A stretch of DNA of 64,000 nucleotides from an uncultured Spirochaetota bacterium (lineage in GTDB: Bacteria > Spirochaetota > Spirochaetia > JAFGXN01), in assembly GCA_944388995.1 (NCBI GenBank), contig CALXKN010000006.1, positions 1 through 64,000 of the forward strand, written 5' to 3'. Position numbers and translations under genes: made by a program. Under the pieces are notes generated by a model. It was not told the origin of the DNA and did no database searches. It worked only from the letters and a program-made list of their open reading frames with translations. Shown piece after piece: positions 1-64,000 of the stretch (within the stretch, counting starts at the first letter, position 1; every line of letters begins with the position of its first letter).

Positions 1-315
1 AAACTGCCATTTTAAGTTGACCATAAAGTCGGCTGTTGTCCGATGATCGATGTCAACCGCAAACCCGACTTCGGCCTGTTTTAAAAATCCCAATTCGGCG
101 TACAGGATGTGCGACATTCCTCCGGCGGAATTATTACTGTAAAGGAATTTGTAACCGCCGTCCAAGCCGACCGTTCCCGATTCGTAGTTCACAAACGCGG
201 AAGGAACCACCCATGCGCCGGTTGCGCCGCCGAAAGTCGGAAACATTCTTCCGGCTTGCGAAAAAGCTGTCACCGAAAGAAGCGCGAATAAAAGACCGAA
301 CAAAGTTTTTTTCAT
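1..315 (-). CDS. Partial secreted/outer-membrane-like protein (N-terminus only)
   Basis: The first 105 codons of a minus-strand gene are visible; the frame is still open at the left edge, so the C-terminus lies outside the window. The ATG at 315 follows a good Shine-Dalgarno sequence (GAGGAG, 324-329). The product begins with a typical signal peptide, MKKTLFGLLFALLSVTAFS, with likely cleavage before QAGRMF. The mature part is rich in Gly, aromatic and alternating hydrophobic residues (for example GLDGGYKFLYSN and MVNLKWQF), which fits the first strands of a beta-barrel or another exported envelope protein. I do not recognise the family. The exported location is well supported; the barrel is an inference. 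Confidence 0.7.
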   Translation of the reverse strand, partial: MKKTLFGLLFALLSVTAFSQAGRMFPTFGGATGAWVVPSAFVNYESGTVGLDGGYKFLYSNNSAGGMSHILYAELGFLKQAEVGFAVDIDHRTTADFMVNLKWQF

Positions 316-364
316 TCTATAATCTCCTCAATTTTAATTTAGTCTATCAAATTCAGCGTTTTTT

Positions 365-811
365 TTAAACACTTTTCCGGAAATTAAACGGGTTTTTTCC
401 GAATTTTCGGCGAATGCGATTGAGCGCCTGCTCGGTTTTTTCCGATGAGAGAATTTTCAGAATCAGTTTTCGGCGGCCTGGAAAATCCAAAAACAGCAGC
501 GAAATCAAAACGGTCAGAATACCCTGCCCGGGCAAAACCAGCATCAGAATTCCGGCGATCAATAAAAACAATCCGAAACCGTTTTTGACGACAGAAAACA
601 CAGTCAAACGAAACGGCTGCTCTTCTTTTTCAATTAACCGGATAAAAAAATTTTCATCCGCTGAAAACAGCAGAATCAAAAGAACGACTGTCGCTGCCGC
701 CGCAAAAACAGCAAACGCAATCAAAACAACGGCAGTTGCTGTCCAAAAAGACTCCGGCAGAACTCCGAAGAGTATTTGTATCTGTTCTTCGATTTTCTCA
801 GCAACATCCAT
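365..811 (-). CDS. Small integral membrane protein, PGPGW-like
   Basis: A 148-residue hypothetical membrane protein. There is one hydrophobic helix near residues 24-50 and a second hairpin-like segment near residues 80-112 containing LVLPGQGILTVL, followed by a basic tail. The second segment resembles the small PGPGW transmembrane family (Pfam PF09656), whose function is unknown; this is a by-eye resemblance only. I chose the ATG at 811 because a good promoter (TTGAGT, 17-bp spacer, TATGGT) ends 8 bases upstream and no candidate start has a Shine-Dalgarno sequence. An ATG at 823 and a TTG at 856 are alternatives. It is divergent from the RND pump gene. Confidence 0.65.
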   Translation of the reverse strand: MDVAEKIEEQIQILFGVLPESFWTATAVVLIAFAVFAAAATVVLLILLFSADENFFIRLIEKEEQPFRLTVFSVVKNGFGLFLLIAGILMLVLPGQGILTVLISLLFLDFPGRRKLILKILSSEKTEQALNRIRRKFGKNPFNFRKSV

Positions 812-818
812 TGTTGGT

Positions 819-847
819 ACCATAGCACGAAGACGGGAAAAACTCAA
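819..847 (-). promoter_or_regulatory. Sigma70-type promoter of the gene at 365-811
   Basis: On the minus strand, -35 TTGAGT (842-847), a 17-bp spacer and -10 TATGGT (819-824). The start ATG at 811 lies 8 bases past the -10 box, so transcription would begin at or next to the start codon (leaderless mRNA). Each hexamer matches the consensus at four of six positions. Confidence 0.45.
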
Positions 848-932
848 TCCTAACAAAAAATATAAAAAAAAAACACTTAAAAATCATAAAACATATGGTA
901 AACTGAGTCATCCAAACTCAACGAGGACGTTT

Positions 933-3900
933 GTGCGGAAAATCCTGAAAGTATTTGCCGAAAACCACATTTTGGCTAATTTTACGGTTGTTCTGGTTAT
1001 CGCATTTGCGTTTTATCTTTGGGGCGATATTCCAAAGGAAGAAATGCCGGAAACAACAGCCGACGTCGTTTTTGTTTCTGCTCAATATACAGGCGGAACA
1101 CCGGAAGAAATCGAATATTTTTTAACCAAAAAAATAGAAGAAGCTGTCCGCGGAATCGAAGGAATCGACGAAATCAACAGCACTTCGTCAAATAACATCG
1201 TTTCTGTTCGTATTACACTAGAAATGAATTATCCGTATTACGACGATGCGGTAACAGCCATTCGCGACGCGGTTCAGCGCGTCGATTTGCCTGAAGATGT
1301 GGAGGACGAACCGCGCGTACACGAAGTCAAATCGACCAACCGTTCTGTCGTTCAAATCGCTCTTTTTCATAAAGAAGAAAAACTGCTCTCCGTTAAAGGA
1401 CGACAGGAAGTTCAAGACGCCGGAGAGATGCTGGAAAAGCGTCTGCGAGGCATTCCTTTTGTCAACGACGTATCGTTCTCCGGCAACGAAGAGGAGAGCA
1501 TCAACGTTTACATTCGCCCGGAAGCGCTTTCGGTTTATGAAATTTCCTACTCTGATGCCGTCAACACTCTTTCGGGAGACAACGTCCGCCGTCCACTGGG
1601 AACCGTCAAAAACGAAGATGACGCGCGCGTCACCATCCGCGCCGAATTGGACAGCGAACAAAAAATTCGCGACTCCATTTTGCAGGGTAGCTTCTCCGGT
1701 CGAATGATTCGTATCGGAGATGTCGCCGATGTGGAAACGACATTTGAACACTCCACTTCCATTTTAAAATTCAACGGGCATCAAGCGCTGAATCTCAATG
1801 TTCGAAAAACCTCCGACTCCGGCATTACCGAAGCCAGCGATGCCATCCGAGCCGAAGTGGAGAGCTTTTTCGCTTCGTCAATGCGCGACAGCAATGTCGA
1901 TTACCTGATTTACAGCGATTCGGCAGAATCGGTTCGCGACAGGCTTATTCTGATTCGAGACAACGGAATTTTCGGTTTTGCACTGATTCTGCTTTTTCTC
2001 TTCATTTTTATGAACTTTACAGCCGGCTTTTGGGTCGCGATGGGAATTCCGTTTTCCCTCTGTTTTTCGGTGATTGTCGCTCATTTACTCGGATACAGTG
2101 TCAACAATATGACGCTTTCGGGAATCGTCATTGTTTTGGGAATGGTGGTCGATGATTCGATTGTCATCAGTGAAAACATTACCCGCCTCAAAGAAGAGGG
2201 CGCCTCTCAAACGGAAGCGGCGGTTGAAGGAACGGCGACCGTCATTCTGCCGGTTTTGGCCAGTATTCTGACAACCTGCGTCGCATTTATACCGCTTTAT
2301 TATTTTTCAGGTTCATTCGGAAAGATGATCGAAGTGATTCCCGCAATGATTTTTGCTATGCTCGGAGGCAGCCTTCTGGAAGCGATTTTTATCCTTCCTT
2401 CCCACATGAACCTTCGATTACCGAAACTTTTCAGACGCAAAGCACCCCGCCGTCCGCATGAAGCGGCGCATTGGTTCCGCAAGGTTGAAGACGCTTACGG
2501 CCGCTTTCTTGAAAAAGTTCTCAGACACACCGGGATCCTCTACGCCTCGTTTGCGGTGCTGCTGACCGGAGCGATTTTCCTTTTTCTGACTCAAATGAGT
2601 TTTGCTCTTTCACCGCGGGAAGAGACCAACGAAATTTTTATTTCCGGATTTGTCGATCAACCGCGTTTGACCAGCGCCGAAACCGCCGTTTATGTGGAAC
2701 CGCTGGAAGAGATTATCGATCCGTATTTGGGCTCATCGGTCGGTATCTATTCGACTCGCATCGCCTCTTCCCGCCGCGGCTCGGACACAAATCAAAATTA
2801 CTTTTCCATCCGAATCGAGATGCTGCCGTCGTTGGAGCGGGAACTTTCAAATGACGAATTGATAGCCGCCATTGAAGCCGAAGTCGAAAAACAGAATCTG
2901 CAGTGCGCTGATTTTTACATCGCCAAATCCCGTTTCGGAGCCTCGTCTGACAGCGGCGGATCTCCGATTGTCATTGAAATACAGGAAAATGACGACGCGC
3001 GGCGCAATGAAATTGCCGAAAAACTGTGCGCTGCCATGGATGCGTACGAATTTTATCAAAACGCCGAAATCGAAGAGCCGGTCAAATCCAAACAGTACAT
3101 CATCGACTACGATCGAGAACTGATTCAGCGCCTGAGCATCAGCAGCAGTGAAATTTCCAACAGTCTGCGAACGATTATTCAAGGCAGTACGGTTTTTTAT
3201 CATTACCGCGATGATATTGAGATTCCGGTGAAGGTGACGCTCGAAGACAAATACGTCTCGGATCTTCCGACTATTCTGCACAATCCGATTTCCACACGAC
3301 AGGGATATTTGGTTCCTCTGGAAACCGTCGTTAAAGTCCGCGAATCGATGGAACCGAATTACATCACCCGTGTCAACGAAAAACGGGTCGTTTACCTTTA
3401 CGCCGATTTAGCCTCCGACAAAGTCACTCCGGTCGAAACAGCCGAATACTTTGAACAAAACGTCTTCCCCGGACTGATGGCGCAATATCCGACCTGCAAC
3501 ATTCTTTTCCGCGGCGAAGTCGAAAGCACGCGGGAATCGTCAGGCGACATTTTATACGGATCAGCGTTGGTTGTTTTTTTGATTTATTTTATTCTGTCGC
3601 TGCTGTTTAATTCGCTGTGGAAACCGTTTATCATCGTCGCTGTCATTCCGTTCGGCATGATGGGCGTCGTCTACGCGTTAATACTCCACAATATGCCGGT
3701 TATCAGTTTTTTTACGGCGATCGGAATTCTCGGACTGGCGGGCGTGGTCGTCAACGACTCCATCGTCATGCTGGATAAACTTCTGAATTCGTATCGCAAC
3801 GAATCGCAGACCGCCGCCGACAGACGCAAAATCATCGCCGATATTTCCAAAACGCGGCTGCGCGCCGTTATTCTGACAACAGTCACCACTGTTGCGGGAT

Positions 3901-4088
3901 TGCTGCCGACCGCCTACGGTATTCTCGGCTACGATTCAATGCTCTCCGACATGATGCTGGCGATGTCTTACGGACTGATGACATCTACTCTGGTAACGCT
4001 TTTTCTCACGCCGGCGATGTTTTACACCCTGCAGACAGTGAAAGAACGCAAACGAAAATCCGCAGCGGAGGTTCCCCGTGAAAAATAG
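933..4088 (+). CDS. RND-family efflux permease (AcrB/HAE1-like)
   Basis: A 1051-residue inner membrane proton-driven efflux permease. The start is GTG at 933, preceded by GAGGA at 923-927; the frame is open further upstream, but that part overlaps the divergent gene and has no family similarity. Features: N-terminal TM helix (LANFTVVLVIAFAFYLWG); porter domain with the usual EEIE segment; central TM block with GIVIVLGMVVDDSIVISEN, the TM4 region with its two Asp; a duplicated second half with the matching GLAGVVVNDSIVMLDKL. Length matches the family (~1030-1050). It overlaps the downstream TolC-like gene by 11 bases, so the two are co-translated. No periplasmic adaptor gene is adjacent. Substrate unknown. 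Confidence 0.9.
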   Translation: MRKILKVFAENHILANFTVVLVIAFAFYLWGDIPKEEMPETTADVVFVSAQYTGGTPEEIEYFLTKKIEEAVRGIEGIDEINSTSSNNIVSVRITLEMNYPYYDDAVTAIRDAVQRVDLPEDVEDEPRVHEVKSTNRSVVQIALFHKEEKLLSVKGRQEVQDAGEMLEKRLRGIPFVNDVSFSGNEEESINVYIRPEALSVYEISYSDAVNTLSGDNVRRPLGTVKNEDDARVTIRAELDSEQKIRDSILQGSFSGRMIRIGDVADVETTFEHSTSILKFNGHQALNLNVRKTSDSGITEASDAIRAEVESFFASSMRDSNVDYLIYSDSAESVRDRLILIRDNGIFGFALILLFLFIFMNFTAGFWVAMGIPFSLCFSVIVAHLLGYSVNNMTLSGIVIVLGMVVDDSIVISENITRLKEEGASQTEAAVEGTATVILPVLASILTTCVAFIPLYYFSGSFGKMIEVIPAMIFAMLGGSLLEAIFILPSHMNLRLPKLFRRKAPRRPHEAAHWFRKVEDAYGRFLEKVLRHTGILYASFAVLLTGAIFLFLTQMSFALSPREETNEIFISGFVDQPRLTSAETAVYVEPLEEIIDPYLGSSVGIYSTRIASSRRGSDTNQNYFSIRIEMLPSLERELSNDELIAAIEAEVEKQNLQCADFYIAKSRFGASSDSGGSPIVIEIQENDDARRNEIAEKLCAAMDAYEFYQNAEIEEPVKSKQYIIDYDRELIQRLSISSSEISNSLRTIIQGSTVFYHYRDDIEIPVKVTLEDKYVSDLPTILHNPISTRQGYLVPLETVVKVRESMEPNYITRVNEKRVVYLYADLASDKVTPVETAEYFEQNVFPGLMAQYPTCNILFRGEVESTRESSGDILYGSALVVFLIYFILSLLFNSLWKPFIIVAVIPFGMMGVVYALILHNMPVISFFTAIGILGLAGVVVNDSIVMLDKLLNSYRNESQTAADRRKIIADISKTRLRAVILTTVTTVAGLLPTAYGILGYDSMLSDMMLAMSYGLMTSTLVTLFLTPAMFYTLQTVKERKRKSAAEVPREK

Positions 4089-5538
4089 CGTCCGCACGAC
4101 AGTTGTTTTTCTCTTTTTCGCCGCGCTGGCGCCGGAAAAAGCGAGCGCACAGAATCTTCTGAAGCAAATCAACGAAGCGCCGCTTCTGACTCTAAACGAA
4201 TTTCTGACGCAAACGGGAAAAAATACCTTTTTCGAAGAGATCCTTATCGATACGCTTGATTTGAAATACTCGGAAGTTCTGGCGCTGCCGGCTGAAGATG
4301 TGGTTTTGGGAGTCAAAGGCGCCTATCAGGTTCTTTTCCCATCGGAAAACGATTCGAAGCCGTCGCACGGATTGGACAGTTCCGTTTCGCTGTCAAAGCT
4401 GTTCGCCGATTCGGGAACGAGTCTCTCCGCCGGGGTGTCGACTTCTCCCTCCGGAAGCAGCGGACACACTTCGCAGTTTGTTTTCGAAATCGCCCAGCCG
4501 ATCGCTCAAAACGCATTCGGAAAAGCAAATCGCCTGACACGGAAACTGACGCAAATTGAAAACCGTATTTTGGAAATGCAAATCGTCGAAGCCTACGAAG
4601 ATTATTACGCCGAACTGATTACGCTTTATTATACATGGCACGCCGAATACGCTGCCCTTCAGTCCAGTCAGAATTCCTACATAACCAGCCGATCTCTGAT
4701 CGAAGAAATGGAACAAAAGTACGATTACGGAATCGCCAACCAACTTGATTTGGATAAAAGTAACATTCAGCTCTATTCGAAGCTTGATTCGCTGATTCAA
4801 CAGGAAACCGATTTCAAAGAGACGATGGATTTAATCAAACAGGCGATGATGATCGACGATGCGGCGCTGCTCTATCGACCTCAGTTGGAAGATTATTACT
4901 CTCCCGAGGATTTGGATTTCGATCGGTATTATACCGATTTTCAAAACGACAGCCGAACCTACGAAGTCTTTTCACTGACAGAAGAACGTTCCGACCTCAA
5001 CGTCCGTCTGCGCGCCGATGAACTTCTGCCGTCGGCCAACCTTTACGCCAACTATCGCTTAAACGGCCGAGGAATTTTTTTCGCCGAAGGTCCCGAAGAT
5101 CAGTCGCTTCAAATCGGCGTTGATCTCTCCTATCCGATCGCTTCATCTCAGGCGCGCGCCTCCTACGAACGGGAAAAAATCGACCGCACTCGGACGGCTC
5201 TCTCCAACGCCAACAAGAAGATCGAACTGAAAAACGATTTGCGTCGGCTCTTTTATGATTTGGAAAGCGGAGTCGAGCGGATTGCACTCTCCGACAGACG
5301 GGTGGAAATGGCCAACCGTATTGCCGAATCGGAGTCGCGCGACTACAACTTGGGAAAATCGGACCTAAACGATCTCATCTCGGCTTTAAATCAAGTCGAC
5401 ACTGTCGCGCAATCCCGCATCTCCGCCATTGTCCGACAGAATCAGAATACGGTCGAACTGCTGCGGTTTACCGACCGACTGGTCAGCGAATCGGTATTGG
5501 ATCAAGCCGAACTCATTAAAGAAAAAACGGAAGAGTAA
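4078..5538 (+). CDS. TolC-family outer membrane efflux protein
   Basis: A 486-residue exported protein, the likely outer membrane channel partner of the RND permease it overlaps. GTG start at 4078, preceded by GGAGG. Signal peptide about residues 1-24, ending EKASA before QNLLKQ. The rest has the layout of the outer membrane efflux (OEP) family: two long alpha-helical repeats (about residues 150-250 and 370-480) separated by short beta segments. Characteristic stretches are ENRILEMQIVEAYEDYYAEL in the first repeat and YNLGKSDLNDLISALNQVD in the second. It ends five bases before the converging aldehyde dehydrogenase gene, and I see no terminator hairpin between them. Confidence 0.85.
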   Translation: MKNSVRTTVVFLFFAALAPEKASAQNLLKQINEAPLLTLNEFLTQTGKNTFFEEILIDTLDLKYSEVLALPAEDVVLGVKGAYQVLFPSENDSKPSHGLDSSVSLSKLFADSGTSLSAGVSTSPSGSSGHTSQFVFEIAQPIAQNAFGKANRLTRKLTQIENRILEMQIVEAYEDYYAELITLYYTWHAEYAALQSSQNSYITSRSLIEEMEQKYDYGIANQLDLDKSNIQLYSKLDSLIQQETDFKETMDLIKQAMMIDDAALLYRPQLEDYYSPEDLDFDRYYTDFQNDSRTYEVFSLTEERSDLNVRLRADELLPSANLYANYRLNGRGIFFAEGPEDQSLQIGVDLSYPIASSQARASYEREKIDRTRTALSNANKKIELKNDLRRLFYDLESGVERIALSDRRVEMANRIAESESRDYNLGKSDLNDLISALNQVDTVAQSRISAIVRQNQNTVELLRFTDRLVSESVLDQAELIKEKTEE

Positions 5539-5543
5539 CGGTC

Positions 5544-6950
5544 TCAGCGGTCAAGGAAAAAGCGAATGATCGCCGTTTTTGTTTTCGTATACGGACGATA
5601 AATAAACGGCCAATCGACAGAAAGGCGCTTTTCGACCACTCCTTTGCTGTGCGAAAACGCTTCAAATCCCAAACGACCGTGATAAAAACCAATGCCGCTG
5701 TTTCCGACGCCGCCGAACGGTAAATGAGGATTGGCTAAGTGAATAATGACTTCGTTGACGCAGCCGCCGCCGAATTTGAACCGGGACACAAGGGCATCGG
5801 TCTCTTTTTTGCTCTTTGAGAAGAGATAAAACGCTAACGGCTGCGGATTGCGGCCGATAATCCGTTCCAAATCCCCGACAGTCTCATACGGCAAAACCGG
5901 CAGCACGGGACCGAAAATTTCCTCTTTCAAACACTCCAAATCTGTCGAAGCGTCATTGATGTCAATCGTCACCGGCGCCATCAGCCGCTCCTGCGGACGG
6001 TGGCCGCCGCAAACGGTCACTGTACAACCGGCTTTTTCCGCCTCTTCAATCATTTTCAGCAAGCGGTTGTACGCCCGATCGCTAATCAAATGAGGCAAAC
6101 GGTCGTCGGAATCGGTTTGTCGGAACCGTTTTTTAAATTCCTCGTTGACAAAGGCGAGAAAACGGTCTTTTACGCTTTGGTGCGCAATCACGTAATCGGG
6201 TGCCACGCACGTCTGTCCCGCATTCAGCATCTTTCCCCAAACCAGTTTTTGAGCGGCGAATTTCAAATCCGCATTCTCCGTGACGATGAACGGCGATTTT
6301 CCGCCCAACTCCAGAATAGCAGGCGTCAGATTTTCGGCAACCTTTTGATAAATCGAAATTCCGACAGCGCGGCTGCCCGTAAAAAAGAGAAAATCCCATT
6401 GAAATTCCAATAAAACATCGGCTTTCGAAGAATCGCAAAGAACAACATACGCCAATTCGGGAGGCAGTGCTTCTTTAAAAATCGCGGCTGTCACCTCCGC
6501 CGTTCGCCGCGTCTGCGTTGAAGGGCGCAGAACAACGGTATTGCCTGCCGCCAACGCCGATAAAGCCGGCATCATCAGCAGCTGAAACGGATAATTCCAC
6601 GGCGACATCACCAAAACTGTGCCGTAAGGTTCTCTGTAAATGCGGCTTGTCGTAAAAATCTGATGAATCGGCGTTTGGACCCGTTTCGGCCGCGCCCATC
6701 GCCTTAAATGGCGAATGGTGTGTTTCAGCTCCGAAAGAACGAGCGCCGTCTCTGTTTCAACAATTTCCAATTCCGGCTTATTGAAATCGTCAATCATCGC
6801 CTGAATCAGTTCTTTTTCATGACGACGGACGGATGCTTCCAGTTTTTTCAGCGCCTCAATCCGCTTTTTGGGAGGAAAGAACGAACCGTCTGCCAACGTT
6901 TTTTTCTGCTTTGCGTATACTTCGGCAATCTCTTGTCTCAACGCTTCCAT
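5544..6950 (-). CDS. NAD(P)-dependent aldehyde dehydrogenase (ALDH3-like)
   Basis: A 468-residue cytoplasmic enzyme oxidising an aldehyde to the carboxylate. The general-base Glu lies in ILELGGKSPF (about residue 215) and the catalytic Cys in NAGQTCVAPDYV (about residue 245). The cofactor-binding PWNYPF motif and the C-terminal GGVGNSGIGFYHGRLGFEAF region, typical of the class 3 / coniferyl-type branch, are present. Length fits that branch (~450-480, without the N-terminal extension of class 1/2 enzymes). ATG at 6950 with AAGGGGGAA upstream. It lies 34 bases downstream of alaS on the same strand and may be co-transcribed with it. Substrate cannot be told from sequence. Confidence 0.9.
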   Translation of the reverse strand: MEALRQEIAEVYAKQKKTLADGSFFPPKKRIEALKKLEASVRRHEKELIQAMIDDFNKPELEIVETETALVLSELKHTIRHLRRWARPKRVQTPIHQIFTTSRIYREPYGTVLVMSPWNYPFQLLMMPALSALAAGNTVVLRPSTQTRRTAEVTAAIFKEALPPELAYVVLCDSSKADVLLEFQWDFLFFTGSRAVGISIYQKVAENLTPAILELGGKSPFIVTENADLKFAAQKLVWGKMLNAGQTCVAPDYVIAHQSVKDRFLAFVNEEFKKRFRQTDSDDRLPHLISDRAYNRLLKMIEEAEKAGCTVTVCGGHRPQERLMAPVTIDINDASTDLECLKEEIFGPVLPVLPYETVGDLERIIGRNPQPLAFYLFSKSKKETDALVSRFKFGGGCVNEVIIHLANPHLPFGGVGNSGIGFYHGRLGFEAFSHSKGVVEKRLSVDWPFIYRPYTKTKTAIIRFFLDR

Positions 6951-6984
6951 TTAATATTCCCCCTTTTATTTTTTCGAACAGCTT

Positions 6985-8778
6985 CTATTTTTCTAAAATC
7001 GCCCGAATTCTCCGCACACCCGATGACGACGACTGCTCCTTTTGAATTTTAAAGTGCCCCATTGTGCCAGTCCGGCTGACGTGAGGACCGCCGCAAACTT
7101 CTTTTGAGAAATCACCGATTGTGTAAACTTTCACATCGGCATCGTATTTATCGCCGAAAAAAGCGTATGCGCCTTCGTCTTTTGCCTTCTCCAACGGCAT
7201 CACTTCCATCGTTACAGGCAAATCCCGGCGAATGGCGTCGTTAACCAACTCTTCGACGCGGGCAATCTGTTCGTCTGTCATTTTTTCAGGATGAGTGAAA
7301 TCAAAGCGAAGCCGCTCTGCCGTGATGTTGCTGCCCATCTGTCTTACATGGTCGCCAAGAACCATGTGCAGCGCTTTGTGCAGAAGGTGAGTCGCCGTGT
7401 GTAAAGCCGTCGTCATCTCGGAATGGTCTGCCAACCCTCCCTTAAACGCTTTTTCGGCACCTTGTTTCGACAGCTCCTGATGTTTTTTAAAAGCCGCCTC
7501 AAAACCCTCTCGGTCGACTGTCAACCCGTGTTCGGCAGCTAACTCAGCGGTCATCTCCGCGGGAAAGCCGAAGGTGTCGTAAAGACGGAAAACCACTCTG
7601 CCGGGAATCATTTTCTGCGGATTTTTCAGAAGATTCGGAACCAGTTTTTCGAATTCCTGCAATCCCTTTGTCAGCGTCTGGCGGAAACGCTCCTCCTCTT
7701 TTTGCAGTTCTTCCAAAATCACCGACGCATTGCGCCCCATTTCCGGATACGGCTCTCGGTACATATCGATGACGATTTGAGCGGGAACTGCCAAAAAATT
7801 CGTATCAATTCCGAGTTTGCGGCCGTGGCGCACAGCGCGTCGGATCAATCGCCTTAAAATATAACCTTGCCCGACATTGGAAGGCTTCACTCCGCGATCA
7901 TCGCCCAAAATAAACGACGCCGTTCGAATATGGTCAGCAATGATACGAAGAGAAATATCGTTTTCCTCATTTTCGCCGTAAACAACCGATGCCAAATCGC
8001 CGACCGCTTTCAGAATCGGCTGAAAAATTTCCGTATCGTAAACCGATTTTTTCCCCTGCATCATCGTAACGGTTCGCTCGATTCCCATTCCCGTATCGAC
8101 GCATTTGCGTTCCAACGGCACAAAGGATCCATCCTTCCGTTTGTTGTACTGCATGAAAACGTCGTTCCAAATTTCAAAGAAACGGCCGCAGGAACAGCCC
8201 CCCGGACGGCAATCGGGTCCGCACGGTTCCTTCCCCGTATCAATAAACATTTCGCTGTCGGGACCGCACGGACCGGTTTCACCGGCAGGCCCCCACCAGT
8301 TATCCTCTTTCGGCAGAAAATAAATGCGGCTGTCGGGGATTCCCAAACTTCGCCAAACCGCTGCCGACTCTTCGTCTCGAGGTGCGTCCTCGTCACCGGC
8401 AAAGACCGTTACCGACAGCCGTTCGGGATCGAAACCGAGCCACTCCTTTGAAGTCAAAAATTCGAAACTCATCCTGATGGCTTCTTCTTTGAAATAATCA
8501 CCCAAACTCCAATTTCCCAGCATTTCGAAAAAAGTAAGATGGAGCGCATCGCCGACCGAATCAATATCGCCGGTACGAATGCATTTTTGGTAATCGGTCA
8601 GTCGTGTTCCCGACGGATGGGCTTCACCGAGCAGGTACGGCACAAGCGGATGCATTCCCGCCGTTGTAAACAATACCGTCGGATCATTCTCCGGAATCAG
8701 CGAACTTCCCGGAATCTGTTTGTGTCCTTTAGAGACAAAAAAATCGATGTATTTTTTTCGTAATTCATTCGGTGTCAT
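6985..8778 (-). CDS. alaS: Alanyl-tRNA synthetase, short spirochaete-type
   Basis: Charges tRNA-Ala. At 597 residues it is much shorter than the ~870 usual in bacteria. The N-terminal catalytic half is complete (start ELRKKYIDFFVSKGHKQIPG; AGMHPLVPYL), and the editing domain is present with zinc ligands HTATHLLH (about residues 458-465) and CGGPH (about 562-566). The sequence stops soon after the editing domain, so the C-terminal oligomerisation / tRNA-elbow domain is missing. Short AlaRS of this kind is, as I recall, normal for Treponema and Borrelia. ATG at 8778; no Shine-Dalgarno, but a strong promoter ends 7 bases upstream. fliG lies immediately upstream, an adjacency also recalled in Borrelia. 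Confidence 0.95.
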   Translation of the reverse strand: MTPNELRKKYIDFFVSKGHKQIPGSSLIPENDPTVLFTTAGMHPLVPYLLGEAHPSGTRLTDYQKCIRTGDIDSVGDALHLTFFEMLGNWSLGDYFKEEAIRMSFEFLTSKEWLGFDPERLSVTVFAGDEDAPRDEESAAVWRSLGIPDSRIYFLPKEDNWWGPAGETGPCGPDSEMFIDTGKEPCGPDCRPGGCSCGRFFEIWNDVFMQYNKRKDGSFVPLERKCVDTGMGIERTVTMMQGKKSVYDTEIFQPILKAVGDLASVVYGENEENDISLRIIADHIRTASFILGDDRGVKPSNVGQGYILRRLIRRAVRHGRKLGIDTNFLAVPAQIVIDMYREPYPEMGRNASVILEELQKEEERFRQTLTKGLQEFEKLVPNLLKNPQKMIPGRVVFRLYDTFGFPAEMTAELAAEHGLTVDREGFEAAFKKHQELSKQGAEKAFKGGLADHSEMTTALHTATHLLHKALHMVLGDHVRQMGSNITAERLRFDFTHPEKMTDEQIARVEELVNDAIRRDLPVTMEVMPLEKAKDEGAYAFFGDKYDADVKVYTIGDFSKEVCGGPHVSRTGTMGHFKIQKEQSSSSGVRRIRAILEK

Positions 8779-8784
8779 GTTTTT

Positions 8785-8813
8785 ATATTAGTGACAAAGC
8801 GCTGCGGTGTCAA
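8785..8813 (-). promoter_or_regulatory. Promoter of alaS
   Basis: Minus strand: -35 TTGACA (8808-8813, perfect consensus), 17-bp spacer, -10 TAATAT (8785-8790). The alaS ATG starts 7 bases past the -10 box, predicting a leaderless transcript. It lies between the fliG stop codon and alaS. Confidence 0.6.
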
Positions 8814-8819
8814 GGTTGG

Positions 8820-10127
8820 TCAAACGTAATTCTCATTGGGATCAAAAATCTGAATCTCTCCGGTAAGCTGCGCCCGCCGCAGGCGGTTCAGAAACGCTTT
8901 AGTCGCTCTGTCAACCTCCTCCTTTTTCATCGGCCCCAACAGTTCCCGTTCGTAACGGATCATCGCCGCCCGCCGATCGGAAACCGCCTCGTAAATCTTA
9001 TTTTCGATCTCCCTGCTTTTTCCTTTTAAAATCACCGCCAAATCGACGTCGGCGTAACTTTGAAGAATTTGATGCAAATCAGAGGTGCGGATGTTGAGAA
9101 TGCGGTCAATGGTGAACAGTTTGTCTTTAACGTCACCCGAAAGCGTCGGATCTTCGGCATAAAGATCATTGATAATCTCCTGCTCCAACTGCGGGGAAAC
9201 GTATTTGAGAATGTTTGCCAACGCGCCGCTGCCGTCAACCGGATCGGTTTTTGTCTGACCGATTTTCCGAAAGTTTTCCTGCAGCCGCTCTTCGACGATG
9301 GTCAGCGCCATTGAAGCCGGCCGTTTGCGGTGCGCCGTTTTTTTGACAATTTCAGCCTGCATGGGTTCGGAAAAACTTTTCAGCAGTTCGGAGGCCGTCT
9401 TTTTCGGCAGATGGGGCAAAACCAGCGCCGTCACGTCAGGAGACTCTTTTTTCAGCAGCAGAAACAGCTGCGTCGCATCGGCGTCCGCCAAAAACGCGAA
9501 CGGTTTTTCCACCGCGTCCGGAACCGCCTTTTGCAGAAACGACCGGCCTTTTTCCGCCCCGAGAGCGTTTTCGAGAATCACCCGCGCCGTATCGACGCCG
9601 CCGCGCGGATCAATCAGGCGGTCTTTGAGCGCCTTGAATTCCCGCAGAATCGCCAGCGCCTCCTGCGGCTCAACGCGGGGAATGGTGCGCATTTCGCGGA
9701 TCAGGTCGGCAATTTCCGAGGGAGTCAACTGATTTAAAACGGCGCCGGCGGTCTCTTCTCCCAGCAACATGAGGAATTTCGCCGCCTTACGCACTCCTTT
9801 GACTTCCAGTCCGTGTTTGACCAATCCGGCCGATTCGGCGCGGTCGAAATGAGACGGATTGCGGTCGGGAGTAAAGCCCTGCCGTTTGACGTTTTCGTGA
9901 ATCTCCTCACGCAGTTTTTTCAAATCAAAGCCGTCGTTCTCGCTCTGCGTATCAAAAACTTTTTGACCGGGACGCGGCTTCAGTTCGGAAAAGACTGCCC
10001 TCGCGGCCTGCGGCGTTTTTGTTCCGGCCGACAGCGCGGCGTTTTGCGGTTTTGGTTCAGAAGAAGCGCCCGCCGCCATCCCCTTCATTTTTTTATAAAC
10101 ATCAATTCCGGAAAGCTGCTTTGCCAT
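8820..10127 (-). CDS. fliG: Flagellar motor switch protein FliG paralogue
   Basis: A 435-residue FliG-family protein of the flagellar C-ring, which couples stator torque to the rotor. The first ~85 residues are a low-complexity, basic/Pro-rich extension. Then come the N domain (VRKAAKFLMLLGEETAGAVL), the middle domain (ESPDVTALVLPHLPKKTASE, equivalent to the EHPQTIALIL motif) and the C-terminal torque domain (DVDLAVILKGKSREIENKIY, then RRAAMIRYERELLGP). Charged torque-helix residues are retained. Spirochaetes typically carry two fliG genes; the divergence and the long N-terminal extension suggest this is the accessory FliG1 type. I chose ATG 10127 because a -10 box ends 7 bases upstream; an upstream ATG at 10166 is possible. 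Confidence 0.85.
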   Translation of the reverse strand: MAKQLSGIDVYKKMKGMAAGASSEPKPQNAALSAGTKTPQAARAVFSELKPRPGQKVFDTQSENDGFDLKKLREEIHENVKRQGFTPDRNPSHFDRAESAGLVKHGLEVKGVRKAAKFLMLLGEETAGAVLNQLTPSEIADLIREMRTIPRVEPQEALAILREFKALKDRLIDPRGGVDTARVILENALGAEKGRSFLQKAVPDAVEKPFAFLADADATQLFLLLKKESPDVTALVLPHLPKKTASELLKSFSEPMQAEIVKKTAHRKRPASMALTIVEERLQENFRKIGQTKTDPVDGSGALANILKYVSPQLEQEIINDLYAEDPTLSGDVKDKLFTIDRILNIRTSDLHQILQSYADVDLAVILKGKSREIENKIYEAVSDRRAAMIRYERELLGPMKKEEVDRATKAFLNRLRRAQLTGEIQIFDPNENYV

Positions 10128-10133
10128 AATTTT

Positions 10134-10162
10134 ATCATACCACAACCTGAACGAATCCGCAA
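10134..10162 (-). promoter_or_regulatory. Probable promoter of fliG (extended -10)
   Basis: Minus strand: -10 TATGAT (10134-10139) preceded by TGG, giving an extended -10. The -35 position (10157-10162, TTGCGG) is a weak match, with 17-bp spacing. The ATG at 10127 is 7 bases past the -10 box, and no Shine-Dalgarno sequence is present. Confidence 0.4.
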
Positions 10163-10174
10163 GCATTTTCCGCA

Positions 10175-10184
10175 GGGAGGGGGG
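10175..10184. repeat. Short interrupted G tract upstream of fliG
   Basis: Plus-strand GGG-A-GGGGGG, a small version of the G-run/A/G-run pattern seen at 48755 and 59588. It lies about 35 bp upstream of the fliG -10 box, just above the -35 position. Confidence 0.5.
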
Positions 10185-10225
10185 CTTTGAAAGGGGCAGA
10201 CGGTCTCTGAAAGCGGAAAACCGTT

Positions 10226-12832
10226 TTACAACTCCGCCATGATTTTCATGAACTCATCAAGCGAAACGGCGTCGGGATTGCCTGCGACGGGCTTGGAGCT
10301 GACCATATAATAGCGGTACCGCGTTCCGGCACACGACTGCCACTTTTTCCCCAGCTCGGCTTTTGCGCGGCTGTCATCGTTGGAAGTCAGGTGGTCGCCT
10401 TTTGTTTCCAGCATGACGACTCTGTCCTTGTCCGTCATAATCATAAAATCGGGGTAATGATTCAAAAAACCGTTTATGCAAAATTCCACCCTTTCCATAT
10501 TCCTGTGCCACCATCTGACATTGGAAAGAGCGGAGACTTTCTCAATCACGCTCAATTCAAATCCGTTGACCGCCTGTTCGCAAGCGTAAAGCGATTTGGA
10601 GAGAAGGTCAAACGGATTGCCGGGAATAATCTCACCGCTCAATTTAAATGACGGCTGACACTCGATCTCTCCCGTTTCAAGAAGCCGGTAAAACCGCTGC
10701 CTGCGGTATTCATCAAGCAGTTCTTCGATTTTCGTCCGGATTTTCTGGGCGTATCCGTGAATGCTTTTTTCCATGGCGGCAAGTTCATCTCCGTTCATAT
10801 TGCCGACGATACGGTCAATATAGACCGACAAATCCTTTCCGGTGACGCAATCCAATTTTTCAAGACGGCCTTTGATTTCCGCCTTGCAATATTTTACGCG
10901 GCTTTCGGGCGGCAGATTCTGAAACAGTTTTTTAAAGTATTCGTTTTCCGCCGCGGATAAACGCTGGTATTTCGGTTTTTCATTTGCCTTGACGTCCACC
11001 TCCGCCACATTGTCTTGCGCCGCCGCAAAATCGATAACGGTATCTTTGTCGCGCAAAGTAAATCCGTCTGACAGAGCTTCTTTTGTCAGCAGCTCTTTAT
11101 AGTCGGGATCGGTCTCTGTGAAAAGATTCGGTTTGGCTTTAATAAAAAACTGCGGAATTTTCAGCGCAAGCGCTTCGTCTTTAAACTGTTTATTCACCGG
11201 ATACGTATTCACTTTGCTTCTCACCTCCGCGGGCAAATCTCTGTCGGGATTGCTGTTGTTCTGCCTGATCGCCGTCTCATACGTATCACTGCTTGCGGCG
11301 GCGTTTATCAGCATGGTTTCGACAGAGGAGCTTTTTTGTTCTTCCCTCCGCCCGGTCATCAGCGTTCTGACGGCTTCCGCATTAAATCCGCACTCCTCTT
11401 CTTTGACTTCAAAAACCATTTCCGGCTGCGGCCGGACGGAATCGGGCGCAGCCGTCCGTATTTCCGTCTTGTCTTCGGCAAGGCGGTACTCCCTTTCACT
11501 GAAACCGGCGTCGTTCAGCGCCTGGATAATCTTTGTCACCGTTACGTGAAAATCACCTGAACAGGTAATCACGTAAGACAAATTCAAAAACGGATTTGCG
11601 TTTCTCTTCGTATACGGCAACCGCAGTATTCTGCCCAAAATCTGCTCGACGTCAACAGCGGAAGTCTTATTGGCAAGCGTGGCGAGAATGTACGCAAACG
11701 GACAGTCCCAGCCCTCCTTTAAGGCGTTGACCGTAATGATGTACTTTATCTTACAATCGGGCGATTGCAGTTTCACGTTTTTCAGTTCGTTTATCTCGGC
11801 GGTCTTGATTGCGATCTCCTCTTCGGAAATACCGCTGTCTACGAGCCGCTTTTTCAGCCGTTCAAAAGTCTCTTTATTTTCAGCTTGCTTGGGCTGCGCT
11901 TGAAAGAGAACGATCGGGCGGATATAATTGCCGTCCGGCTGCGCCGTTGCAAGCTCTTCCAGCTTATTCCGCAGATCGAGCGCGTCGGCGATCACTTCTT
12001 CCTGTGAAGGGCGGTTATATACGATGACGGGCAACTTTACCATGTTCTCGGCTTTCAGTTGCGCGGCGTCCACATAGGAGATGATATTGCTGTTTGCCCG
12101 CGGCGTTGCAGTCAGATCGAGAATGAAGCAGGGATTGAGGTTTTTCAGCATCTCAACGCTCAACTTGCTTGCCGTGTGATGGCTTTCATCCACAATGACA
12201 ACGGGCGAGAGCTGATTGAATACCTGAATGAGCGCGGTATCGTCCACATCCTTGACGAGTGTTTCTGGCGTGGAAATAAACTTGGAGAAAGGCTGTAAAT
12301 TGCCGTTCTCCTGATAGACCTTTCTGCCTTCTTTGCGCTCGCTGCGGAAACTGTCAAAGCTCATCACCACAATGGAGAGCTGTTCGTTCACGGTGGTGGG
12401 ATCGAACTGTTGTCCGTCCAATACCTGCTGCTTGCCGTATATCTGCACGCGCCCGTTGAAGTCCGCCTCTATTTTCTGCCTGTAAGGATGCGATGGAGAG
12501 GACAGCGTTTCCAGCGTTTGAGAGAGTATCGCCTCCGACGGCACGAGCCAGATCACGAGCTTGGCTTTCTTTTCCGGAAGATTGTCAAAGATGGTTTTCA
12601 GAGCATTACACGCAAGGAATGTTTTTCCGCCGCCCGTGGGCACTTTGAAACAGACATGCGGCGTATTTTCAACGGTGTTCTTATACGGCGGTATCCTATC
12701 GAGACCGACAATGACGTTCTTTTCCGCCCAAAACGCTTTATATGCGGCGGAAACGCTGCCCGTTTCATTGAGCAGTTCGCAATATCTGTTCAGGTCGCTT
12801 ATGACGCGCTTTTGATAATTCTTTAATTCCAT
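10226..12832 (-). CDS. res: Type III restriction enzyme, Res subunit (helicase-nuclease)
   Basis: An 868-residue ATP-dependent restriction subunit that works with Mod to cut unmodified DNA after translocation between head-to-head sites. Superfamily 2 helicase motifs: Walker A VPTGGGKTFLACNAL (about residue 66), motif II VDESHHT (about 219), motif VI EQILGRILRLPY (about 397). The C-terminal endonuclease has the PD-(D/E)xK pattern YPDFMIMTD...LETKGDH (about 795-810). The ATG at 12832 has AGAGGTT upstream and lies 10 bases after the mod stop. A start further upstream at 12931 would overlap mod extensively and encodes no family sequence. No frameshift or lost motif, so the system looks active. 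Confidence 0.92.
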   Translation of the reverse strand: MELKNYQKRVISDLNRYCELLNETGSVSAAYKAFWAEKNVIVGLDRIPPYKNTVENTPHVCFKVPTGGGKTFLACNALKTIFDNLPEKKAKLVIWLVPSEAILSQTLETLSSPSHPYRQKIEADFNGRVQIYGKQQVLDGQQFDPTTVNEQLSIVVMSFDSFRSERKEGRKVYQENGNLQPFSKFISTPETLVKDVDDTALIQVFNQLSPVVIVDESHHTASKLSVEMLKNLNPCFILDLTATPRANSNIISYVDAAQLKAENMVKLPVIVYNRPSQEEVIADALDLRNKLEELATAQPDGNYIRPIVLFQAQPKQAENKETFERLKKRLVDSGISEEEIAIKTAEINELKNVKLQSPDCKIKYIITVNALKEGWDCPFAYILATLANKTSAVDVEQILGRILRLPYTKRNANPFLNLSYVITCSGDFHVTVTKIIQALNDAGFSEREYRLAEDKTEIRTAAPDSVRPQPEMVFEVKEEECGFNAEAVRTLMTGRREEQKSSSVETMLINAAASSDTYETAIRQNNSNPDRDLPAEVRSKVNTYPVNKQFKDEALALKIPQFFIKAKPNLFTETDPDYKELLTKEALSDGFTLRDKDTVIDFAAAQDNVAEVDVKANEKPKYQRLSAAENEYFKKLFQNLPPESRVKYCKAEIKGRLEKLDCVTGKDLSVYIDRIVGNMNGDELAAMEKSIHGYAQKIRTKIEELLDEYRRQRFYRLLETGEIECQPSFKLSGEIIPGNPFDLLSKSLYACEQAVNGFELSVIEKVSALSNVRWWHRNMERVEFCINGFLNHYPDFMIMTDKDRVVMLETKGDHLTSNDDSRAKAELGKKWQSCAGTRYRYYMVSSKPVAGNPDAVSLDEFMKIMAEL

Positions 12833-12842
12833 GCCGAACCTC

Positions 12843-14387
12843 TCACAGCTTCTGTATATCGCGGGGAATTTTTTTAAACGTAATATTGTACTTTTCCATT
12901 GTCGCTTTGGATAAAGCGCAGACGTCCGCATAAATGAGGTAACCCGAAGCCTTTGTCTTTATCGTGGAAAGGAAGTCCGTATTCAATGTCGTCGAACGCT
13001 CTTTCTCGTAGTAAAAATAGTACGCGGTATCGTTATGCTTTCCGAGGAAGTATTCGTTATCTTCGGTATTCACTTCGGGCGGCTGCTTGGTCTCCATGTA
13101 GTAGATATACTTGCGTATCTCGTCCGTAGGGACTTCTTCATTGAGGTTTTTATTCTCATCGAAGAGCGGCGCGCCGAGTTCGTAATAGGAGAAGTCGCCT
13201 CCAAGACCGTCCACGGCTTTGCTGCCTTCGCCGTAACCGTCTATGACGCGCTTCACCCGTTCCGCCGTAATGGTCTCCGCATAATCCATCATTTCCACAA
13301 GGATGAACCTGCGGTTGCCGCCGTCCTTTTTATTCAAATCAAGCACGGCGTGGGCGGTTGTGCCGCTGCCGGCAAAGGAATCGAGAATAATAGCGTTTTT
13401 ATTGATTGATTTTTTCAATAAATCAGCAATCAAATTTATAGGTTTACTGTAATTAAATACTTTTATTCCACCAAAAATACTTTTGAGTCTTTCGCTGTTG
13501 ACTTTGGTACTATATAAATCTAAATTTGTAACTATCGGCTTATATGGATTATTATATTCATTGAAAAATTCTTTTTTTGCAGGATACATATCGTTTGTCA
13601 TAGGGAAAATTATCCGCTTTTCCTCTATCCATTTTTTCATTTTTTCTTCAGTATAAGGAGTTTCAAACGAAAATTTCATTCCATTTTGAGGATTCTTAAT
13701 AGTTCTAATCGGAAACCCTTGCCCAAACCTTTGTAAGTATTGACGCTTCCATGGTCCGCGGTGATCGTTATCTGGATTTTTGAATCCATCTTCTATTTTA
13801 CGTAAGTCTCCAAGAAATTTGTAACTGCTTGACTTTGAATACACTAAAATATATTCTTGATTAACAACACACATCGATTTGGGAGGAATTCCCTTTGGTT
13901 CCTCTTTTGTCTTCCATACTAACATACATACTAAATTTTTCCCAAATATCTCATCACCTATTAATCGAAGATTCGCTAATTCATTATCATCAATGCTTAT
14001 AAAAATAACTCCTTGTTCAGACAGCAACTTATAGAGCAGTTTCAGACGCGGATACATCATGCACAGCCATTTATCGTGTCGGGATAAATCTTCGCCCTCT
14101 GTACCGACTACTTCACCTAGCCACTTTTTAATGCGCGGATCGTTCACGTTGTCGTTATACACCCATTTTTCGCTGCCCGTATTGTACGGCGGATCGATAT
14201 AGATACAATCTACCCGACCTTCATATTGCGGCAGCAACGATTTCAATGCAAGAAGGTTGTCCCCGTGAATGATCATATTCTCGGAGCTTTCCGCATTGTA
14301 TGTATATTTCTTCTCCAAAAGACGGAACGGCACGTCCTGATGGTGATTGATGACCTTTTCTTTTCCGATCCATTCCAGCGTAGGCAC
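12843..14387 (-). CDS. mod: Type III DNA adenine methyltransferase, Mod subunit
   Basis: A 514-residue beta-class N6-adenine methyltransferase and specificity subunit. Catalytic motif IV is IYIDPPYNTG (about residues 62-71), and the AdoMet-binding motif I is LDSFAGSGTTAHAVLDLN (about 333-350), in the IV-before-I order of beta enzymes. Between them, about 13390-14030 is conspicuously AT-rich compared with both flanks and corresponds to the target recognition domain. The start is GTG 14387 (VPTLEWIGKEKV matches the usual Mod N-terminus after initiator Met); an in-frame TAA lies 9 bases upstream, so no earlier start is possible. No simple-sequence repeat suggests a phase-variable Mod. Confidence 0.93.
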   Translation of the reverse strand: MPTLEWIGKEKVINHHQDVPFRLLEKKYTYNAESSENMIIHGDNLLALKSLLPQYEGRVDCIYIDPPYNTGSEKWVYNDNVNDPRIKKWLGEVVGTEGEDLSRHDKWLCMMYPRLKLLYKLLSEQGVIFISIDDNELANLRLIGDEIFGKNLVCMLVWKTKEEPKGIPPKSMCVVNQEYILVYSKSSSYKFLGDLRKIEDGFKNPDNDHRGPWKRQYLQRFGQGFPIRTIKNPQNGMKFSFETPYTEEKMKKWIEEKRIIFPMTNDMYPAKKEFFNEYNNPYKPIVTNLDLYSTKVNSERLKSIFGGIKVFNYSKPINLIADLLKKSINKNAIILDSFAGSGTTAHAVLDLNKKDGGNRRFILVEMMDYAETITAERVKRVIDGYGEGSKAVDGLGGDFSYYELGAPLFDENKNLNEEVPTDEIRKYIYYMETKQPPEVNTEDNEYFLGKHNDTAYYFYYEKERSTTLNTDFLSTIKTKASGYLIYADVCALSKATMEKYNITFKKIPRDIQKL

Positions 14388-14462
14388 AGGGCTTTATATT
14401 GAACGGCATATTTTATCCGGTAAACAGCCGCCGGACAGCCGAATCAATCTCCTTCTGTCACC

Positions 14463-14491
14463 ATTATAATTGAAGCAACGGGGAAAGTCAA
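14463..14491 (-). promoter_or_regulatory. Promoter upstream of mod-res
   Basis: Minus strand: -35 TTGACT (14486-14491), 17-bp spacer, -10 TATAAT (14463-14468). This is an excellent sigma70 promoter, about 75 bases upstream of the mod GTG. A second -10-like TATAAA ends 6 bases before the GTG and could give a leaderless transcript. The leader holds AGAAGGAG about 60 bases upstream of the GTG. Confidence 0.65.
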
Positions 14492-14600
14492 TTTTGTTTT
14501 TACCGTCCGACACTCAAAGTCATATGAAGCCCCCCCGGCCGCCCGAAGACCGGAAAGGTGAAAATGCGGATATTCCGAAGGCGGGCGCTTCCTTCCGGCA

Positions 14601-14628
14601 AATAAAAAACCCCGCCGAAGCGGGGTTT
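14601..14628 (-). terminator. Rho-independent terminator after the malic enzyme gene
   Basis: Minus strand: 9-bp stem AAACCCCGC / GCGGGGTTT with a TTCG loop, then a T-rich tract. It begins 9 bases after the malic enzyme stop codon. The rest of 14388-14636 holds the mod promoter and leader; no gene seen. Confidence 0.85.
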
Positions 14629-14636
14629 GAGCAGAA

Positions 14637-15920
14637 TTATTCCCAGTACTTTTTCATACGGTTTTTCAGCTGTTCGCGATAAGCGTCCCAATCGGTAATC
14701 GGTTCAGCCGCGACGCCTTCGTCACAGGCCGCTTTTGCGACCGCAACCGCTTCCCACTCGATAACGCGCGGATCAAACGGTTTCGGCACAATGTAACGGG
14801 GCCCGAACGAAAATTTCTCTCCGCCGTAGGCTTTCGCCACGATTTCGGGAACCGGCTCTTTGGCCAACGCCGCCAACGCTTTTGCGGCTGCCATCTTCAT
14901 TCCTTCGGTAATGGCGCCGGCTTTGACGTCCAGCGCGCCGCGGAAAATAAACGGAAATCCCAAAACATTGTTGATTTGGTTGGGATAATCGCTGCGGCCG
15001 GTTGCCATAATCACATTCGGATTTGCTGCCAACGCCGTTTCCGGCAAAATTTCCGGATTGGGATTGGCCATGGCAAAAATAATCGGCCGGTCGCTCATGG
15101 TTTTCACCATTTCTGCTGTGACGGCGTTTGCAACGGAAAGACCGACAAACACGTCGGCTCCGACCAGCGCCTGTTCCAATGTTCGGGCGGGAGTTTCAAC
15201 CGCCAAATCCTCTTTTTCGGCGTTCAGTCCGGGGCGACCTTTGTAAATGACGCCCTTACTGTCGCACATAATCAGATTCTCTTTTTTAACGCCGGCGGCA
15301 ATAAACATTTTCGCGCACGAAACGCCGGCCGCCCCGGCTCCGTTAAAGACGCACTTCAGTTCGGAGAGCGGTTTTCCGACCACTTCGGCCGCGTTGATGA
15401 TTCCCGCGGTGCAAATGATGGCCGTTCCGTGCTGATCGTCGTGCATAATCGGAATCGAACACTCTTTGATCAGCGTCTGCTCGATTTCAAAACACTCGGG
15501 AGCCTTGATGTCCTCCAGGTTCACGCCGCCGAAGGTCGGTTCCATCGCTTTAACGATTTCAATGATCTTTTTTGGATCTTTTTCGTTCAATTCGATGTCG
15601 AAGACGTCAATGTCGGCAAACCGCTTGAAAAGAACGCCTTTGCCTTCCATGACCGGCTTTGACGCCAACGCCCCGCGGTCGCCCAATCCGAGAATGGCCG
15701 TACCGTTTGAAATCACCGCCACCAAATTGCCTTTTGAGGTGTATTTGAAGGCGTTTGCCGGATTGTCGGCAATTTCCAAAACCGGCTTGGCAACCCCCGG
15801 CGTATACGCCAACGATAAATCATCGGCCGTCACACACGGCTTAGTCGGAACCACACTGACTTTTCCCGGCACACCGCCGCGACTGTGATACTCCAATGCC
15901 TTTTCTTTCAATTCGTCCAT
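14637..15920 (-). CDS. Malic enzyme (oxaloacetate-decarboxylating malate dehydrogenase)
   Basis: Decarboxylates L-malate to pyruvate with NAD(P)+ reduction; cytoplasmic. At 427 residues it is the short bacterial form, without the phosphotransacetylase-like domain of MaeB. Motifs: catalytic Tyr region LAYTPGVAKPV (about residues 37-47), metal-binding MHDDQHGTA (about 160-168), dinucleotide-binding FNGAGAAGVSCAKMF, and ANPNPE near the active-site Asn. The gene follows the MDH/LDH2-type dehydrogenase by 11 bases in the same operon, so the pair handles malate by two routes. A UUCG-loop terminator follows. Confidence 0.93.
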   Translation of the reverse strand: MDELKEKALEYHSRGGVPGKVSVVPTKPCVTADDLSLAYTPGVAKPVLEIADNPANAFKYTSKGNLVAVISNGTAILGLGDRGALASKPVMEGKGVLFKRFADIDVFDIELNEKDPKKIIEIVKAMEPTFGGVNLEDIKAPECFEIEQTLIKECSIPIMHDDQHGTAIICTAGIINAAEVVGKPLSELKCVFNGAGAAGVSCAKMFIAAGVKKENLIMCDSKGVIYKGRPGLNAEKEDLAVETPARTLEQALVGADVFVGLSVANAVTAEMVKTMSDRPIIFAMANPNPEILPETALAANPNVIMATGRSDYPNQINNVLGFPFIFRGALDVKAGAITEGMKMAAAKALAALAKEPVPEIVAKAYGGEKFSFGPRYIVPKPFDPRVIEWEAVAVAKAACDEGVAAEPITDWDAYREQLKNRMKKYWE

Positions 15921-15931
15921 AAAATTCTTCC

Positions 15932-17071
15932 TTATTTTTCAAACGGGAACCGGTAATCAAGGTGAAAACGATCCCGAATGTCGATCATGTTTTTCTGCAG
16001 GGAAACGGGAACCGGGCAGCCGTGTTCTTTGCGGTACTGCCACGCCAAATACTCCTTCTCGCCTGCGGTGAAAATCCGCTCCTGACCGGGCGCTTTTTTA
16101 GACGCGCGCAGTTCGCGGAGAATGGTTCCGGTGATTTTTTTGAAAAGTTCAACCCCCATGAATTTTGAAGGATCAATAGCAATGAAGAAATGACCGAGCA
16201 GAATCGGTTTCGGTTTGCCGTTTTCGTCGACGCCGTTAAGCATCTTCATATAATCGTTATCCTGCAATGCTGTCGAGAGAATTTCAACGACCGTCGCGTA
16301 ACCGAATCCTTTGTAACCGCCGGTCAGTTCTCCCAGTCCGCCGAGAGGCGTCAGCGCTGCTTTTCCTTTCGTCAAATCGATTAAAACCTGAGCCGTATCT
16401 GTTCGTGTTTTTCCGTTTTCGTCAATCACCCACCCTTCCGGCAAATCTTTTCCGGCGCGGCCGTAAACCTCGATTTTTCCCCGCTGCGAAACGGAGGTGG
16501 CGCAGTCCAGCACAAACGGAAACTCTTCGTCCGTCGGCATTCCGAAGGTCAGCGGATTGGTTCCCAGCATATTCTCGACGCCGAAGGTCGGCGCAATGCT
16601 CGGGCGGGCGTTGGTTCCCGTAATTCCGATCATATTCTGTTTGGTTGCCATTGTCGCGTAATAACCGGCGATGCCGTAATGGGTGGAGTGGCGGACGACG
16701 GTCATTCCGATGCCGTACTCCTTTGCCTTATCAATGGCCATCGACATCGCTTTATGGGAAACGACGTGCCCCATTCCGTTGTTGCCGTCAAGAACAGCGA
16801 CCGCTTTCTCGTCCTTCAGAATATCGATTTTGGTTGTCGGGCTCTGCGTTCCCGCGTCGATACGGTCCAGATAAATCGGTTTCAGCCGTCCGATACCGTG
16901 GGAATCGATACCGCGTTTGTCCGATTCGATCAAAACGTCGCCGACAATTTCGGCGTCTTTTTCGGGAACTCCGTACGCCATCAGAGCGTCTTTCATAAAC
17001 CGCTCCAGCGTGCCGAAATCAAGCCATGCACAATCTTTGTACTGTTTCGGATAGTCTTCAATGTATCCCAT
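15932..17071 (-). CDS. Malate/L-lactate dehydrogenase, MDH/LDH2 family
   Basis: A 379-residue NAD(P)-dependent 2-hydroxyacid dehydrogenase of the LDH2/MDH2 family, which is unrelated in fold to classical lactate dehydrogenase. Family features: DSHGIGRLKPIYLDRI in the N-terminal part, a conserved HSTHYGIAGYYA (active-site His region, about residues 128-139), NPLTFGMPT and the Gly-rich GGYKGFGYA. Substrate within the family varies (malate, sulfolactate, ureidoglycolate and others). The neighbouring malic enzyme makes malate the best guess, but this is inference. ATG 17071 has a strong GGAGGA upstream and is preceded by a good promoter. First gene of a two-gene operon. Confidence 0.88.
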   Translation of the reverse strand: MGYIEDYPKQYKDCAWLDFGTLERFMKDALMAYGVPEKDAEIVGDVLIESDKRGIDSHGIGRLKPIYLDRIDAGTQSPTTKIDILKDEKAVAVLDGNNGMGHVVSHKAMSMAIDKAKEYGIGMTVVRHSTHYGIAGYYATMATKQNMIGITGTNARPSIAPTFGVENMLGTNPLTFGMPTDEEFPFVLDCATSVSQRGKIEVYGRAGKDLPEGWVIDENGKTRTDTAQVLIDLTKGKAALTPLGGLGELTGGYKGFGYATVVEILSTALQDNDYMKMLNGVDENGKPKPILLGHFFIAIDPSKFMGVELFKKITGTILRELRASKKAPGQERIFTAGEKEYLAWQYRKEHGCPVPVSLQKNMIDIRDRFHLDYRFPFEK

Positions 17072-17094
17072 AATGTGTCCTCCAACTGAGTGTT

Positions 17095-17122
17095 ATTGTA
17101 AACCGATTTACAAAAAAGTCAA
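17095..17122 (-). promoter_or_regulatory. Promoter of the dehydrogenase-malic enzyme operon
   Basis: Minus strand: -35 TTGACT (17117-17122), 16-bp spacer, -10 TACAAT (17095-17100), followed by a short leader with GGAGGA before the ATG at 17071. Confidence 0.65.
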
Positions 17123-17131
17123 ATCTTTTTT

Positions 17132-18706
17132 TTACAGCAAAGGCGATCCGATGCGAAAGACCGAATGAAGCAAACGGTTGAAAAACGGCAGATTGCGGTA
17201 GTAATCCGTCGGAATTTTTACAGACTTTTCCTTGTCTGCCAAAAACTGCCGCTGCAAAACACCGATAGCGTCGACGTCGTAGAGAACCGCGTTGATTTCG
17301 TAATCCAACCGAAAACTGCGAACGTCGAAATTACAGCTGCCGACTGTCGCAATCTTTCCGTCAATGAGAACCATCTTGGGATGAAAAAAGCCTTCCGTAT
17401 AACGGTAAATCTCCACTCCGCAGGAAAGCAGTTCGTCAAAATATGTCTCTGCGACAAAGTACGGAATCCGTTTATCGGCAATTCCGGTCGTGATAATTTT
17501 GATTTCGATTCCGCTTAAGGCAGCCGTCTGCAGAGTTTTTAAAACATTGTCGCTCGGAATAAAGTACGGACTTTGAATATAAACGTATTTGTTGGCGTTC
17601 GCAATCAGGGAACCGTAAAGCAGCTCTATGGAATCGACCGACGAATCCGGTCCGGAACAAACAATCTGAGCCAAAGAGGCGTCTTTTGAAACGCCCGAGA
17701 GCGAGGCAAACACCGAATCGACTGATTCGTCTTCAGGATATTCATCTACGGATGAGAAATTTCCCCGCTTAATTTCACCTTTGTTCGAATTATGCCAGTC
17801 GATTTCAAAAATATCCTGCATATAGGCAGCGGAATTTCCTTCCAAACGGACAAATGTATCCCGCCACGATTTGTACCACTTTTTTTCATTCGGAAAGCGG
17901 TATTCGTCTCCGATGTTCATTCCGCCGGTGTAACAAATTTTTTCGTCAATGATGACCGCTTTCCGGTGAGTCCGAAAGTTGATCTGCCGATGTCCGAAGT
18001 AAGAGAGCGGATCCAAAAACCAGCGGTACGAAATTCCGGATGCCTTCAATTTGCGGCGGTATGAAAACGAAATTTTTCCCCAACAACCGATGCTGTCAAA
18101 AATCAACCGAATGCGGACGCCCGCTTTCGCCCGTTCCTCAAGAATCGACAGAATTTCTTCACCGGTCCGATCCGAGCGCCAGATATAAAATTCCATATCG
18201 ACGGAACGCCGCGCCGTCTTTAAATCGGCTGTCAGCGATTCAAACGCTTCCGTTCCCGTAAAAAACAGCCGCATCGATTCGTTGACCGCCAGCGGCGCGC
18301 CGCAAGTATCCAGCATCATGCGGACGGTTTTTCGGCAATCGGAGTCTTTGGCAATATCGAAGACCGCATGAGTCAACGTTCCCGGAGTGTCGCCGGCATT
18401 CAGTTTTTCTGCCAAATCGACAGCGGACATCTGTGAAATCGTTGAAAGCCACCGTTTTTGCGCTTCGAGACGGCCGCGGTAGCGTTGTTTCAGCAAATCT
18501 TCCGCCAAAACCTTAAAAATAGTCTGCCGCTTCAAATTAACGCCGAAAACAATGTAGACAATCAGTCCGACAAACGGAATAAACAGAAGAATGAAAAGCC
18601 AAAGAAGGTTGACTTCCGGCGGTCTTTTGTTGTCTGTCAGTACAAAAAGCGCGGCCAGAACCGCGACTCCCCAATAAACGACATACAGAATGAAAAAGAT
18701 ATCCAT
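17132..18706 (-). CDS. cls: Cardiolipin synthase (phospholipase D superfamily)
   Basis: A 524-residue membrane enzyme joining two phosphatidylglycerols into cardiolipin and glycerol. It has two N-terminal TM helices (about residues 1-60, PLDc_N type) and two catalytic HxKxxxxD motifs: HRKAVIID (about residues 247-254) and HPKMVLID (about 436-443). Each is followed by the usual GG/GS-N segment (YTGGMNIGDEY; TVGSCNFDVRSF). Length and layout match bacterial ClsA. Its ATG overlaps the stop of the upstream alpha/beta-hydrolase-like gene (TGATG), so translation of the two is coupled. Confidence 0.93.
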   Translation of the reverse strand: MDIFFILYVVYWGVAVLAALFVLTDNKRPPEVNLLWLFILLFIPFVGLIVYIVFGVNLKRQTIFKVLAEDLLKQRYRGRLEAQKRWLSTISQMSAVDLAEKLNAGDTPGTLTHAVFDIAKDSDCRKTVRMMLDTCGAPLAVNESMRLFFTGTEAFESLTADLKTARRSVDMEFYIWRSDRTGEEILSILEERAKAGVRIRLIFDSIGCWGKISFSYRRKLKASGISYRWFLDPLSYFGHRQINFRTHRKAVIIDEKICYTGGMNIGDEYRFPNEKKWYKSWRDTFVRLEGNSAAYMQDIFEIDWHNSNKGEIKRGNFSSVDEYPEDESVDSVFASLSGVSKDASLAQIVCSGPDSSVDSIELLYGSLIANANKYVYIQSPYFIPSDNVLKTLQTAALSGIEIKIITTGIADKRIPYFVAETYFDELLSCGVEIYRYTEGFFHPKMVLIDGKIATVGSCNFDVRSFRLDYEINAVLYDVDAIGVLQRQFLADKEKSVKIPTDYYRNLPFFNRLLHSVFRIGSPLL

Positions 18707-19629
18707 CAGACGCGCTTCCTTTTTTTCCTGCCGAACTCATCGAAATACGCCTCCCAACCGTCGGGAGAGCCGCAGAAAACCGTTTCGGAGGACGGCGGAC
18801 GGTTCTCTTCGATCCGCTTGATCAGCGTTAACGGCATCGTTCCGCCAGCGGTCAGATACAGCGCCGTTTCGGGGTGGTTCATCGCCGCATACAGCGGACA
18901 CAAATCCCGCAGCGGCAAACCGAGATATTTTTCACAGTTACGCAGCAGAAAATCGATAATCAAGCCGTCGATCCTCCGCAAAATCCGTCTTTTTCGAATC
19001 AAAAACCGCAGATACTCAACGTACGAAGGATAAACGTCTTCGGCTATCACAAAATCAACCTGCGGAGCGCGGTCAAGAGAAAGCAGCGCTGCGGCTGCAC
19101 CGCACCCAACTCCGTAGAAACCGACCGAACGGTATTTTTTTTCGCCCGCCGCCTCGCCGGCAATCCGCGCCAAATCTTCGCTTTCGCAGTAACCGAGCGT
19201 AGACCGCTTTCCGTCGGATTCCCCGTGGGCCCGCTGATCGAACGCTAAAACCGACCACCCGTTTTCCGCAAACAGACGGCACTTTTCCGCCGCCTGCCGC
19301 CGATCAAGTCCTTCTTTATGAACGAAAACAAGAAGCTTATCCGACTCGGGATTGAGCAGTGTACCGCGCAGCGTCAGCATTTCTTCACGGCGATGTTTTT
19401 TTCGTTTAATTAGAACCGACTTAAACGCCGAATGGCGGCGCCTGACGGAGAATTCGACAGACACACCTCCGTTTTCGTCTTCTTGGGAAAAGGAAGACGA
19501 ACAAGACCGCAGCTTGCTTCGTTTTGTCGCTTTCACGATGCGGAAAAACCAGTACATCCGCACCGAATACAAAAAAATCAACCAAATAAACAGAAGAAAA
19601 ACGCAAAAAAGAATAAACGCGGTTCCCAC
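18706..19629 (-). CDS. Alpha/beta-hydrolase-fold protein lacking the catalytic triad
   Basis: A 307-residue protein with an N-terminal TM helix (about residues 2-22), a basic linker, then an alpha/beta-hydrolase fold. The strand/turn FDQRAHGESDGK matches the family's FDxRGHGxSDG. Where the nucleophile elbow (G-x-S-x-G) should be, the sequence is YGVGCGAAAAL, so Gly replaces Ser. The C-terminal acidic and His positions also look lost (AGGTMP for the Asp turn; GSPDGWEAY for the GxGH turn). It is therefore probably a non-catalytic member, anchored to the membrane. GTG start at 19629 with no Shine-Dalgarno; a -10-like TAAGAT ends 7 bases upstream. Translation-coupled to cls. Confidence 0.7.
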   Translation of the reverse strand: MGTAFILFCVFLLFIWLIFLYSVRMYWFFRIVKATKRSKLRSCSSSFSQEDENGGVSVEFSVRRRHSAFKSVLIKRKKHRREEMLTLRGTLLNPESDKLLVFVHKEGLDRRQAAEKCRLFAENGWSVLAFDQRAHGESDGKRSTLGYCESEDLARIAGEAAGEKKYRSVGFYGVGCGAAAALLSLDRAPQVDFVIAEDVYPSYVEYLRFLIRKRRILRRIDGLIIDFLLRNCEKYLGLPLRDLCPLYAAMNHPETALYLTAGGTMPLTLIKRIEENRPPSSETVFCGSPDGWEAYFDEFGRKKRKRV

Positions 19630-19688
19630 GTTTCTATCTTATCAAAAAATCGGAAAAAGAACAGCAAAAAAGAATTTTTCTTTTGCCG

Positions 19689-19714
19689 AAAAAAGACGGC
19701 CCGAAGGCCGTCCC
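19689..19714 (-). terminator. Terminator after the lipoprotein gene at 19721-21151
   Basis: Minus strand: stem GACGGCC / GGCCGTC with a TTCG loop followed by TTTTTT. It starts 7 bases after the lipoprotein stop codon. Confidence 0.85.
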
Positions 19715-19720
19715 GAAATG

Positions 19721-21151
19721 TTAATTAATCGGAGTCAGGTAGGTGGCGTTGGCATCGGCAGCCCCTTCTACGGATGTAATTTCCCCGGTAGAAGGATTGT
19801 ATTTCCCGATTACACTGCGACCATCAGACAAATCTGTAGCTCCGAAAGTCAGAGTTCCGTTTGTGTATGCCAGTTGATTGACCGAATAGTCGTCAAATTG
19901 ATGAATAATTTCTTCGGTGTGCGTTTGAAGATCGATTTTGACTAATTTATATGCCAAATCACTGATTCCGGCTATATAACAACACGTATCGGAAGCGGCA
20001 CAGGCATTAATCGATATATTCGAAATCAACGAGTGAACGGCGTAACGGCTCTTGTCGCTGCTGTACACAACGGCGTACGAATCGGAATTCAGAAGAATCA
20101 TCTCTTCACCCACCCAAATCTCACGACTGAAGCCGATAGAAAAGGATTGTCCGTATTCACAGACAACCTCTTCCGTCACGGTCCTGTTTTCCCGGTCGAT
20201 TACATATTTGACCAACGAATCGCCGCTTTCACCTGATTGTATTCCGTAAATATTTCCGTCGGCATTTCGGAATAAATGCATTCCTAAAGTGATGCCCCCT
20301 ACAATTTTCTGTCCGCCGAGACCGGTGATCAGTTTTGTAAACGAGACATCCTCACCCCTCTTTGTTGCTCCCGTATATACCAAATTATCAGATTGATCAA
20401 CGACAAATCTGAAATAAGGATTATTAACAGGATAAATTTTACTTTCTATGTAATCCTCATACGGTAAGATGTTTTTTGCCCAGATATTTGCCGGATCGGA
20501 AATATTTATTTTGACAATGTCGTAAGTCTTTCCTTCGGGCGAAAACGGGATTCGGGTTTTATAATAAAGAGAGCTTTCCCCCGAATAAACCAAAGGCGAG
20601 TCAACAAAAGTTCCTTCTCCATTTGACTGCGGTACGCCGAACTCTTCCAGTGAATAAGCTTTTCCCGACTTCTTATTAATCAGGTAAGCGATTGACTGCC
20701 GAATGGTCGGGTTGTAAAACTCGGTAATCACGTAGTCGGTGCCCGCTTCATATACGGCGACCGGCCGCAGTTGAGCGGTATTTTCGTTTTTCTCGTTGCC
20801 CCATGTCAGGCTGATTTCGACCGCCTTGCCCTCTTTGGTAATTTTAAACAGCACCGAACCGGTAAACCCGCGCGCGGCCGCCCTCTCGCCAATCGTGCGC
20901 GCCGTAACGCCTGCTTTGGCCGACACGGTGTCTCCGGAAGCTGTCGGCGTCGAAATGTAGATACTTTCGGCATCGGCAATGTCCATCGACACCAGTTCGG
21001 CCGCCGCCGTACCCGTAGCGCCGTTACCGCCGCCCGACGGGGTATTGTTGCCCGTACCGCCGCCGTTGCCGGCGTCTGTACCCGTTTGAGGATCGCAGCC
21101 TGTCATCAAAGCGACCAATACTGTCATAAAAATTAAAAATCTTTTCATCAT
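19721..21151 (-). CDS. Hypothetical lipoprotein
   Basis: A 476-residue predicted lipoprotein. I chose ATG 21151 (a second ATG follows at once) because GGAGGAGG lies just upstream and the signal peptide starts there; earlier in-frame codons overlap the divergent tRNA promoter. The signal sequence is MMKRFLIFMTVLVALMTGC with lipobox LMTGC. It is followed by a Gly/Asn/Thr-rich flexible linker of about 35 residues. The rest shows repeated short segments of the type NLVYTG / GNIYGIQ / TLTFGATDLSDG, suggesting beta-propeller blades, but I recognise no specific family. Monocistronic, with its own terminator. Confidence 0.75.
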   Translation of the reverse strand: MMKRFLIFMTVLVALMTGCDPQTGTDAGNGGGTGNNTPSGGGNGATGTAAAELVSMDIADAESIYISTPTASGDTVSAKAGVTARTIGERAAARGFTGSVLFKITKEGKAVEISLTWGNEKNENTAQLRPVAVYEAGTDYVITEFYNPTIRQSIAYLINKKSGKAYSLEEFGVPQSNGEGTFVDSPLVYSGESSLYYKTRIPFSPEGKTYDIVKINISDPANIWAKNILPYEDYIESKIYPVNNPYFRFVVDQSDNLVYTGATKRGEDVSFTKLITGLGGQKIVGGITLGMHLFRNADGNIYGIQSGESGDSLVKYVIDRENRTVTEEVVCEYGQSFSIGFSREIWVGEEMILLNSDSYAVVYSSDKSRYAVHSLISNISINACAASDTCCYIAGISDLAYKLVKIDLQTHTEEIIHQFDDYSVNQLAYTNGTLTFGATDLSDGRSVIGKYNPSTGEITSVEGAADANATYLTPIN

Positions 21152-21236
21152 TTCCTCCTCCTTAAAACGGTTTATTCTTATTTTCAACATAAAAGAAAAA
21201 AGATCAATAAATTTTATAAATTTTTCCGCCAACCGC

Positions 21237-21265
21237 TTGACAGATTGCCGTTTTTCGGGCATAAT
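21237..21265 (+). promoter_or_regulatory. Promoter of tRNA-Asp
   Basis: -35 TTGACA (21237-21242), 17-bp spacer, -10 CATAAT (21260-21265). Transcription would start about 6 bases upstream of the tRNA. Confidence 0.8.
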
Positions 21266-21277
21266 CGCCTTACAAAC

Positions 21278-21352
21278 GCGGGTTTAGCGAAGTTTGGTTA
21301 TCGCGCGGCCCTGTCAAGGCCGAGATCACGGGTTCAAGCCCCGTAACTCGCG
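21278..21352 (+). tRNA. tRNA-Asp (anticodon GTC)
   Basis: A complete cloverleaf: acceptor stem GCGGGTT / AACTCGC with one G-U pair, D stem GCGA / TCGC, anticodon stem CGGCC / GGCCG around loop CTGTCAA (anticodon GTC), and T stem ACGGG / CCCGT with loop TTCAAGC. The discriminator base is G, as usual for tRNA-Asp. The 3' CCA is not encoded. It has its own promoter and terminator, so it is a single-gene unit. Confidence 0.95.
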
Positions 21353-21354
21353 TC

Positions 21355-21383
21355 GGACGCCTTTTTAAGGCGTCCTTTTTTTT
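21355..21383 (+). terminator. Terminator after tRNA-Asp
   Basis: A 9-bp stem GGACGCCTT / AAGGCGTCC with a TTT loop, followed by eight T residues. It starts two bases after the tRNA. Confidence 0.9.
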
Positions 21384-21405
21384 ATGAAAACAAATTCCCG
21401 GCAAC

Positions 21406-21434
21406 TTGAAATTTTTCCCGAATTCCATTATTCT
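21406..21434 (+). promoter_or_regulatory. Promoter of the MMPL-type transporter gene
   Basis: -35 TTGAAA (21406-21411), 17-bp spacer, -10 TATTCT (21429-21434), 20 bases upstream of the ATG, with AAGGAGA between. Confidence 0.55.
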
Positions 21435-21454
21435 GACAGGAAGGAGAAACGTCC

Positions 21455-23806
21455 ATGAATTTCCTGATGAACAATAAAAAGGCAGTCATTGCCGCGACCG
21501 TCATTCTGTCGGTTTTGGTCGGATTGGGGACGACCCGCCTGCGCATGGATTCAAGTATTTCGGCGGTTCTGCCTACGGAGGACGCCGACTATCTCTACAA
21601 CAATCAAATTTCCGAAGATTTCGGAAACAGTCAGGAAATCATCATTCTGCTGACGTCGGAAAACTCCGTTTATACCGAAGGAAACCTGAATCTGATTCAG
21701 GAAATCACCCTTTATCTGAAAGACCAAAAAGAAATTCAGTCGGAAGGAATCGCGAGCATTACGGCGATTCTGCAGCAGTACAATCCCGAATCGGAGACGC
21801 TGGAAATTAACTCCGGCACAATCGCTTCCATAGAAAGAAGAATCGATAACAACCCGCTTGCGGTCAACCAAATCGTCGATCCGGAAAAGAAAATTACCCT
21901 GATTCGCGCACCGTTGACGGTAGAGGCCGCCAACAACGAGCAGGCGACGGCAAAGTTCATCGCTGAAATGAAAAGCGATATTGAAACAATGTCGGAAGAG
22001 ACTCGCGATTCGGAAAACGAAGCATTTCGATCCGACTTCATCATCGAATACACGGGAACTCCGGTTATTAATACCGATATCACCAACTACATGGTTATGG
22101 ACTTGATTGTCCTTTTCCCGCTGGCCGTTTTGGTCGTCATGGGCTCGATTCTGCTGATGCTCAAAAGCGTCCGTGGAATGTTCGTCCCTCTGGTCATCAC
22201 GCTGCTGAGCGTTTTGTGGACCTTCGGAATCAAAGGCATCCTCGGTTTTCCGCTGACGCTGACTGAAACCGTGATTCCCGTTGTATTGATTTCCATCGCC
22301 AGCGCCGACGGTATTCACATTACGCAGCAGTCGCTGTATTTCATCCGCCAAGGCGTTCCCGGACAGCCGGCGGTTCTGGATTCGATAAAATTCGTCCGTC
22401 TGCCGATCATTCTTTCGGCGGTCACGACGGCGCTCGGTTTCGGTTCGCTGGTTTTTTCGCCCGGTCAGTCGATGAAAAACATGGGGGCGTTTTTGGCGTT
22501 CGGCGTGCTGATTGCAATGGCCTTCACCCTCTACCTTGCTCCGGTGATCATCTCTTACTTTAAACCGGCCCGGGAGAACCGCCGCAAACGGTTGATTCCC
22601 TCCAAGACAGAGACTGCCGCGGTAAATCAAGACCGCAGCCGCAACCGGGCTCTTTCCGTCGGTGCGGGCGTTATTAAAGCACGTTGGATCATTCTTGTTT
22701 TGACATTGATTCTCATCGGAGTCTGTATTCCGGGAATGCTGAACACAAAAACCGATCTGGACGAAGTCCGATACTTTAAATCTGACGCTCCGGTGAGAAT
22801 CGCTACGGAAAAAATCGAGCAGCACCTCGGCGGCATCACTAATATTTACTTGGTTTTGGAAAGCCCGAAAAACGGCGGAGTCCGTTCCGTCGATACGCTG
22901 TCCGATATGGTGAAAATCACCGACGCCGCAAAAGAGCAGGAAAGCGTTTCCTTTGTCACCTCTTACGCCAGTTATGTTCAATACCTGAACTATATTTTCA
23001 ACAAACAACAGCCGGAAAAATTTGCGCTTCCCGAAAGCCGTCTTTACACACAACGATTCATCAACACGCTGGAATATACCAACCAGGTTCCGAAAAACGA
23101 AGTGCGCAAATACATGACCGCGGACGGACAAAAGACCAATATTCTGATCCGTCTCAGCAACGGCAACACTGTCGAAATGCAGAAACTCTCCGACCGGCTT
23201 GATCCGATTCTGCTTGAATTGGGATACTACCCTGCCGGAAGCGAAAACATTCCCGAAGGCGCGCCGACTTACAAATTCGCCGGCGATTACATTAAAATCA
23301 AAAACGGCAGTCTGATTGTTTCCACGCAAATCGGATCGCTGATCGGCGCCATCGTCACGATTTTCGTCTTCATTTCGATTATCTTCAAGTCGCTTCCCGT
23401 CGGTCTGCTGATCACCGTTCCGGTCAGTATCGCTGTTTTCTTCAATTTTACCGTGATGTGGCTGCTGGGAATCAGTTTGAATCCGGCAACCGCCATCATC
23501 GCCAATGTCGGCATCGGCGCCGGCGTCGACTACGCCATCCACTACTTCAGTCGGTTTAAACGCATTTACCTGCTTTCGCAGAATTACCGGCAGAGTCTGA
23601 TTGATGCTTTTGCCGAAAGTTACCGCAGCATCCTCTCAAACGCGGTGTCGGTGGCAGTCGGGTTTTTGGTGCTCATGTTCAGCCAGTACACCATCATTCA
23701 GAATTTCGGAATGATTGTTTCGATTACCATGATCACCTCCTCTCTCGGAGCGCTGACGGTTCTGCCGATGCTGCTGTCGATTTTCAAGGTGAAAGTGCGC
23801 AAATAA
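21455..23806 (+). CDS. RND-superfamily transporter, MMPL/sterol-sensing-domain type
   Basis: A 783-residue polytopic membrane protein of the hydrophobe/lipid-exporter branch of the RND superfamily. The layout is a duplicated unit: a TM helix near residue 10, a large periplasmic loop (about 30-195), five TM helices (about 210-375), a hydrophilic linker, then a second TM, loop and five-TM set. Conserved segments are SIASADGIHITQQSLYFIRQ in the first half and NVGIGAGVDYAIHYFSRF in the second, carrying the Asp residues expected for proton coupling. ATG 21455 with AAGGAG. Substrate unknown; a lipid or outer membrane component is a family-based guess. Monocistronic between its own promoter and that of lon. 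Confidence 0.87.
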   Translation: MNFLMNNKKAVIAATVILSVLVGLGTTRLRMDSSISAVLPTEDADYLYNNQISEDFGNSQEIIILLTSENSVYTEGNLNLIQEITLYLKDQKEIQSEGIASITAILQQYNPESETLEINSGTIASIERRIDNNPLAVNQIVDPEKKITLIRAPLTVEAANNEQATAKFIAEMKSDIETMSEETRDSENEAFRSDFIIEYTGTPVINTDITNYMVMDLIVLFPLAVLVVMGSILLMLKSVRGMFVPLVITLLSVLWTFGIKGILGFPLTLTETVIPVVLISIASADGIHITQQSLYFIRQGVPGQPAVLDSIKFVRLPIILSAVTTALGFGSLVFSPGQSMKNMGAFLAFGVLIAMAFTLYLAPVIISYFKPARENRRKRLIPSKTETAAVNQDRSRNRALSVGAGVIKARWIILVLTLILIGVCIPGMLNTKTDLDEVRYFKSDAPVRIATEKIEQHLGGITNIYLVLESPKNGGVRSVDTLSDMVKITDAAKEQESVSFVTSYASYVQYLNYIFNKQQPEKFALPESRLYTQRFINTLEYTNQVPKNEVRKYMTADGQKTNILIRLSNGNTVEMQKLSDRLDPILLELGYYPAGSENIPEGAPTYKFAGDYIKIKNGSLIVSTQIGSLIGAIVTIFVFISIIFKSLPVGLLITVPVSIAVFFNFTVMWLLGISLNPATAIIANVGIGAGVDYAIHYFSRFKRIYLLSQNYRQSLIDAFAESYRSILSNAVSVAVGFLVLMFSQYTIIQNFGMIVSITMITSSLGALTVLPMLLSIFKVKVRK

Positions 23807-23807
23807 T

Positions 23808-23836
23808 TTGCTTTTACCCTTTTTTTTAGTTATATT
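23808..23836 (+). promoter_or_regulatory. Promoter of the lon operon
   Basis: -35 TTGCTT (23808-23813), 17-bp spacer containing a run of eight T, -10 TATATT (23831-23836). It is followed by GAAAGGAG just before the lon ATG. No CIRCE-type heat-shock operator is seen. Confidence 0.5.
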
Positions 23837-23853
23837 GAAAGAAAGGAGAGCAA

Positions 23854-26214
23854 ATGAGCGATACCACATTGATTCCGTCCGAGCTGATTTTACCGCAGAC
23901 TCTTTTTATCCTTCCGCTGACGGCGGCTCCCGTATTTCCGGGAATTTTTACGCCGTTTCACATCTCGGATAAAGACGACATCAAAACGGTTGAAGCGGCC
24001 ATGAATGACGGCAACGGCTTTATCGGTTTGGTGCTGCTGAAAAATGAAGAGAAAGACAACGAACACCGTCTTTACCGCGTCGGAACCGTCGCAAAAATCG
24101 TCAAGCGGATTAATTTACCGGATGATTCCGTCAATATTTTTATTTCGACAATGAAGCGGTTTAAAATCCGACGGCTGATGTCAAAGGAGTCTTTCATTTC
24201 TGCGCAGGTTGCCTACCTCGACGATGAAGATTCCGACTCCGTAATGAGCCAGGCGCTGACGCGGCAGCTCATCAAAGAGGTGAAAGACATCGCCGACAAC
24301 AATCCGCTGATCACCGAAGAGATCAAACTCAATCTTGTCAACATCGACAATCCGGGGAAAATTGCCGATTTCACTTCATCGATTCTGAATATCGAAAAGG
24401 AAATCCAGCAAAAGGTTTTGGAGACCGTCAGCATTCCGCAGCGGATTGAACTGGTTTTAAAGGCCATTCAGAAGGAAAAAGAAGTCATCCGCGTGCAGAA
24501 GCGGGTTCAAAGCGATATTGAGAAAAAAATCGATAAGTCGCAGAGGGAATTCTTTCTGCGGGAAGAACTCAAAGAGATCAAAAAGGAACTGGGAATCGAC
24601 TCCGATCCCCGCAGCGACGACTTCGCAAAGCTGAAAGCGAAACTTGACGCGTTTCAGTTTGAAGGCGAAGTTAAAGAGCAGGTCGACGCCGAATTGGAAA
24701 AGCTTTCGGTTCTGGACGTCAACAGCTCCGAATATTTTGTGACGAAAAACTATCTCGACACGGTTGCCGCCCTTCCGTGGAAGGACGACGGAGAGGAGGC
24801 GGAACCTTCTTTGACGGCGGCGCGCAGGGTTTTGGAACGGGATCACTACGGCATGAAAGACGTCAAAGACCGGATTATCGAATTTTTAAGCGTCCGGATG
24901 CTGAAAAAAGAGAAAAAAGGTTCCATTATCTGCCTTGTCGGCCCCCCCGGAGTCGGAAAAACCTCCGTCGGAAAATCAATCGCGGCCGCCTTAAACAAAC
25001 CGTTTTACCGTTTCAGCGTCGGCGGTATGCGCGACGAAGCGGAAATCAAAGGCCACCGCAGAACTTATATCGGCGCCATGCCGGGGAAAATTCTGCAGGG
25101 GCTGAAAATCGTCAAATCCAAAAGCCCGGTTTTTTTGATTGACGAAATCGACAAAATGGGCTCTTCCCACCAAGGGGATCCCGCCTCGGCGCTGCTGGAA
25201 GCGTTGGATCCGGAGCAAAACGCCCTCTTCCGGGACCATTACCTCGATCTTCCGTTCGACCTCTCCCAGATTCTTTTCATCGTCACCGCCAATACAACCG
25301 AAACCATTCCGCGGCCGCTTTTAGACAGAATGGAGGTGATTCAGCTTTCGGGCTATATCACTAAGGAAAAAATCAAAATCGCTTCTAAATACCTTGTTCC
25401 GAAAGCACTGAAGGATAACGGTCTGACAAAAGAGCAGCTCTCCTTTTCGACTGCTGCCTTAAACGCGTTGATCGACTCTTACGCGCGCGAATCGGGCGTC
25501 CGCAACCTGGAAAAGGCCATCCGCAAAATCTGCCGGAAAACGGCCGTCAAAATCGTCGATGAAACCTGTGAGGAAAAAGGTCCGTTTGAAGTGACTCCCC
25601 CCCAACTGCGCGGCTACCTCGGAATGCCGGTTTTCAGCGACGACGACATCAAAACCGCTCCCGATCCGGGAACCGTCATCGGCTTGGCGTGGACCGCTTA
25701 CGGCGGCGACACCCTTCTGATCGAAACGCTGGCGAACCCGAACCCGAAAGGCGGTTTCAAGCTGACGGGACAAATGGGCGACGTCATGCAGGAGTCCGCC
25801 GCGATTTCCTACAGCCGCGTTGTCCATATTTTACCGCGTTTTAAGGCCGAAAGCCGTTTTTTTGCCGAAAATTTGATTCACATCCACATTCCGGCCGGCG
25901 CAACGCCGAAAGACGGTCCTTCCGCCGGCATTACAATGGCCAGCGCCCTGCTTTCGCTGGCTCTGAACAAAAGAATCAGACCGCATTTGGCGATGACGGG
26001 AGAGTTATCGCTGACGGGAAAGGTTCTTCCCATCGGCGGACTGAAAGAAAAGACGATTGCCGCCAAACGGAACAAAATCAAGTCAATCATTATTCCGAAG
26101 GGAAACTTAAAGGATCTGGAGGAAATCCCGCAGGAAGTCAAAAGCGGCATTTCGTTTCATCCCGTCTCAACGTTTGACGAAGTCGTCCCGCTGATTTTCG
26201 GAGAGGAGCCTTGA
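23854..26214 (+). CDS. lon: ATP-dependent protease Lon
   Basis: A 786-residue cytoplasmic AAA+ serine protease that degrades misfolded and regulatory proteins. The N-terminal substrate-binding domain (about 15-205) and coiled coil come first, then Walker A GPPGVGKTSVGKS (about 363) with pore segment FSVGGMRDEAEIKGHRRTYI and Walker B VFLIDEIDKM. The proteolytic domain has the Ser in KDGPSAGITMASAL (about 689) and the Lys in GGLKEKTIAAKR (about 731). Complete and normal in length. ATG 23854 with GAAAGGAG. The two 7-C runs inside the gene (24952 and 25597 regions) are ordinary codon choices (Gly-Pro-Pro and Pro-Pro). It overlaps the next gene by four bases. Confidence 0.97.
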   Translation: MSDTTLIPSELILPQTLFILPLTAAPVFPGIFTPFHISDKDDIKTVEAAMNDGNGFIGLVLLKNEEKDNEHRLYRVGTVAKIVKRINLPDDSVNIFISTMKRFKIRRLMSKESFISAQVAYLDDEDSDSVMSQALTRQLIKEVKDIADNNPLITEEIKLNLVNIDNPGKIADFTSSILNIEKEIQQKVLETVSIPQRIELVLKAIQKEKEVIRVQKRVQSDIEKKIDKSQREFFLREELKEIKKELGIDSDPRSDDFAKLKAKLDAFQFEGEVKEQVDAELEKLSVLDVNSSEYFVTKNYLDTVAALPWKDDGEEAEPSLTAARRVLERDHYGMKDVKDRIIEFLSVRMLKKEKKGSIICLVGPPGVGKTSVGKSIAAALNKPFYRFSVGGMRDEAEIKGHRRTYIGAMPGKILQGLKIVKSKSPVFLIDEIDKMGSSHQGDPASALLEALDPEQNALFRDHYLDLPFDLSQILFIVTANTTETIPRPLLDRMEVIQLSGYITKEKIKIASKYLVPKALKDNGLTKEQLSFSTAALNALIDSYARESGVRNLEKAIRKICRKTAVKIVDETCEEKGPFEVTPPQLRGYLGMPVFSDDDIKTAPDPGTVIGLAWTAYGGDTLLIETLANPNPKGGFKLTGQMGDVMQESAAISYSRVVHILPRFKAESRFFAENLIHIHIPAGATPKDGPSAGITMASALLSLALNKRIRPHLAMTGELSLTGKVLPIGGLKEKTIAAKRNKIKSIIIPKGNLKDLEEIPQEVKSGISFHPVSTFDEVVPLIFGEEP

Positions 26215-27059
26215 AACGGAAAACGGCGGCATTTGCGGCCGCCGCGCTTTTTCTTTTGATTGCCGCCGCCTCGTCCGCGTTTACCGCGCGGATTCCGGGA
26301 AACGAACCGACGGCCGCGGAAAGAGCGGCAGCCGAAAATCCGTCCGAACGGTTCGGTTTTACGCGGGCGCAGTGGGAAAGCACCTTGGTCGAACTGCCGG
26401 CTTTCATTCGAAATGCGATCCACTCTGACGAAGAGCTCTTCTTTAAGGAAATGGATGAAATTCTTGATACGGAGCGGAGTTTTTTCGTTCACATCGATAC
26501 GCAAACCCCTGTCGAACCGATCGACTGCCGCCCCGCCGATTTGGTTGACTTAAGCGGCTATCCGGTCGAAACCGACAAACCCATGCGGCTGCGGAAAGCC
26601 GCCGCGGAAGCGTTTGCCGCCCTTTCGCAGGCAGCCGCCGACGACGGCATCCGGATTTTTGCCGTTTCCGGATACCGCACATACGATTACCAGAAACGGC
26701 TCTACGACCGCATGAAAAACGACGTCGGCAAAGCGGGGTTGCCGGTTTCGGCGGCGCCGGGCCACAGCCAGCATCAAACCGGATTGGCGGCCGACTTCAA
26801 TTCGCTGCGTCAGGATTTCGATGAGACCAAGGAAGGCCGCTGGCTGCGCAGTCATGCGGCCGAATTCGGCTGGAGTCTCAGCTATCCCGAAGAATTTGAG
26901 ACACTGACAGGATACGATTACGAACCGTGGCATTTCCGTTACCTGACGGCGGCGGCATGCCGCCTGCAGAAACGGTTTTTCGCGGACGTTCAGTTTTATC
27001 TGACCCGCTACTTGCACGACTGGTACGGCTTTTACAAGGAGTTTCGCATCAATGAGTGA
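26211..27059 (+). CDS. D-alanyl-D-alanine carboxypeptidase, M15B (VanY-like)
   Basis: A 282-residue exported zinc peptidase trimming the terminal D-Ala from peptidoglycan stems. N-terminal signal/anchor about residues 5-24. Zinc and catalytic residues of the M15 family are present: HSQHQTGLAADF (about 184-195, the SxHxxGxAxD pattern) and EPWHFRYL (about 239-246), plus SGYRTYDYQ earlier. The start is TTG 26211 with GAGGAG upstream; it overlaps the lon stop by four bases. Co-transcribed with lon and the U32 gene. The lon-vanY-U32 grouping has no obvious shared function. Confidence 0.88.
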   Translation: MKRKTAAFAAAALFLLIAAASSAFTARIPGNEPTAAERAAAENPSERFGFTRAQWESTLVELPAFIRNAIHSDEELFFKEMDEILDTERSFFVHIDTQTPVEPIDCRPADLVDLSGYPVETDKPMRLRKAAAEAFAALSQAAADDGIRIFAVSGYRTYDYQKRLYDRMKNDVGKAGLPVSAAPGHSQHQTGLAADFNSLRQDFDETKEGRWLRSHAAEFGWSLSYPEEFETLTGYDYEPWHFRYLTAAACRLQKRFFADVQFYLTRYLHDWYGFYKEFRINE

Positions 27060-28251
27060 ACTGCTGGCTCCTGCCGGAAATCTTGAAAAACTCGAAACAG
27101 TCTGCCGCTTCGGTGCGGATGCCGCTTACATCGGATTAAAAAATTTTAGTCTGCGCAAAAGAGCCGATAACTTTTTTGAATCCGAAGCAACCCGAATGGC
27201 GCAAATCAAAGGCGGGCGCAGACTTTACGGCGCGCTCAATATTTACTTTCATAACAGCGATCTGAACGCCCTCTTTGAAAACAGGGAATTTCTTGCCGCC
27301 TGTCCGCTTGACGGATTCATCGTCAGCGATCCGGGAATCGTCGAATGGCTGCAGGCAAATTTTCCGGAGCGGCAGCTGCACCTCAGCACACAAGCCAACT
27401 GTCTCAACAGAGAAGCGGCTAAATTTTATCACCGACTGGGATTTTCCCGTATTGTTTTGGGAAGGGAAACTTCCATTGATGAAATTAAGGAGATCAAAGA
27501 CGCCGTTCCCGACTTGGAACTCGAGGTTTTCGTTCACGGAGCGATGTGTCTGGCCTACTCCGGCCGCTGCTTTTTAAGCCGTTTTATGACAAACCGAAGC
27601 GCCAACGGCGGCGACTGCGCCCACAGCTGCCGCTGGGAATACCGCGTTCTGGAAGAAAAGGAAAGGCCGGGGGAATTTTTTCCCGTCGAGGCGGATGAGC
27701 GCTACACCGCCGTTCTCAGCAGCAAGGATCTTTGCCTGCTTCACGATTTAAAAACGCTGCAGGACGCCGGTATCGACAGCTTTAAAATCGAAGGGAGGAT
27801 GAAGTCAATTTATTATGCCGCTGTTGTCACGCGCGCCTACCGGAAAACGCTCGACGCCCTTTCCGGAGCCGAAATTCCCGATTTGGCCGCTTATCAGCAG
27901 GAATTGGAAAAGGTCAGCCACCGCGAATTCACGCGGGGATTTCTTTTTAATGATGGAGACGAGACCAAAACAACCGACCGCTCTTATCTCCGCCGTTACC
28001 GCCTGCTTGGAAAAGTCGGCGAACCGACCGGAGACGGCCGGTTCGCCCTGAAACTCTACAACCGGCTCACCGCCGGCGAAGAAATCGAATGGATTTCGCC
28101 GTCCTTCCCGTTTAAACCGGAAAGAGATTACTCGCTCACGGACGAAGAAGGACGGCCGCTCGGAGGCGCCGGTCACGGACAGACGGTTTTCATTTCAAGC
28201 CGTCACCCGATCGCCAGCGGCGACATCATCCGTAAAAAAGAAGAGGATTAA
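27052..28251 (+). CDS. U32-family peptidase-like tRNA hydroxylation protein
   Basis: A 399-residue member of the U32 family, which in E. coli includes TrhP (YegQ, tRNA uridine-34 5-hydroxylation) and RlhA (23S rRNA hydroxylation). These act with prephenate and iron-sulfur chemistry rather than as true peptidases. The family signature is fully present: EVFVHGAMCLAYSGRCFLS (about residues 159-177). Further Cys at GGDCAHSCRW complete the metal-ligand set. The N-terminal SELLAPAGNLEKLETVCRFG is typical. ATG 27052 overlaps the carboxypeptidase stop, with AAGGAG upstream. The TrhP-like role is the best family-level guess; length is slightly shorter than YegQ. Confidence 0.85.
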   Translation: MSELLAPAGNLEKLETVCRFGADAAYIGLKNFSLRKRADNFFESEATRMAQIKGGRRLYGALNIYFHNSDLNALFENREFLAACPLDGFIVSDPGIVEWLQANFPERQLHLSTQANCLNREAAKFYHRLGFSRIVLGRETSIDEIKEIKDAVPDLELEVFVHGAMCLAYSGRCFLSRFMTNRSANGGDCAHSCRWEYRVLEEKERPGEFFPVEADERYTAVLSSKDLCLLHDLKTLQDAGIDSFKIEGRMKSIYYAAVVTRAYRKTLDALSGAEIPDLAAYQQELEKVSHREFTRGFLFNDGDETKTTDRSYLRRYRLLGKVGEPTGDGRFALKLYNRLTAGEEIEWISPSFPFKPERDYSLTDEEGRPLGGAGHGQTVFISSRHPIASGDIIRKKEED

Positions 28252-28841
28252 AATTTCTCTTCGATAAAAGTGTTGATGTTCTGTCCCGATTCGTCAAAGA
28301 ATCCGACAGCCTTACCGGTTCCGGACAAATCGACCTTCCAATTGGTCTGCTTCGATCCGACATAAACGATCCCGCCGGTCAGACCGGTAAAGAATTGATT
28401 TTCTTTATCTCCGATAATCACCACGTTTTCAAAAATGACGTCAACCGGCTCTTTTAAATCCTTAATGGTTGTAAAGGCCGTTTTCAGATCTTCGTTGATA
28501 CCGGAGAGTTTCAGAGTGCCGTTCATGGTGTAGTGACTGCCGCCGTCGGTCGTTGTCAGCGTCAGATCGCCGTTATACCGTCCGACAGGATCAGAGCCGG
28601 TCACATCTTTTTTGGAAACCGCATCTTTGAACGAAAGCGTTCCGGCCTTCAGTCCGTCGGCCTTTGCCTTAACGACAACCGCACCGTAAGCGTCGGCAAT
28701 AAAAACAACCGGAGCGTAAGAGTTTCCGACCGCATAAGCCAGCCCGCCGATGGCGCCGATAACGCCCAACGCCAAACAGAGACTGCAACCGCTTAAAAAA
28801 ACAATCAAAAAAAGCGCACATATTTTAAAAGTTTTCTTCAT
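28248..28841 (-). CDS. Small hypothetical lipoprotein
   Basis: A 197-residue predicted lipoprotein. The signal peptide MKKTFKICALFLIVFLSGC has lipobox FLSGC. It is followed by a Gly/Ala-rich hydrophobic stretch (about residues 24-40) that may sit in the membrane. The rest is a beta-rich domain (GTLSFKDAV, GDLTLTTTDGG, GTLKLSGI, VIFENVVIIG) of unknown family. ATG 28841 with GGAGG upstream and a good promoter. Its stop overlaps the converging U32 stop by four bases, so the two transcripts collide; no terminator hairpin is seen. Confidence 0.75.
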   Translation of the reverse strand: MKKTFKICALFLIVFLSGCSLCLALGVIGAIGGLAYAVGNSYAPVVFIADAYGAVVVKAKADGLKAGTLSFKDAVSKKDVTGSDPVGRYNGDLTLTTTDGGSHYTMNGTLKLSGINEDLKTAFTTIKDLKEPVDVIFENVVIIGDKENQFFTGLTGGIVYVGSKQTNWKVDLSGTGKAVGFFDESGQNINTFIEEKF

Positions 28842-28860
28842 AAAAAACCTCCATATTTCT

Positions 28861-28889
28861 ATTTTAAAAAGAAATCTTCAAAAAAACAA
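28861..28889 (-). promoter_or_regulatory. Promoter of the lipoprotein gene at 28248-28841
   Basis: Minus strand: -35 TTGTTT (28884-28889), 17-bp spacer, -10 TAAAAT (28861-28866), 20 bases upstream of the ATG. Confidence 0.55.
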
Positions 28890-28905
28890 GCCGTCGGCAG
28901 ACAAT

Positions 28906-29556
28906 TCAGATTAAAAAAGGATTATATTTTTTCTCAAAAGCAAGCGTCGTCGGCAGACCATGTCCGGGCAAAATTTTAACACTCTCATCAAAAGCAGCCG
29001 CCGTCATTTTCAAAGACTCTTTCAGCTGCGCCGTATTCCCGCCGGGCAAATCGGTCCGCCCCACCCCGCCGCGGAAAAGGGTATCGCCACTGAAAAGAAG
29101 GCTTTCCGAAGGCAAATAAACAAGAACGCTTCCGGGTGAATGGCCCGGCGCCGGAATCATTTTTATCTCCGTACCGGCAAACGCAAGCGAAAAATGTCCC
29201 GAAAAGGCGTTTTCGGAAACGGGCGGTAAATGTTCGGCTCCGACTTGCAGACCGAATGCCGCCGCCTGCGAAGCAAAATCATTCAATAGGAATTCGTCCT
29301 CTTTTGCATAGTAAAGCGGCACGCCGTAGCGGTCGGCAATAAATCGGTTTCCGAAAATATGATCCAAATGCAGGTGGGTGTTGACAAGAAACTTCAGCGT
29401 CAGCCGCCGCTGTTTCAGGAAGCGGTCAAACGCCAGCCGTTCGGTTTCTTCGTACATACCGGCGTCAACCACAAACGCCTCTCCCCGCTCGCCGTCATGA
29501 ACGATGTAGGTATTCTGCGCAAACGCGTTGCAGACAAAGGGTTCGGCGGCAATCAT
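28906..29556 (-). CDS. Metallo-beta-lactamase-fold hydrolase (glyoxalase II-like)
   Basis: A 216-residue cytoplasmic MBL-fold enzyme. Zinc motifs: THLHLDHIFGN (HxHxDH, about residues 58-66), PAPGHSPGSV (about 136), GDTLFRGGVGRTDLPGG (about 160) and LPGHG near residue 198. This arrangement is that of the GloB-like / YcbL-type subgroup, which hydrolyses thioesters or related substrates. The ATG at 29556 overlaps the ilvD stop (TGATG) and has GGGAAG upstream; a GTG one codon earlier is possible. Last gene of the phoH-to-MBL operon. Substrate unknown. Confidence 0.88.
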   Translation of the reverse strand: MIAAEPFVCNAFAQNTYIVHDGERGEAFVVDAGMYEETERLAFDRFLKQRRLTLKFLVNTHLHLDHIFGNRFIADRYGVPLYYAKEDEFLLNDFASQAAAFGLQVGAEHLPPVSENAFSGHFSLAFAGTEIKMIPAPGHSPGSVLVYLPSESLLFSGDTLFRGGVGRTDLPGGNTAQLKESLKMTAAAFDESVKILPGHGLPTTLAFEKKYNPFLI

Positions 29557-31382
29557 CACAAATCTTCCCGGACAGCGCCCGTATCGGCGCTCAAAACGTG
29601 CGCCGCGTAAATTTTCAGCGACTTGGAAACTTCCCGGCTGCGTTTCAGCGGTGTGTACGCCTCTTTTCCCCTTGCCTCCTGCTTTTTACGCCGCCGTTCA
29701 AATTCCTCACCGTCAATCATCAGCTTGATGGAGCGGGAGGGAATATCGATGCAGATTTCGTCCCCGTCCTCAATGAGGGCAATCTCTCCTCCGGAAGCCG
29801 CTTCGGGAGATGTGTGACCGATGGAAAGGCCGCTGGTGCCGCCGGAAAAACGTCCGTCGGTCAAAAGCGCGCACTCTTTATCCAACTTCATCGATTTCAA
29901 GTAACTTGTCGGATAAAGCATCTCCTGCATTCCGGGGCCGCCCTTCGGACCTTCGTAACGGATGACGACCGCGTTTCCCGGCTTTACCTTTCCGCCGAGA
30001 ATACCTTCAACAGCCTCTTCCTGAGATTCAAAAACAATCGCTTTTCCGGTAAATGTCATCAGGGAAGCGTCGGCTCCGGCTGTTTTGACAATACAGCCGC
30101 AGCGGGCGATGTTGCCAAAAAGAACCGCCAGTCCGCCGTCGGCCGTATACGCCGAAGACGTTGAACGGATACAGCCGCCTTTACGGTCGGTATCCAATCC
30201 GTCAAATACCGCATCTTGGGAACCGAGTTTTAAATTAAAGCGGCCGCCGGGCGCCGAATTGTACAAATCCAACGCTTCAACCGAAACGGAGGTGCTCATA
30301 ACATCAAACTGACGCAGCGCATCTCCCAAAGTCGGCGTATCAACCCGTTTAACGGTCACATCAATCAAAAACGCGCGGTTCAGCTCGCCCATAATGGAAA
30401 GAATGCCGCCAGCGCGGTTGACGTCCTCCACATGATAAGAGGAATTCGGCGCCACTTTGCAGATGCACGGAACTTTCCGGGAAAGCGCGTCGATGTCCTT
30501 CATCGTAAAATCGACGCCGGCCTCCCTTGCAACCGCCAGCAAATGGAGAACCGTGTTGGTGGAACCTCCCATCGCAATGTCCAGCGTCATCGCATTGAGA
30601 AAAGCCGCCCGGGTCGCAATCGAACGCGGCAGAACCGAATCGTCGCCGTCGTAATAATAGCGCTGCGTGTTGCGGATCAAAATATCGGCCGCTTTATGAA
30701 ACAGTTTGCGGCGGTTGACGTGAGTGGCCACAACTGTACCGTTGCCGGGCAGCGCCAATCCGATGGCTTCCGTCAGGCAGTTCATGCTGTTGGCGGTAAA
30801 CATTCCGGAACAGCAGCCGCAGGTCGGACAGGCCGCCCGCTCCAAACCGCCGACAAATTCATCGGAAACGGTTTCGTCGGCGCCCTTCACCATTGCGTCA
30901 ATCATATCGTAAACGCCGCCCTGAAAGCGTCCGGCCTCCATCGGACCGCCCGAAACGAAAATGGCGGGAATATTCAGCCGCATCGCCGCCATCAGCATGC
31001 CGGGTGTGATTTTATCGCAGTTGCTGATACAAAACAGCGCGTCGACGCGGTGGGCGTTGGCCATGTACTCAACCGAATCGGCAATCAAATCGCGGGAAGG
31101 CAGCGAATAGAGCATTCCGTCGTGGCCCATCGCAATGCCGTCGTCAATGGCGATGGTATTGAATTCGGCCGCAAAAAAGCCGCGCTCTTCAAAAAGGGCT
31201 TTGACCTCCTGTCCGATTTCGTGAAGATGAACGTGCCCGGGAACCAGCTGCGTGAACGAATTGACAATGCCGATAACCGGTCTGCCGAACTGTTCCTCCT
31301 TCATTCCGTTTGCGCGCCATAAAGAGCGGGCGCCGGCCATTTTCCGGCCTTCCGTTGTAACCGAACTTCTCAGTGGAATCAT
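29556..31382 (-). CDS. ilvD: Dihydroxy-acid dehydratase
   Basis: A 608-residue enzyme of branched-chain amino acid and pantothenate synthesis, converting 2,3-dihydroxy-isovalerate to 2-keto-isovalerate. It closely follows the IlvD pattern rather than the related phosphogluconate dehydratase: [57 protein letters not shown] and [10 protein letters not shown]. Iron-sulfur ligands: Cys in NCDKITPG (about residue 121) and in [11 protein letters not shown] (about 185). ATG 31382 with GAGGTG upstream, 9 bases after the TPR gene stop. No other ilv or leu gene is in the window, so it stands apart from the rest of its pathway. Confidence 0.95.
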
Positions 31383-31391
31383 TTTTTCACC

Positions 31392-33374
31392 TCAATCGAA
31401 TTTCAGAATTTCTTTGTAAATATCATGCGCAGTCTGTTCGTCATATTGCGGTGACGGCGCATTTTGCTCTATCAAAATCACATGATCCTGCTCGTTGATA
31501 AAATCGTAAAAAAACCGTTTTTCGACGCGGCACTCGCTGATTAAATCATCGGTGCGTAAAACAACCGCGCTTCCCAAAACCGATGAATCGCGGTATATCA
31601 AATCGAGCCGGTTTTTCCCCGGCGTCAAATAACCGCGGCGGACAATATTAAGGCGATCCCCTTCTTTCAGTCCGTCAGCTTTTCCCAGATTAATCAGTAT
31701 CCGATCAAATTCGTAGCGGAGAACGGCTCCGCTCACCGGCTTTGAAGCAACCAAATAGGATGAAAGCGCCTGCGCACTCTGTACAAACCGATGGTTGCCG
31801 ATTTTAACGATACGGAATTTGTCAGCTCTCAATCCGGTTCCGGCAAAATAAAGTTCCCCGTCCAACTGGATGGAGCGATCGGATTCGCGCGTTGTCAGAA
31901 TCAGAAACGAAGCGGCGCCGGCTTTTTGCGCCCGCTCAAAGGCCTGTGAAAATGATCCGACAACAGATGCATCAATGATTTCAAAAAAATCGGTATCACT
32001 CAGTAAAAACGATTCATAGTAAGTCAATAGATGATCGTCCAATCCGTAATGAAACGGCTGCACCTGATCATGACTCCGACAGATATAGAGAGCCAGCGGA
32101 AACCGATTGCGGAGAACCGACAGCGGCTCAATCCCCCATTCGGCGGCGATACGGTTTTTCTCCCGATTATCGTAAACTTCCCACTCGTCTTTTATTTCCA
32201 AATCGTCCGGCTGACGCTCAAGCAAACGGCCCAATAAATCAGTATAGTGATCATAAAGGCGTCCGATTTTGTACGATTTCCCCAATAATCTCAATCCTTC
32301 CGTATTGTCCGGCTGTAATTTCAATCCGCGCAAAGTCTCTGTCCGCCCTTCCCTGTCATAATGACGGGAAAAATAAACTTCGGCATCCTGAAAGTGCCGT
32401 TCGGCTTCCGCGGGAGCCAAATCAGCCAGTGAATCTTCGGAGAGAATCAAATTTTCCCGCGCCATACGGACGACTTCATCTCCGAAACGCAGCTCCAACG
32501 CCTGCGCATAAAAATCAGCCGCTTTCCGGAAATCGTTCCGTCTGCGGTTGACTTCTCCCAATAAATAATAGATCTGAAAAAGATCACAACGGTAATCCAA
32601 AAACGGCAGCAAGACGTTTTCCGCTTCATCCGTCCGGCCTTCATCCAAATAAAGTCCGGCTAAAAAACAAACCGCATCTTCAAAATCTTTTTTCAAATCC
32701 AGCGCAATGCGGGCGTGAAGCTCGGCGGCGGCATTATCGCCGATTCTCCGGTAATGCCGGGCCGCAATGAGTCTCACATTAATATCGTTTGGAAAAACAG
32801 TCAGACACTTGTCAATGTAAGTCCGCGCCCGGTCTCCGTCTCCGAGAGAATCGCTGATGATGACAATCGACAGCAAAGCCCGTTTGTCATTCGGAACCAT
32901 TTTTAAAATCGATTCGTATGATTTTAACGCTGTATCATACGTTCCTCCCGCAACAGACAAATCGGCCAAACCCAACCTTGCCTCGATATTAAAAGACTCT
33001 TTTTGAAGCGCCGACTGAAACAATTCCCGCGCTTCATCAAAACGCCCCAATCCGACCAGAATGCGCCCTTTCAACGTCATCAACCCGACATTTTCGCGGT
33101 TCAGTTTTTCAGCCGTCCCGACAAATTCCAACGCCTGCTCATATTGCCCCATCAGAAATAAAAGTTTGGCCAACCCGTAATGCGGTTCAAAATAGTAAGG
33201 GTTTTTTTCGATGGCATAGTGAAAATATTCGGCCGCCGTATAGTCATCATACCGCTCCAAAGCCTCCAAACCCTTTAAATAATCTTCCCTGGCCGTTTGT
33301 GACGACGGCGCAGGAAAAACCGCCTCCGCAAAAACCATCAAAAACAGAACCGCCATCGGGCCTCTCTTTTTCAT
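31392..33374 (-). CDS. Exported TPR-repeat protein with FlgT-like C-terminal region
   Basis: A 660-residue exported protein. The start is ATG 33374 (GGGAGA upstream), where a signal peptide begins (MKKRGPMAVLFLMVFAEAVF, cleavage near FPA-PSS); the frame extends further upstream but only over tlyC. Residues about 28-390 are TPR repeats, with typical units such as YTAAEYFHYAIEKNP and FDEARELFQSALQKE. The C-terminal part contains FDRILINLGKADGLKEGDRL, the glycine turn pattern of FlgT / assembly-protein domains. A TPR protein next to tlyC also occurs, as I recall, in T. pallidum. Role probably in envelope assembly; unproven. Confidence 0.75.
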   Translation of the reverse strand: MKKRGPMAVLFLMVFAEAVFPAPSSQTAREDYLKGLEALERYDDYTAAEYFHYAIEKNPYYFEPHYGLAKLLFLMGQYEQALEFVGTAEKLNRENVGLMTLKGRILVGLGRFDEARELFQSALQKESFNIEARLGLADLSVAGGTYDTALKSYESILKMVPNDKRALLSIVIISDSLGDGDRARTYIDKCLTVFPNDINVRLIAARHYRRIGDNAAAELHARIALDLKKDFEDAVCFLAGLYLDEGRTDEAENVLLPFLDYRCDLFQIYYLLGEVNRRRNDFRKAADFYAQALELRFGDEVVRMARENLILSEDSLADLAPAEAERHFQDAEVYFSRHYDREGRTETLRGLKLQPDNTEGLRLLGKSYKIGRLYDHYTDLLGRLLERQPDDLEIKDEWEVYDNREKNRIAAEWGIEPLSVLRNRFPLALYICRSHDQVQPFHYGLDDHLLTYYESFLLSDTDFFEIIDASVVGSFSQAFERAQKAGAASFLILTTRESDRSIQLDGELYFAGTGLRADKFRIVKIGNHRFVQSAQALSSYLVASKPVSGAVLRYEFDRILINLGKADGLKEGDRLNIVRRGYLTPGKNRLDLIYRDSSVLGSAVVLRTDDLISECRVEKRFFYDFINEQDHVILIEQNAPSPQYDEQTAHDIYKEILKFD

Positions 33375-33375
33375 G

Positions 33376-34137
33376 TTATCTCTCCCGTTTCGCATCGACA
33401 ACAATTTTGATGACTTTGATTTTATGATTCTCAATCTCCTGAATGATGAAATCGATATTTTCGTAAGAGGTTTTCTCGTAACGGACGGGGATTTTTCCGA
33501 ACAGGTTGAAGACGAAACCGCCGAGCGTGTCGATGCCGTCATCGGGAAGTTTCAGTCCCAGCCGGTCGTTGAGGTCTTCTACGTTGATCCTGGCGTCAAC
33601 CAGCCACGAATGCTCGTCGGACTGAATGATTTCATCGCCTTCATCGTCAAATTCGTCCTGAATTTCACCGACAATTTCTTCGATAATGTCTTCCATACAG
33701 ACAATTCCCGAAACGCCGCCGTGTTCGTCAACGGCAATCGCAATGTGAACATGCCGTTTTTTGAACTCCGCCAGCAGCGAGTCAAGACGCTTGCTCTCCG
33801 GCACAAAATACGGTTTCCGGATCAGTTTTTTTAAATCGAAATCGTCCCTGTGGTTCAGAATGACGGGAATCAGATCCTTGACATAAAAAACGCCGATAAC
33901 ATTGTCTATGGTCTCTTCGTAAACGGGATAACGGGAGTACCCGTCGCGCTCCAAAATTTTGAGGACTTCGTCCAAAGCCGCGTCCGCCGGAAGAAAAACC
34001 ACATCGATTCTGGGAACCAGCACCTCCTTCACCGACGTCTGTGACAGTTCGGTAACGCCTTCCAGCATATCCTGTTCCTGCTGCGCCAAAATTCCGTTTT
34101 TGTTTTTTTTCTGCTTTCCGAATTTCAGATTAAACAC
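33376..34137 (-). CDS. tlyC: CBS-domain protein, TlyC/CorC family
   Basis: A 253-residue cytoplasmic protein with a CBS pair (about residues 35-160: VPRIDVVFLPADAALDEVL; GYSRYPVYEETIDNVIGVF; DEHGGVSGIVCMEDIIEEI) and a C-terminal CorC_HlyC domain (about 170-250). It lacks the membrane DUF21 domain of larger CorB/CorC relatives and has the size of spirochaete TlyC, which was named a haemolysin although evidence points to metal-ion or membrane-protein regulation. GTG 34137 overlaps the end of ybeY by 8 bases; GGAGG lies 12 bases upstream. It is one base from the next gene's ATG. Confidence 0.9.
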   Translation of the reverse strand: MFNLKFGKQKKNKNGILAQQEQDMLEGVTELSQTSVKEVLVPRIDVVFLPADAALDEVLKILERDGYSRYPVYEETIDNVIGVFYVKDLIPVILNHRDDFDLKKLIRKPYFVPESKRLDSLLAEFKKRHVHIAIAVDEHGGVSGIVCMEDIIEEIVGEIQDEFDDEGDEIIQSDEHSWLVDARINVEDLNDRLGLKLPDDGIDTLGGFVFNLFGKIPVRYEKTSYENIDFIIQEIENHKIKVIKIVVDAKRER

Positions 34138-34567
34138 GATTTTTCAATTCCTCCACGATGGTCTCCTGATATTTCAGCATCGGTTCATCCGCACCGTAAC
34201 CGTTATGGGTTTGCCCGGATAAGTGTAAAATACCGTGAACCGCCAAACGCAGCCATTCGGTTTTTTCGGCTTCCGAAAAGCGTCCGCAGTTGGCGGCAAT
34301 CTCTTCGGGGCAAAAAACCAAATCGCCGGCGTAAACAAAGCCGTCCGGCTGCCGTTCTCCGTCCTGCGGAAACGAAAGAATGTCGGTCGGCGCATCTTTC
34401 AGACGGTATTCGCGGTTCAAGCGGCGGACGGCGTCGGCGCCGGCAACAACCACCGACACTTCCCAGTTATCGATATTCAGCCTTTCAAGAACCGCCTGCA
34501 GAATTTTTTCCAGCTCTTCAACCGGAAACGGCATCTCCGCCTGCGCTTGAATTTCAATCCGATTCAT
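34130..34567 (-). CDS. ybeY: Endoribonuclease YbeY
   Basis: A 145-residue zinc endoribonuclease required for 16S rRNA 3'-end maturation and ribosome quality control. The three-His metal site HGILHLSGQTHNGYGADE lies at about residues 114-131, and the conserved substrate segment RLNREYRLKDAPTDILSFP is present. ATG 34567 lies inside the end of the upstream 7TM-HD gene (14-base overlap). The phoH / HD / ybeY linkage is widely conserved in bacteria and supports the assignment. Confidence 0.95.
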   Translation of the reverse strand: MNRIEIQAQAEMPFPVEELEKILQAVLERLNIDNWEVSVVVAGADAVRRLNREYRLKDAPTDILSFPQDGERQPDGFVYAGDLVFCPEEIAANCGRFSEAEKTEWLRLAVHGILHLSGQTHNGYGADEPMLKYQETIVEELKNRV

Positions 34568-36782
34568 CTTCCTTCCTCTTTTCTTTCCCGGCGTCAGATT
34601 TTTCCGGATACTCCGGCCGCGTGTGCAGGCCGCTGCACACCATCCGCAACAGGACGGCTTTTACGGTGTTGACGTCGCTGAACGTCAGCCGGGATTCGAT
34701 AAACTGATTGTTGTTGATTTTATCGCTGATGATTTTATCGATGAATTTCTCCACCTGAACGACGGAAACCGGAGACGGCAGCGACCGGGTTGCCGCTTCG
34801 ACAACGTCGGCAATCATGACGATTCCCGCTTCCTTGCTTTGCGGTAACGGCGTTTTGTACGAAAAATCCTCTTCCGTCGGAACCGATTTTCCCTGCCGCA
34901 GCGCCTGTACATAAAAATAGGTAATGACGGAATTCCCGTGGTGCTGTTCAATGATGTCGATCACCTTCTGCGGCAGGCGCAGCGCCTTCGCTTTGTTGAC
35001 GCCGTTGACAACGTGCGATTTAATCACCACAATCGAAAGATTCGGGCGGATTTCGTCGTGTTTGTTGAATCCCGTCTGATTTTCGGCAAAAAACTCCGGC
35101 TGATCGATTTTTCCGATGTCGTGATAAAAGGCCCCGCAGCGGGCAAGTAAAGCGTCCGCGCCGATTTCGCGGGCCGCCGCCTCGGCATAAGAGGCGACCG
35201 CCATCGTGTGGGCGTAGGTTCCCGGAGCCAAAGCGCTCATTTTTTTAAAAATCGGCAGATTGCGGTCCGTCAGTTCCATCAAACGGAACGGCGTCGCGAA
35301 ATTCAGACCTCTTTCAAACAGCGGCAGCAGTCCCAAAGTCAGAACGGCGGAGAGAAACGCGTTGAAGGCAGCCGTTGCCGCGCAAGCCACCGTCATCAGC
35401 GGCGGGTAATCGTACAAAAGCGCAACGGAGAGCGCGACAACCGCCTGCACCGCGGCCAACCGTCCGCCCGCTTTCAGCAAATCCTCCCGGTATTCAACTT
35501 TCCGGAGAGAAACCGCGGCTCCGATTCCGGAGAAGACGGTCAGAATCACGGTGGGGCCGTCGGCCCGGAAAAACAGAACCAATCCGGCGCTCGCCATCAG
35601 CGTCAAATAAACAGCGGCCGCCGAAGAGGTCAGGGAGGCGGCCGTAAACGCCGCCAATCCCATCGGCAGAAAAAGACCGGCAAACCACTGTTCCGGAAGC
35701 GGAACGAATTCATCCCAGCAAATGTAAAAAACCGCCAGAAACAGCGTCAGGGAATAAAAGAGAACCATCTGGTTCAGCTGCAAATTTTCTTTCAGAAATG
35801 GTTTGTCCAGCAGGAATTTGGCCAGGACAAACAGCAGAATCAGATAGACAAGGATTCCGGCAATATCGGCAAACTCTACCCGGACGGAAATCTGACGCAA
35901 ATAATCCAGCGCATTGATTTGCGCCGCCGTCACGGGATAGCCTTTGCGCAGAATCGGTTCGCCCTTGGAAAAGGAAAAGCGGACCGGCTTCATCTCCGCT
36001 TCAGCTTTGGCGAGCGCCTGCGCCGTCGCCCTCGGACTGAAAAAGACATTCTCATCGATAAACTCGTCCAACAGGCCGGAAATCAGGGCGACCGACTCGG
36101 CGTCCAGGCTCCGGTTGCGCAATTCTCCGGAAACGGCGGCGCGGCAGCTTTCCTTTGTCAGCAGCGATGAGGCGGGAACCTCTTCCCTTAAAAGCGCGTT
36201 TTTCCGGTCGCGCTTCAAAACCACCACCGTCTTGCCGGCGTCGCTGTCATTCAGCTTGACGATTCCCGAAAAAAGCAGATAATCCAAAATGCGGCCGGCG
36301 GTTTCCGTAAGCGCGCCGCTTTCGGAACGGCCGTAAAGATTCCGCAGCCAATCCGAATCGAAGTGAAACCCCGCCTTTTCCGTCTCTTCATAAAACGTTT
36401 CGAAGGAAAGACCGCGGTCACGCGCCTCTTCCAATTTTGTTTTAAACTCGTCAAATCGTTTTTGAATCGACCGGTTGCGGGAGGTGTCCATCAGGTAATA
36501 CGACGGGATTTTCTCTTTTTTTTCCGCCCAACGCGCCGCCGTCGCTTCTTTATCGACAAACGAAACATCGCCGTCCAAAATCAAATCGAAATCGGCAATC
36601 ATTCCTTCCTGAATACCGGCCGCTTTCAGTCTGAGGTACGGAAAATCGAAAAACGAGTAACACAAAATCACGGCAAAAAACAGAAAGAAAAAAACCGTCC
36701 CGGCGGCGGCCTTCTTTTTTTTAGAGAGAGGCAGATCGCGAAAAAATTCCGCAAGCCGTTTAACGGCGTCCGTTTTTCTCAT
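34554..36782 (-). CDS. 7TM-HD family protein, PgpH-like (probable c-di-AMP phosphodiesterase)
   Basis: A 742-residue membrane protein with the PgpH layout: an N-terminal TM helix (about 22-45), a large extracellular 7TM-HDED domain (about 50-290), a cluster of seven TM helices (about 295-495) and a cytoplasmic HD phosphohydrolase domain. The HD metal site is at CGAFYHDIGKIDQPEFF (about 547-563), with upstream His in GTYAHTMAVASYAE and downstream EQHHG. Listeria PgpH hydrolyses cyclic di-AMP; the same activity is inferred here. ATG 36782; overlaps phoH by 23 bases. Confidence 0.9.
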   Translation of the reverse strand: MRKTDAVKRLAEFFRDLPLSKKKKAAAGTVFFFLFFAVILCYSFFDFPYLRLKAAGIQEGMIADFDLILDGDVSFVDKEATAARWAEKKEKIPSYYLMDTSRNRSIQKRFDEFKTKLEEARDRGLSFETFYEETEKAGFHFDSDWLRNLYGRSESGALTETAGRILDYLLFSGIVKLNDSDAGKTVVVLKRDRKNALLREEVPASSLLTKESCRAAVSGELRNRSLDAESVALISGLLDEFIDENVFFSPRATAQALAKAEAEMKPVRFSFSKGEPILRKGYPVTAAQINALDYLRQISVRVEFADIAGILVYLILLFVLAKFLLDKPFLKENLQLNQMVLFYSLTLFLAVFYICWDEFVPLPEQWFAGLFLPMGLAAFTAASLTSSAAAVYLTLMASAGLVLFFRADGPTVILTVFSGIGAAVSLRKVEYREDLLKAGGRLAAVQAVVALSVALLYDYPPLMTVACAATAAFNAFLSAVLTLGLLPLFERGLNFATPFRLMELTDRNLPIFKKMSALAPGTYAHTMAVASYAEAAAREIGADALLARCGAFYHDIGKIDQPEFFAENQTGFNKHDEIRPNLSIVVIKSHVVNGVNKAKALRLPQKVIDIIEQHHGNSVITYFYVQALRQGKSVPTEEDFSYKTPLPQSKEAGIVMIADVVEAATRSLPSPVSVVQVEKFIDKIISDKINNNQFIESRLTFSDVNTVKAVLLRMVCSGLHTRPEYPEKSDAGKEKRKEDESD

Positions 36783-37719
36783 AAGCTTCCACTATTTTTT
36801 TTACCAACCGGTTGCGGATGACGTCCTCCCGGCGGAACCGGATAAACGCGATGTCGTCGATTCCCGACAGCGTCGTAAGCGCATCGACCAGTCCCGACTG
36901 CCGCCGTTTATCCAAGTCGATCTGCGTATCGTCTCCGGTAACGACGGTTTTCGAATTTTCGCCGATCCGCGTCAAAAACATCTTCATCTGTTCAACGGTC
37001 GCATTCTGAGCCTCGTCCAAAATGATGTACGCATTGTCCAGACTGCGTCCGCGCATATACGCCAGCGGAATCACTTCGATGATTTTCTTTTCTTCGTACA
37101 GTTTGACCGTCTCCTGGGGCAAAAACCGCTCCAGAACGTCGTAAATCGGCCGCAGATACGGGTTGATTTTCTGCTGCAAATCGCCGGGAAGAAATCCGAG
37201 GTTTTCGCCGGCTTCGACGACCGGTCTCGTTAAAACGATTTTCCTCACCGCCTTTTCGGCAAGCGTCTGCATGGCATGAGTCACCGCGATGAAGGTCTTC
37301 CCCGTACCCGCCGGACCGACGGCAAACGTCATTTCGTAATTTTCCAGCGTATGAATCAGTTCCGCCTGACGGACCGTCCGGGGCGCCACCACCGCCTTGG
37401 GCGCCGGCACGATTTTTTCGGTTTTCATCAACTGAAGCGCGAACGTTTTACGGTCCCTGACGGCAAAAAAAAGATTTTCAAGCTGCTCCGCCGTCACCTC
37501 TTTTCCGCTCCGGGCAAGCGCATCCGCCTCTTCGATCACATTTTTAAAAAGCAGCTGCTTCGGTTTTGACGGTTCGGCGTAAATGATTTCGTTGCCGTAG
37601 GAAAAAACTTTTCCGTCAAGCAGCGCGGCCAGCGCGGACAAATGTTCATCGTTGACGCCGCAGACAAGCCGAAAGCGGTTTTCATCGTCTATCGAATAAC
37701 TGATATGCTCTTCACTCAT
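36760..37719 (-). CDS. phoH: PhoH-like ATPase
   Basis: A 319-residue cytoplasmic P-loop ATPase of the PhoH/YbeZ family, thought to act in RNA metabolism with YbeY. Walker A FAVGPAGTGKTFIAV (about residues 130-144), VEAGENLGFLPGDLQQKINP (about 168-187) and Walker B YIILDEAQN (about 230-238) are all present. An N-terminal ~100-residue extension resembles a KH-like region. ATG 37719 has only a weak Shine-Dalgarno (AAAAGACAG); a TAAAAT box lies 11 bases upstream and probably drives the operon phoH-pgpH-ybeY-tlyC-TPR-ilvD-MBL. Confidence 0.93.
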   Translation of the reverse strand: MSEEHISYSIDDENRFRLVCGVNDEHLSALAALLDGKVFSYGNEIIYAEPSKPKQLLFKNVIEEADALARSGKEVTAEQLENLFFAVRDRKTFALQLMKTEKIVPAPKAVVAPRTVRQAELIHTLENYEMTFAVGPAGTGKTFIAVTHAMQTLAEKAVRKIVLTRPVVEAGENLGFLPGDLQQKINPYLRPIYDVLERFLPQETVKLYEEKKIIEVIPLAYMRGRSLDNAYIILDEAQNATVEQMKMFLTRIGENSKTVVTGDDTQIDLDKRRQSGLVDALTTLSGIDDIAFIRFRREDVIRNRLVKKIVEAYEKNGRR

Positions 37720-37775
37720 ACTGTCTTTTCATTTTACCACATATCCGCCGCTGTGAAAAGCGTTTTTTCACCGGC

Positions 37776-40700
37776 TTATTCCAAAACCAGTTCGTCAAGC
37801 TCGTTGACGCGGATATTGTTTTTAAACATACCGATCGAGCGCCACTGCACGGAAATCGAAAAGGTTCTGGCCCACCGTTCATACGGATCGGCAATTCCGC
37901 TGGAATCGGTAAACTGCTTCGGGTAACCGTTGTACTCAAACACCAAATCCCAATCCATCAGCGGAACCGTCACCTTCAAATCCAGCGTCTTCAGTTTAAA
38001 GTAAGCGGCTTTACGATCTTCCTCATCAAAAAAGTTGAACGACATCAGAATATCCCGGAACGGATTGCGGTACATATTCTCCAGTCCGGCGTCGGCCGCA
38101 TTTTTCCGCGAATAGAGGAAGGCGGTTGAATTCAGTGAAGTCGAACCGAAACTGACCTCAAACAAGTTAAAAAGCTTCATATTAAAGGACAAATTAAACG
38201 AAATCGTCGAGTTGGTGTACTGAATCAAATCGGCTTCGTAGGAAAATCCGACGTCGAAACCCAAAGTCAGACGGTTTTTAAACAGCGGATCCGACTCGTA
38301 GTTGTAATTAAACTGCAGGTTGACGGAACGCGGCCGCAGCCGTTTTTCAAAATCGGTTTCGGTATCGGTGTGATCGGTCTCCGTAATATCGCTCCAGGTT
38401 CCCGTATTGGTATTCAGCCGCTTCAGGTAACTGTTGGCGCTGACAAAATCGAGTGAAAAGTACCAAATTTTAACGCCGAACGCCGCGCGGGAGGGAACCG
38501 GCACATAGTTATCAAGCGCGACGTCAAACGACTGCGTGAAGGTGAGATTATTCTCAAAAAGGTTCATTTTGAATGCGGACGAAGAGGTTTTCAGATAATT
38601 GTCCTGCATATTGTACTGCACCGACTGCGTCATGGAAATCAAGTCTTCGTACAGTTTGAACTGCGATGAAAAACTCAAATCCCCGTACTCCCACTCCTTA
38701 CTCAAATCCTCCTGCGTCACTTCGTTAAACGGCAGCGACAGCGAAAAATTGAACATTTTGAAGTCAAACGAAAATTTCGGCTGGAATTTCAGGTTCAGCG
38801 GCGGCAAATAGGCCGAAAGCGAAATATTCTGCGTCATATCGGAAACGTTGCTGACAAAATTGAAGTCAAGCGAATGCTGCTCAACGGTATCCTGGTTCCA
38901 CGCCGGCAAAAACATATAGTAATCGGAATTCTTATCCAGCTTCACGACGTCTTCGGCGGACAAAACGCCGTTGTCGATGTTGTCCTGTACGGTCGAATCA
39001 TACCCGATTTCCAACAGTTTCGTCGTCAGATTATATGCAATATTTGTCCCGCTGAGTTCGGGAACCATCTTCAGCGGATTGACTTTCAGACTGAATTTAT
39101 TTCTCAAAATAAAAGAACGCTCCCGCAAATCATCCTGGGCATAATACTCTCCGCGTGTCTGAACTCCGCTGCCGCTGCCTGAAGAATCGGTATAAGGATC
39201 ATCGGAATCAGAGACGTCATACGTCCAGCGGTATTTGAAATCGGTCTCAAATGTATTGTTCAGAACGACGGTTGAATTGTATAAATCCATATCGTATGTC
39301 AAAGATCCGGTAACCGCAAAGTAGAGACGGTGAAAATCCATATCGCTCATATCAATTTCAACGGGATACAGCCAATCGTTGTAACGGGTATCGCCGGTCA
39401 GTTTTAAATTAATGTTGCTGACGTTATAACGGAGAGAATGCTTCAGAATGCTGTCGGTCACCGCGTAACTGAGGGTATTGTCGGTCAGGTAGCTGCTTTG
39501 CCGGAACAGTTCGTTTAACGGCGGCTGTTCCTGTTTCCGGAAATCAACGATTCCGGCTGCTTCCGTTCCCCCTTCTTCGTTTTCGGTCTCTTCCCACGGC
39601 GTTTTGAATCCGACAATCTCCTCCACGGATGCCGTATCAGCCGAAGCCGTACCGGAGGTCAGCGAATGATCGAAAAAAGTTCCGCTGAGTGTCAGCTTCA
39701 AATCCGGCGCTGTGTACGTCTTCGGTCGATAAAAGTAGCTGGTATAATTGGCGCGGGGGTCGTTGGCGTCGGCGTAATAGTCGTCAAGAGGATTCGTCCT
39801 GTCATACTCGCCGGTTTCGGGATCTTTGGCGTACTGAAAACCGGTAAAGCTGGCGACGCCGTAATTCAAACTGAAATTCAGTGCGGAAATGTTCAGTTTA
39901 AAATACTTGTCCATGAATTTTTTGACATCTTCGTTCACCGGATTGATGTTAAACGAGCTTGTCAAATCCCATTGAAATTCGGAAACCGTTTTGGTCGTTT
40001 CGGTCGTATCGTCCTCTTCGCTCAAGCCGATCAAACCTTTCCAGTCAAACGTCTCTTTTCGTTTGGAGAGGTAATCGACTTCAAAGTCCTTATCCGAATA
40101 ATACGGCATCTTCAGTCGGATGTTGTACCCCGTATCCGATACGGTCATATCGAATTCCGACTTAAACCGGAACGGCAGCGCTTTATCAAAAAGATACGAC
40201 TGCTGGTAGAACGGCTTATACAAATAGACTTTGTCCTCTTCATTTTCAATGTCGGGCGTCGTATCCTTCAGATAGAAAAAATTCTCATTGGTCGCAATCG
40301 GCCGCAGGCCGAGCGCAAAAAAGTAGTTAAGTTCCTTTAACTGTTCGATCTGCTTCAGCTCGCCCGTGATTCCGGCGAACAGCCCGTAGGTCGGATAGAC
40401 GTCGAAGTAAATTTTTGTAAAACTCTCGTTGGCTTCCAGTTTTTTTTTCAATTTTTGAGCTTCGGTCTCCTCCGCATCGGGATCTTTTTTGACGTTAGCA
40501 AGAAACAGACCGTTGATTTTCTTCTCGTAATCGGAAGAGTCGCTGTTGTAATCCATAAAACTGAATGTATTGTCATCGTCTTCGGTTTTGGAGCCGAGAA
40601 GGTAAGTGGTCGTCTGCATAAACGACCCTTTTTCCGTATCGGTTCCGAAATTCGGATTGAAAAAGATATGATCACCCCAATACAGAAAATACGGGAAATA

Positions 40701-41621
40701 AAGCAGCGGCACGTAACCGACGCGCAAAGTCATGTTTTTGACAGCCCACTCCCCCGGTCCTAAAATCCAAATTTTATCGGCAGAAACGGAAAAATAAGGA
40801 TCTTCCAGGTTGGAAACCGAAGTAATGACGCCGTTTTCCATCGTGATGTTATCGTCTTTGTTTTTGATAATCCGATCGCCGGTGTAATAAAACGTCGACG
40901 TACTGCCCTCTTCGATTTCCTGATCTTTCTGAGTCACACCGCGGAAAATCACGCCTTCCCAATCTTCAATATCAAATGTCAGACTCTCGCCGCTGAAAAC
41001 ATCCGTTTTATCCCCCGATTTGCGTTCATAGCGGACGTTTCCGATCGCCGTGATGTACTTCTGCTTTTGATTGAACAGAATGTTGTCGGCGCGGATTTGA
41101 TGCGTCGAACCGGTTTTCGAATCCTCCAGCAAAATCGAAACGTTTCCGATGAGGCGGACGTAAGATTCGTCAATCTGTTCGATTTCGAAATACTGCGTTG
41201 CTTCGGCGTTGTCGATGGTGATGGTTTCGCCGCCGGAGCCTCCGGAAATCCCCTCTCCCGAAGCCTGATAGTACTCGGTCAGCCGCGAACGCAATTCGGA
41301 GGCCGACCCCGTATCCTGCAGCCTCAGCCGCATGCACCAATTTTGCAGCTCATAATAACTCGCCGACTCAATGTCTTTTTTCAGCGTCTCCGAAAGCAGC
41401 GACTCCTCTTCGGCAAATTCATCGGTTTCCGCATCTTCCGTCTGAGTCGGCGCTTCGGCGTCATTCTGCGCTTCCGAATCAGCCGTTTCGGAAGCCGCGG
41501 CAGTCGACGTTTCATCCGCAGCCGTTGTGCCTGACTGAGATTCGGCGGCTGTTTGCGCTAAAACGGACAAAGAGAGAATCAGAAAGCAGAAAATCAATCC
41601 AAATCGGAGGTCAAATTTCAG
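37776..41621 (-). CDS. lptD: LPS-assembly-type outer membrane protein LptD (OstA)
   Basis: A 1281-residue outer membrane beta-barrel assembly protein of the LptD/OstA family. The T. pallidum homologue is TP0515, next to uvrA TP0514, from memory. Parts: a signal peptide; an acidic Ala/Thr/Glu-rich stretch (about residues 25-65); a SAP-like segment ([20 protein letters not shown]); the OstA/LptA jellyroll (about 130-300, with [20 protein letters not shown]); then a very long barrel domain ending in the typical C-terminal aromatic-rich strands. I place the start at CTG 41621, because AAGGAGAG lies five bases upstream and it completes the signal peptide ([20 protein letters not shown]). A TTG at 41597 is the alternative. 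It overlaps the end of uvrA by 11 bases. Confidence 0.85.
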
Positions 41622-44445
41622 CTGTTCTCTCCTTGTCGAAAATTTGTTTAAGATAAAACCCTGTATAAGACTCGTTCACCGCAGTCAGCTCTTCCGGCGT
41701 TCCGCAAGCCACTAAACGGCCGCCTCCGTCGCCGCCTTCCGGCCCCAAATCGATAATCCAATCGGCCTGCTTAATAACGTCCAAATTATGCTCAATGAGA
41801 ATGACCGTATTGCCGCGATCTGCCAAAAGCTGCAGAATCTCCAGCAGTTTTTTGACATCGGCAAAGTGCAGTCCCGTCGTCGGTTCGTCGATGATGTAAA
41901 CCGTGTTGCCCGTCGACTTTTTAATCAGTTCAGATGCCAGTTTGATTCGCTGCGCCTCTCCGCCCGAAAAAGTAAGCGCCGACTGCCCCAGTCGAATGTA
42001 ATCCAATCCGACATCCGAAAGTGTGCCGATTTTCCGGTGAAGCGCCGGATGTTTTTCGAAAAACGCAAGCGCTTCAGCCACCGTCATCTCCAGAATATCA
42101 CTGATGTTTTTTCCTTTGTATCGAATTTCGAGTGTTTCCCGATTGTACCGCTTCCCTTTACAGACGTCGCAAGTGATATGAACGTCCGGGAGAAAGTGCA
42201 TTTCGATTGTGTTGACACCATCACCGCTGCAGTTTTCGCAGCGCCCGCCGCTGACGTTGAATGAAAAACGCCCCGGCTTGTAGCCGCGCGCTTTCGACTC
42301 GGGCAAAGAGGCGAACAAATCGCGGATTTCGGTAAAAAAACCGACGTAGGTAGCCGGATTTGAGCGCGGAGTTCGACCGATCGGACTTTGATCGATGTTG
42401 ATAACCTTATCGACAAATTCCGTTCCGTCAATACGGGTGAAGGCGCCTGTGCGCAAACGGGTTTTATTGAGTCGGTTGCTCAAAGCGGGATAGAGAATCG
42501 ATTCCAATAAACTCGATTTCCCCGATCCGGAAACGCCGGTAATCACCGTAAACGTTCCCAGCGGAACGGAAACGTCTATGTTCTTCAGATTGTTTTCGGC
42601 GGCGCCGACAATCGTTAAAAAGCGGCCGTTTCCTTTGCGGCGCGGACGGTGCGATTCAATGCGGAGCGTTCCATTCAGGTAACACCCCGTCAAACTTTCG
42701 GGAACCTGCATCACCTCCAACGGTGTTCCCTGTGCAACGACGCGCCCGCCGTTGACGCCGGCGCCCGGTCCCAAATCAACCAGGTAATCGGCCTCCAGCA
42801 GAGTCTGCTCATCATGTTCGACAACAATCAGTGTATTGCCGATATCGCGCAAGGCCTTCAACGAATCGATCAACTTTTGATTGTCCCGCTGATGCAATCC
42901 AATGGACGGTTCATCGAGAACGTACAAAACCCCCGTTAAATGCGAACCGATTTGCGTCGCCAAACGGATACGCTGCGCCTCTCCGCCGGAAAGGGTGCCG
43001 GCACTTCGCTCCAACGTCAAATAACCGAGTCCGACATTATTCAAAAAAAGCAGCCGTTCGCGGATTTCTTTTAAAATCTGGACGCTGATTTTCTCTTCGG
43101 TTTCGCTCAGCTGAAGCCGATCAAAAAATGCCGCCGATTTTTCCACCGACAGCCGGCAAAGTTCGTGAATATTCATACCGCCGACGGTAACCGCCAACGC
43201 TTCCGGCCGCAGACGACGGCCGCCGCAGCGGGAACAGACTTCGCTGCGCATAAACTGTTCGTACCAAGACTTCACATTGGCATACTGCCCCGGTTCGTAG
43301 TAGCGGCGGCGCAAATCGGGAATGATGCCGGGAAACGGTTCGTTGTATTCGACGCGGGAGTGACGGTGACGGGAAATAAAAGATACCTTCAACGGCCGAC
43401 TGTCGCCGTAAAGCAATTTTTTTCGGATTTCCGGCGGCAGTTCGCCGAACGGGGTCTTCATTGAAAAACCGTACTCGTCTGAAAGAACCGTCAGCCACGC
43501 TTTCAGCCACTGCGAATCTTTCCCCGGAACAACAGCGCCATTCTCCAACGACAGCGTCTCATCGGGAACCACCAGCTCCGGAGCGAAATCCATCGTCATA
43601 CCGAGCCCCGCGCACGCCGGACACGCCCCGTAAGGATTGTTGAACGAAAACAACCGCGGCTGCAGCTCCGGCAAACTGATTCCGCAGTGAACGCACGCTG
43701 ACTTTTGCGAAAAAAAGCGGCTCTCTTCCCCGTTTCCGAAGTCGATTTTCACAATCCCATCCGTCAGCGACAACGCCGTTTCGATCGATTCCGCCGTCCG
43801 ATGGCGCGCATCAAGAGACAAAACAATCCGATCAACGATGATGTCGATATCGTGTTTCTGCTTTTTATCCAGCTCGATTTCTTCGGAAAGAAGACGGACT
43901 TCCCCGTCGACACGCACACGAACAAATCCCGAATCGGCAGCGTCGGTAAAAATCTTCTTAAACTCTCCCTTCCGCCCCATCACAACAGGAGCCGACACAA
44001 TCAAGCGGGTGCCTTCGGGATAAGAGAGCACAATATCGACAATTTGATCAACCGACTGCTCGCGAATTTCCCGTCCGCACTGCGGACAATGCGGAATTCC
44101 GATTCGGGCAAACAGGAGCCGATAATAGTCGTAAATTTCAGTAACCGTCCCAACTGTTGAACGGGGATTTTTGTGCGTCGTTTTTTGTTCGATACTGACA
44201 GCCGGAGAGAGACCTTCTATGTAATCGACTTCCGGTTTATCTAAACGTCCCAAAAATTGGCGGGCATACGCCGACAACGATTCGACATAACGGCGCTGCC
44301 CCTCAGCGAAGATAGTATCAAATGCCAGCGAAGACTTTCCGCTTCCGCTAACACCGGAAATGACAATTAATTGATTACGGGGCAACTCTAAATCAACATG
44401 TTTCAAATTATGCTGAGAAGCGCCCTTAATGACTATTTTATCCAT
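41611..44445 (-). CDS. uvrA: Excinuclease ABC subunit A
   Basis: A 944-residue ATP-binding damage-recognition subunit of nucleotide excision repair. Two ABC ATPase modules: Walker [15 protein letters not shown] (about 32) and [13 protein letters not shown] (about 640), each with its signature [12 protein letters not shown] / [12 protein letters not shown]. Zinc-binding Cys pairs CPQCG, CVHCG...CPACAG, CSRCGG and CENCSG...CDVCKG are intact. The start is ATG 44445 ([15 protein letters not shown], the usual UvrA N-terminus); in-frame codons upstream encode nothing family-like. There is no Shine-Dalgarno; a perfect TATAAT ends 10 bases before the ATG. Confidence 0.97.
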
Positions 44446-44454
44446 TATACTCTT

Positions 44455-44483
44455 ATTATACAGATAACAAAGAGATGTTTCCA
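44455..44483 (-). promoter_or_regulatory. Promoter of uvrA
   Basis: Minus strand: -10 TATAAT (44455-44460), 17-bp spacer, -35 TGGAAA (44478-44483, four of six). Predicted mRNA would carry only about three bases before the ATG. No LexA-type operator is recognisable here. Confidence 0.5.
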
Positions 44484-44498
44484 TATAAAAAGAGAAAT

Positions 44499-45575
44499 TC
44501 AACCGATTTTTTCGCCTGCAATTTCATTCCAGCGGGCAGACGCTCTCTCCCTCTCTTCCGATTGAAGGGCGTATTGCGCCGTCAGCCAGAAAAAGTTTTG
44601 CGCGTTCTGCCAGTCGCCGATTTGCGCCAACGCTTCTCCCAATTCGCAGAAAGTTCCAAACAAATCAACCGATTCGATAAAACGGACCATGTAATCGTTT
44701 TTCAAAGACTCGGCTAAAACCCCCTCGACGGAACCGATTTTCGTTCCAAACGAGACATTCGGCAGTTCTTCCATTAAAACGCTCAAGGCGACAACAATAT
44801 TCAGCAAATACGAACGCACGGCAGCTTCGTAATCACCGACCTCAACGCTGCGGTTGCCCGCCAACCTATACGCCTTTAAAAAAGAGTCGCCTGTTCGTCG
44901 ATAAAGCTCCATTGTTTTATCCAAACCGTTTTTCTTAAAAGAGGAGTAAATATCTTCGACAAACTGTTTTCCCTCTTCCGAATTCAGAAAATCGTTGTAC
45001 GCGTTGAGCTCTTCAAAAGCAGCCGCCGCTTTTTCGGGATCACCGGCGTTGATATACAACTCGATCAGGAGATAATAAATTTCGTAAATTGACGAATCGG
45101 CCCCAAACGCCTCGGTCTGCTCCAATGCGATTCGGTAATACCTTTCAGCCAACTCCGTCTCCCCTTCAATTTCGGAAATGCGAGCCATCATAACATACGC
45201 TTCGGGAATCTTCGGCTGATATTCGTACTCCTGAAAAAGGTTTGCCAGACGGATACGATCAAACTCAGATAAATCGCTTTTAACACGGAAGAAAAATTCC
45301 TCTTCAACCAAGGTCGTTTCAAAAAACGCCGCGTCGGTATCGTTGTCAATTTGTTCGCGAAGCGTTTGCACATCCGCTTTCGGCAACCGTTCCGGCAGCG
45401 AAGTCGCCGTAATGTTCTCTACCGCAGGACATTTACGAAAACAGATCATCGCGTTGCCGTAATCTCCCTTGGCAAAAAAACTCTTCCCCCGTTCCAACTG
45501 CATCCAAATCGGATCGTTTTGTGCAAAAGCACTGCAGGAAAGAGCGAGCATGAAAGTCAAAAGAATCTGTTTCAA
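44499..45575 (-). CDS. Exported TPR-like repeat protein
   Basis: A 358-residue exported helical-repeat protein. The start is TTG 45575 (GAGGAG upstream), overlapping the last codons of ispG; the signal peptide is [18 protein letters not shown] with cleavage before QNDP. TPR-like units follow ([74 protein letters not shown]). The protein is not a recognised enzyme and may be a periplasmic scaffold. Second gene of the ispG-TPR-uvrA-lptD series. Confidence 0.75.
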
Positions 45576-46606
45576 AACTTTTCAATCTCCTCTGTCAGCA
45601 ACGACAAAGCGTTTGCTTTGTCCGTTTTTTTATATAATCGGCCTTTTTTATAAAAGAGTATAGCGTTTCCAGCGCCGGTCAAACCGATATCGGCGTCCGC
45701 CGCCTCCAAAGGACCGTTCACCTCGCAGCCCATCACCGCTACCGTAATCGGCTTATCGCAGCGGTAAAGAAGCTCCTGTACCTGAGCAGCGAAGCGGTTG
45801 TCTGAGTCAAACCGCGCACGGCCGCACTTCGGACACGACACTAAACGCGGACCGCCGCCCTTTCCGCAGGCGCGCAGAATTTCAATGCCGCACATCACCT
45901 CGTCACGGCAGCTTCCCGAAACGGAAACCCGCACTGTCTCCCCGATGCCTTCATTCAAAAGAGTCGAAAACGCCAAGGTGCTTCGAATCACCGATGGAAT
46001 CAACGGTCCTGCTTCCGTTACGCCGATGTGCAGCGGATAATCCCACTGCTTCCTGAATCGGCGGTTAGCCTCCACCGTTTTTTGAGGATCTGACAATTTC
46101 AAGGAAAACACCGCATTGCGGAAACCGTACTTTTCCAAAATATCGGCCTCCTCTCCCGCTGCTTCCAACGCCGCCGACACCTTATCCAGCTCGCGTAAAT
46201 GCACCGGCAGCGAACCGCCGTTGATGCCGACGCGAATCGGCACGCCTGCGTCGGCGCACGCTTGCAGCACCGCCGCTACTCGCTCCTCTCCGCCGATATT
46301 TCCCGGATTAATACGGATCTTTGCTACTCCCGCCTTCACCGCGCCCAACGCCAACCGATAATCGAAATGGATATCGGCGACAACCGGCATCACAGCCGCC
46401 GCGCAGATGATCCTCAACGGCTCCAAAGACTCCTCATCCGGCACCGCAAAGCGAATCAGGCGGCAGCCCAGCGTTTTGAGCTCACGCATTTCCGAGAGCA
46501 GCGCCTCCGTATTCTCCCGCCTCAGAGGCAGTTTTCCCATTGTCTGCACCGAAACCGGCGCACCGCCGCCGATTTTTACATCGCCGACCGAAACACAACG
46601 TACCAT
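45572..46606 (-). CDS. ispG: 4-hydroxy-3-methylbut-2-en-1-yl diphosphate synthase (GcpE)
   Basis: A 344-residue iron-sulfur enzyme making HMBPP in the MEP isoprenoid pathway; dxr of the same pathway is at 55793. Family features: VGGAPVSVQTM-type N-terminus (GGGAPVSVQTMGKLPL), VADIHFDYRLAL, KIRINPGNIG and the 4Fe-4S ligands in LVSCPKCGRARFD (about residue 250) and MGCEVNGPLEAADADIG (about 295). Length is that of the short bacterial form. ATG 46606 lacks a Shine-Dalgarno; the -10 box ends 6 bases upstream, so the mRNA is probably leaderless. Confidence 0.95.
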   Translation of the reverse strand: MVRCVSVGDVKIGGGAPVSVQTMGKLPLRRENTEALLSEMRELKTLGCRLIRFAVPDEESLEPLRIICAAAVMPVVADIHFDYRLALGAVKAGVAKIRINPGNIGGEERVAAVLQACADAGVPIRVGINGGSLPVHLRELDKVSAALEAAGEEADILEKYGFRNAVFSLKLSDPQKTVEANRRFRKQWDYPLHIGVTEAGPLIPSVIRSTLAFSTLLNEGIGETVRVSVSGSCRDEVMCGIEILRACGKGGGPRLVSCPKCGRARFDSDNRFAAQVQELLYRCDKPITVAVMGCEVNGPLEAADADIGLTGAGNAILFYKKGRLYKKTDKANALSLLTEEIEKF

Positions 46607-46611
46607 ACTTC

Positions 46612-46640
46612 ACTTTATCACACATTTTCCGAATAAACAA
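46612..46640 (-). promoter_or_regulatory. Promoter of ispG (extended -10)
   Basis: Minus strand: -35 TTGTTT (46635-46640), 17-bp spacer, -10 TAAAGT (46612-46617) preceded by TGA. The 14-base stretch TGTGATAAAGTGAA also occurs upstream of carB. Repeat copy 4 ends about 11 bp further upstream. Confidence 0.6.
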
Positions 46641-46650
46641 GACTCTTCTT

Positions 46651-46870
46651 TTGGGCGCGTGCGCGCCGAGCGCGCACCGCGTCGACGGCGGGCGCGGTCT
46701 GCCTTCCGGCAGACGGCCTTGCGGCCCCCGCCGCGCCGCTCGCGCCTTCGTCTGCGGCGGATTTCTCCGGCGGACCGGCCGCGGCAAAAGAATGCGGCTG
46801 CACTTCGGCGGATCAGCGGGTCTTTAACGCTGTATTCTGCGCCTTTTATTGCAATTTTTGTTCCCGTCCG
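46651..46870 (-). repeat. Structured intergenic repeat, copy 4 (divergent, minus strand)
   Basis: On the minus strand it begins with ACGGGAACAAAAATTGCA and AAAAGGC...GCGTTAAAG (46869 downward), matching the start of copy 2. It then has GAAGGCGCGAG (46748 region), three GC hairpins (GGCCGCAAGGCC; GTCTGCC/GGCAGAC; GCGCGC/GCGCGC) and the shared end CGCGCCCAAAA. The core is too diverged to align base by base. The unit is inverted relative to copy 1, about 57 bp away. The interval 46607-47287 contains no credible gene. Confidence 0.6.
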
Positions 46871-46926
46871 AGCAGAAATGTTTTAACATCCTGTTTATTG
46901 AAATACAACAAACCGCTCCTTTGCCG

Positions 46927-47275
46927 GCGGAAACAAATGTTGCAGAAAAGGCATAAAATACTGCACTAAAAGGCGCCGGATTCGCAAAAGCGCCCCAAAA
47001 CCCCCGCCGAAGTCAAAACGCCGCGTTAAAAACGGCCGATCCGCCAAAGACACAAAATCCTGCCGAAGTCAGAATACTGCGTTGGAGGCGGCGGATCCGA
47101 AAAGGGGGCGCACGCTTTCGAAGGCGCGAGGGATTGGAGCGGAAATGAGCTGCCGACGGAGAGATGGCGCAGGGCAAAGCGGCAGCTTTGCTTTGGGTAA
47201 AGGCGCGGGAGGCTGCGAATTGCAGCGGAAAGCCCGGTACGCGCCGCTTGCGGCGCGCACGCGCCCGAAAAAAGA
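46927..47275 (+). repeat. Structured intergenic repeat, copy 1
   Basis: It consists of three degenerate ~57-bp direct repeats (about 46936-47110, consensus around CTGCCGAAGTCAGAAT..TGCGTT..GGCGGCGGATCC) followed by a core (47121-47275). The core contains GGGATTGGAGCGGAAATGAG, identical in copies 1, 2 and 3. Hairpin GCAAAGC/GCTTTGC (47174 region) and hairpin GCGCCGC/GCGGCGC (47241-47256), then CGCGCCCGAAAAAA. Its 3' end faces the 3' end of the gene at 47288, 12 bp away. Confidence 0.85.
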
Positions 47276-47287
47276 CTGAAGCTGCTT

Positions 47288-48256
47288 TTACTTTTTCTTT
47301 AGTAAAAATACGGTCGCTTTTTCGCGATAATTTCCGGTTTTCGAGTAAACGCACTCGTAACCGGTTAGAATGTCATTCCAAATACCCGACGGATCTTCGG
47401 CTGCCGGCAGCGTTTTCGGCAGTTCGGGCGTTTTAAACGCGCAGACAATCCACTGCGGCGGGTTTGAAAGAAACGCCGCGCGTTCCTCGGCGGCCGCTTC
47501 GGGATTGAATTTCAGATGAATCGGAATAAAAAAACGGTTTTGCGGCGTTGCCATAAGTTCTTGCGAAAAAAATCCGATTATTACCTTTGATCCGGTATTA
47601 AACGACCAAATTTTCGGGCGATCTGCCTCCGGAATGATCTCCGCCATATCGTCCATGACGGAAACGAAAAACGCATTCTCGTTTTTCACCTGAAGCTGCG
47701 GCGCGCTGAAATCGATAAAACAGACAAGTCTCCCTGCATTCCCCCGAATCAGCCAAGCCGAAAACGGTACAAACAGCAGTAATGTCAATAAGACGGCTAA
47801 GCTTTTTTTGGGAACAGAGAAAATAATATTGAAATCAAGCAGAAGCAACGGAATGACAGTCCAATAATAATACCAATGCAAACCGCCTCCCATTGTCAGG
47901 GCGGCCGACACCAGACCCGTTACAACCGGAAACCTCTCCGTCCGTCTGTATCTGATGACGTCAAAAAAAAGAACCGCAAACGGAACCGCCAGCTGCGCAA
48001 TGCGAATCAGCGCATTTTTCAGCGAATGCTTATCCGCCGCATACAGAAAGTTGTGAATGTACGAACCGTAAAAGAATTCCGAAAGCGCACCGTTAAGACC
48101 GAAATAAAGCAGAATTGGAACGGCAGTCAGTGCCCATCCCAACAAAAATAAAGCAATGTTCAGCGGCAGCTGCTTCTGCTGCTTTTTGAGAATCAGAAAC
48201 GCCGCAAAACCGATCATCATGCCGCCAATCAGAGCGCCGTCGTTCAGCCGTTTCAT
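47288..48256 (-). pseudogene. C-terminal remnant of a polytopic membrane glycosyltransferase-like protein
   Basis: A 322-residue open frame with about seven hydrophobic helices (about 8-190), then a soluble C-terminal domain. The pattern WALTAVPILLYFGLNGALSE and GGLHWYYYWTVIPLLLL resembles the second half of GT39/ArnT-like lipid-linked sugar transferases; the N-terminal catalytic half with its DD/DE motif is missing. The frame begins at ATG 48256 exactly where a GT2 gene breaks off, so it looks like the product of a deletion rather than an intact gene. It may still be translated (GAGGAGG lies 15 bases upstream). Family assignment is tentative. Confidence 0.55.
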
Positions 48257-48326
48257 AAAAAACCGGCAGCGCCTCCTCTTCGTTAAAACAGGGGACCACG
48301 AGAGAAAGGATCGGTTTAGGGTTCAT
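48243..48326 (-). pseudogene. GT2 glycosyltransferase fragment (first 28 codons)
   Basis: ATG 48326 has a good Shine-Dalgarno (GGGAGGA) and overlaps the end of gtrA by 11 bases, as in intact gtrA-gtrB operons. The 28 codons MNPKPILSLVVPCFNEEEAL... PVFYETAE are a perfect start of a GT2/DPM1-type bactoprenol glycosyltransferase. After that, similarity stops and the sequence runs into the membrane-protein remnant in another frame. Some 300 codons are missing, so the gene is destroyed. Confidence 0.75.
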
Positions 48327-48735
48327 GTCTTTCATCCTCCCGAAAGGCAAAATAACGCTGTCCGAAGTAGTTCAGAGCAGTGAAGACGATCATGCCCAGC
48401 GCCAGCGCCGCGTTGCCGCGAAACGAGGCAGAAAACCCGCTCAAAAGCCATTCCGTCAGCGGTTTCGCCGCTCCGTAAGCGGCAAAATAACAAACCGCAA
48501 TGACAGCGATAAAACGCACGGCAGGACGCCAGCCGCGGCTTGTATTTCCGAATGTAAACCGTTTGTTCAGCACATAGGCGAGAAGACTTCCGACGATGTA
48601 GTTTGCCGACGACGAAAACCAATACGGACAGTGCGCCGCATTGTAAAGAAGAAACATCAGCGTCGCCCCGACAAGCGTATTGAGCGCGCCGACGGCAAGA
48701 AATTTAATCAGTTTCCGATCTGCCCAAGAAAACAC
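48316..48735 (-). CDS. gtrA: GtrA-family membrane protein
   Basis: A 139-residue membrane protein with four TM helices (about 12-35, 40-60, 78-98, 110-130), typical of GtrA-like proteins thought to flip undecaprenyl-phosphate-linked sugars. The start region KLIKFLAVGALNTLVGATLM is the usual N-terminus, and YRVGS-like SANYIVGSLLAYVLNKRFTF is present. GTG 48735 has no Shine-Dalgarno; TATAAT ends 6 bases upstream. Its glycosyltransferase partner, which should follow, is deleted (48243-48326), so the protein may be an orphan. Expression may vary through the G tract in its promoter. Confidence 0.85.
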   Translation of the reverse strand: MFSWADRKLIKFLAVGALNTLVGATLMFLLYNAAHCPYWFSSSANYIVGSLLAYVLNKRFTFGNTSRGWRPAVRFIAVIAVCYFAAYGAAKPLTEWLLSGFSASFRGNAALALGMIVFTALNYFGQRYFAFREDERHEP

Positions 48736-48740
48736 GGGCT

Positions 48741-48749
48741 ATTATATCA
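48741..48749 (-). promoter_or_regulatory. Extended -10 promoter of gtrA
   Basis: Minus strand: TGA-TATAAT, a perfect extended -10 (48741-48749). The -35 position at 17-bp spacing (48764-48769) falls inside the interrupted G tract, so no -35 box is present. Confidence 0.6.
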
Positions 48750-48754
48750 CACAC

Positions 48755-48770
48755 GGGGGGGAGGGGGGGG
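48755..48770. repeat. Interrupted poly-G tract in the gtrA promoter
   Basis: Plus strand: seven G, one A, eight G. On the gtrA strand this is a C tract occupying the -35 region and part of the spacer, eight bases from the -10 box. Length changes here would move upstream sequence relative to the -10. Confidence 0.85.
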
Positions 48771-48792
48771 TACTTAACCGAAATTTACAGTC

Positions 48793-48822
48793 AAAAAAAA
48801 AAAACCGCCTCAAAGGAGGCGG
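48793..48822 (-). terminator. Terminator after the amidohydrolase gene
   Basis: Minus strand: 7-bp stem CCGCCTC / GAGGCGG with a CTTT loop followed by twelve T residues, 20 bases after the stop codon. Confidence 0.9.
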
Positions 48823-48842
48823 AAGAATGCCGAACGAAAATT

Positions 48843-50531
48843 TCACTCTGTTTCGGAGGCAGAAAAAACCGTACTGCCGTCTTTAACGGTACGTATCACT
48901 TTAATAGTACGAATTTCTTCGGGCGCAATGGTCAGCGGGTTTTTGTCCAAAACGACAAAGTCGGCGCGTTTGCCGGGGCGAATCGAGCCTTTACTCTCCT
49001 CTTCACCGATTTGAAAAGCTGCTGACAACGTCATCGCTTTTAAGGCTTCCGCAGGGGAAATTCGCTCTTCCGGAGCGATAACAACCCCCGATTTCGTCTG
49101 ACGCACAGTCATGCACCACAACGATTCGATCATATTGGGAGCAACGACAGGTGAGTCCTGATGAACAGTCACCGCAACACCCGCTTTTAACGCCGTCGCA
49201 GCAGCGCTGATATGTGAGCCGCGTTCGTTGCCGAGATTCTTCAAATGAACGTCTCCCCAGTAATAAATATGCGCGGGAAACATCGACGCAATCAGTCCGA
49301 GCTCAGCCAAATCGGCAAACTGCTGCGGCCGAACGATTTGCGAGTGAACCATCACGGAGCGGTGAAAATCGCCGACGCCCTCCGCGCGCAGCTGTTTGTA
49401 AACGCGAATCAGTTGATCGGCAGCGGCGTCTCCATTGCAGTGAGCCTGCAGCGGCAGACCTTGAGCAGCCGCCGTGCGGGCAAAAGCAGTGATGGTTTCA
49501 TCGTTATCAATCGGATAGCCGCAATAATTCGGATCGGCTTCGTTCCCGGAGCGCGCACCCGGAACAGTCAAGTACGGTTCGGAAAGCCACGCCGTCCGTC
49601 CCTGAGGAGAGCCATCAAGGAAAATTTTATATCCGCCGATTTTAAAACGATTGAGATAGCGCCCCAATCGCTCGGGGTGAGCCTGTGCTAAACCGGAAGC
49701 GTTCTTTAAATCGACGTAACCGACAATATCCATGACAAGAGCTTCTTTTTCAGCGGCTTCAGCGAGAAGTTCATACTCTTTTTCTTTCAGCAGAGAATCC
49801 TGTGCCGTCGTGAAACCTTGCGACAGATAAATCTGCTGCGCTTTCCGCATCAATTCGATGGGATCAGTGTCCGAAGGAGGAACTTGAGAAGCATAACCCA
49901 AAAACGCGGTTTCTTCCATATAACCGGTCGGATTGCCCTGCGCGTCACGGGCGATAACGCCGCCTTCCGGAGGCTGTGTTTGAGCCGTTACGCCGAAGAG
50001 GGTCAATGCCTTTGAATTAAAAACGCCCATATGCCCGGAAGCATGCGTAATAATAATCGGCCGCTCTGTTGAGACACGATCCAGCACCTCTTTTGTCGGA
50101 TGGGCTTTTTCTTTCAGATTGTTGTTATCATAACCAAAACCGACAATCCAACCCTCCTTCGTGTCGGGATTCTCCTTCGCATAAGCGGTCAGAATCGAAA
50201 CAATGTCGTCGAACGATTCGGCTGACGCAAGCTGCGCAATCGTTAAAATTTGAACGTACTGAGAAAGATGGCTGTGACCGTCGATAAAACCGGGCAAAAG
50301 CGTCGCGCCGTTCAAATCGATGCGTTCTGTTTTCTTCGTACACAGTGACTGCATCTCTTCATCGGTACCGATATGCGCAATCACACCGCCGCGAACGAAA
50401 ACCGCCTCAGCTGTCGGCCGGCTCTCTTCCATTGTTAAAACCGTTCCGTTGTAAAACAGAACCTCTTCCTTCGGTTTTTCACAGCCGCAAAGCAAAACCG
50501 CAAACAAAACCGCCGTTATTATTCTTTTCAT
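48843..50531 (-). CDS. Amidohydrolase-family lipoprotein (YtcJ-like)
   Basis: A 562-residue metal-dependent hydrolase of the amidohydrolase 3 group (YtcJ / N-substituted formamide deformylase-like). It has an unusual lipoprotein signal: MKRIITAVLFAVLLCGC with lipobox LLCGC, placing it at the cell envelope. Metal motifs: LPGFIDGHSHLS (HxH, about residues 80-91), AHCNGDAAAD (about 364), MVHSQIV (about 392) and HQDSPV (about 464), the usual set for the TIM-barrel. ATG 50531 with AAAGGAGA upstream. Natural substrate unknown. Followed by a strong terminator. Confidence 0.88.
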   Translation of the reverse strand: MKRIITAVLFAVLLCGCEKPKEEVLFYNGTVLTMEESRPTAEAVFVRGGVIAHIGTDEEMQSLCTKKTERIDLNGATLLPGFIDGHSHLSQYVQILTIAQLASAESFDDIVSILTAYAKENPDTKEGWIVGFGYDNNNLKEKAHPTKEVLDRVSTERPIIITHASGHMGVFNSKALTLFGVTAQTQPPEGGVIARDAQGNPTGYMEETAFLGYASQVPPSDTDPIELMRKAQQIYLSQGFTTAQDSLLKEKEYELLAEAAEKEALVMDIVGYVDLKNASGLAQAHPERLGRYLNRFKIGGYKIFLDGSPQGRTAWLSEPYLTVPGARSGNEADPNYCGYPIDNDETITAFARTAAAQGLPLQAHCNGDAAADQLIRVYKQLRAEGVGDFHRSVMVHSQIVRPQQFADLAELGLIASMFPAHIYYWGDVHLKNLGNERGSHISAAATALKAGVAVTVHQDSPVVAPNMIESLWCMTVRQTKSGVVIAPEERISPAEALKAMTLSAAFQIGEEESKGSIRPGKRADFVVLDKNPLTIAPEEIRTIKVIRTVKDGSTVFSASETE

Positions 50532-50592
50532 AAGGAATCTCCTTTCTTATCATAGCGCAATCCGAAATGAAAAGAAAGCCCCTCGAAATAAC

Positions 50593-51669
50593 TCAATCGG
50601 CTGCTTCAATGGGGGCGGAGAAAGCGCTGTCCCGTTTCTGATCCTGTTTTTGCGCATACATCCGACAATCAGCCTCATGTACAAGCATGTAAACGGAACC
50701 GCCGCCGAATGCAGAGCCGACCGCATAAGAAATCGCTGTTTCGTCGGGATTATTGTCATTTTCACGGCGGAGAGCGTCATCAATCGACGTTAAAAGCCGG
50801 CGGAACTCCGTTTCATTCTTTTTTTCGGCAATCAGAAGAAACTCGTCGCCTCCGTTGCGGCTGATAAACACGTGCGGATCATTGAATCGGGTCAATACTT
50901 CAGCAAAACGACGGATAAGATCATCTCCGGCGCTGTGGCCGAAGCGGTCGTTAACGGCTTTAAGGTTGTTTAAATCAAAAATTGCCGCACCGATATGATT
51001 GGACGAAGCACCGCCAAGCGCCATCATGTAACGGTCGGCAGCATAGCGATTCTGCAGCCCGGTCAAACCGTCACGGAATGCCAGAGAACCAAGTTCCTTT
51101 ATTTGACGGGAAGTGAGAAGCAATTCAAAAAAAGCCAAAATGACAAGAAAGACCAAAATACCGAACAGCAGCGACAGATACGTTTTAATTCGTTCCGACA
51201 GCGATTCGGAATAGATCTGCAATCGGTTGACCAAGTCATCGGAAAGTTTGAAATACGACTCCGAATCATCGATAAGAATCTTCTCGTCATCGCCCGTTGC
51301 CTCTTTTTTGTTGAAACGTTCTATATCTCCGCTCAATCGATCCCAAACGAGTTTCAGTTCATCGACAAGGTCTCTGTAATCATCTTTGGAAATCACCGGA
51401 AACTGCGAAACTCCCTCTTCCGAATGAATTTGAGAAATCATGTCGGAGACAAAACTCTTCAATTCTTCGTTTTTTTGATCTGCCAGCTCCTGCTTTACCA
51501 ACCGTTGGGAAGAACAGCGAAAAAATCCGGCTTGATTGATTGCTGCCGCTGCCTGAGCCTGATCTGTAGCCAACTGCCAAATTCGAAGAAACAAAACAGT
51601 CGCCGAAAAGAGCAGCGCAATACGCAGCAAATGAAACGCCAACCGCCGTCTGAAAATCGATTTCACCAT
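50593..51669 (-). CDS. Membrane diguanylate cyclase with PilJ-like sensor
   Basis: A 358-residue protein. TM helix about 10-32; periplasmic sensor about 33-155 containing INQAGFFRCSSQRLVKQEL, which resembles the N-terminal AGRQRMLSQR motif of PilJ/NarX-type sensors; TM helix about 155-175; then a GGDEF domain with DGLTGLQNRYAADRY, FDLNNLKAVNDRFGHSAGDD and active site SRNGGDEFLLI (about 279-289). All catalytic residues are present, so it should make cyclic di-GMP. I chose ATG 51669 (AAAGG eight bases upstream); ATG 51696 is an alternative. Divergent from rpsB, upstream of the amidohydrolase gene. Confidence 0.87.
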   Translation of the reverse strand: MVKSIFRRRLAFHLLRIALLFSATVLFLRIWQLATDQAQAAAAINQAGFFRCSSQRLVKQELADQKNEELKSFVSDMISQIHSEEGVSQFPVISKDDYRDLVDELKLVWDRLSGDIERFNKKEATGDDEKILIDDSESYFKLSDDLVNRLQIYSESLSERIKTYLSLLFGILVFLVILAFFELLLTSRQIKELGSLAFRDGLTGLQNRYAADRYMMALGGASSNHIGAAIFDLNNLKAVNDRFGHSAGDDLIRRFAEVLTRFNDPHVFISRNGGDEFLLIAEKKNETEFRRLLTSIDDALRRENDNNPDETAISYAVGSAFGGGSVYMLVHEADCRMYAQKQDQKRDSAFSAPIEAAD

Positions 51670-51770
51670 GATTTTGCCTTTCAAGTCAAATGACATTATC
51701 AATATAATTAACTTTCAGGGCATTTTCAAGTCTTATTCACAGAAATCCTCGGTAAAGGAGCAAAAAAGAC

Positions 51771-51799
51771 TTTACAAAAGAACAAATCCGAAGTATAAT
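51771..51799 (+). promoter_or_regulatory. Promoter of the rpsB operon
   Basis: -35 TTTACA (51771-51776), 17-bp spacer, -10 TATAAT (51794-51799). The ~68-base leader contains a hairpin GCCGG / CCGGC (51842-51860) immediately before the GGAGG at 51864. Confidence 0.8.
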
Positions 51800-51873
51800 T
51801 TTGACAAATAAACTCCGCGAAAGCGTGTAACAGTGAAGGAAGCCGGACAAAAGAGCCGGCACAGGAGGCAAAA

Positions 51874-52776
51874 GTGGCAGTGGTAACAATGAAAAACCTG
51901 CTCGAATCGGGTGTTCATTTCGGACACCAAACCAAAAGATGGGATCCCCGTATGGCGAAGTACATTTACACTCAGCGCAACGGTGTTCACATCATCGACC
52001 TGAAAAAGACGCTTCTTTCAGTTAAAGACGCCTACGAAATCGTGCGCAAAACGGTTTTGGAAGGAAAAAGCGTCCTTTTCATCGGCACCAAAAAACAGGC
52101 TCAGGAAGCCATCGAAAAAGAAGCCAAACGGTGCGGAATGTACTACGTCAACAATCGCTGGCTCGGCGGTATGCTGACAAACTTCGCAACCATCAAAAAA
52201 TCGATCGTTCGTCTGAAAAAAATCGAAAAAATGGAAGTCGACGGAACCTTCGATTCTCTCACAAAAAAAGAAATTTCTCTTTTAAACAAAGAACGCGCTA
52301 AATTAGAGAAAAACCTCGGCGGAATCAAAGAAATGAAAGATTTGCCGGGAATCGTATTCATCATCGACACGAAGGAAGAGGCGATTGCGGTCGCCGAAGC
52401 AAAAAAATGCGGTATTCCGATTGTCGCCGTCGTCGACACCAACTGCAATCCGGAAGGCATCGATTATCCGATCCCCGGAAACGACGATGCTATCCGCGCG
52501 ATTTCTCTGTTCACATCGGTCATCGCAAACGCAGTCATTGAAGCGGATAACGAAGTCGGTCTGCAAATCATCGAAAACATTCAGGACGACGAAATGACAA
52601 ACGAGTCGATTCTGGCAAAAGCTGAAGAAGAAAAAGAAGCGGCGATTAAAGAAGCGGTTGAAGCGGACGAAGCTAAAAACTTTAAAGCTAAACCGAAGAA
52701 ACCGGCAAAAGAAGAAGGCGAAAAATCGACCGAAACAGCCGTCGAATCCGAAGCTGAAACTTCAAAGGAGGAATAA
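51874..52776 (+). CDS. rpsB: 30S ribosomal protein S2
   Basis: A 300-residue S2 protein of the small ribosomal subunit. The family pattern is intact: [20 protein letters not shown] at the start, [26 protein letters not shown] and [20 protein letters not shown]. The last ~65 residues are a Lys/Glu/Ala-rich tail not found in E. coli S2, probably disordered. GTG 51874 with GGAGG upstream (MAVVTMKNL). First gene of rpsB-tsf-(terminator)-frr-uppS-cdsA-dxr. Confidence 0.97.
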
Positions 52777-52777
52777 A

Positions 52778-53620
52778 ATGGCAAACGTAAATCCGAGTGA
52801 CGTCAAAAAACTGCGCGACGCAACCGGCGCCGGAATGTTGGACTGCAAAAACGCATTAATCGAAGCCGGCGGCGACTTTGAAGAGGCGCAGAAAGTATTG
52901 CGCAAAAAAGGATTGGCCGCCGCTACTAAACGCGAAGGCCGCGCCACAACGGAAGGCCGGCTTTTCATTGCTATCCGCGGAGAAAAAGCTGCCGTCTGCG
53001 AGCTGACGTGCGAAACGTATTTTGTGGCAGGTAATGAAAAGTTCAAAGCTTTCGGCGAAGAAATCGTCAACATGATGCTTGACGCCGAAACGGAAGAGTT
53101 GACGCCGGAAATCGCCGATAAAGTAAAAGAAGCGATCAGCATCATCAAAGAAAACATGACGCTGAAGCGGCAGAAACTGTTTAAGCTGACCGCCGCCCAA
53201 AAGGCGTTCGGTTACTCCCACGACGGGCAGATTGCCTCTGTCGTTGTTTTGGAGAGCGACAATCCCGCCGCTTTTGAAGCTGATGCCGTTAACGAATTCG
53301 GAAACGACTTGGCGATGCACATTGCCGCATTTCACCCCCGTTTTATCGACGAAAACTCCGTTACACAGAAATTCAAAGACGACCAAATGGAAGTTTTTGC
53401 CGCACAGTCAGAAAATCTGAATAAACCGGCTGATGTGCTGCAGAAAATCATGGCCGGCAAATTGAATAAAATCTACTCCGAAGTGTGTCTGACCAAACAG
53501 CCGTTTGTAAAAGACGACAAACAATCCGTCGAAAAAGTGATGGCAGCCGTCGCCAAACAGGTCGCCGCTTCGTTGAAAATCGCCGATTACGTTTATTACA
53601 AAGTCGGCATTGACGAATAA
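52778..53620 (+). CDS. tsf: Translation elongation factor Ts
   Basis: A 280-residue guanine nucleotide exchange factor for EF-Tu. N-terminal UBA-like domain VKKLRDATGAGMLDCKNALI followed by DFEEAQKVLRKKG; then the dimerisation/core region including VCELTCETYFVAGNEKFKAF. The ATG at 52778, one base after the rpsB stop, has AAAGGAGGAA upstream; in-frame codons before it overlap rpsB and are not EF-Ts. The C-terminus is complete. Confidence 0.97.
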   Translation: MANVNPSDVKKLRDATGAGMLDCKNALIEAGGDFEEAQKVLRKKGLAAATKREGRATTEGRLFIAIRGEKAAVCELTCETYFVAGNEKFKAFGEEIVNMMLDAETEELTPEIADKVKEAISIIKENMTLKRQKLFKLTAAQKAFGYSHDGQIASVVVLESDNPAAFEADAVNEFGNDLAMHIAAFHPRFIDENSVTQKFKDDQMEVFAAQSENLNKPADVLQKIMAGKLNKIYSEVCLTKQPFVKDDKQSVEKVMAAVAKQVAASLKIADYVYYKVGIDE

Positions 53621-53626
53621 CCGTTT

Positions 53627-53654
53627 CGGCTGCGGTTTGCCGCAGCCGTTTTTT
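53627..53654 (+). terminator. Rho-independent terminator between tsf and frr
   Basis: A 9-bp stem CGGCTGCGG / CCGCAGCCG with a TTTG loop, followed by TTTTTT. It ends two bases before the frr Shine-Dalgarno (CAGGAG), with no room for a separate promoter, so it probably reduces rather than blocks expression of frr and the genes beyond. Confidence 0.85.
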
Positions 53655-53666
53655 CAGGAGTGAACC

Positions 53667-54224
53667 ATGATCGCAGAGATTAAAGCCGACAGCGAAGAGA
53701 GGATGAAGAAGAGCGCCGCCGCATTGGAAGACGAATTCAATCGATTACGAACCGGCCGCGCTTCGGCAGCACTGGTCGATAAAATTCAAGTTTCCTACTA
53801 CGGTGCCGCGACGCCGCTGAACCAAGTTGCCTCAATTTCCGTTCCGGAAGCGCGGTTGATTGTCATTCAGCCGTGGGACAAAAACGTTTTACCGGAAATC
53901 GAGAAAGCAATTCAAAAATCCGAGCTGAATCTGAATCCGAACAACGACGGAAAAGTTATTCGCATCAATATTCCCGCTTTGACCGAAGAACGCCGCAAAG
54001 AACTGGTAAAAGGCGCCAAAGCATCAGCTGAAAACGCGCGGGTAGCCGTGAGAAACATCCGCCGCGACGCAATCGATAAGCTCAAAAAAGAGCAAAAGAA
54101 CGGTGAATTGACGGAAGATGAGCTGAAAGCGGCTGAAACCGATATGCAGACGCTAACGGATAAATACATCGGCGAAGTCAACAAAATTCTCGACGCCAAA
54201 GAAAAAGAGATTATGGAAATCTGA
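53667..54224 (+). CDS. frr: Ribosome recycling factor
   Basis: A 185-residue factor that splits the post-termination ribosome together with EF-G. Typical RRF sequence: [59 protein letters not shown], and [22 protein letters not shown] 53667 with CAGGAG upstream. Length is that of the family. Downstream uppS begins after one intergenic base. Confidence 0.97.
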
Positions 54225-54225
54225 A

Positions 54226-54930
54226 ATGGCGGATGAAAAGCAGCCGGATCAAATGTGCCGCCACATTGCCGTCATCATGGACGGCAACGGACGGTGGGCC
54301 AAACAACGCGGAAAAATTCGCAGTTTCGGACACAAGGAAGGATTAAAAGCCACTAAACGACTGCTCCATTACGCGTCTGAACGAGGATTAAAATACCTAA
54401 CACTGTACGCGTTCTCAACCGAAAACTGGAAACGCGCGGAAGAAGAAGTCTCTTATCTGATGAATTTAATCCACCTTCATCTGCGCAAAGAGATGAAATT
54501 CTACAAAAAAAACCATATCCGGCTGCGGTTCATCGGTGATTTATCGCGGCTCAAGCCGTCGCTGCAGGAAGAAATGCGCTCCGTCGAGCGGGATACAGCC
54601 TCTTATGACGGTTTGACCGTACAGCTGGCAATCAATTACGGAGGCCGCGACGAGCTGCGCCGAGCCGTCCAGAAGCTGATCGATTCGGGCAAACAGGAAA
54701 TCACGGAAGCCGATATTGAAGCCGAACTGGATACAGCCGGCATTCCCGATCCTGATTTAATCATCCGTACCGCCGGAGAACAACGATTGAGCAACTTTTT
54801 AATGTGGCAAAGCGCTTACAGCGAATTTTGGTACACGCCGAAACTGTGGCCCGATTTCGGTTCTGAAGATTTTGATGAGGCGGTCGCCGCCTTCTTTCGC
54901 CGCGACCGCCGCTACGGAGGGATCAAATGA
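54226..54930 (+). CDS. uppS: Undecaprenyl diphosphate synthase
   Basis: A 234-residue cis-prenyltransferase making the C55 lipid carrier for peptidoglycan and glycan export. The catalytic P-loop-like HIAVIMDGNGRWAKQRG is at about residues 13-29, LTLYAFSTENWKR at about 60-72, and the C-terminal signature DLIIRTAGEQRLSNFLMWQ followed by YSEFWYTPKLWPDF. ATG 54226; a weak Shine-Dalgarno suggests translational coupling to frr. It overlaps cdsA by four bases (ATGA). Confidence 0.97.
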   Translation: MADEKQPDQMCRHIAVIMDGNGRWAKQRGKIRSFGHKEGLKATKRLLHYASERGLKYLTLYAFSTENWKRAEEEVSYLMNLIHLHLRKEMKFYKKNHIRLRFIGDLSRLKPSLQEEMRSVERDTASYDGLTVQLAINYGGRDELRRAVQKLIDSGKQEITEADIEAELDTAGIPDPDLIIRTAGEQRLSNFLMWQSAYSEFWYTPKLWPDFGSEDFDEAVAAFFRRDRRYGGIK

Positions 54931-55796
54931 AAGAGATGACCGCCCGTATTCTTCTGGGAGTGATCGCAATTCCGATTTTGTTGGTGATCCTCCTGTTTCC
55001 GCTGCCGTTCAACGCCGCCGTTAACGCAGTCATTATGGCTTTCACGGCGCTCGCCGGAATCGAAACTGCGCGTTTGACAGAAACACGACTCACCCGCCTC
55101 AACAAAGCGGCCGCCGTGTTTTGCGCCGTTCTGCCGCCGCTTTCTGTCTTCTGTTTTCTGTTTTTACCGGATACAGTTGCTGCACTGACAGTCGCCGCCA
55201 TTCTTATTCTCGCTCCAACGCTTCTCATCGGACGGGAAGCATTCAGCCGCAGCGCCGAGAAATGGAACAACTCACTGGAAAGAATCGCCGGATACGCCTT
55301 TATTTTGCTTTACATCGGCGGACTGTCGGCCGCCCTTACCGGCTTTCAGTTCCTCTCTCGGTTTGTCCCCGACGATAATCCGGGATTGATTTACCTCATT
55401 TACCTGCTGATGATTTTCACAAATGACACCGCCGCCTACTTCACCGGCGTAGCCGTCGGCCGTTTTACTCCGCATCCGGCGCCGATCAGCCCCAAAAAAA
55501 GCCTTGCCGGTTTCATCGGCGGAGCTGTCGGCTGCCTTGCCGTTTCCGTCGCCGCCTTTTTTATTCTGCCGCAGCTGTTTGAAAACAGTATCCTCCGGGC
55601 GCTGACCGTCGGAGCCGTATTGGCGTTCGCCGGCATTGTCGGCGATTTGGTTGAATCGGCGTTTAAACGCAGCGCCGGCGTCAAAGACAGCGGCCGTCTG
55701 ATGGGAGGCCGCGGCGGCGTTCTTGACTCCATCGACTCCGTCCTCTACGGAGCGCCGTTTTTCCTCGTTCTGCTGGCGGGAATTCAGCTGATATGA
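54927..55796 (+). CDS. cdsA: Phosphatidate cytidylyltransferase
   Basis: A 289-residue membrane enzyme forming CDP-diacylglycerol from phosphatidate and CTP, upstream of all phospholipids including the cardiolipin made by cls. About eight TM helices. The CDS signature near the C-terminus (S-x-x-K-R-x4-K-D ... D-x-x-D) is present as SAFKRSAGVKDSGRLMGGRG followed by GVLDSIDS. The canonical PGHGG-x-x-DR reads GGRGG-x-x-DS here: the usual His is Arg and the usual Arg is Ser, while the metal-binding Asp residues are kept. Four-base ATGA overlaps on both sides. DTAAYFTG and GRFTPHPAPISPKKSLAGFI also fit the family. Confidence 0.93.
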   Translation: MKEMTARILLGVIAIPILLVILLFPLPFNAAVNAVIMAFTALAGIETARLTETRLTRLNKAAAVFCAVLPPLSVFCFLFLPDTVAALTVAAILILAPTLLIGREAFSRSAEKWNNSLERIAGYAFILLYIGGLSAALTGFQFLSRFVPDDNPGLIYLIYLLMIFTNDTAAYFTGVAVGRFTPHPAPISPKKSLAGFIGGAVGCLAVSVAAFFILPQLFENSILRALTVGAVLAFAGIVGDLVESAFKRSAGVKDSGRLMGGRGGVLDSIDSVLYGAPFFLVLLAGIQLI

Positions 55797-56884
55797 AAAA
55801 AGTGATCGTCCTCGGCGCGACCGGCACCATCGGCCTCAATACGCTTTCGGTCATCGAGCACCTCGGCAGCGACTGGCAAGCAGACCTAATCACCGCATTT
55901 TCCCGCAAAACCGAACTGGAGCAGCTGGCCCGACAATACAACGCCCGAACCTTCACCACCGACTCCGAAACGATGCTGAAAGAAATTCGAGAAAGTGACG
56001 CCGACATCGTCGTCAACGGCATCGCCGGAGCCGCCGGACTGCTGCCCTCATTTGAAACTGTGCGCTGCGGCAAACGGCTGGCGCTGGCCAACAAAGAAAC
56101 CATCGTTATGGCAGGAGCCTTGCTGAAAACCGAAGCAGCGCGCAGCGGAGCCGAAATCATTCCCGTTGACTCCGAACATGCGGCTCTCTTCGAACTGCAG
56201 CGCACGGCCGCGCCGAATCAAATCCGCAAACTGATCATTACCGCATCGGGCGGCGCCTTCCGCGACACGCCTCTCGAAGAACTGACACACGTTACCCCCG
56301 AACAGGCGCTGCATCATCCGACATGGAAAATGGGGCCCAAAATCACTGTCGACTCCGCCACCATGGCAAACAAAGGATTGGAAGTGATAGAAGCGGTCTA
56401 TCTCTTCGACCGCCGTCCCGACGAAATCGAGGTTCTCATTCACCCGCAAAGCCGCATTCACGCGTTGATACAAACCGCTGAAGGAACCTTTACCGCTCAA
56501 ATCTCAGCTCCTGACATGCGCATTCCGATTCAAAACGCTCTCACCTACCCCGAAAAAGCTGCAGCTCCGTCTCCCGACACCGACCTCACTGCCGAGGCGC
56601 TGACCTTTACCCGCCCCGACCCGCGCAAATACCCGATGCTGCCGCTGGCATTCCGCGCCGCCAAATCCGGTCTCTCTGCCGCCATAACCTACAACGCCGC
56701 CAACGAAATCGCCGTTGCCGCCTTCCTCGGACACCGGCTGCCGTTTCTCTCCATCGCCCGACTCACCGAAGCCGTCCTCAACAAACCGCTGCCGCCCGCT
56801 CCCGCTTCGCTTGAAGAAGTACTGACCGTCGACGCCTGCGCCCGCACCGCCGCCGACCAACTGCTCGCATCAAAAGCGTTTTAA
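55793..56884 (+). CDS. dxr: 1-deoxy-D-xylulose 5-phosphate reductoisomerase
   Basis: A 363-residue NADPH enzyme making MEP, the first committed step of the isoprenoid pathway that also uses ispG (45572). NADPH-binding GATGTIGLNTLSVI at residues 8-21, ALANKETIVMAG (about 95-106), metal/substrate segment DSEHAALFE (about 125), ASGGAFRD (about 150) and HPTWKMGPKITVDSATMANK (about 176-195) are intact. Four-base ATGA overlap with cdsA. In T. pallidum rseP follows, from memory; here a repeat element follows instead. Confidence 0.96.
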   Translation: MKKVIVLGATGTIGLNTLSVIEHLGSDWQADLITAFSRKTELEQLARQYNARTFTTDSETMLKEIRESDADIVVNGIAGAAGLLPSFETVRCGKRLALANKETIVMAGALLKTEAARSGAEIIPVDSEHAALFELQRTAAPNQIRKLIITASGGAFRDTPLEELTHVTPEQALHHPTWKMGPKITVDSATMANKGLEVIEAVYLFDRRPDEIEVLIHPQSRIHALIQTAEGTFTAQISAPDMRIPIQNALTYPEKAAAPSPDTDLTAEALTFTRPDPRKYPMLPLAFRAAKSGLSAAITYNAANEIAVAAFLGHRLPFLSIARLTEAVLNKPLPPAPASLEEVLTVDACARTAADQLLASKAF

Positions 56885-56895
56885 CTGAATTTATT

Positions 56896-57043
56896 TGGGC
56901 GCGCGCCCCTGCGGGGCGCCGGGCTTTCCGCTGCAATTCGCGGCTTCCCTCCGCCTTTACAAAGGCAAAGCTTCCGCTTTGCCCTGCGCCTTTTTTCCGT
57001 CGGCCGCTCATTTCCGCTCCAATCCCTCGCGCTTTCGGTTTGT
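56896..57043 (-). repeat. Structured intergenic repeat, copy 3
   Basis: Core only, on the minus strand, without the ~57-bp direct repeats. It carries GGGATTGGAGCGGAAATGAG, GGCCGACGG, the hairpin GGCAAAGC-GGAA-GCTTTGCC, GCGAATTGCAGCGGAAAGCC, and the terminal hairpin GCGCCCC/GGGGCGC, ending CGCGCCCAAATAAA. The 3' end is 11 bp from the dxr stop codon and faces it. Its 5' end is next to the terminator of the following gene. Confidence 0.85.
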
Positions 57044-57072
57044 TTGCGGACGACTGCGGTCAAACCGCTGCG

Positions 57073-57101
57073 AAAAAAAAACGGAGCGCCGAAGCGCTCC
57101 G
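57073..57101 (-). terminator. Terminator after the InlB-repeat lipoprotein gene
   Basis: Minus strand: 8-bp stem CGGAGCGC / GCGCTCCG with a TTCG loop, followed by nine T residues, 10 bases after the stop codon. Confidence 0.9.
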
Positions 57102-57111
57102 CGTAAGCGGT

Positions 57112-59559
57112 TTACATTCTCTTCGGAGAGAGGTAAATCCGTTTTCCGACAGGAATTTCATTCACGGTAATCGTACACTCAACCTTCGGACTTGCCTTTC
57201 CGCTCGGCACAATCTCAAGTGTGTAATCACCGGACGTCACATCATAAATGTTAAATTCTATCGAAAAGAGACCGTCCGCTTTTCGACTTGTCGTAGGATA
57301 CACACTGTCGACAGCACTGCCGCCTTTTGTTACTGTCACATCAAAATCGGTAAAAATACCGAAAATCCGCTCAATCGGAACAGAAACCGAGACATATGAA
57401 CTTTCACTCTCCCGGAACAGGGCAATTTGCGCCGTTTCATTTGACGGGTACAGACAAAACTCGTCGGCAGGAACCGTCGCGCTCACCGAAAATTTCTCTC
57501 CCTCAACCGTTGCCTCGACCGTCAGTTCATCGCCGGGACCGCAGACGTAATTGTATTCGTCGCCGTAAAGATAATCAAACGTGACGGTTTGTTTTTCGTC
57601 GTCAACGGAGCCATATTCATCTGTTGGAGCATTGTTTACAGATAAGGCCTTCACATCGAGATAAACGGACTCTCGGTTGTGTGTATATGGAACGGTCAGA
57701 ACGTAATGGTTATCTTCAACGGTAACCGCCGCTTCCCCGAAGGCAAATTCCAGCGGCGCCTGCGTTTCTTCCCCCTTTACGGTAAAAGAAGTTTCGCTCT
57801 TCACCGCGCCGTCGACAACAAACTGCAGGCGGTACTCTCCGGGAGCCAAAGGATATTCTTCTCCGGAATCCAGATCACCAAAATAGAAGTATCTCAACTC
57901 GCCAAAATATGTTGAAAAAATCTGTTTTTCTCCGGCTTTGTTCACTACAGAAAAATTTTCCGTATCCAGTGAAACAGTTCCCGGATCGGCAATTGCTAGC
58001 GAAGATGAGTCAGAATCTAAAATTTTTAAATCCAATTCCGCCGGAACTTCTTTCCAAATCAAAGAAACCTCCACCTCCTCCTCCGGCATGACGAATGCGT
58101 ATCGCGTATAGTGCAGAACGAAATCGTATTCATCATAATAATATGAATCAACGGTCCGGGTGACATTTACCGTCTGTCCGCTCTTTGTTTTTTTAATCTG
58201 AATGCCGTCGAGCCCCCACGCTTTTCCTTCTAAAGGCGGTTTAGTACACATTAGACGAAGCATGTCATCTGAGAAAAGGATTTCATCACCCGGAAGTGCG
58301 CTTTCCAGATCATCGGCTACACCGTTGCCGTCGGCATCGACATCGGGATCATCAGCAACTATAATCTTGTAATAATCGCTCATGCGAGCGCCGTTGAGGT
58401 TCCATTTGACGGCAACCGGTGTTTTCCATACAGCGGTAAAAGTTATGTTCGGCGCGGATGCCGGTACGGTGAACGTTTCACCGGATTCGTAAACGGTTCC
58501 GTTCCATTCCCAACCGAAAAGTCGAATCTCTTCATTGTGTGAAACAGTATCCCAGTCAGACGGAAGAGGCAGCTCATTACCCACCCATAAACTCAACGGC
58601 TGCGAATAGTCGGGTGACAAATAGGAATTCCACTCCGCGCCGGGGTTTACCTCCGTATTCAGATCGAATTTCACCGTCGACTGCTGTCTTTCTTTGAGAA
58701 CGGCGTAAAAAACGTAACTGTAGCTGTCGGCCGGCAATTCCGAGCTCGAAATTGTTTTGCCCGGAAGATACTCTGCCTCCGCCGCGCTTTCCGTCAGCGC
58801 CCACCCCAGAAAGTCGGCGGTAATATCAGAGTATTCTCTTTCCTTCACATCGGGCATCAGGATTGATTGAGTATGTTCATTAATCGTATACGACCAGCTC
58901 TCCGCATCAACATCCCAACCGCTATTCCCATCGATTTCAAACTGAACGGTTTTTGTCTTCGGTTTGGTAGGAAGATAAGCGGCGTAGAAAGTCAGCGGCG
59001 TACCGTCAACTTTGATCGCTGTTCCCGGTCCGAGAATGTCGCCGCTTTCATCGGCCGTCTTCCGCCAGCCGGCAAAGTATTTTCCGCTCTCTTTAACAGC
59101 AAAAAGGTCATCGCCGTCTGCCAGAACGATATAACCGTCTTGGTTCAGCGCGTCAACCGTGACCGTTTTGCCGTTTTCCACCATGGGATTGTAGGTCACC
59201 GTCATGCGGCCGCGCTCCCAGATTGCATAATAAGTATAAGGACTCTTGGAATAAACAAGTTCCTTTTCTCCCGGTTGAGAAAGTTGATCAGAAGACGTAG
59301 CATTTTTGTTCGTCGACCAGCCGACAAACGCATAGTTTTCCCTTGTAAACGGATTCTCGGGAAAGGTAAACTCTTCGGCAAAACGGACGGTGTAGTCAAA
59401 TGCACTGCCGCTGCCGCCGTTGGGTTCAAAACGGTAAACGATTCCTTGAACGCTTCCATCCGTGTCAGTCGGATTTTCCGGAACTACAGGCGGCGGCGGA
59501 GGACAGGCAACTGCCGTCAACAACGTAAAAATTAAAGTGAATAAACGGTATTTTTCCAT
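57112..59559 (-). CDS. Large surface lipoprotein with InlB-B-type repeats
   Basis: An 815-residue predicted lipoprotein. The signal MEKYRLFTLIFTLLTAVAC is followed by a Pro-rich stretch. Residues about 40-400 hold several InlB B / Listeria-Bacteroides repeats, each ending in the tell-tale FVGWSTNKN or FAGWR... then YYAIW, FYAAY or FTAVW. A calcium-loop-like DVDADGNGVADD lies near residue 415. The C-terminal half is beta-sandwich-like and unassigned. Such repeats are typical of cell-surface adhesin-like proteins. ATG 59559 has AAGGAG upstream. The promoter abuts a very long interrupted G tract, so expression may be phase-variable. It has its own terminator. Confidence 0.8.
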   Translation of the reverse strand: MEKYRLFTLIFTLLTAVACPPPPPVVPENPTDTDGSVQGIVYRFEPNGGSGSAFDYTVRFAEEFTFPENPFTRENYAFVGWSTNKNATSSDQLSQPGEKELVYSKSPYTYYAIWERGRMTVTYNPMVENGKTVTVDALNQDGYIVLADGDDLFAVKESGKYFAGWRKTADESGDILGPGTAIKVDGTPLTFYAAYLPTKPKTKTVQFEIDGNSGWDVDAESWSYTINEHTQSILMPDVKEREYSDITADFLGWALTESAAEAEYLPGKTISSSELPADSYSYVFYAVLKERQQSTVKFDLNTEVNPGAEWNSYLSPDYSQPLSLWVGNELPLPSDWDTVSHNEEIRLFGWEWNGTVYESGETFTVPASAPNITFTAVWKTPVAVKWNLNGARMSDYYKIIVADDPDVDADGNGVADDLESALPGDEILFSDDMLRLMCTKPPLEGKAWGLDGIQIKKTKSGQTVNVTRTVDSYYYDEYDFVLHYTRYAFVMPEEEVEVSLIWKEVPAELDLKILDSDSSSLAIADPGTVSLDTENFSVVNKAGEKQIFSTYFGELRYFYFGDLDSGEEYPLAPGEYRLQFVVDGAVKSETSFTVKGEETQAPLEFAFGEAAVTVEDNHYVLTVPYTHNRESVYLDVKALSVNNAPTDEYGSVDDEKQTVTFDYLYGDEYNYVCGPGDELTVEATVEGEKFSVSATVPADEFCLYPSNETAQIALFRESESSYVSVSVPIERIFGIFTDFDVTVTKGGSAVDSVYPTTSRKADGLFSIEFNIYDVTSGDYTLEIVPSGKASPKVECTITVNEIPVGKRIYLSPKRM

Positions 59560-59577
59560 ATTATAACTCCTTAACGG

Positions 59578-59586
59578 AGTCTACCA
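59578..59586 (-). promoter_or_regulatory. Extended -10 promoter of the InlB-repeat lipoprotein gene
   Basis: Minus strand: TGG-TAGACT, an extended -10 (59578-59586; the hexamer matches four of six). It is separated by one base from the G tract, which therefore fills the whole spacer and -35 region. A 5-bp inverted repeat (ACTCC/GGAGT, 59566-59580) places part of the Shine-Dalgarno in a small hairpin. Confidence 0.45.
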
Positions 59587-59587
59587 C

Positions 59588-59630
59588 GGGGGGGGGGGGG
59601 GGGGGGGGAGGGGGGGGGGGGGGGGGGGGG
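59588..59630. repeat. Very long interrupted poly-G tract (G21-A-G21)
   Basis: Plus strand: 21 G, one A, 21 G, beginning 29 bases upstream of the lipoprotein ATG. It has the same G-run/A/G-run design as the tract in the gtrA promoter but is much longer. Exact length may be unreliable because such tracts are hard to sequence and assemble. Confidence 0.75.
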
Positions 59631-59706
59631 TCGAGAGGTTTTTGAAAAAAAGAGAAAATTTCAGAGAAACACCGGCGCACCGATCCGCCAAAGACCGTTC
59701 CCAAAC

Positions 59707-59990
59707 GGGAACAAAGGTTGCAGGAAAAGGCATAAAATATTGCGTTGAAGGCGGCGGATTCTCAAAAGCCCTGAAATTCTGCCGAAGTCAGAATGAGGCG
59801 TTAAAAGACGGCGGACCCGCAAACGGACGTCAGAGCCGCCGAAGGCGCGGGGGATTGGAGCGGAAATGAGCGGCCGACGGAAAGGCGGCGCGCGGCAAAG
59901 CGGGCAGCTTTGCCGCGGTTGAAGGTGCGGGAGGCCGCGAATTGCAGCGGAAAGCCCGGCGCCCCGCCTGCGGGGCGCGCGCCCTGAAAA
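59707..59990 (+). repeat. Structured intergenic repeat, copy 2
   Basis: It starts ACGGGAACAAAGGTTGCAGG and has two degenerate ~57-bp direct repeats (59721-59830), with a further partial unit (CGATCCGCCAAAGAC) near 59681. The core (59840-59990) carries GGGATTGGAGCGGAAATGAG, the hairpin GGCAAAGC/GCTTTGCC with a loop one base longer than in copies 1 and 3, and the terminal hairpin GCGCCCCGC/GCGGGGCGC. It ends GCGCCCTGAAAAAAA. Its 3' end faces the 3' end of carB, about 58 bp away. The whole interval 59560-60048 contains no credible gene. Confidence 0.85.
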
Positions 59991-60048
59991 AAATTCAGAG
60001 AGGAAAGCCCCGGCATTCTCCGATACACCGAAGAGGCCGGAAGGCGGC

Positions 60049-63000
60049 TTACAGTTCCCGAATCGCGGCGTGATACATCTGCAGCGATCGGACGGTTCCC
60101 GACCGGTTCATGCCGGAAGCGATGCCTTTGACGGCCGCACGCGCGCCGGCCAACGTCGTGATGTACGGCACCCGGTACTTCAGAGCGGCTTTGCGGATCG
60201 CCTCTTCGTCGGCGACGGCGTTGCGGCGGGCGCTCGGCGTGTTGATTGCCAGGCAAACTTCCCGGTTGACAATGAGGTCCACCACATTCGGCCGGCCTTC
60301 GTTGATTTTGGCGACCGTCTGACAGTCAACCCCGCCGGCGCGCAGGAACGCGGCTGTTCCTTCCGTCGCCAAAATCTGAAAACCGAGGTCGGAAAACGCT
60401 TTCGCAATTGACAACGCCTCGGCCGCCTGCGACGTCTTTTCCGAAAGACTGATTAAAATGCGGGCACCGGCTTTCGGTTCCGGAAGTTTCATGCCGACGG
60501 CTTCCTGAGATTTGCAGAACGCCGAACCGAACTGATCGGAAAGTCCCAAAACCTCTCCGGTTGATCTCATTTCCGGTCCGAGCACGGGATCCACATTCGG
60601 AAACTTGTCAAACGGGAAAATTGCTTCTTTCGCCCCATAGTGAGGAATTATTTTTGCTTTCAAATTCAGCGATTTCAGCGACTCGCCGAGCATCAGCCTC
60701 GTTGCCAACTGAGCCATCTGAGTATTGCAGACCTTCGAGACCAACGGAACGGTGCGGCTGGCGCGCGGATTGGCCTCCAGCACATAGACTTTTCCGTCTT
60801 CCACCGCGTACTGAATGTTCATTAATCCGCAGACTTTCAGCGTCCGGGCAATTTTTTCGGTGTATTCCTGAATGGTTTTCAGCGTCTTTTCGTCAAGTGA
60901 AACAGGCGGAATGACGCATGCCGAATCGCCGGAGTGAACGCCCGCCAACTCAATGTGCTCCATGACGGCGGGAATAAAAACGTCTTTTCCGTCGGAAAGC
61001 GCATCGGCCTCACACTCCAGCGCATTACGCAGAAAACGGTCAATTAAAAGCGGGCGGTCAGGTGTGACACCGACAGCTTTCGCAACGTATTCAAGCAGCA
61101 TATCGCGGTCGTAAATCACCTCCATACCGCGGCCGCCGAGAACAAACGACGGGCGAATCATCAACGGATAACCGATCTTTTCGGCCGCCTCCAACGCCTC
61201 CTCTTCATTGGCTGCCATCGCCGACTCCGGCATCGGAATTTCGAGTTTTTCCATCATGCGGCGAAACAGATCGCGGTCTTCAGCCGCATCAATGCTGTCA
61301 ATTCCCGTTCCAAGAATTTTTACCCCCGCTTCTGAGAGTTCACGGGCAATGTTCAGCGGCGTTTGACCTCCGAACTGAACAATAACGCCGGCAGGCTTCT
61401 CTTTTTCGTAGATTTGAAGAACATCTTCCGCCGTAATCGGCTCGAAATACAGTTTTGTACTGGTGTCATAGTCTGTCGAAACGGTCTCGGGGTTGCAGTT
61501 GACCATAATCGTCTCGTAACCGGCGTCGCGCAGTGCAAAAGCGGCGTGGACGCAGCAGTAATCGAATTCGATTCCTTGTCCGATACGGTTGGGACCGCCG
61601 CCGAGAATCATGATTTTCTTCGGATTGGCGCTGACGGGCGACTCATCCGGCACATTGTATGTCGAATAGTAATAGAAGGTATTTTCTTTTCCCGAAACAG
61701 GAACGGCGCACCACCCTTCTTTCACGCCCAACGCCGTCCGCCGTTCGCGCACGGTTTTTTCTGAAATTCCCAGAATCTTTGCCAGATATTTATCGGAAAA
61801 CCCATCTTTCTTCGCCCGAATCAGCAATTCATCAGAGGGCAGCTGTCCCGGAGTTTGAAGGATCTCCTCTTCCAGTTCAACCAATTCCCGCATTTGATGA
61901 ATAAAATACTCTTTAACGAAGGTGATGCGGCTCAATTCGCGGTCCCCGGCGCCTTTTCGAATCGCTTCGTAAAGCTGAAAATACCGCTCGCTTGACGGCG
62001 TTTTCAGCATCTCCAAAAGCTGCGACAGCGGACGTTCGTGAAAGTCTTTAGCGAAGCCCAATCCGGAACGGCCGTTTTCCAGCCCGCGGATCGCTTTCTG
62101 AAACGTCTCTTTGAAAGTTTTTCCGATCGCCATCACTTCGCCGACCGCCTTCATTTGAGTACCGAGCAAATCTTCCACACCGCGGAATTTTTCAAACGCC
62201 CAGCGGGCAAACTTCAGTACGACGTAATCGCCCGACGGTGTGTATTTTTCCAATGAACCGTCACGCCAATACGGAAACTGATCTAAAGTCATGCCGGCTG
62301 CCAATTTGGCGGAGATCAGCGCAATCGGGAAACCGGTCGCCTTTGAGGCCAAAGCCGACGAACGGGACGTCCGCGGATTGATTTCGATAATGACGACACG
62401 GCCGCTCTCCGGGTCGTGAGCAAACTGCACGTTCGTTCCTCCGATAACACCGATGGACTCAACGATTTTAAATGCCGTCTCACGCAAACGCTCTTCCAGC
62501 TCTTTCGATATGGTCAAAAACGGCGCGGCGCAGAACGAATCGCCGGTGTGAACGCCGACCGCGTCGATGTTTTCAATGAAGCAGACGGCAATCATCTGAT
62601 TTTTACTGTCGCGGACCACTTCGACTTCCAGCTCTTCCCAGCCGAGAATCGATTCTTCTATTAAACACTGGTGAGTCAACGAAAGTTCCAGTCCTCGACC
62701 GACTGTCGTGCGCAACTCCTCGACATTGTAGACCAATCCGCCGCCTGCGCCGCCCATTGTGTATGCGGGACGGACAACTACCGGATAATTAAGTCTTTTG
62801 GCAATCTCTTCGGCCTCTTTCACCGACCAAGCGATGTCGGAGCGGGGTGTTTCAACTCCGAGACGAGTCATCGTCTCTTTGAAAACTTCGCGATCCTCTC
62901 CGCGTTCGATTGCGTCTAAATTGACGCCGATGACCTTAACTCCGTATTTTTCAAGAACGCCGGCTTTGTTCAGCTCGCACGCCAAATTCAGACCGGTTTG

Positions 63001-63291
63001 TCCTCCAAGATTTGGCAGCAATCCATCAGGACGCTCCGTTTCAATGATCTGCGTCAGGCGCTTCAAATTCAACGGCTCGATGTACGTTGCATCGGCCATC
63101 ACAGGATCAGTCATAATCGTCGCCGGATTCGAGTTGACCAGCACGACCTTGTATCCGTTTTCCCTTAACGCTTTACACGCCTGGGTCCCCGAATAGTCAA
63201 ATTCGCAAGCCTGTCCGATCACAATCGGACCCGAACCGATAATCAAAATCTTCGAACCGGGTTTTAACGGCGTTTCGCCCGCTGCTGCCAT
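60049..63291 (-). CDS. carB: Carbamoyl-phosphate synthase large subunit
   Basis: A 1080-residue enzyme making carbamoyl phosphate for pyrimidine and arginine synthesis. Both ATP-grasp halves are complete: first half IGSGPIVIGQACEFDYSG, SNPATIMTDPVMAD, RPAYTMGGAGGG and EINPRTSRSSALASKATG; second half LGGGPNRIGQGIEFDYCC, NCNPETVSTDYD, RPSFVLGGRGME and EANPRASRTVPLVSK. The C-terminal MGS-like allosteric domain (LATEGTAAFLRAGG; NTPSARRNAVADE) is present. The ATG at 63291 has AGGAGG five bases upstream; a GTG two codons earlier is too close to it. The small subunit gene carA is not adjacent on either side within the window. Confidence 0.97.
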   Translation of the reverse strand: MAAAGETPLKPGSKILIIGSGPIVIGQACEFDYSGTQACKALRENGYKVVLVNSNPATIMTDPVMADATYIEPLNLKRLTQIIETERPDGLLPNLGGQTGLNLACELNKAGVLEKYGVKVIGVNLDAIERGEDREVFKETMTRLGVETPRSDIAWSVKEAEEIAKRLNYPVVVRPAYTMGGAGGGLVYNVEELRTTVGRGLELSLTHQCLIEESILGWEELEVEVVRDSKNQMIAVCFIENIDAVGVHTGDSFCAAPFLTISKELEERLRETAFKIVESIGVIGGTNVQFAHDPESGRVVIIEINPRTSRSSALASKATGFPIALISAKLAAGMTLDQFPYWRDGSLEKYTPSGDYVVLKFARWAFEKFRGVEDLLGTQMKAVGEVMAIGKTFKETFQKAIRGLENGRSGLGFAKDFHERPLSQLLEMLKTPSSERYFQLYEAIRKGAGDRELSRITFVKEYFIHQMRELVELEEEILQTPGQLPSDELLIRAKKDGFSDKYLAKILGISEKTVRERRTALGVKEGWCAVPVSGKENTFYYYSTYNVPDESPVSANPKKIMILGGGPNRIGQGIEFDYCCVHAAFALRDAGYETIMVNCNPETVSTDYDTSTKLYFEPITAEDVLQIYEKEKPAGVIVQFGGQTPLNIARELSEAGVKILGTGIDSIDAAEDRDLFRRMMEKLEIPMPESAMAANEEEALEAAEKIGYPLMIRPSFVLGGRGMEVIYDRDMLLEYVAKAVGVTPDRPLLIDRFLRNALECEADALSDGKDVFIPAVMEHIELAGVHSGDSACVIPPVSLDEKTLKTIQEYTEKIARTLKVCGLMNIQYAVEDGKVYVLEANPRASRTVPLVSKVCNTQMAQLATRLMLGESLKSLNLKAKIIPHYGAKEAIFPFDKFPNVDPVLGPEMRSTGEVLGLSDQFGSAFCKSQEAVGMKLPEPKAGARILISLSEKTSQAAEALSIAKAFSDLGFQILATEGTAAFLRAGGVDCQTVAKINEGRPNVVDLIVNREVCLAINTPSARRNAVADEEAIRKAALKYRVPYITTLAGARAAVKGIASGMNRSGTVRSLQMYHAAIREL

Positions 63292-63312
63292 GGACACCTC
63301 CTAAATCATTTC

Positions 63313-63321
63313 ACTTTATCA
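63313..63321 (-). promoter_or_regulatory. Extended -10 promoter of carB
   Basis: Minus strand: TGA-TAAAGT (63313-63321), the same TGTGATAAAGTGAA stretch as at ispG. The -35 position (TCGATT at 17-bp spacing) is weak. Unlike ispG, a leader with AGGAGG follows before the ATG. Confidence 0.5.
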
Positions 63322-63411
63322 CATTACGAAAAAAAAATCGACCGTTTTTCGGAAAGAAATCGGGAATTTGAAAGAAGAGAAAAATGCAAACCAAGAATTT
63401 GAACGGAGATG

Positions 63412-64000
63412 TTACGGAATGGACTCCGCCGGCGGCTGAAACCCTTCGAACGAGGCGCTCCAAACTCGGTCCGTTACATTCAAATGAAAAAGGGCGACAG
63501 GATCGCATGTCTGAGAGTCGTACCCTTCCCAGTCAACGGTAAATTCGACGTTTTCGCGGGCATAAAGATAGGCCGGAACGTAAAAGAAAATCAAGTAAAC
63601 GACGGCGGTTGTGGTGCCGGCAGACTGAGACATGACGTAAAGCGATTCGTCTCCGATGTAATAATCGATTCCGGATTTGTATCGAGCAACGTCCCGCTTC
63701 TCCCAAAACATGGAGCTATCCGTGATTCCGTATTTGCCGCAAAAACCGTAGTTTGCTATGTAGCCCTCGGGACGCTCCGCACCGTCAATCAGATAACCGC
63801 TTGCCGTTGTTCCGAATGCATCGTACTGAAACTCCAACCCGGTGACGTGGGTAAAATCATCTTGCCACAATCCTCCGGAAGAGTCGGTAATATCAAAACG
63901 CAATCGAATTTGGACTTTATGCGAAGAATTCGGAATTTCTTCACCAGGAACTTCTTCACCAGGAACTTCTTCACCAGGAATTTCTTCACCAGGAACTTCT
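63412..64000 (-). CDS. Partial protein with 15-bp tandem repeats (C-terminal part)
   Basis: The last ~195 codons of a minus-strand gene whose start lies beyond the right edge. At the edge the frame runs through Glu-(Val/Ile)-Pro-Gly-Glu repeats, then an unassigned domain of about 165 residues (LRFDITDSSGGLWQDDFTHV ... EFTVDWEGYDSQTCDP ... SFEGFQPPAESIP) rich in aromatic and beta-type segments. The repeat linker and composition resemble surface lipoproteins, where such linkers follow the acylated Cys, but the N-terminus cannot be seen. I recognise no family. Confidence 0.7.
   Translation of the reverse strand, partial: EVPGEEIPGEEVPGEEVPGEEIPNSSHKVQIRLRFDITDSSGGLWQDDFTHVTGLEFQYDAFGTTASGYLIDGAERPEGYIANYGFCGKYGITDSSMFWEKRDVARYKSGIDYYIGDESLYVMSQSAGTTTAVVYLIFFYVPAYLYARENVEFTVDWEGYDSQTCDPVALFHLNVTDRVWSASFEGFQPPAESIP
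63932..64000. repeat. 15-bp tandem repeat (about 4.6 visible units)
   Basis: Unit GGAAYTTCTTCACCA starts at 63932, 63947, 63962, 63977 and 63992 and continues out of the window. Units differ only at one C/T position, which switches Val and Ile in the encoded EVPGE/EIPGE pentapeptide. The array is in frame, so unit gain or loss changes linker length without a frameshift. Confidence 0.9.

What the first reader, a model, noticed from the sequence alone, without database searches (positions are those of the whole stretch)
46651..59990. A family of structured intergenic repeats with pairing-preserving changes in the hairpin arms
Four copies occur within 13 kb, all between genes: 46651-46870 (-), 46927-47275 (+), 56896-57043 (-) and 59707-59990 (+). 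Three share a ~150-bp core with the identical stretch GGGATTGGAGCGGAAATGAG and GCGAATTGCAGCGGAAAGCC. Near the end is a hairpin whose arms differ but still pair: GCGCCGC/GCGGCGC (copy 1), GCGCCCCGC/GCGGGGCGC (copy 2), GCGCCCC/GGGGCGC (copy 3). A second hairpin, GCAAAGC/GCTTTGC, keeps its stem while the loop varies (GGCA, GGGCA, GGAA). All copies end in CGCGCCC plus an A-rich stretch. Paired changes in both arms suggest selection on structure, either RNA or single-stranded DNA. I do not recognise a known family. It could be a MITE-like mobile element, a REP-like site or a small RNA.
Basis: partly seen in the sequence, partly recalled or inferred. Interest (0 to 1): 0.75.

Follow-up and report, generated by a model that had tools for sequence, protein, structure and literature searches.

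The report
Scattered foldable repeats related to Flavo-1
The window holds three copies of a 140-base intergenic repeat that folds into a three-armed shape and belongs with a bacterial motif listed since 2010 as an RNA of unknown role (Flavo-1); several lines of evidence suggest it acts, and spreads, as folded DNA rather than as RNA.

Summary
The repeat is real. Copies 2-4 are one family (47123-47265 +, 56898-57033 -, 59844-59983 +); the genome holds 25 full copies, a genome of the same genus 20 matches, one weak. Copy 1 (46653-46746 -) has another core but the same closing stem, side hairpin and tail. The core is that of Rfam Flavo-1 (RF01705), below its cut-off here (21-27 bits) but above it in relatives; 'no known family' is wrong. 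New: a closing stem and a second, freely varying hairpin form a three-way junction with strong covariation. Found in 53 of 296 genomes of the window's phylum and 45 of 296 of Flavobacterium's, some with 150 or more copies. Variable arms lack the G.U excess of RNA controls, orientation to genes and GC skew is even, and the 3' end often abuts stop codons. I favour a dispersed DNA element read as one folded strand. No enzyme, empty site or transcript was shown; a RAYT is absent from many hosts, though near some copies. On three Moraxella plasmids all 7 full copies found lie on the inferred transferred strand.

The parts
47123..47265 (+). Flavo-1-like element, copy 2: closing stem GGCGC/GCGCC, long arm with Flavo-1 core, side hairpin GTACGCGCCGC/GCGGCGCGCAC, tail CGAAAA
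56898..57033 (-). Flavo-1-like element, copy 3; its 3' end lies 13 nt after ORF 55793-56884 (+); closing stem AGCGC/GCGCC has one A.C mismatch
59844..59983 (+). Flavo-1-like element, copy 4; its 3' end faces the stop of ORF 60049-63297 (-), 65 nt away
46998..47099 (+). two units of a separate ~46-bp repeat upstream of copy 2; related sequence also lies upstream of copy 4 and of several other genome copies
   Evidence: last part by eye

Best explanation
The repeats are members of a broad element class, of which Rfam Flavo-1 is one branch, that is dispersed through genomes as DNA and recognised as ONE folded single strand: a 5-bp closing stem, a long arm with a pseudo-symmetric purine-rich core (GGG-A-TT-GNA-GC-GGA-AAT against ATT-GNA-GC-GGA-AA-G-CCC, the mismatches purine-purine apart from the free N, by eye), and a freely exchangeable side hairpin. 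Shown: the family, the fold by covariation, the distribution, the gene-end bias and the even orientation to genes and GC skew. Inferred: that the folded strand is DNA (bare at replication, repair or conjugation), that a trans-acting protein binds the core, and that copies multiply by copying or insertion near gene ends. The protein is unknown; many hosts have no RAYT.
For: (1) Fold: covariation 0.422 vs 0.134 shuffled, 0/500 (39 rows, helix 1 chosen for exact pairing) and 0.378 vs 0.125, 0/500, on 67 distinct rows found afterwards with the model and aligned to it. Closing stem without that choice: 87 of 95 divergent elements have the exact 5-nt partner, against 231 of 1615 for other elements' types; own-genus 36 of 40 against 8 of 80. 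(2) DNA-like arms: isolated mismatches in the variable arms are G.U 8, A.C 10 over 2659 Watson-Crick pairs, against 43:15 in 464 terminator-like hairpins and 9:1 in 47 tRNAs; Fisher p 0.025 and 0.041. (3) One strand matters in the core: helix 3 has G.T 29, A.C 2 (A5+A6). (4) Even orientation: 18 sense, 17 antisense, 9 convergent, 2 divergent; GC skew 25:21 (46 elements in stretches of 11 Bacteroidota genomes); sense:antisense in the other two sets 12:16 and 7:6. (5) The 3' end lies within 20 nt of a facing stop codon in 23 of 76, the 5' end in 6 of 74, p 0.0008. (6) Copy number runs from 1 to 150 or more in nine genomes. (7) Between G000 and G001 one orthologous slot holds different elements in different orientation. 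(8) In F. psychrophilum Flavo-1 hits lie 'indistinctly' sense or antisense of transcribed regions and many are outside them (PMC9723704, passages read).
Against: No empty site, target duplication, enzyme or transposition event was shown. The arm counts are small and the p values modest. Counted on model-fitted alignments the side hairpin shows G.T 29 against A.C 12, and helix 1 in A5 G.T 4 against A.C 1, the opposite; such alignments favour G.T. Strict Watson-Crick pairing of helices 2 and 4 in A3 is partly built in by the search pattern. Few divergent-gene sites (2 of 46) is not general: 20 of 62 and 6 of 33 in the other sets (crude ORF calling). The own set contains orthologous pairs. Purine mismatches of this kind also occur in RNA (recalled). 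No RNA data of this organism were at hand, so transcription is not excluded; some 5' transcribed regions of F. psychrophilum do coincide with Flavo-1 hits.
Confidence: 0.53

Rival explanations
1. It is a true structured RNA (Flavo-1 RNA as filed in Rfam): a small RNA or an mRNA element bound by a protein through the purine-rich internal loops.
For: Rfam files Flavo-1 as sRNA. G.T strongly exceeds A.C in core helix 3, 29:2. Several F. psychrophilum 5' transcribed regions coincide with Flavo-1 hits (PMC9723704).
Against: Even orientation to genes; no G.U excess in arms folded without G.U; the same paper finds hits in both orientations and many outside transcripts; copy number varies from 1 to 150 or more.
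Confidence: 0.21
2. It is a single-strand DNA start or entry signal (like a primosome assembly site, plasmid ssi, or Frpo single-strand promoter) that became a chromosomal repeat in some lineages.
For: Moraxella MOBF plasmids: 7 of 7 full copies found lie on the inferred transferred strand in the leading region (of M. bovoculi's plasmid 32.4 of 50.3 kb was held). Three P. bifermentans plasmids each carry two copies pointing apart, 2.2-2.9 kb. One copy in a contig with a filamentous-phage-type (Ace-like) protein, on the strand of that gene. The boxes contain NAGCGG; the phiX174 F-G intergenic hairpin carries AAGCGG.
Against: The Moraxella copies are partly near-identical duplications and oriT is inferred, so few independent events. 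R2 does not match phiX174 (3.7 bits) or ColE1 (9.4 bits). AAGCGG itself is in only 58 of 139 elements. No lagging-strand bias in chromosomes (25:21). Rare in viral contigs: 6, 2 and 1 stretches by three exact patterns.
Confidence: 0.13
3. REP/BIME-type repeats mobilised, at least in some hosts, by a RAYT (Y1 transposase).
For: Short, intergenic, foldable, multi-copy. Of 12 Y1_Tnp loci from element-bearing genomes, 3 have an element-like match within 1.5 kb: G271 at 136 bp (55.8 bits), G031 at about 0.65 kb (28.5 bits), G299 at about 1.2 kb (28.0 bits), more than I would expect by chance. Two high-copy genomes have Y1_Tnp hits (G302 two, G305 one).
Against: No Y1_Tnp in the own genome nor in 8 of 17 others, among them F. 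caeni with 83 copies and G304 with 150 or more. Of 30 loci found with the G271 RAYT protein only G271 itself has an element within about 1.5 kb, though many of those genomes have no element.
Confidence: 0.08
4. Passive repeats spread only by homologous recombination and duplication of gene ends, with no site-specific function.
For: Junctions between G000 and G001 switch flanks at elements; a 1.2-kb duplication carries an element (L006/L008).
Against: Compensatory change over two phyla and a conserved core need selection or a DNA correction process. Contig ends fall inside elements, so some junctions may be assembly artefacts.
Confidence: 0.05

Closest known systems
Flavo-1 RNA, Rfam RF01705 (Weinberg 2010, PMC2864571; one table row seen)
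   Same: Core GAUUGaAGCGGAAAU...AUUGnAGCGGAAAGC aligned end to end; 13 elements in 11 of 16 loci (Bacteroidota and viral) and 4 elements in 4 of 12 spirochaete loci pass the Rfam cut-off
   Different: Window copies score below the cut-off; their tip is longer and of another sequence; the closing stem and second hairpin are not paired in the 76-position Rfam model as printed; the RNA label is untested
REP/BIME repeats with RAYT (PMC3733652, PMC6006769 seen in listings only; rest recalled)
   Same: Intergenic, foldable, multi-copy
   Different: Larger, three-way junction; RAYT missing from many host genomes
Integron attC sites
   Same: Would be a folded single-strand site
   Different: By eye no attC R-box motifs (recalled motifs) and no cassette array; not computed
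Frpo/ssi single-strand promoters (PMC11541004, passages read)
   Same: Folded transferred strand in plasmid leading regions
   Different: No -35/-10 seen by eye in the core; conformance was not computed

Membership tests
Flavo-1 (RF01705) | Match to the covariance model over its full length | tested here: met
   Window 47118-47243, 1-76/76 at 21 bits; L021 27.4 bits; of ten own copies scanned only L021 reached E 1
Flavo-1 (RF01705) | Score at or above the gathering cut-off of 42 bits | tested here: not met
   No hit in the window; own genome best 27.4, sister genome none. Related loci with the same core pass. Hence: wider class, not filed as Rfam Flavo-1 itself
Flavo-1 (RF01705) | Acts as an RNA | not testable with these tools
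   No RNA data at hand
REP/RAYT | RAYT (Y1_Tnp) in the genome | tested here: not met
   0 in G000; absent from 8 of 17 other genomes tried, two of them with 83 and 150 or more copies
REP/RAYT | RAYT gene flanked by the repeat | tested here: inconclusive
   3 of 12 Y1_Tnp loci have a match within 1.5 kb, two of them weak; 1 of 30 loci of the G271-type RAYT
MITE | Terminal inverted repeats | tested here: inconclusive
   5-bp closing stem only
MITE | Target-site duplication and empty site | tested here: inconclusive
   G000/G001 comparison gave no clean empty site
Primosome assembly site | AAGCGG hexamer in a hairpin (recalled) | tested here: inconclusive
   58 of 139 elements have AAGCGG in a box; the first letter is free
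Primosome assembly site | Same overall structure as the phiX174 or ColE1 site | tested here: not met
   R2 best 3.7 and 9.4 bits
Frpo | -35 and -10 boxes in the folded strand | not tested
   Looked at by eye only

The most novel reading that the evidence does not exclude
Flavo-1 has been misfiled as an RNA: it is a folded single-stranded DNA signal. The strand that folds is the one exposed when a conjugative plasmid enters a cell or when ssDNA phage DNA or a lagging strand is bare, and a replication or recombination protein loads there; some Bacteroidota and spirochaetes amplified it into a genome-wide repeat with exchangeable arms.
Probability: 0.15. Interest if true: 0.85.

Novelty: new variant of a known kind. 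Interest (0 to 1): 0.55.

Why it matters
Flavo-1 was named in 2010; two searches of the paper library (4 and 9 papers listed) showed me no paper with a function for it. The report gives it defined ends, a second arm, a second core type, and a distribution over two phyla plus plasmids, and turns RNA-or-DNA into a question that one strand-specific RNA experiment plus one ssDNA binding assay can settle.

Tried and rejected
RAYT as the general partner: not supported, but 3 of 12 Y1_Tnp loci have a match within 1.5 kb, so it is kept as a rival; on rechecking I raised it from 0.05 to 0.08 and lowered the best explanation from 0.55 to 0.53 and the RNA rival from 0.22 to 0.21. Neighbouring transposase: ORFs of 122 loci were clustered; of nine proteins scanned from the larger shared clusters four hit families (two ABC transporters, DctM, a ParA-type ATPase), five hit none, none is a transposase. 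Replication-strand bias: the listing of one genome looked biased, but 46 elements with local GC skew gave 25:21. Avoidance of divergent (promoter) sites: true in one set only (2 of 46), not in the others (20 of 62, 6 of 33), so dropped. Integron array in a Treponema-like genome (G175): its eight matches are on one strand; the four in L262 lie in or beside tandemly repeated long ORFs. Synteny breaks at elements between G000 and G001 looked like recombination, but G001 contigs also start or end inside elements, so they are not used as proof. A 29-nt match on an Acinetobacter plasmid is not a full element. I first thought arms showed no wobble at all; model-fitted alignments gave G.T 29 against A.C 12 in the side hairpin, so the claim is kept to the folds without G.U. 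phiX174 and ColE1 do not match the model. Six typed core strings are in no paper of the library; a paper search for PriA and single-strand initiation found none.

Failed or wrong calls: 19, 26, 30, 42, 43, 49, 57, 60, 112, 132 (input errors; repeated in corrected or changed form, except 112 and 49's range, which were dropped); 16 and 91 were stopped by my script errors after printing the results used; 50 had a wrong index and was redone; 142 was this report in a wrong format.
Full report
OBSERVATION. The three copies at 47118-47272 (+), 56891-57038 (-) and 59839-59990 (+) are one family (R1, 147.7-161.5 bits). A DNA search of the genome gives 30 matches: 25 long ones and 5 short ones, of which two lie in copies of the second type described below and one is the palindrome of a full copy. 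The covariance model R1 gives 25 in the own genome (G000), 20 in a genome of the same genus (G001; the last at 36 bits) and none in a third genome of the family. The window copies lie between the long ORFs. Ten places similar to it over 60 nt or more, some of them cut or variant, are in the held stretches of G000 and G001.

FOLD. Single-strand DNA folding gives a closed three-way junction in two of three copies tried (L010, L021; L006 folds otherwise at its minimum); z-scores -2.13, -4.03 and -1.46: an outer stem GGCGC/GCGCC, a long arm GGG-A-TT-...-GCGGCC with a tip hairpin GGCAAAGC/GCTTTGCC, and a side hairpin. In the divergent set the same plan recurs with quite different letters in tip and side arm. 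Core pairs change on both sides: GGG/CCC to GCG/CGC, CGG/CCG and CCG/CGG, and AAT/ATT to AAG/CTT (a few rows with an insert do not pair). On 39 chosen rows the covariation score is 0.422 against 0.134 for shuffles, 0 of 500; those rows were picked for an exact closing partner and by a pattern that fixes core letters, so helices 1, 2 and 4 lean towards pairing there. Two tests are freer of that: 87 of 95 divergent elements (of 135 with enough flank, 139 distinct) have an exact 5-nt closing partner, against 231 of 1615 for partners of other types; and on 67 distinct rows found afterwards with R2, though aligned to its structure, the score is 0.378 against 0.125, 0 of 500.

WHAT IT IS. Rfam reports nothing at its cut-offs in the window except a tRNA. 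Below the cut-off, Flavo-1 (RF01705) aligns from its first to its last position at 47118-47243 with 21 bits and at one other copy with 27.4 bits (ten copies scanned; cut-off 42); it rings in 0 of 14 control genomes. In other genomes the link is plain: 13 elements in 11 of 16 loci (Bacteroidota and viral contigs) and 4 elements in 4 of 12 spirochaete loci pass the cut-off. The own-genome form therefore belongs to a wider class of which Rfam's Flavo-1 covers mainly the branch with a T-rich tip; I do not file it as Flavo-1 proper because the cut-off was tested and not met. Weinberg 2010 lists Flavo-1 under Bacteroidetes with the marks y, n, n (PMC2864571, one table row seen; column heads not read). 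A 2022 review names it among abundant sRNA families found by computation and gives no function in the passages seen (PMC9029176, two passages). In F. psychrophilum several 5' transcribed regions coincide with Flavo-1 hits, but hits lie in either orientation and many lie outside transcribed regions (PMC9723704, passages).

DISTRIBUTION. R2 at E 0.001: 53 of 296 genomes, 24 of 138 genera, of the window's phylum (Spirochaetota, inferred because a record titled uncultured Spirochaetes has the length of a G001 contig, L167); 45 of 296 genomes of the phylum of Flavobacterium caeni; both with stricter filters. Nine genomes reached through loci: 18, 83, 15, 42, 1, 150, 22, 150, 150 matches, 150 being the scoring limit. 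Full elements also occur on plasmids of Moraxella, Paraclostridium bifermentans, Phocaeicola and Bacteroides, and rarely in viral contigs: L181, L182, L183 and L452; L178-L180 and L451 gave no match.

RNA OR DNA. In the variable arms, folded without allowing G.U, isolated mismatches are G.U 8 and A.C 10 over 2659 Watson-Crick pairs; an earlier, overlapping set gave 3:4 in divergent and 1:5 in own-genus elements. Hairpins before T-runs in the same loci give 43:15 and tRNAs 9:1 (p 0.025 and 0.041). Core helix 3 differs: G.T 29, A.C 2. Against this stands the side hairpin counted on model-fitted alignments, 29:12, where the aligner itself prefers G.T. My reading: the core is read on one strand, the arms are DNA palindromes. 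Orthologous copies G001 C1:276619 and G000 C7:2060 differ in the side hairpin by two full compensatory changes and a CT to AG loop, as expected if arms turn over as DNA; selection on an RNA could give the same.

PLACE. Of 46 elements in stretches of 11 Bacteroidota genomes, 18 are sense and 17 antisense to both neighbours, 9 sit between convergent and 2 between divergent genes; GC skew of the stretch in element direction is positive in 25 and negative in 21. In the other sets divergent sites are common (20 of 62, 6 of 33). The 3' end faces a stop codon within 20 nt in 23 of 76 cases, the 5' end in 6 of 74; ORFs were called by a simple longest-frame rule and the own set holds orthologous pairs. 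In one orthologous intergenic site G000 has a Flavo-type element antisense to the left gene; G001 has the second type there and a Flavo-type element in the other orientation. No clean empty site was obtained.

PARTNER. The own genome has no Y1 transposase; nor have 8 of 17 other genomes tried, among them F. caeni (83 matches) and G304 (150 or more). Three of 12 Y1_Tnp loci have a match within 1.5 kb: G271 at 136 bp beside a RAYT-like ORF, and two weak ones farther off in G031 and G299. Of 30 loci found with the G271 protein only G271 has one. A RAYT may be an occasional partner, not the general one.

PLASMIDS. In three Moraxella MOBF plasmids R2 finds four, two and one full copies, plus a weak one at E 0.1. 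All lie between the T4CP/relaxase block and rep, and all point away from that block, which is the transferred strand if oriT lies where it does in R388-type plasmids (recalled). Several are near-identical duplications, so this is a handful of events. Three P. bifermentans plasmids carry two copies each pointing apart, 2.2-2.9 kb. One viral contig copy lies on the strand of an Ace-like minor head protein gene, a filamentous-phage mark (the meaning of Ace is recalled). This supports a single-strand DNA role without proving it.

VERDICT. A real, widespread, folded repeat; a new variant of the Flavo-1 kind; function most likely at the DNA level; mechanism of spread and partner unknown.

Noticed in passing
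window 46653-46746 (-); other places: Second core type (GGCGCGAGCGGCRCGGCGGG...CCCGCCG) with the same closing stem, side hairpin and AAAA tail; two places on G000 C17 show a third variant with closing stem GGCGTC/GACGCC.
   Followed up: partly
window 46998-47043, 47054-47099 and about 59707-59830: A ~46-bp repeat (GCCGAAGTCAGAATACTGCGTTGAAGGCGGCGGAT...) lies upstream of several elements in this genome.
   Followed up: no
window about 59588-59630: Long run of G, nearly pure, between two ORFs; possible phase-variable tract or assembly artefact.
   Followed up: no
G175 loci L262-L264: Eight diverged copies on one strand of a 2.8-Mb genome; those in L262 lie in or beside tandemly repeated long ORFs.
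   Followed up: partly
L076, L144 (L125, L168 show its right end): An ~80-bp sequence (CCGGGGGCGCGATAGCGCC...) interrupts the element core at GGGATT/ATTG in several copies of one spirochaete genome, like a nested insertion.
   Followed up: no
G271 locus L274:4599-4695 and 4831-5361 (-): RAYT-like ORF (HYHLL motif) 136 bp from a diverged element whose core mismatches have become paired.
   Followed up: yes
G001 contigs C5 (start) and C13 (end): Contigs of the sister genome start or end inside elements, so these repeats seem to break short-read assemblies.
   Followed up: partly

Follow-up and report, generated by a model that had tools for sequence, protein, structure and literature searches.

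The question raised by this locus is whether a long homopolymeric tract directly upstream of the -10 region of a lipoprotein gene acts as a length-operated switch of its promoter, and how far the assembled length of that tract can be trusted. The stretch of DNA analyzed (64,000 nt, hereafter referred to as the window) carries on its plus strand 21 G's (59588–59608), a single A (59609), and another 21 G's (59610–59630); the base count thus confirms the G21-A-G21 tract reported in a preliminary description of this DNA. The longest other G run has 8 bases, and G9 matches number 26, compared to a mean of 0.29 and a maximum of 4 in shuffles of the window. A tract of the form G21-A-G21 is far beyond chance expectation in this window.

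The tract and the gene behind it

The gene downstream of the tract (57112–59559, minus strand) encodes an 815-aa lipoprotein with the lipobox AVAC, and its N-terminus carries the lipoprotein signal MEKYRLFTLIFTLLTAVAC. Its earlier identification as an InlB-repeat lipoprotein holds, as the scores for the Listeria-Bacteroides repeat exceed the curated cut-offs of both PF09479 (List_Bact_rpt; 33.4 bits, cut-off 27) and TIGR02543 (21.6 bits, cut-off 20.95). An ortholog with 88% identity is present in G001 (contig C13, 22448–24871), a relative in the same genus and the sole other genome of the genus met in the analysis. Judged by dxr, the closest named relatives are Treponema MAGs, at approximately 50% identity. 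At the end of the window (63903–63999), a tandem repeat codes for EVPGE units within an open frame of the minus strand.

Read in the direction of the lipoprotein gene (minus strand), the sequence is C21-T-C21-GTGG-TAGACT, followed by 18 nt and the ATG at 59559; the ribosome-binding site AAGGAG (59567–59572) lies inside these 18 nt. The -10 hexamer TAGACT occupies 59578–59583 and is joined to the tract by GTGG (59584–59587), which includes the TGG of an extended -10. As previously noted, the tract ends one base before TGG-TAGACT (C21-G-TGG-TAGACT on the coding strand). The sense-strand tract is poly-C, not poly-G. At the assembled length, no -35/-10 pair of the window copy is separated by 15–20 bp.

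The orthologous promoter and the proposed switch

The promoter of the G001 ortholog reads TTGACA-T-C13-GTGG-TATATT, with a pure run of 13 C's and a spacer of 18 bp. Its two hexamers match 11 of 12 consensus bases, and none of 2000 flank shuffles was as good. The homopolymer of G001 is placed between the -35 and -10 regions; therefore, the tract is the spacer of the promoter. The tract is conserved with another length: the relatives differ (C13 vs C21-T-C21, the window length being uncertain), while the promoter is kept, with an identical GTGG and a conserved position of the -10 (TATATT in G001, TAGACT in the window). Spacing close to 17 bp, as in an allele capable of being ON, is found in G001 (18 bp) and not at the assembled length of the window copy.

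The comparison also locates the -35 region. According to the preliminary description, the tract fills both the -35 and the spacer; this stands for the spacer but is not supported for the -35, since TTGACA sits just upstream of the tract in G001. A -35 inside the tract was considered and is ruled out by the same comparison. Nor does the tract appear to replace the -35, as the window retains a degraded copy, TCGACC (59629–59634, minus strand), homologous to TTGACA. The window flank (59628–59649) and the -35 flank of G001 are identical at 16 of 22 positions, and at each of the six differing positions the plus strand of the window has changed to G. A match of this quality was equaled by 0.015% of shuffled flanks and at 3 of 127,956 places on both window strands. 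The apparent filling of the -35 region arises because of the great assembled length of the tract.

We consider it probable (approximately 0.78) that the tract serves as a slippery spacer in a sigma70-type promoter that drives a surface-type lipoprotein and confers phase variation operated by tract length. Slipped-strand mispairing would alter how many C's separate the -35 from the extended -10; the promoter would be active at a spacer of approximately 17–18 bp (12–13 C's) and weak or silent otherwise, and the window copy, with a spacer of approximately 45 bp at its assembled length, would be OFF. From this arrangement we infer slippage in living cells, an effect on transcription, and surface exposure of the protein, and the switch may serve immune escape, phage escape, or niche change. 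The phase-variable promoter proposed earlier for this gene is supported by the conserved tract of G001, with its well-spaced TTGACA and TATATT, and by many parallel cases (see below).

Spacer-length switching in spirochetes is documented, as far as we found, for a few outer-membrane genes of T. pallidum. The closer models are tp0126 (OmpW homolog) of T. pallidum, in which poly-G lies between the -35 and -10 and activity is best at 17 bp, and porA of Neisseria meningitidis, in which a homopolymer spacer governs transcription through spacing (PMC7864442). The promoter described here shares the homopolymer spacer with both. It differs from tp0126 in its sense-strand poly-C, in a lipoprotein instead of an OmpW product, in the C13 of G001, and in the interrupted 43-nt assembled form of the window; it differs from porA, whose tract is poly-G, in an unrelated bacterium and gene. 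The poly-G tracts of the tpr genes, to which the locus had been likened, are a more distant match. Like it, they come from a treponeme and belong to surface genes, and they show the length dependence of transcription that is proposed here (8 or fewer G's are permissive for tprE, tprG, and tprJ), but for tprL the authors excluded an altered -35/-10 distance (PMC7864442), whereas here the coding strand is poly-C, GTGG stands between the tract and the -10, and the C run of G001 determines its -35/-10 distance, which places the promoter outside the tpr type. The opc gene of N. meningitidis, which also encodes a surface protein, has poly-C at its promoter too; the opc tract covers the -35, whereas TTGACA of G001 lies outside the tract. 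The window copy has a degraded -35 and a tract of uncertain length. Among 17 further poly-G tracts of T. pallidum, 76% showed length variation (PMC7864442), and heterogeneity of poly-G and poly-C tracts has been reported, mostly in predicted promoter regions (PMC12223175).

Similar tracts in the genus and across the class

G001 contains 13 G/C tracts of at least 8 bases, nine of which immediately precede lipoprotein genes; the others are one upstream of a GtrA-like gene and three within genes. The nine lipoprotein genes include alpha-L-fucosidases (two with the Pfam domain that was scanned and one close paralog), one sulfatase, two genes with Big_2 domains, and the InlB-repeat gene. A -35/-10 pair 17–19 bp apart spans seven of nine promoter-type tracts that were scored (five at p < 0.05 by shuffling); a good pair was not found for the remaining two (C5 and C8). 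The sense strand of these tracts is G in seven cases and C in two. Few orthologs of the G001 tracts were found in the genome to which the window belongs (G000), and the rest are either missing or lost to breaks between contigs. The window itself has a C8-T-C7 tract (48755–48770, minus strand) upstream of a GtrA-like gene (48316–48735, minus strand), with a -35-like TTAAGT and a -10 TATAAT; its G001 ortholog has C13.

The three intragenic tracts of G001 are located at the start of a glycosyltransferase gene, just after the lipobox of a lipoprotein gene, and at the end of a gene for a GGDEF protein. A C13 run (locus L168, 3045–3057) near the start of the family 2 glycosyltransferase gene (MHQPPPPQVSV) likely confers phase variation by frame switching. 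The tract at the 3' end of the GGDEF (diguanylate cyclase) gene, just before an nadC-like gene (locus L173, 3013–3025), is conserved in G000 and there separates contig C5 from contig C17. Two tract promoters that lack a recognizable -35 (locus L171, 5938–5988, and locus L175, 3014–3060) share a motif, ATAACTTTTTG, on their upstream side; it possibly marks another promoter class.

The survey of the class covered 248 genomes, among them related genomes and paralogs, so that the sites counted are not independent. The poly-G pattern TTGACW-N0-8-G8-N0-10-TAnnnT was found at approximately 93 distinct sites in 47 of these genomes, compared to 8 matches of the reversed pattern, which was used as the control. 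The poly-G spacers peak at 15–17 bp, and 73 of the 93 sites have spacers of 15–18 bp, compared to 35% if lengths were uniform. Sites with matching short flanks have tracts of differing length in different species (13/16, 9/12, and 9/13; the orthology of the genes behind these flanks is unchecked). Poly-C counterparts are less common (26 sites vs 12 control matches), but the exact module of the window, C8+-G[AT][GT]G-TAnnnT, occurs at 12 sites in 6 of the 248 genomes (control, 1), mostly in this genus and one genus of another, distant family, and a lipoprotein orf lies behind 11 of the 12 sites. In the single-contig genome G171, there are 14 such promoters (11 poly-G and 3 poly-C), and 11 of the 14 genes behind them start like lipoproteins, with signal sequences judged by eye.

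The comparison suggests that numerous lipoprotein genes of the class are preceded by the same device, among them genes for glycan-degrading lipoproteins in this genus. In the open-access papers searched, we found no description of such promoters before lipoprotein sets in treponemes other than T. pallidum. As a tentative proposal, with the chances somewhat against it, spirochetes may broadly use a modular poly-G/poly-C spacer promoter as the standard switch for large lipoprotein sets, including glycan-degrading enzymes (fucosidases and sulfatase) in this genus; lipoprotein genes might move with these promoters or be gained and lost exactly at them, and the 43-base interrupted tract might be an extreme allele. 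Phase variation is directly testable in other species, and the module offers a simple motif by which phase-variable surface genes can be sought.

The assembled length and alternative readings

The assembly of G000 (1.93 Mb, 27 contigs) contains 24 G/C runs of nine or more, and all clusters of at least 12 G/C other than the window tract lie within approximately 110 nt of a contig end; therefore, such tracts break the assembly and make it unreliable at these places. Just past the G tract of contig C17 there are A-to-G changes, at a site where contig C5 and G001 agree, and the changes past the window tract, likewise to G, resemble them in type. Short-read assemblers commonly use 21 as their smallest k-mer length. 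Given the two equal halves of 21 and the poor assembly at such tracts, the length may be an artifact, and the earlier reading of the symmetric A as a slippage brake is speculative. Upstream homology to G001 stops 22 nt past the tract, at a rearrangement between the two genomes, and the window contig may therefore contain a false join. The window flank, when compared with the sequence beside the contig-end tracts of C23 and C14, gave weak, low-complexity matches only. We conclude that the tract itself is real, while its 43-base length and central A are unproven from the assembly alone. Short-read assemblies of these organisms should thus be read with caution at such promoters, where they break or carry wrong bases.

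Whether the assembler made the G21-A-G21 form is a matter of even odds. A shorter or variable tract, present in the genome, may have been stretched and bridged, and the flank beyond approximately 59650 may be another locus. The contig-end position of the other clusters, the errors at the C17 end, a window flank that departs from G001 by changes to G alone, and the agreement of the halves with the k-mer length all point in this direction. On the other hand, interrupted tracts also occur in well-assembled sequence (C8-T-C7 at 48755–48770; G4-A-G8 in G001), and the contig runs on normally into carB. This explanation concerns the length and the join and is compatible with the slippery spacer. That the entire tract is a sequencing artifact of two-color chemistry is highly improbable: such artifacts typically show up as long G runs at contig ends, but C13 lies at the same place in the independent assembly of G001, and the same design recurs in single-contig genomes.

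Two further readings accept the tract and deny it the proposed function. It may have decayed or been locked OFF, being over-long and interrupted, with switching lost. Its assembled length far exceeds the 8–17 of its relatives, and both TAGACT and TCGACC are weaker than the hexamers of G001; however, the length and the -35 are possibly errors, and the two 21-base halves would still be expected to slip, so that we regard a locked promoter as unlikely. A tract that works other than by spacing, for example, as an opc-like regulator site or a G-quadruplex barrier, is distinctly improbable, even though G runs can form quadruplexes. The equivalent G001 promoters occur in both strand orientations, and the spacers cluster at 15–18 bp; together, these two observations argue against a strand-specific quadruplex. 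In favor of such action, T. pallidum tprL was reported not to be driven by spacing (PMC7864442). The slippery spacer of a sigma70-type promoter remains our preferred reading.

The surroundings of the gene are rearranged in the genus. The window blocks uppS-cdsA-dxr, the lipoprotein gene, and carB occupy three separate places in G001. A dispersed repeat of approximately 150 bp (RepA) flanks the lipoprotein gene at its 3' end (56885–57038, minus strand) at a breakpoint relative to G001, and an inverted copy is located at 59839–59998 (plus strand). Both genomes of the genus carry dozens of RepA copies, which are found at rearrangement breakpoints; the breakpoints relative to G001 are at RepA and just outside the lipoprotein promoter. 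Two lipoprotein genes of approximately 450 codons in G000 (locus L232, 1509–2826, and locus L233, 1919–3353) are cleanly absent from G001, in which a G tract stands at the corresponding position; this suggests that lipoprotein genes may be gained or lost at tract promoters.
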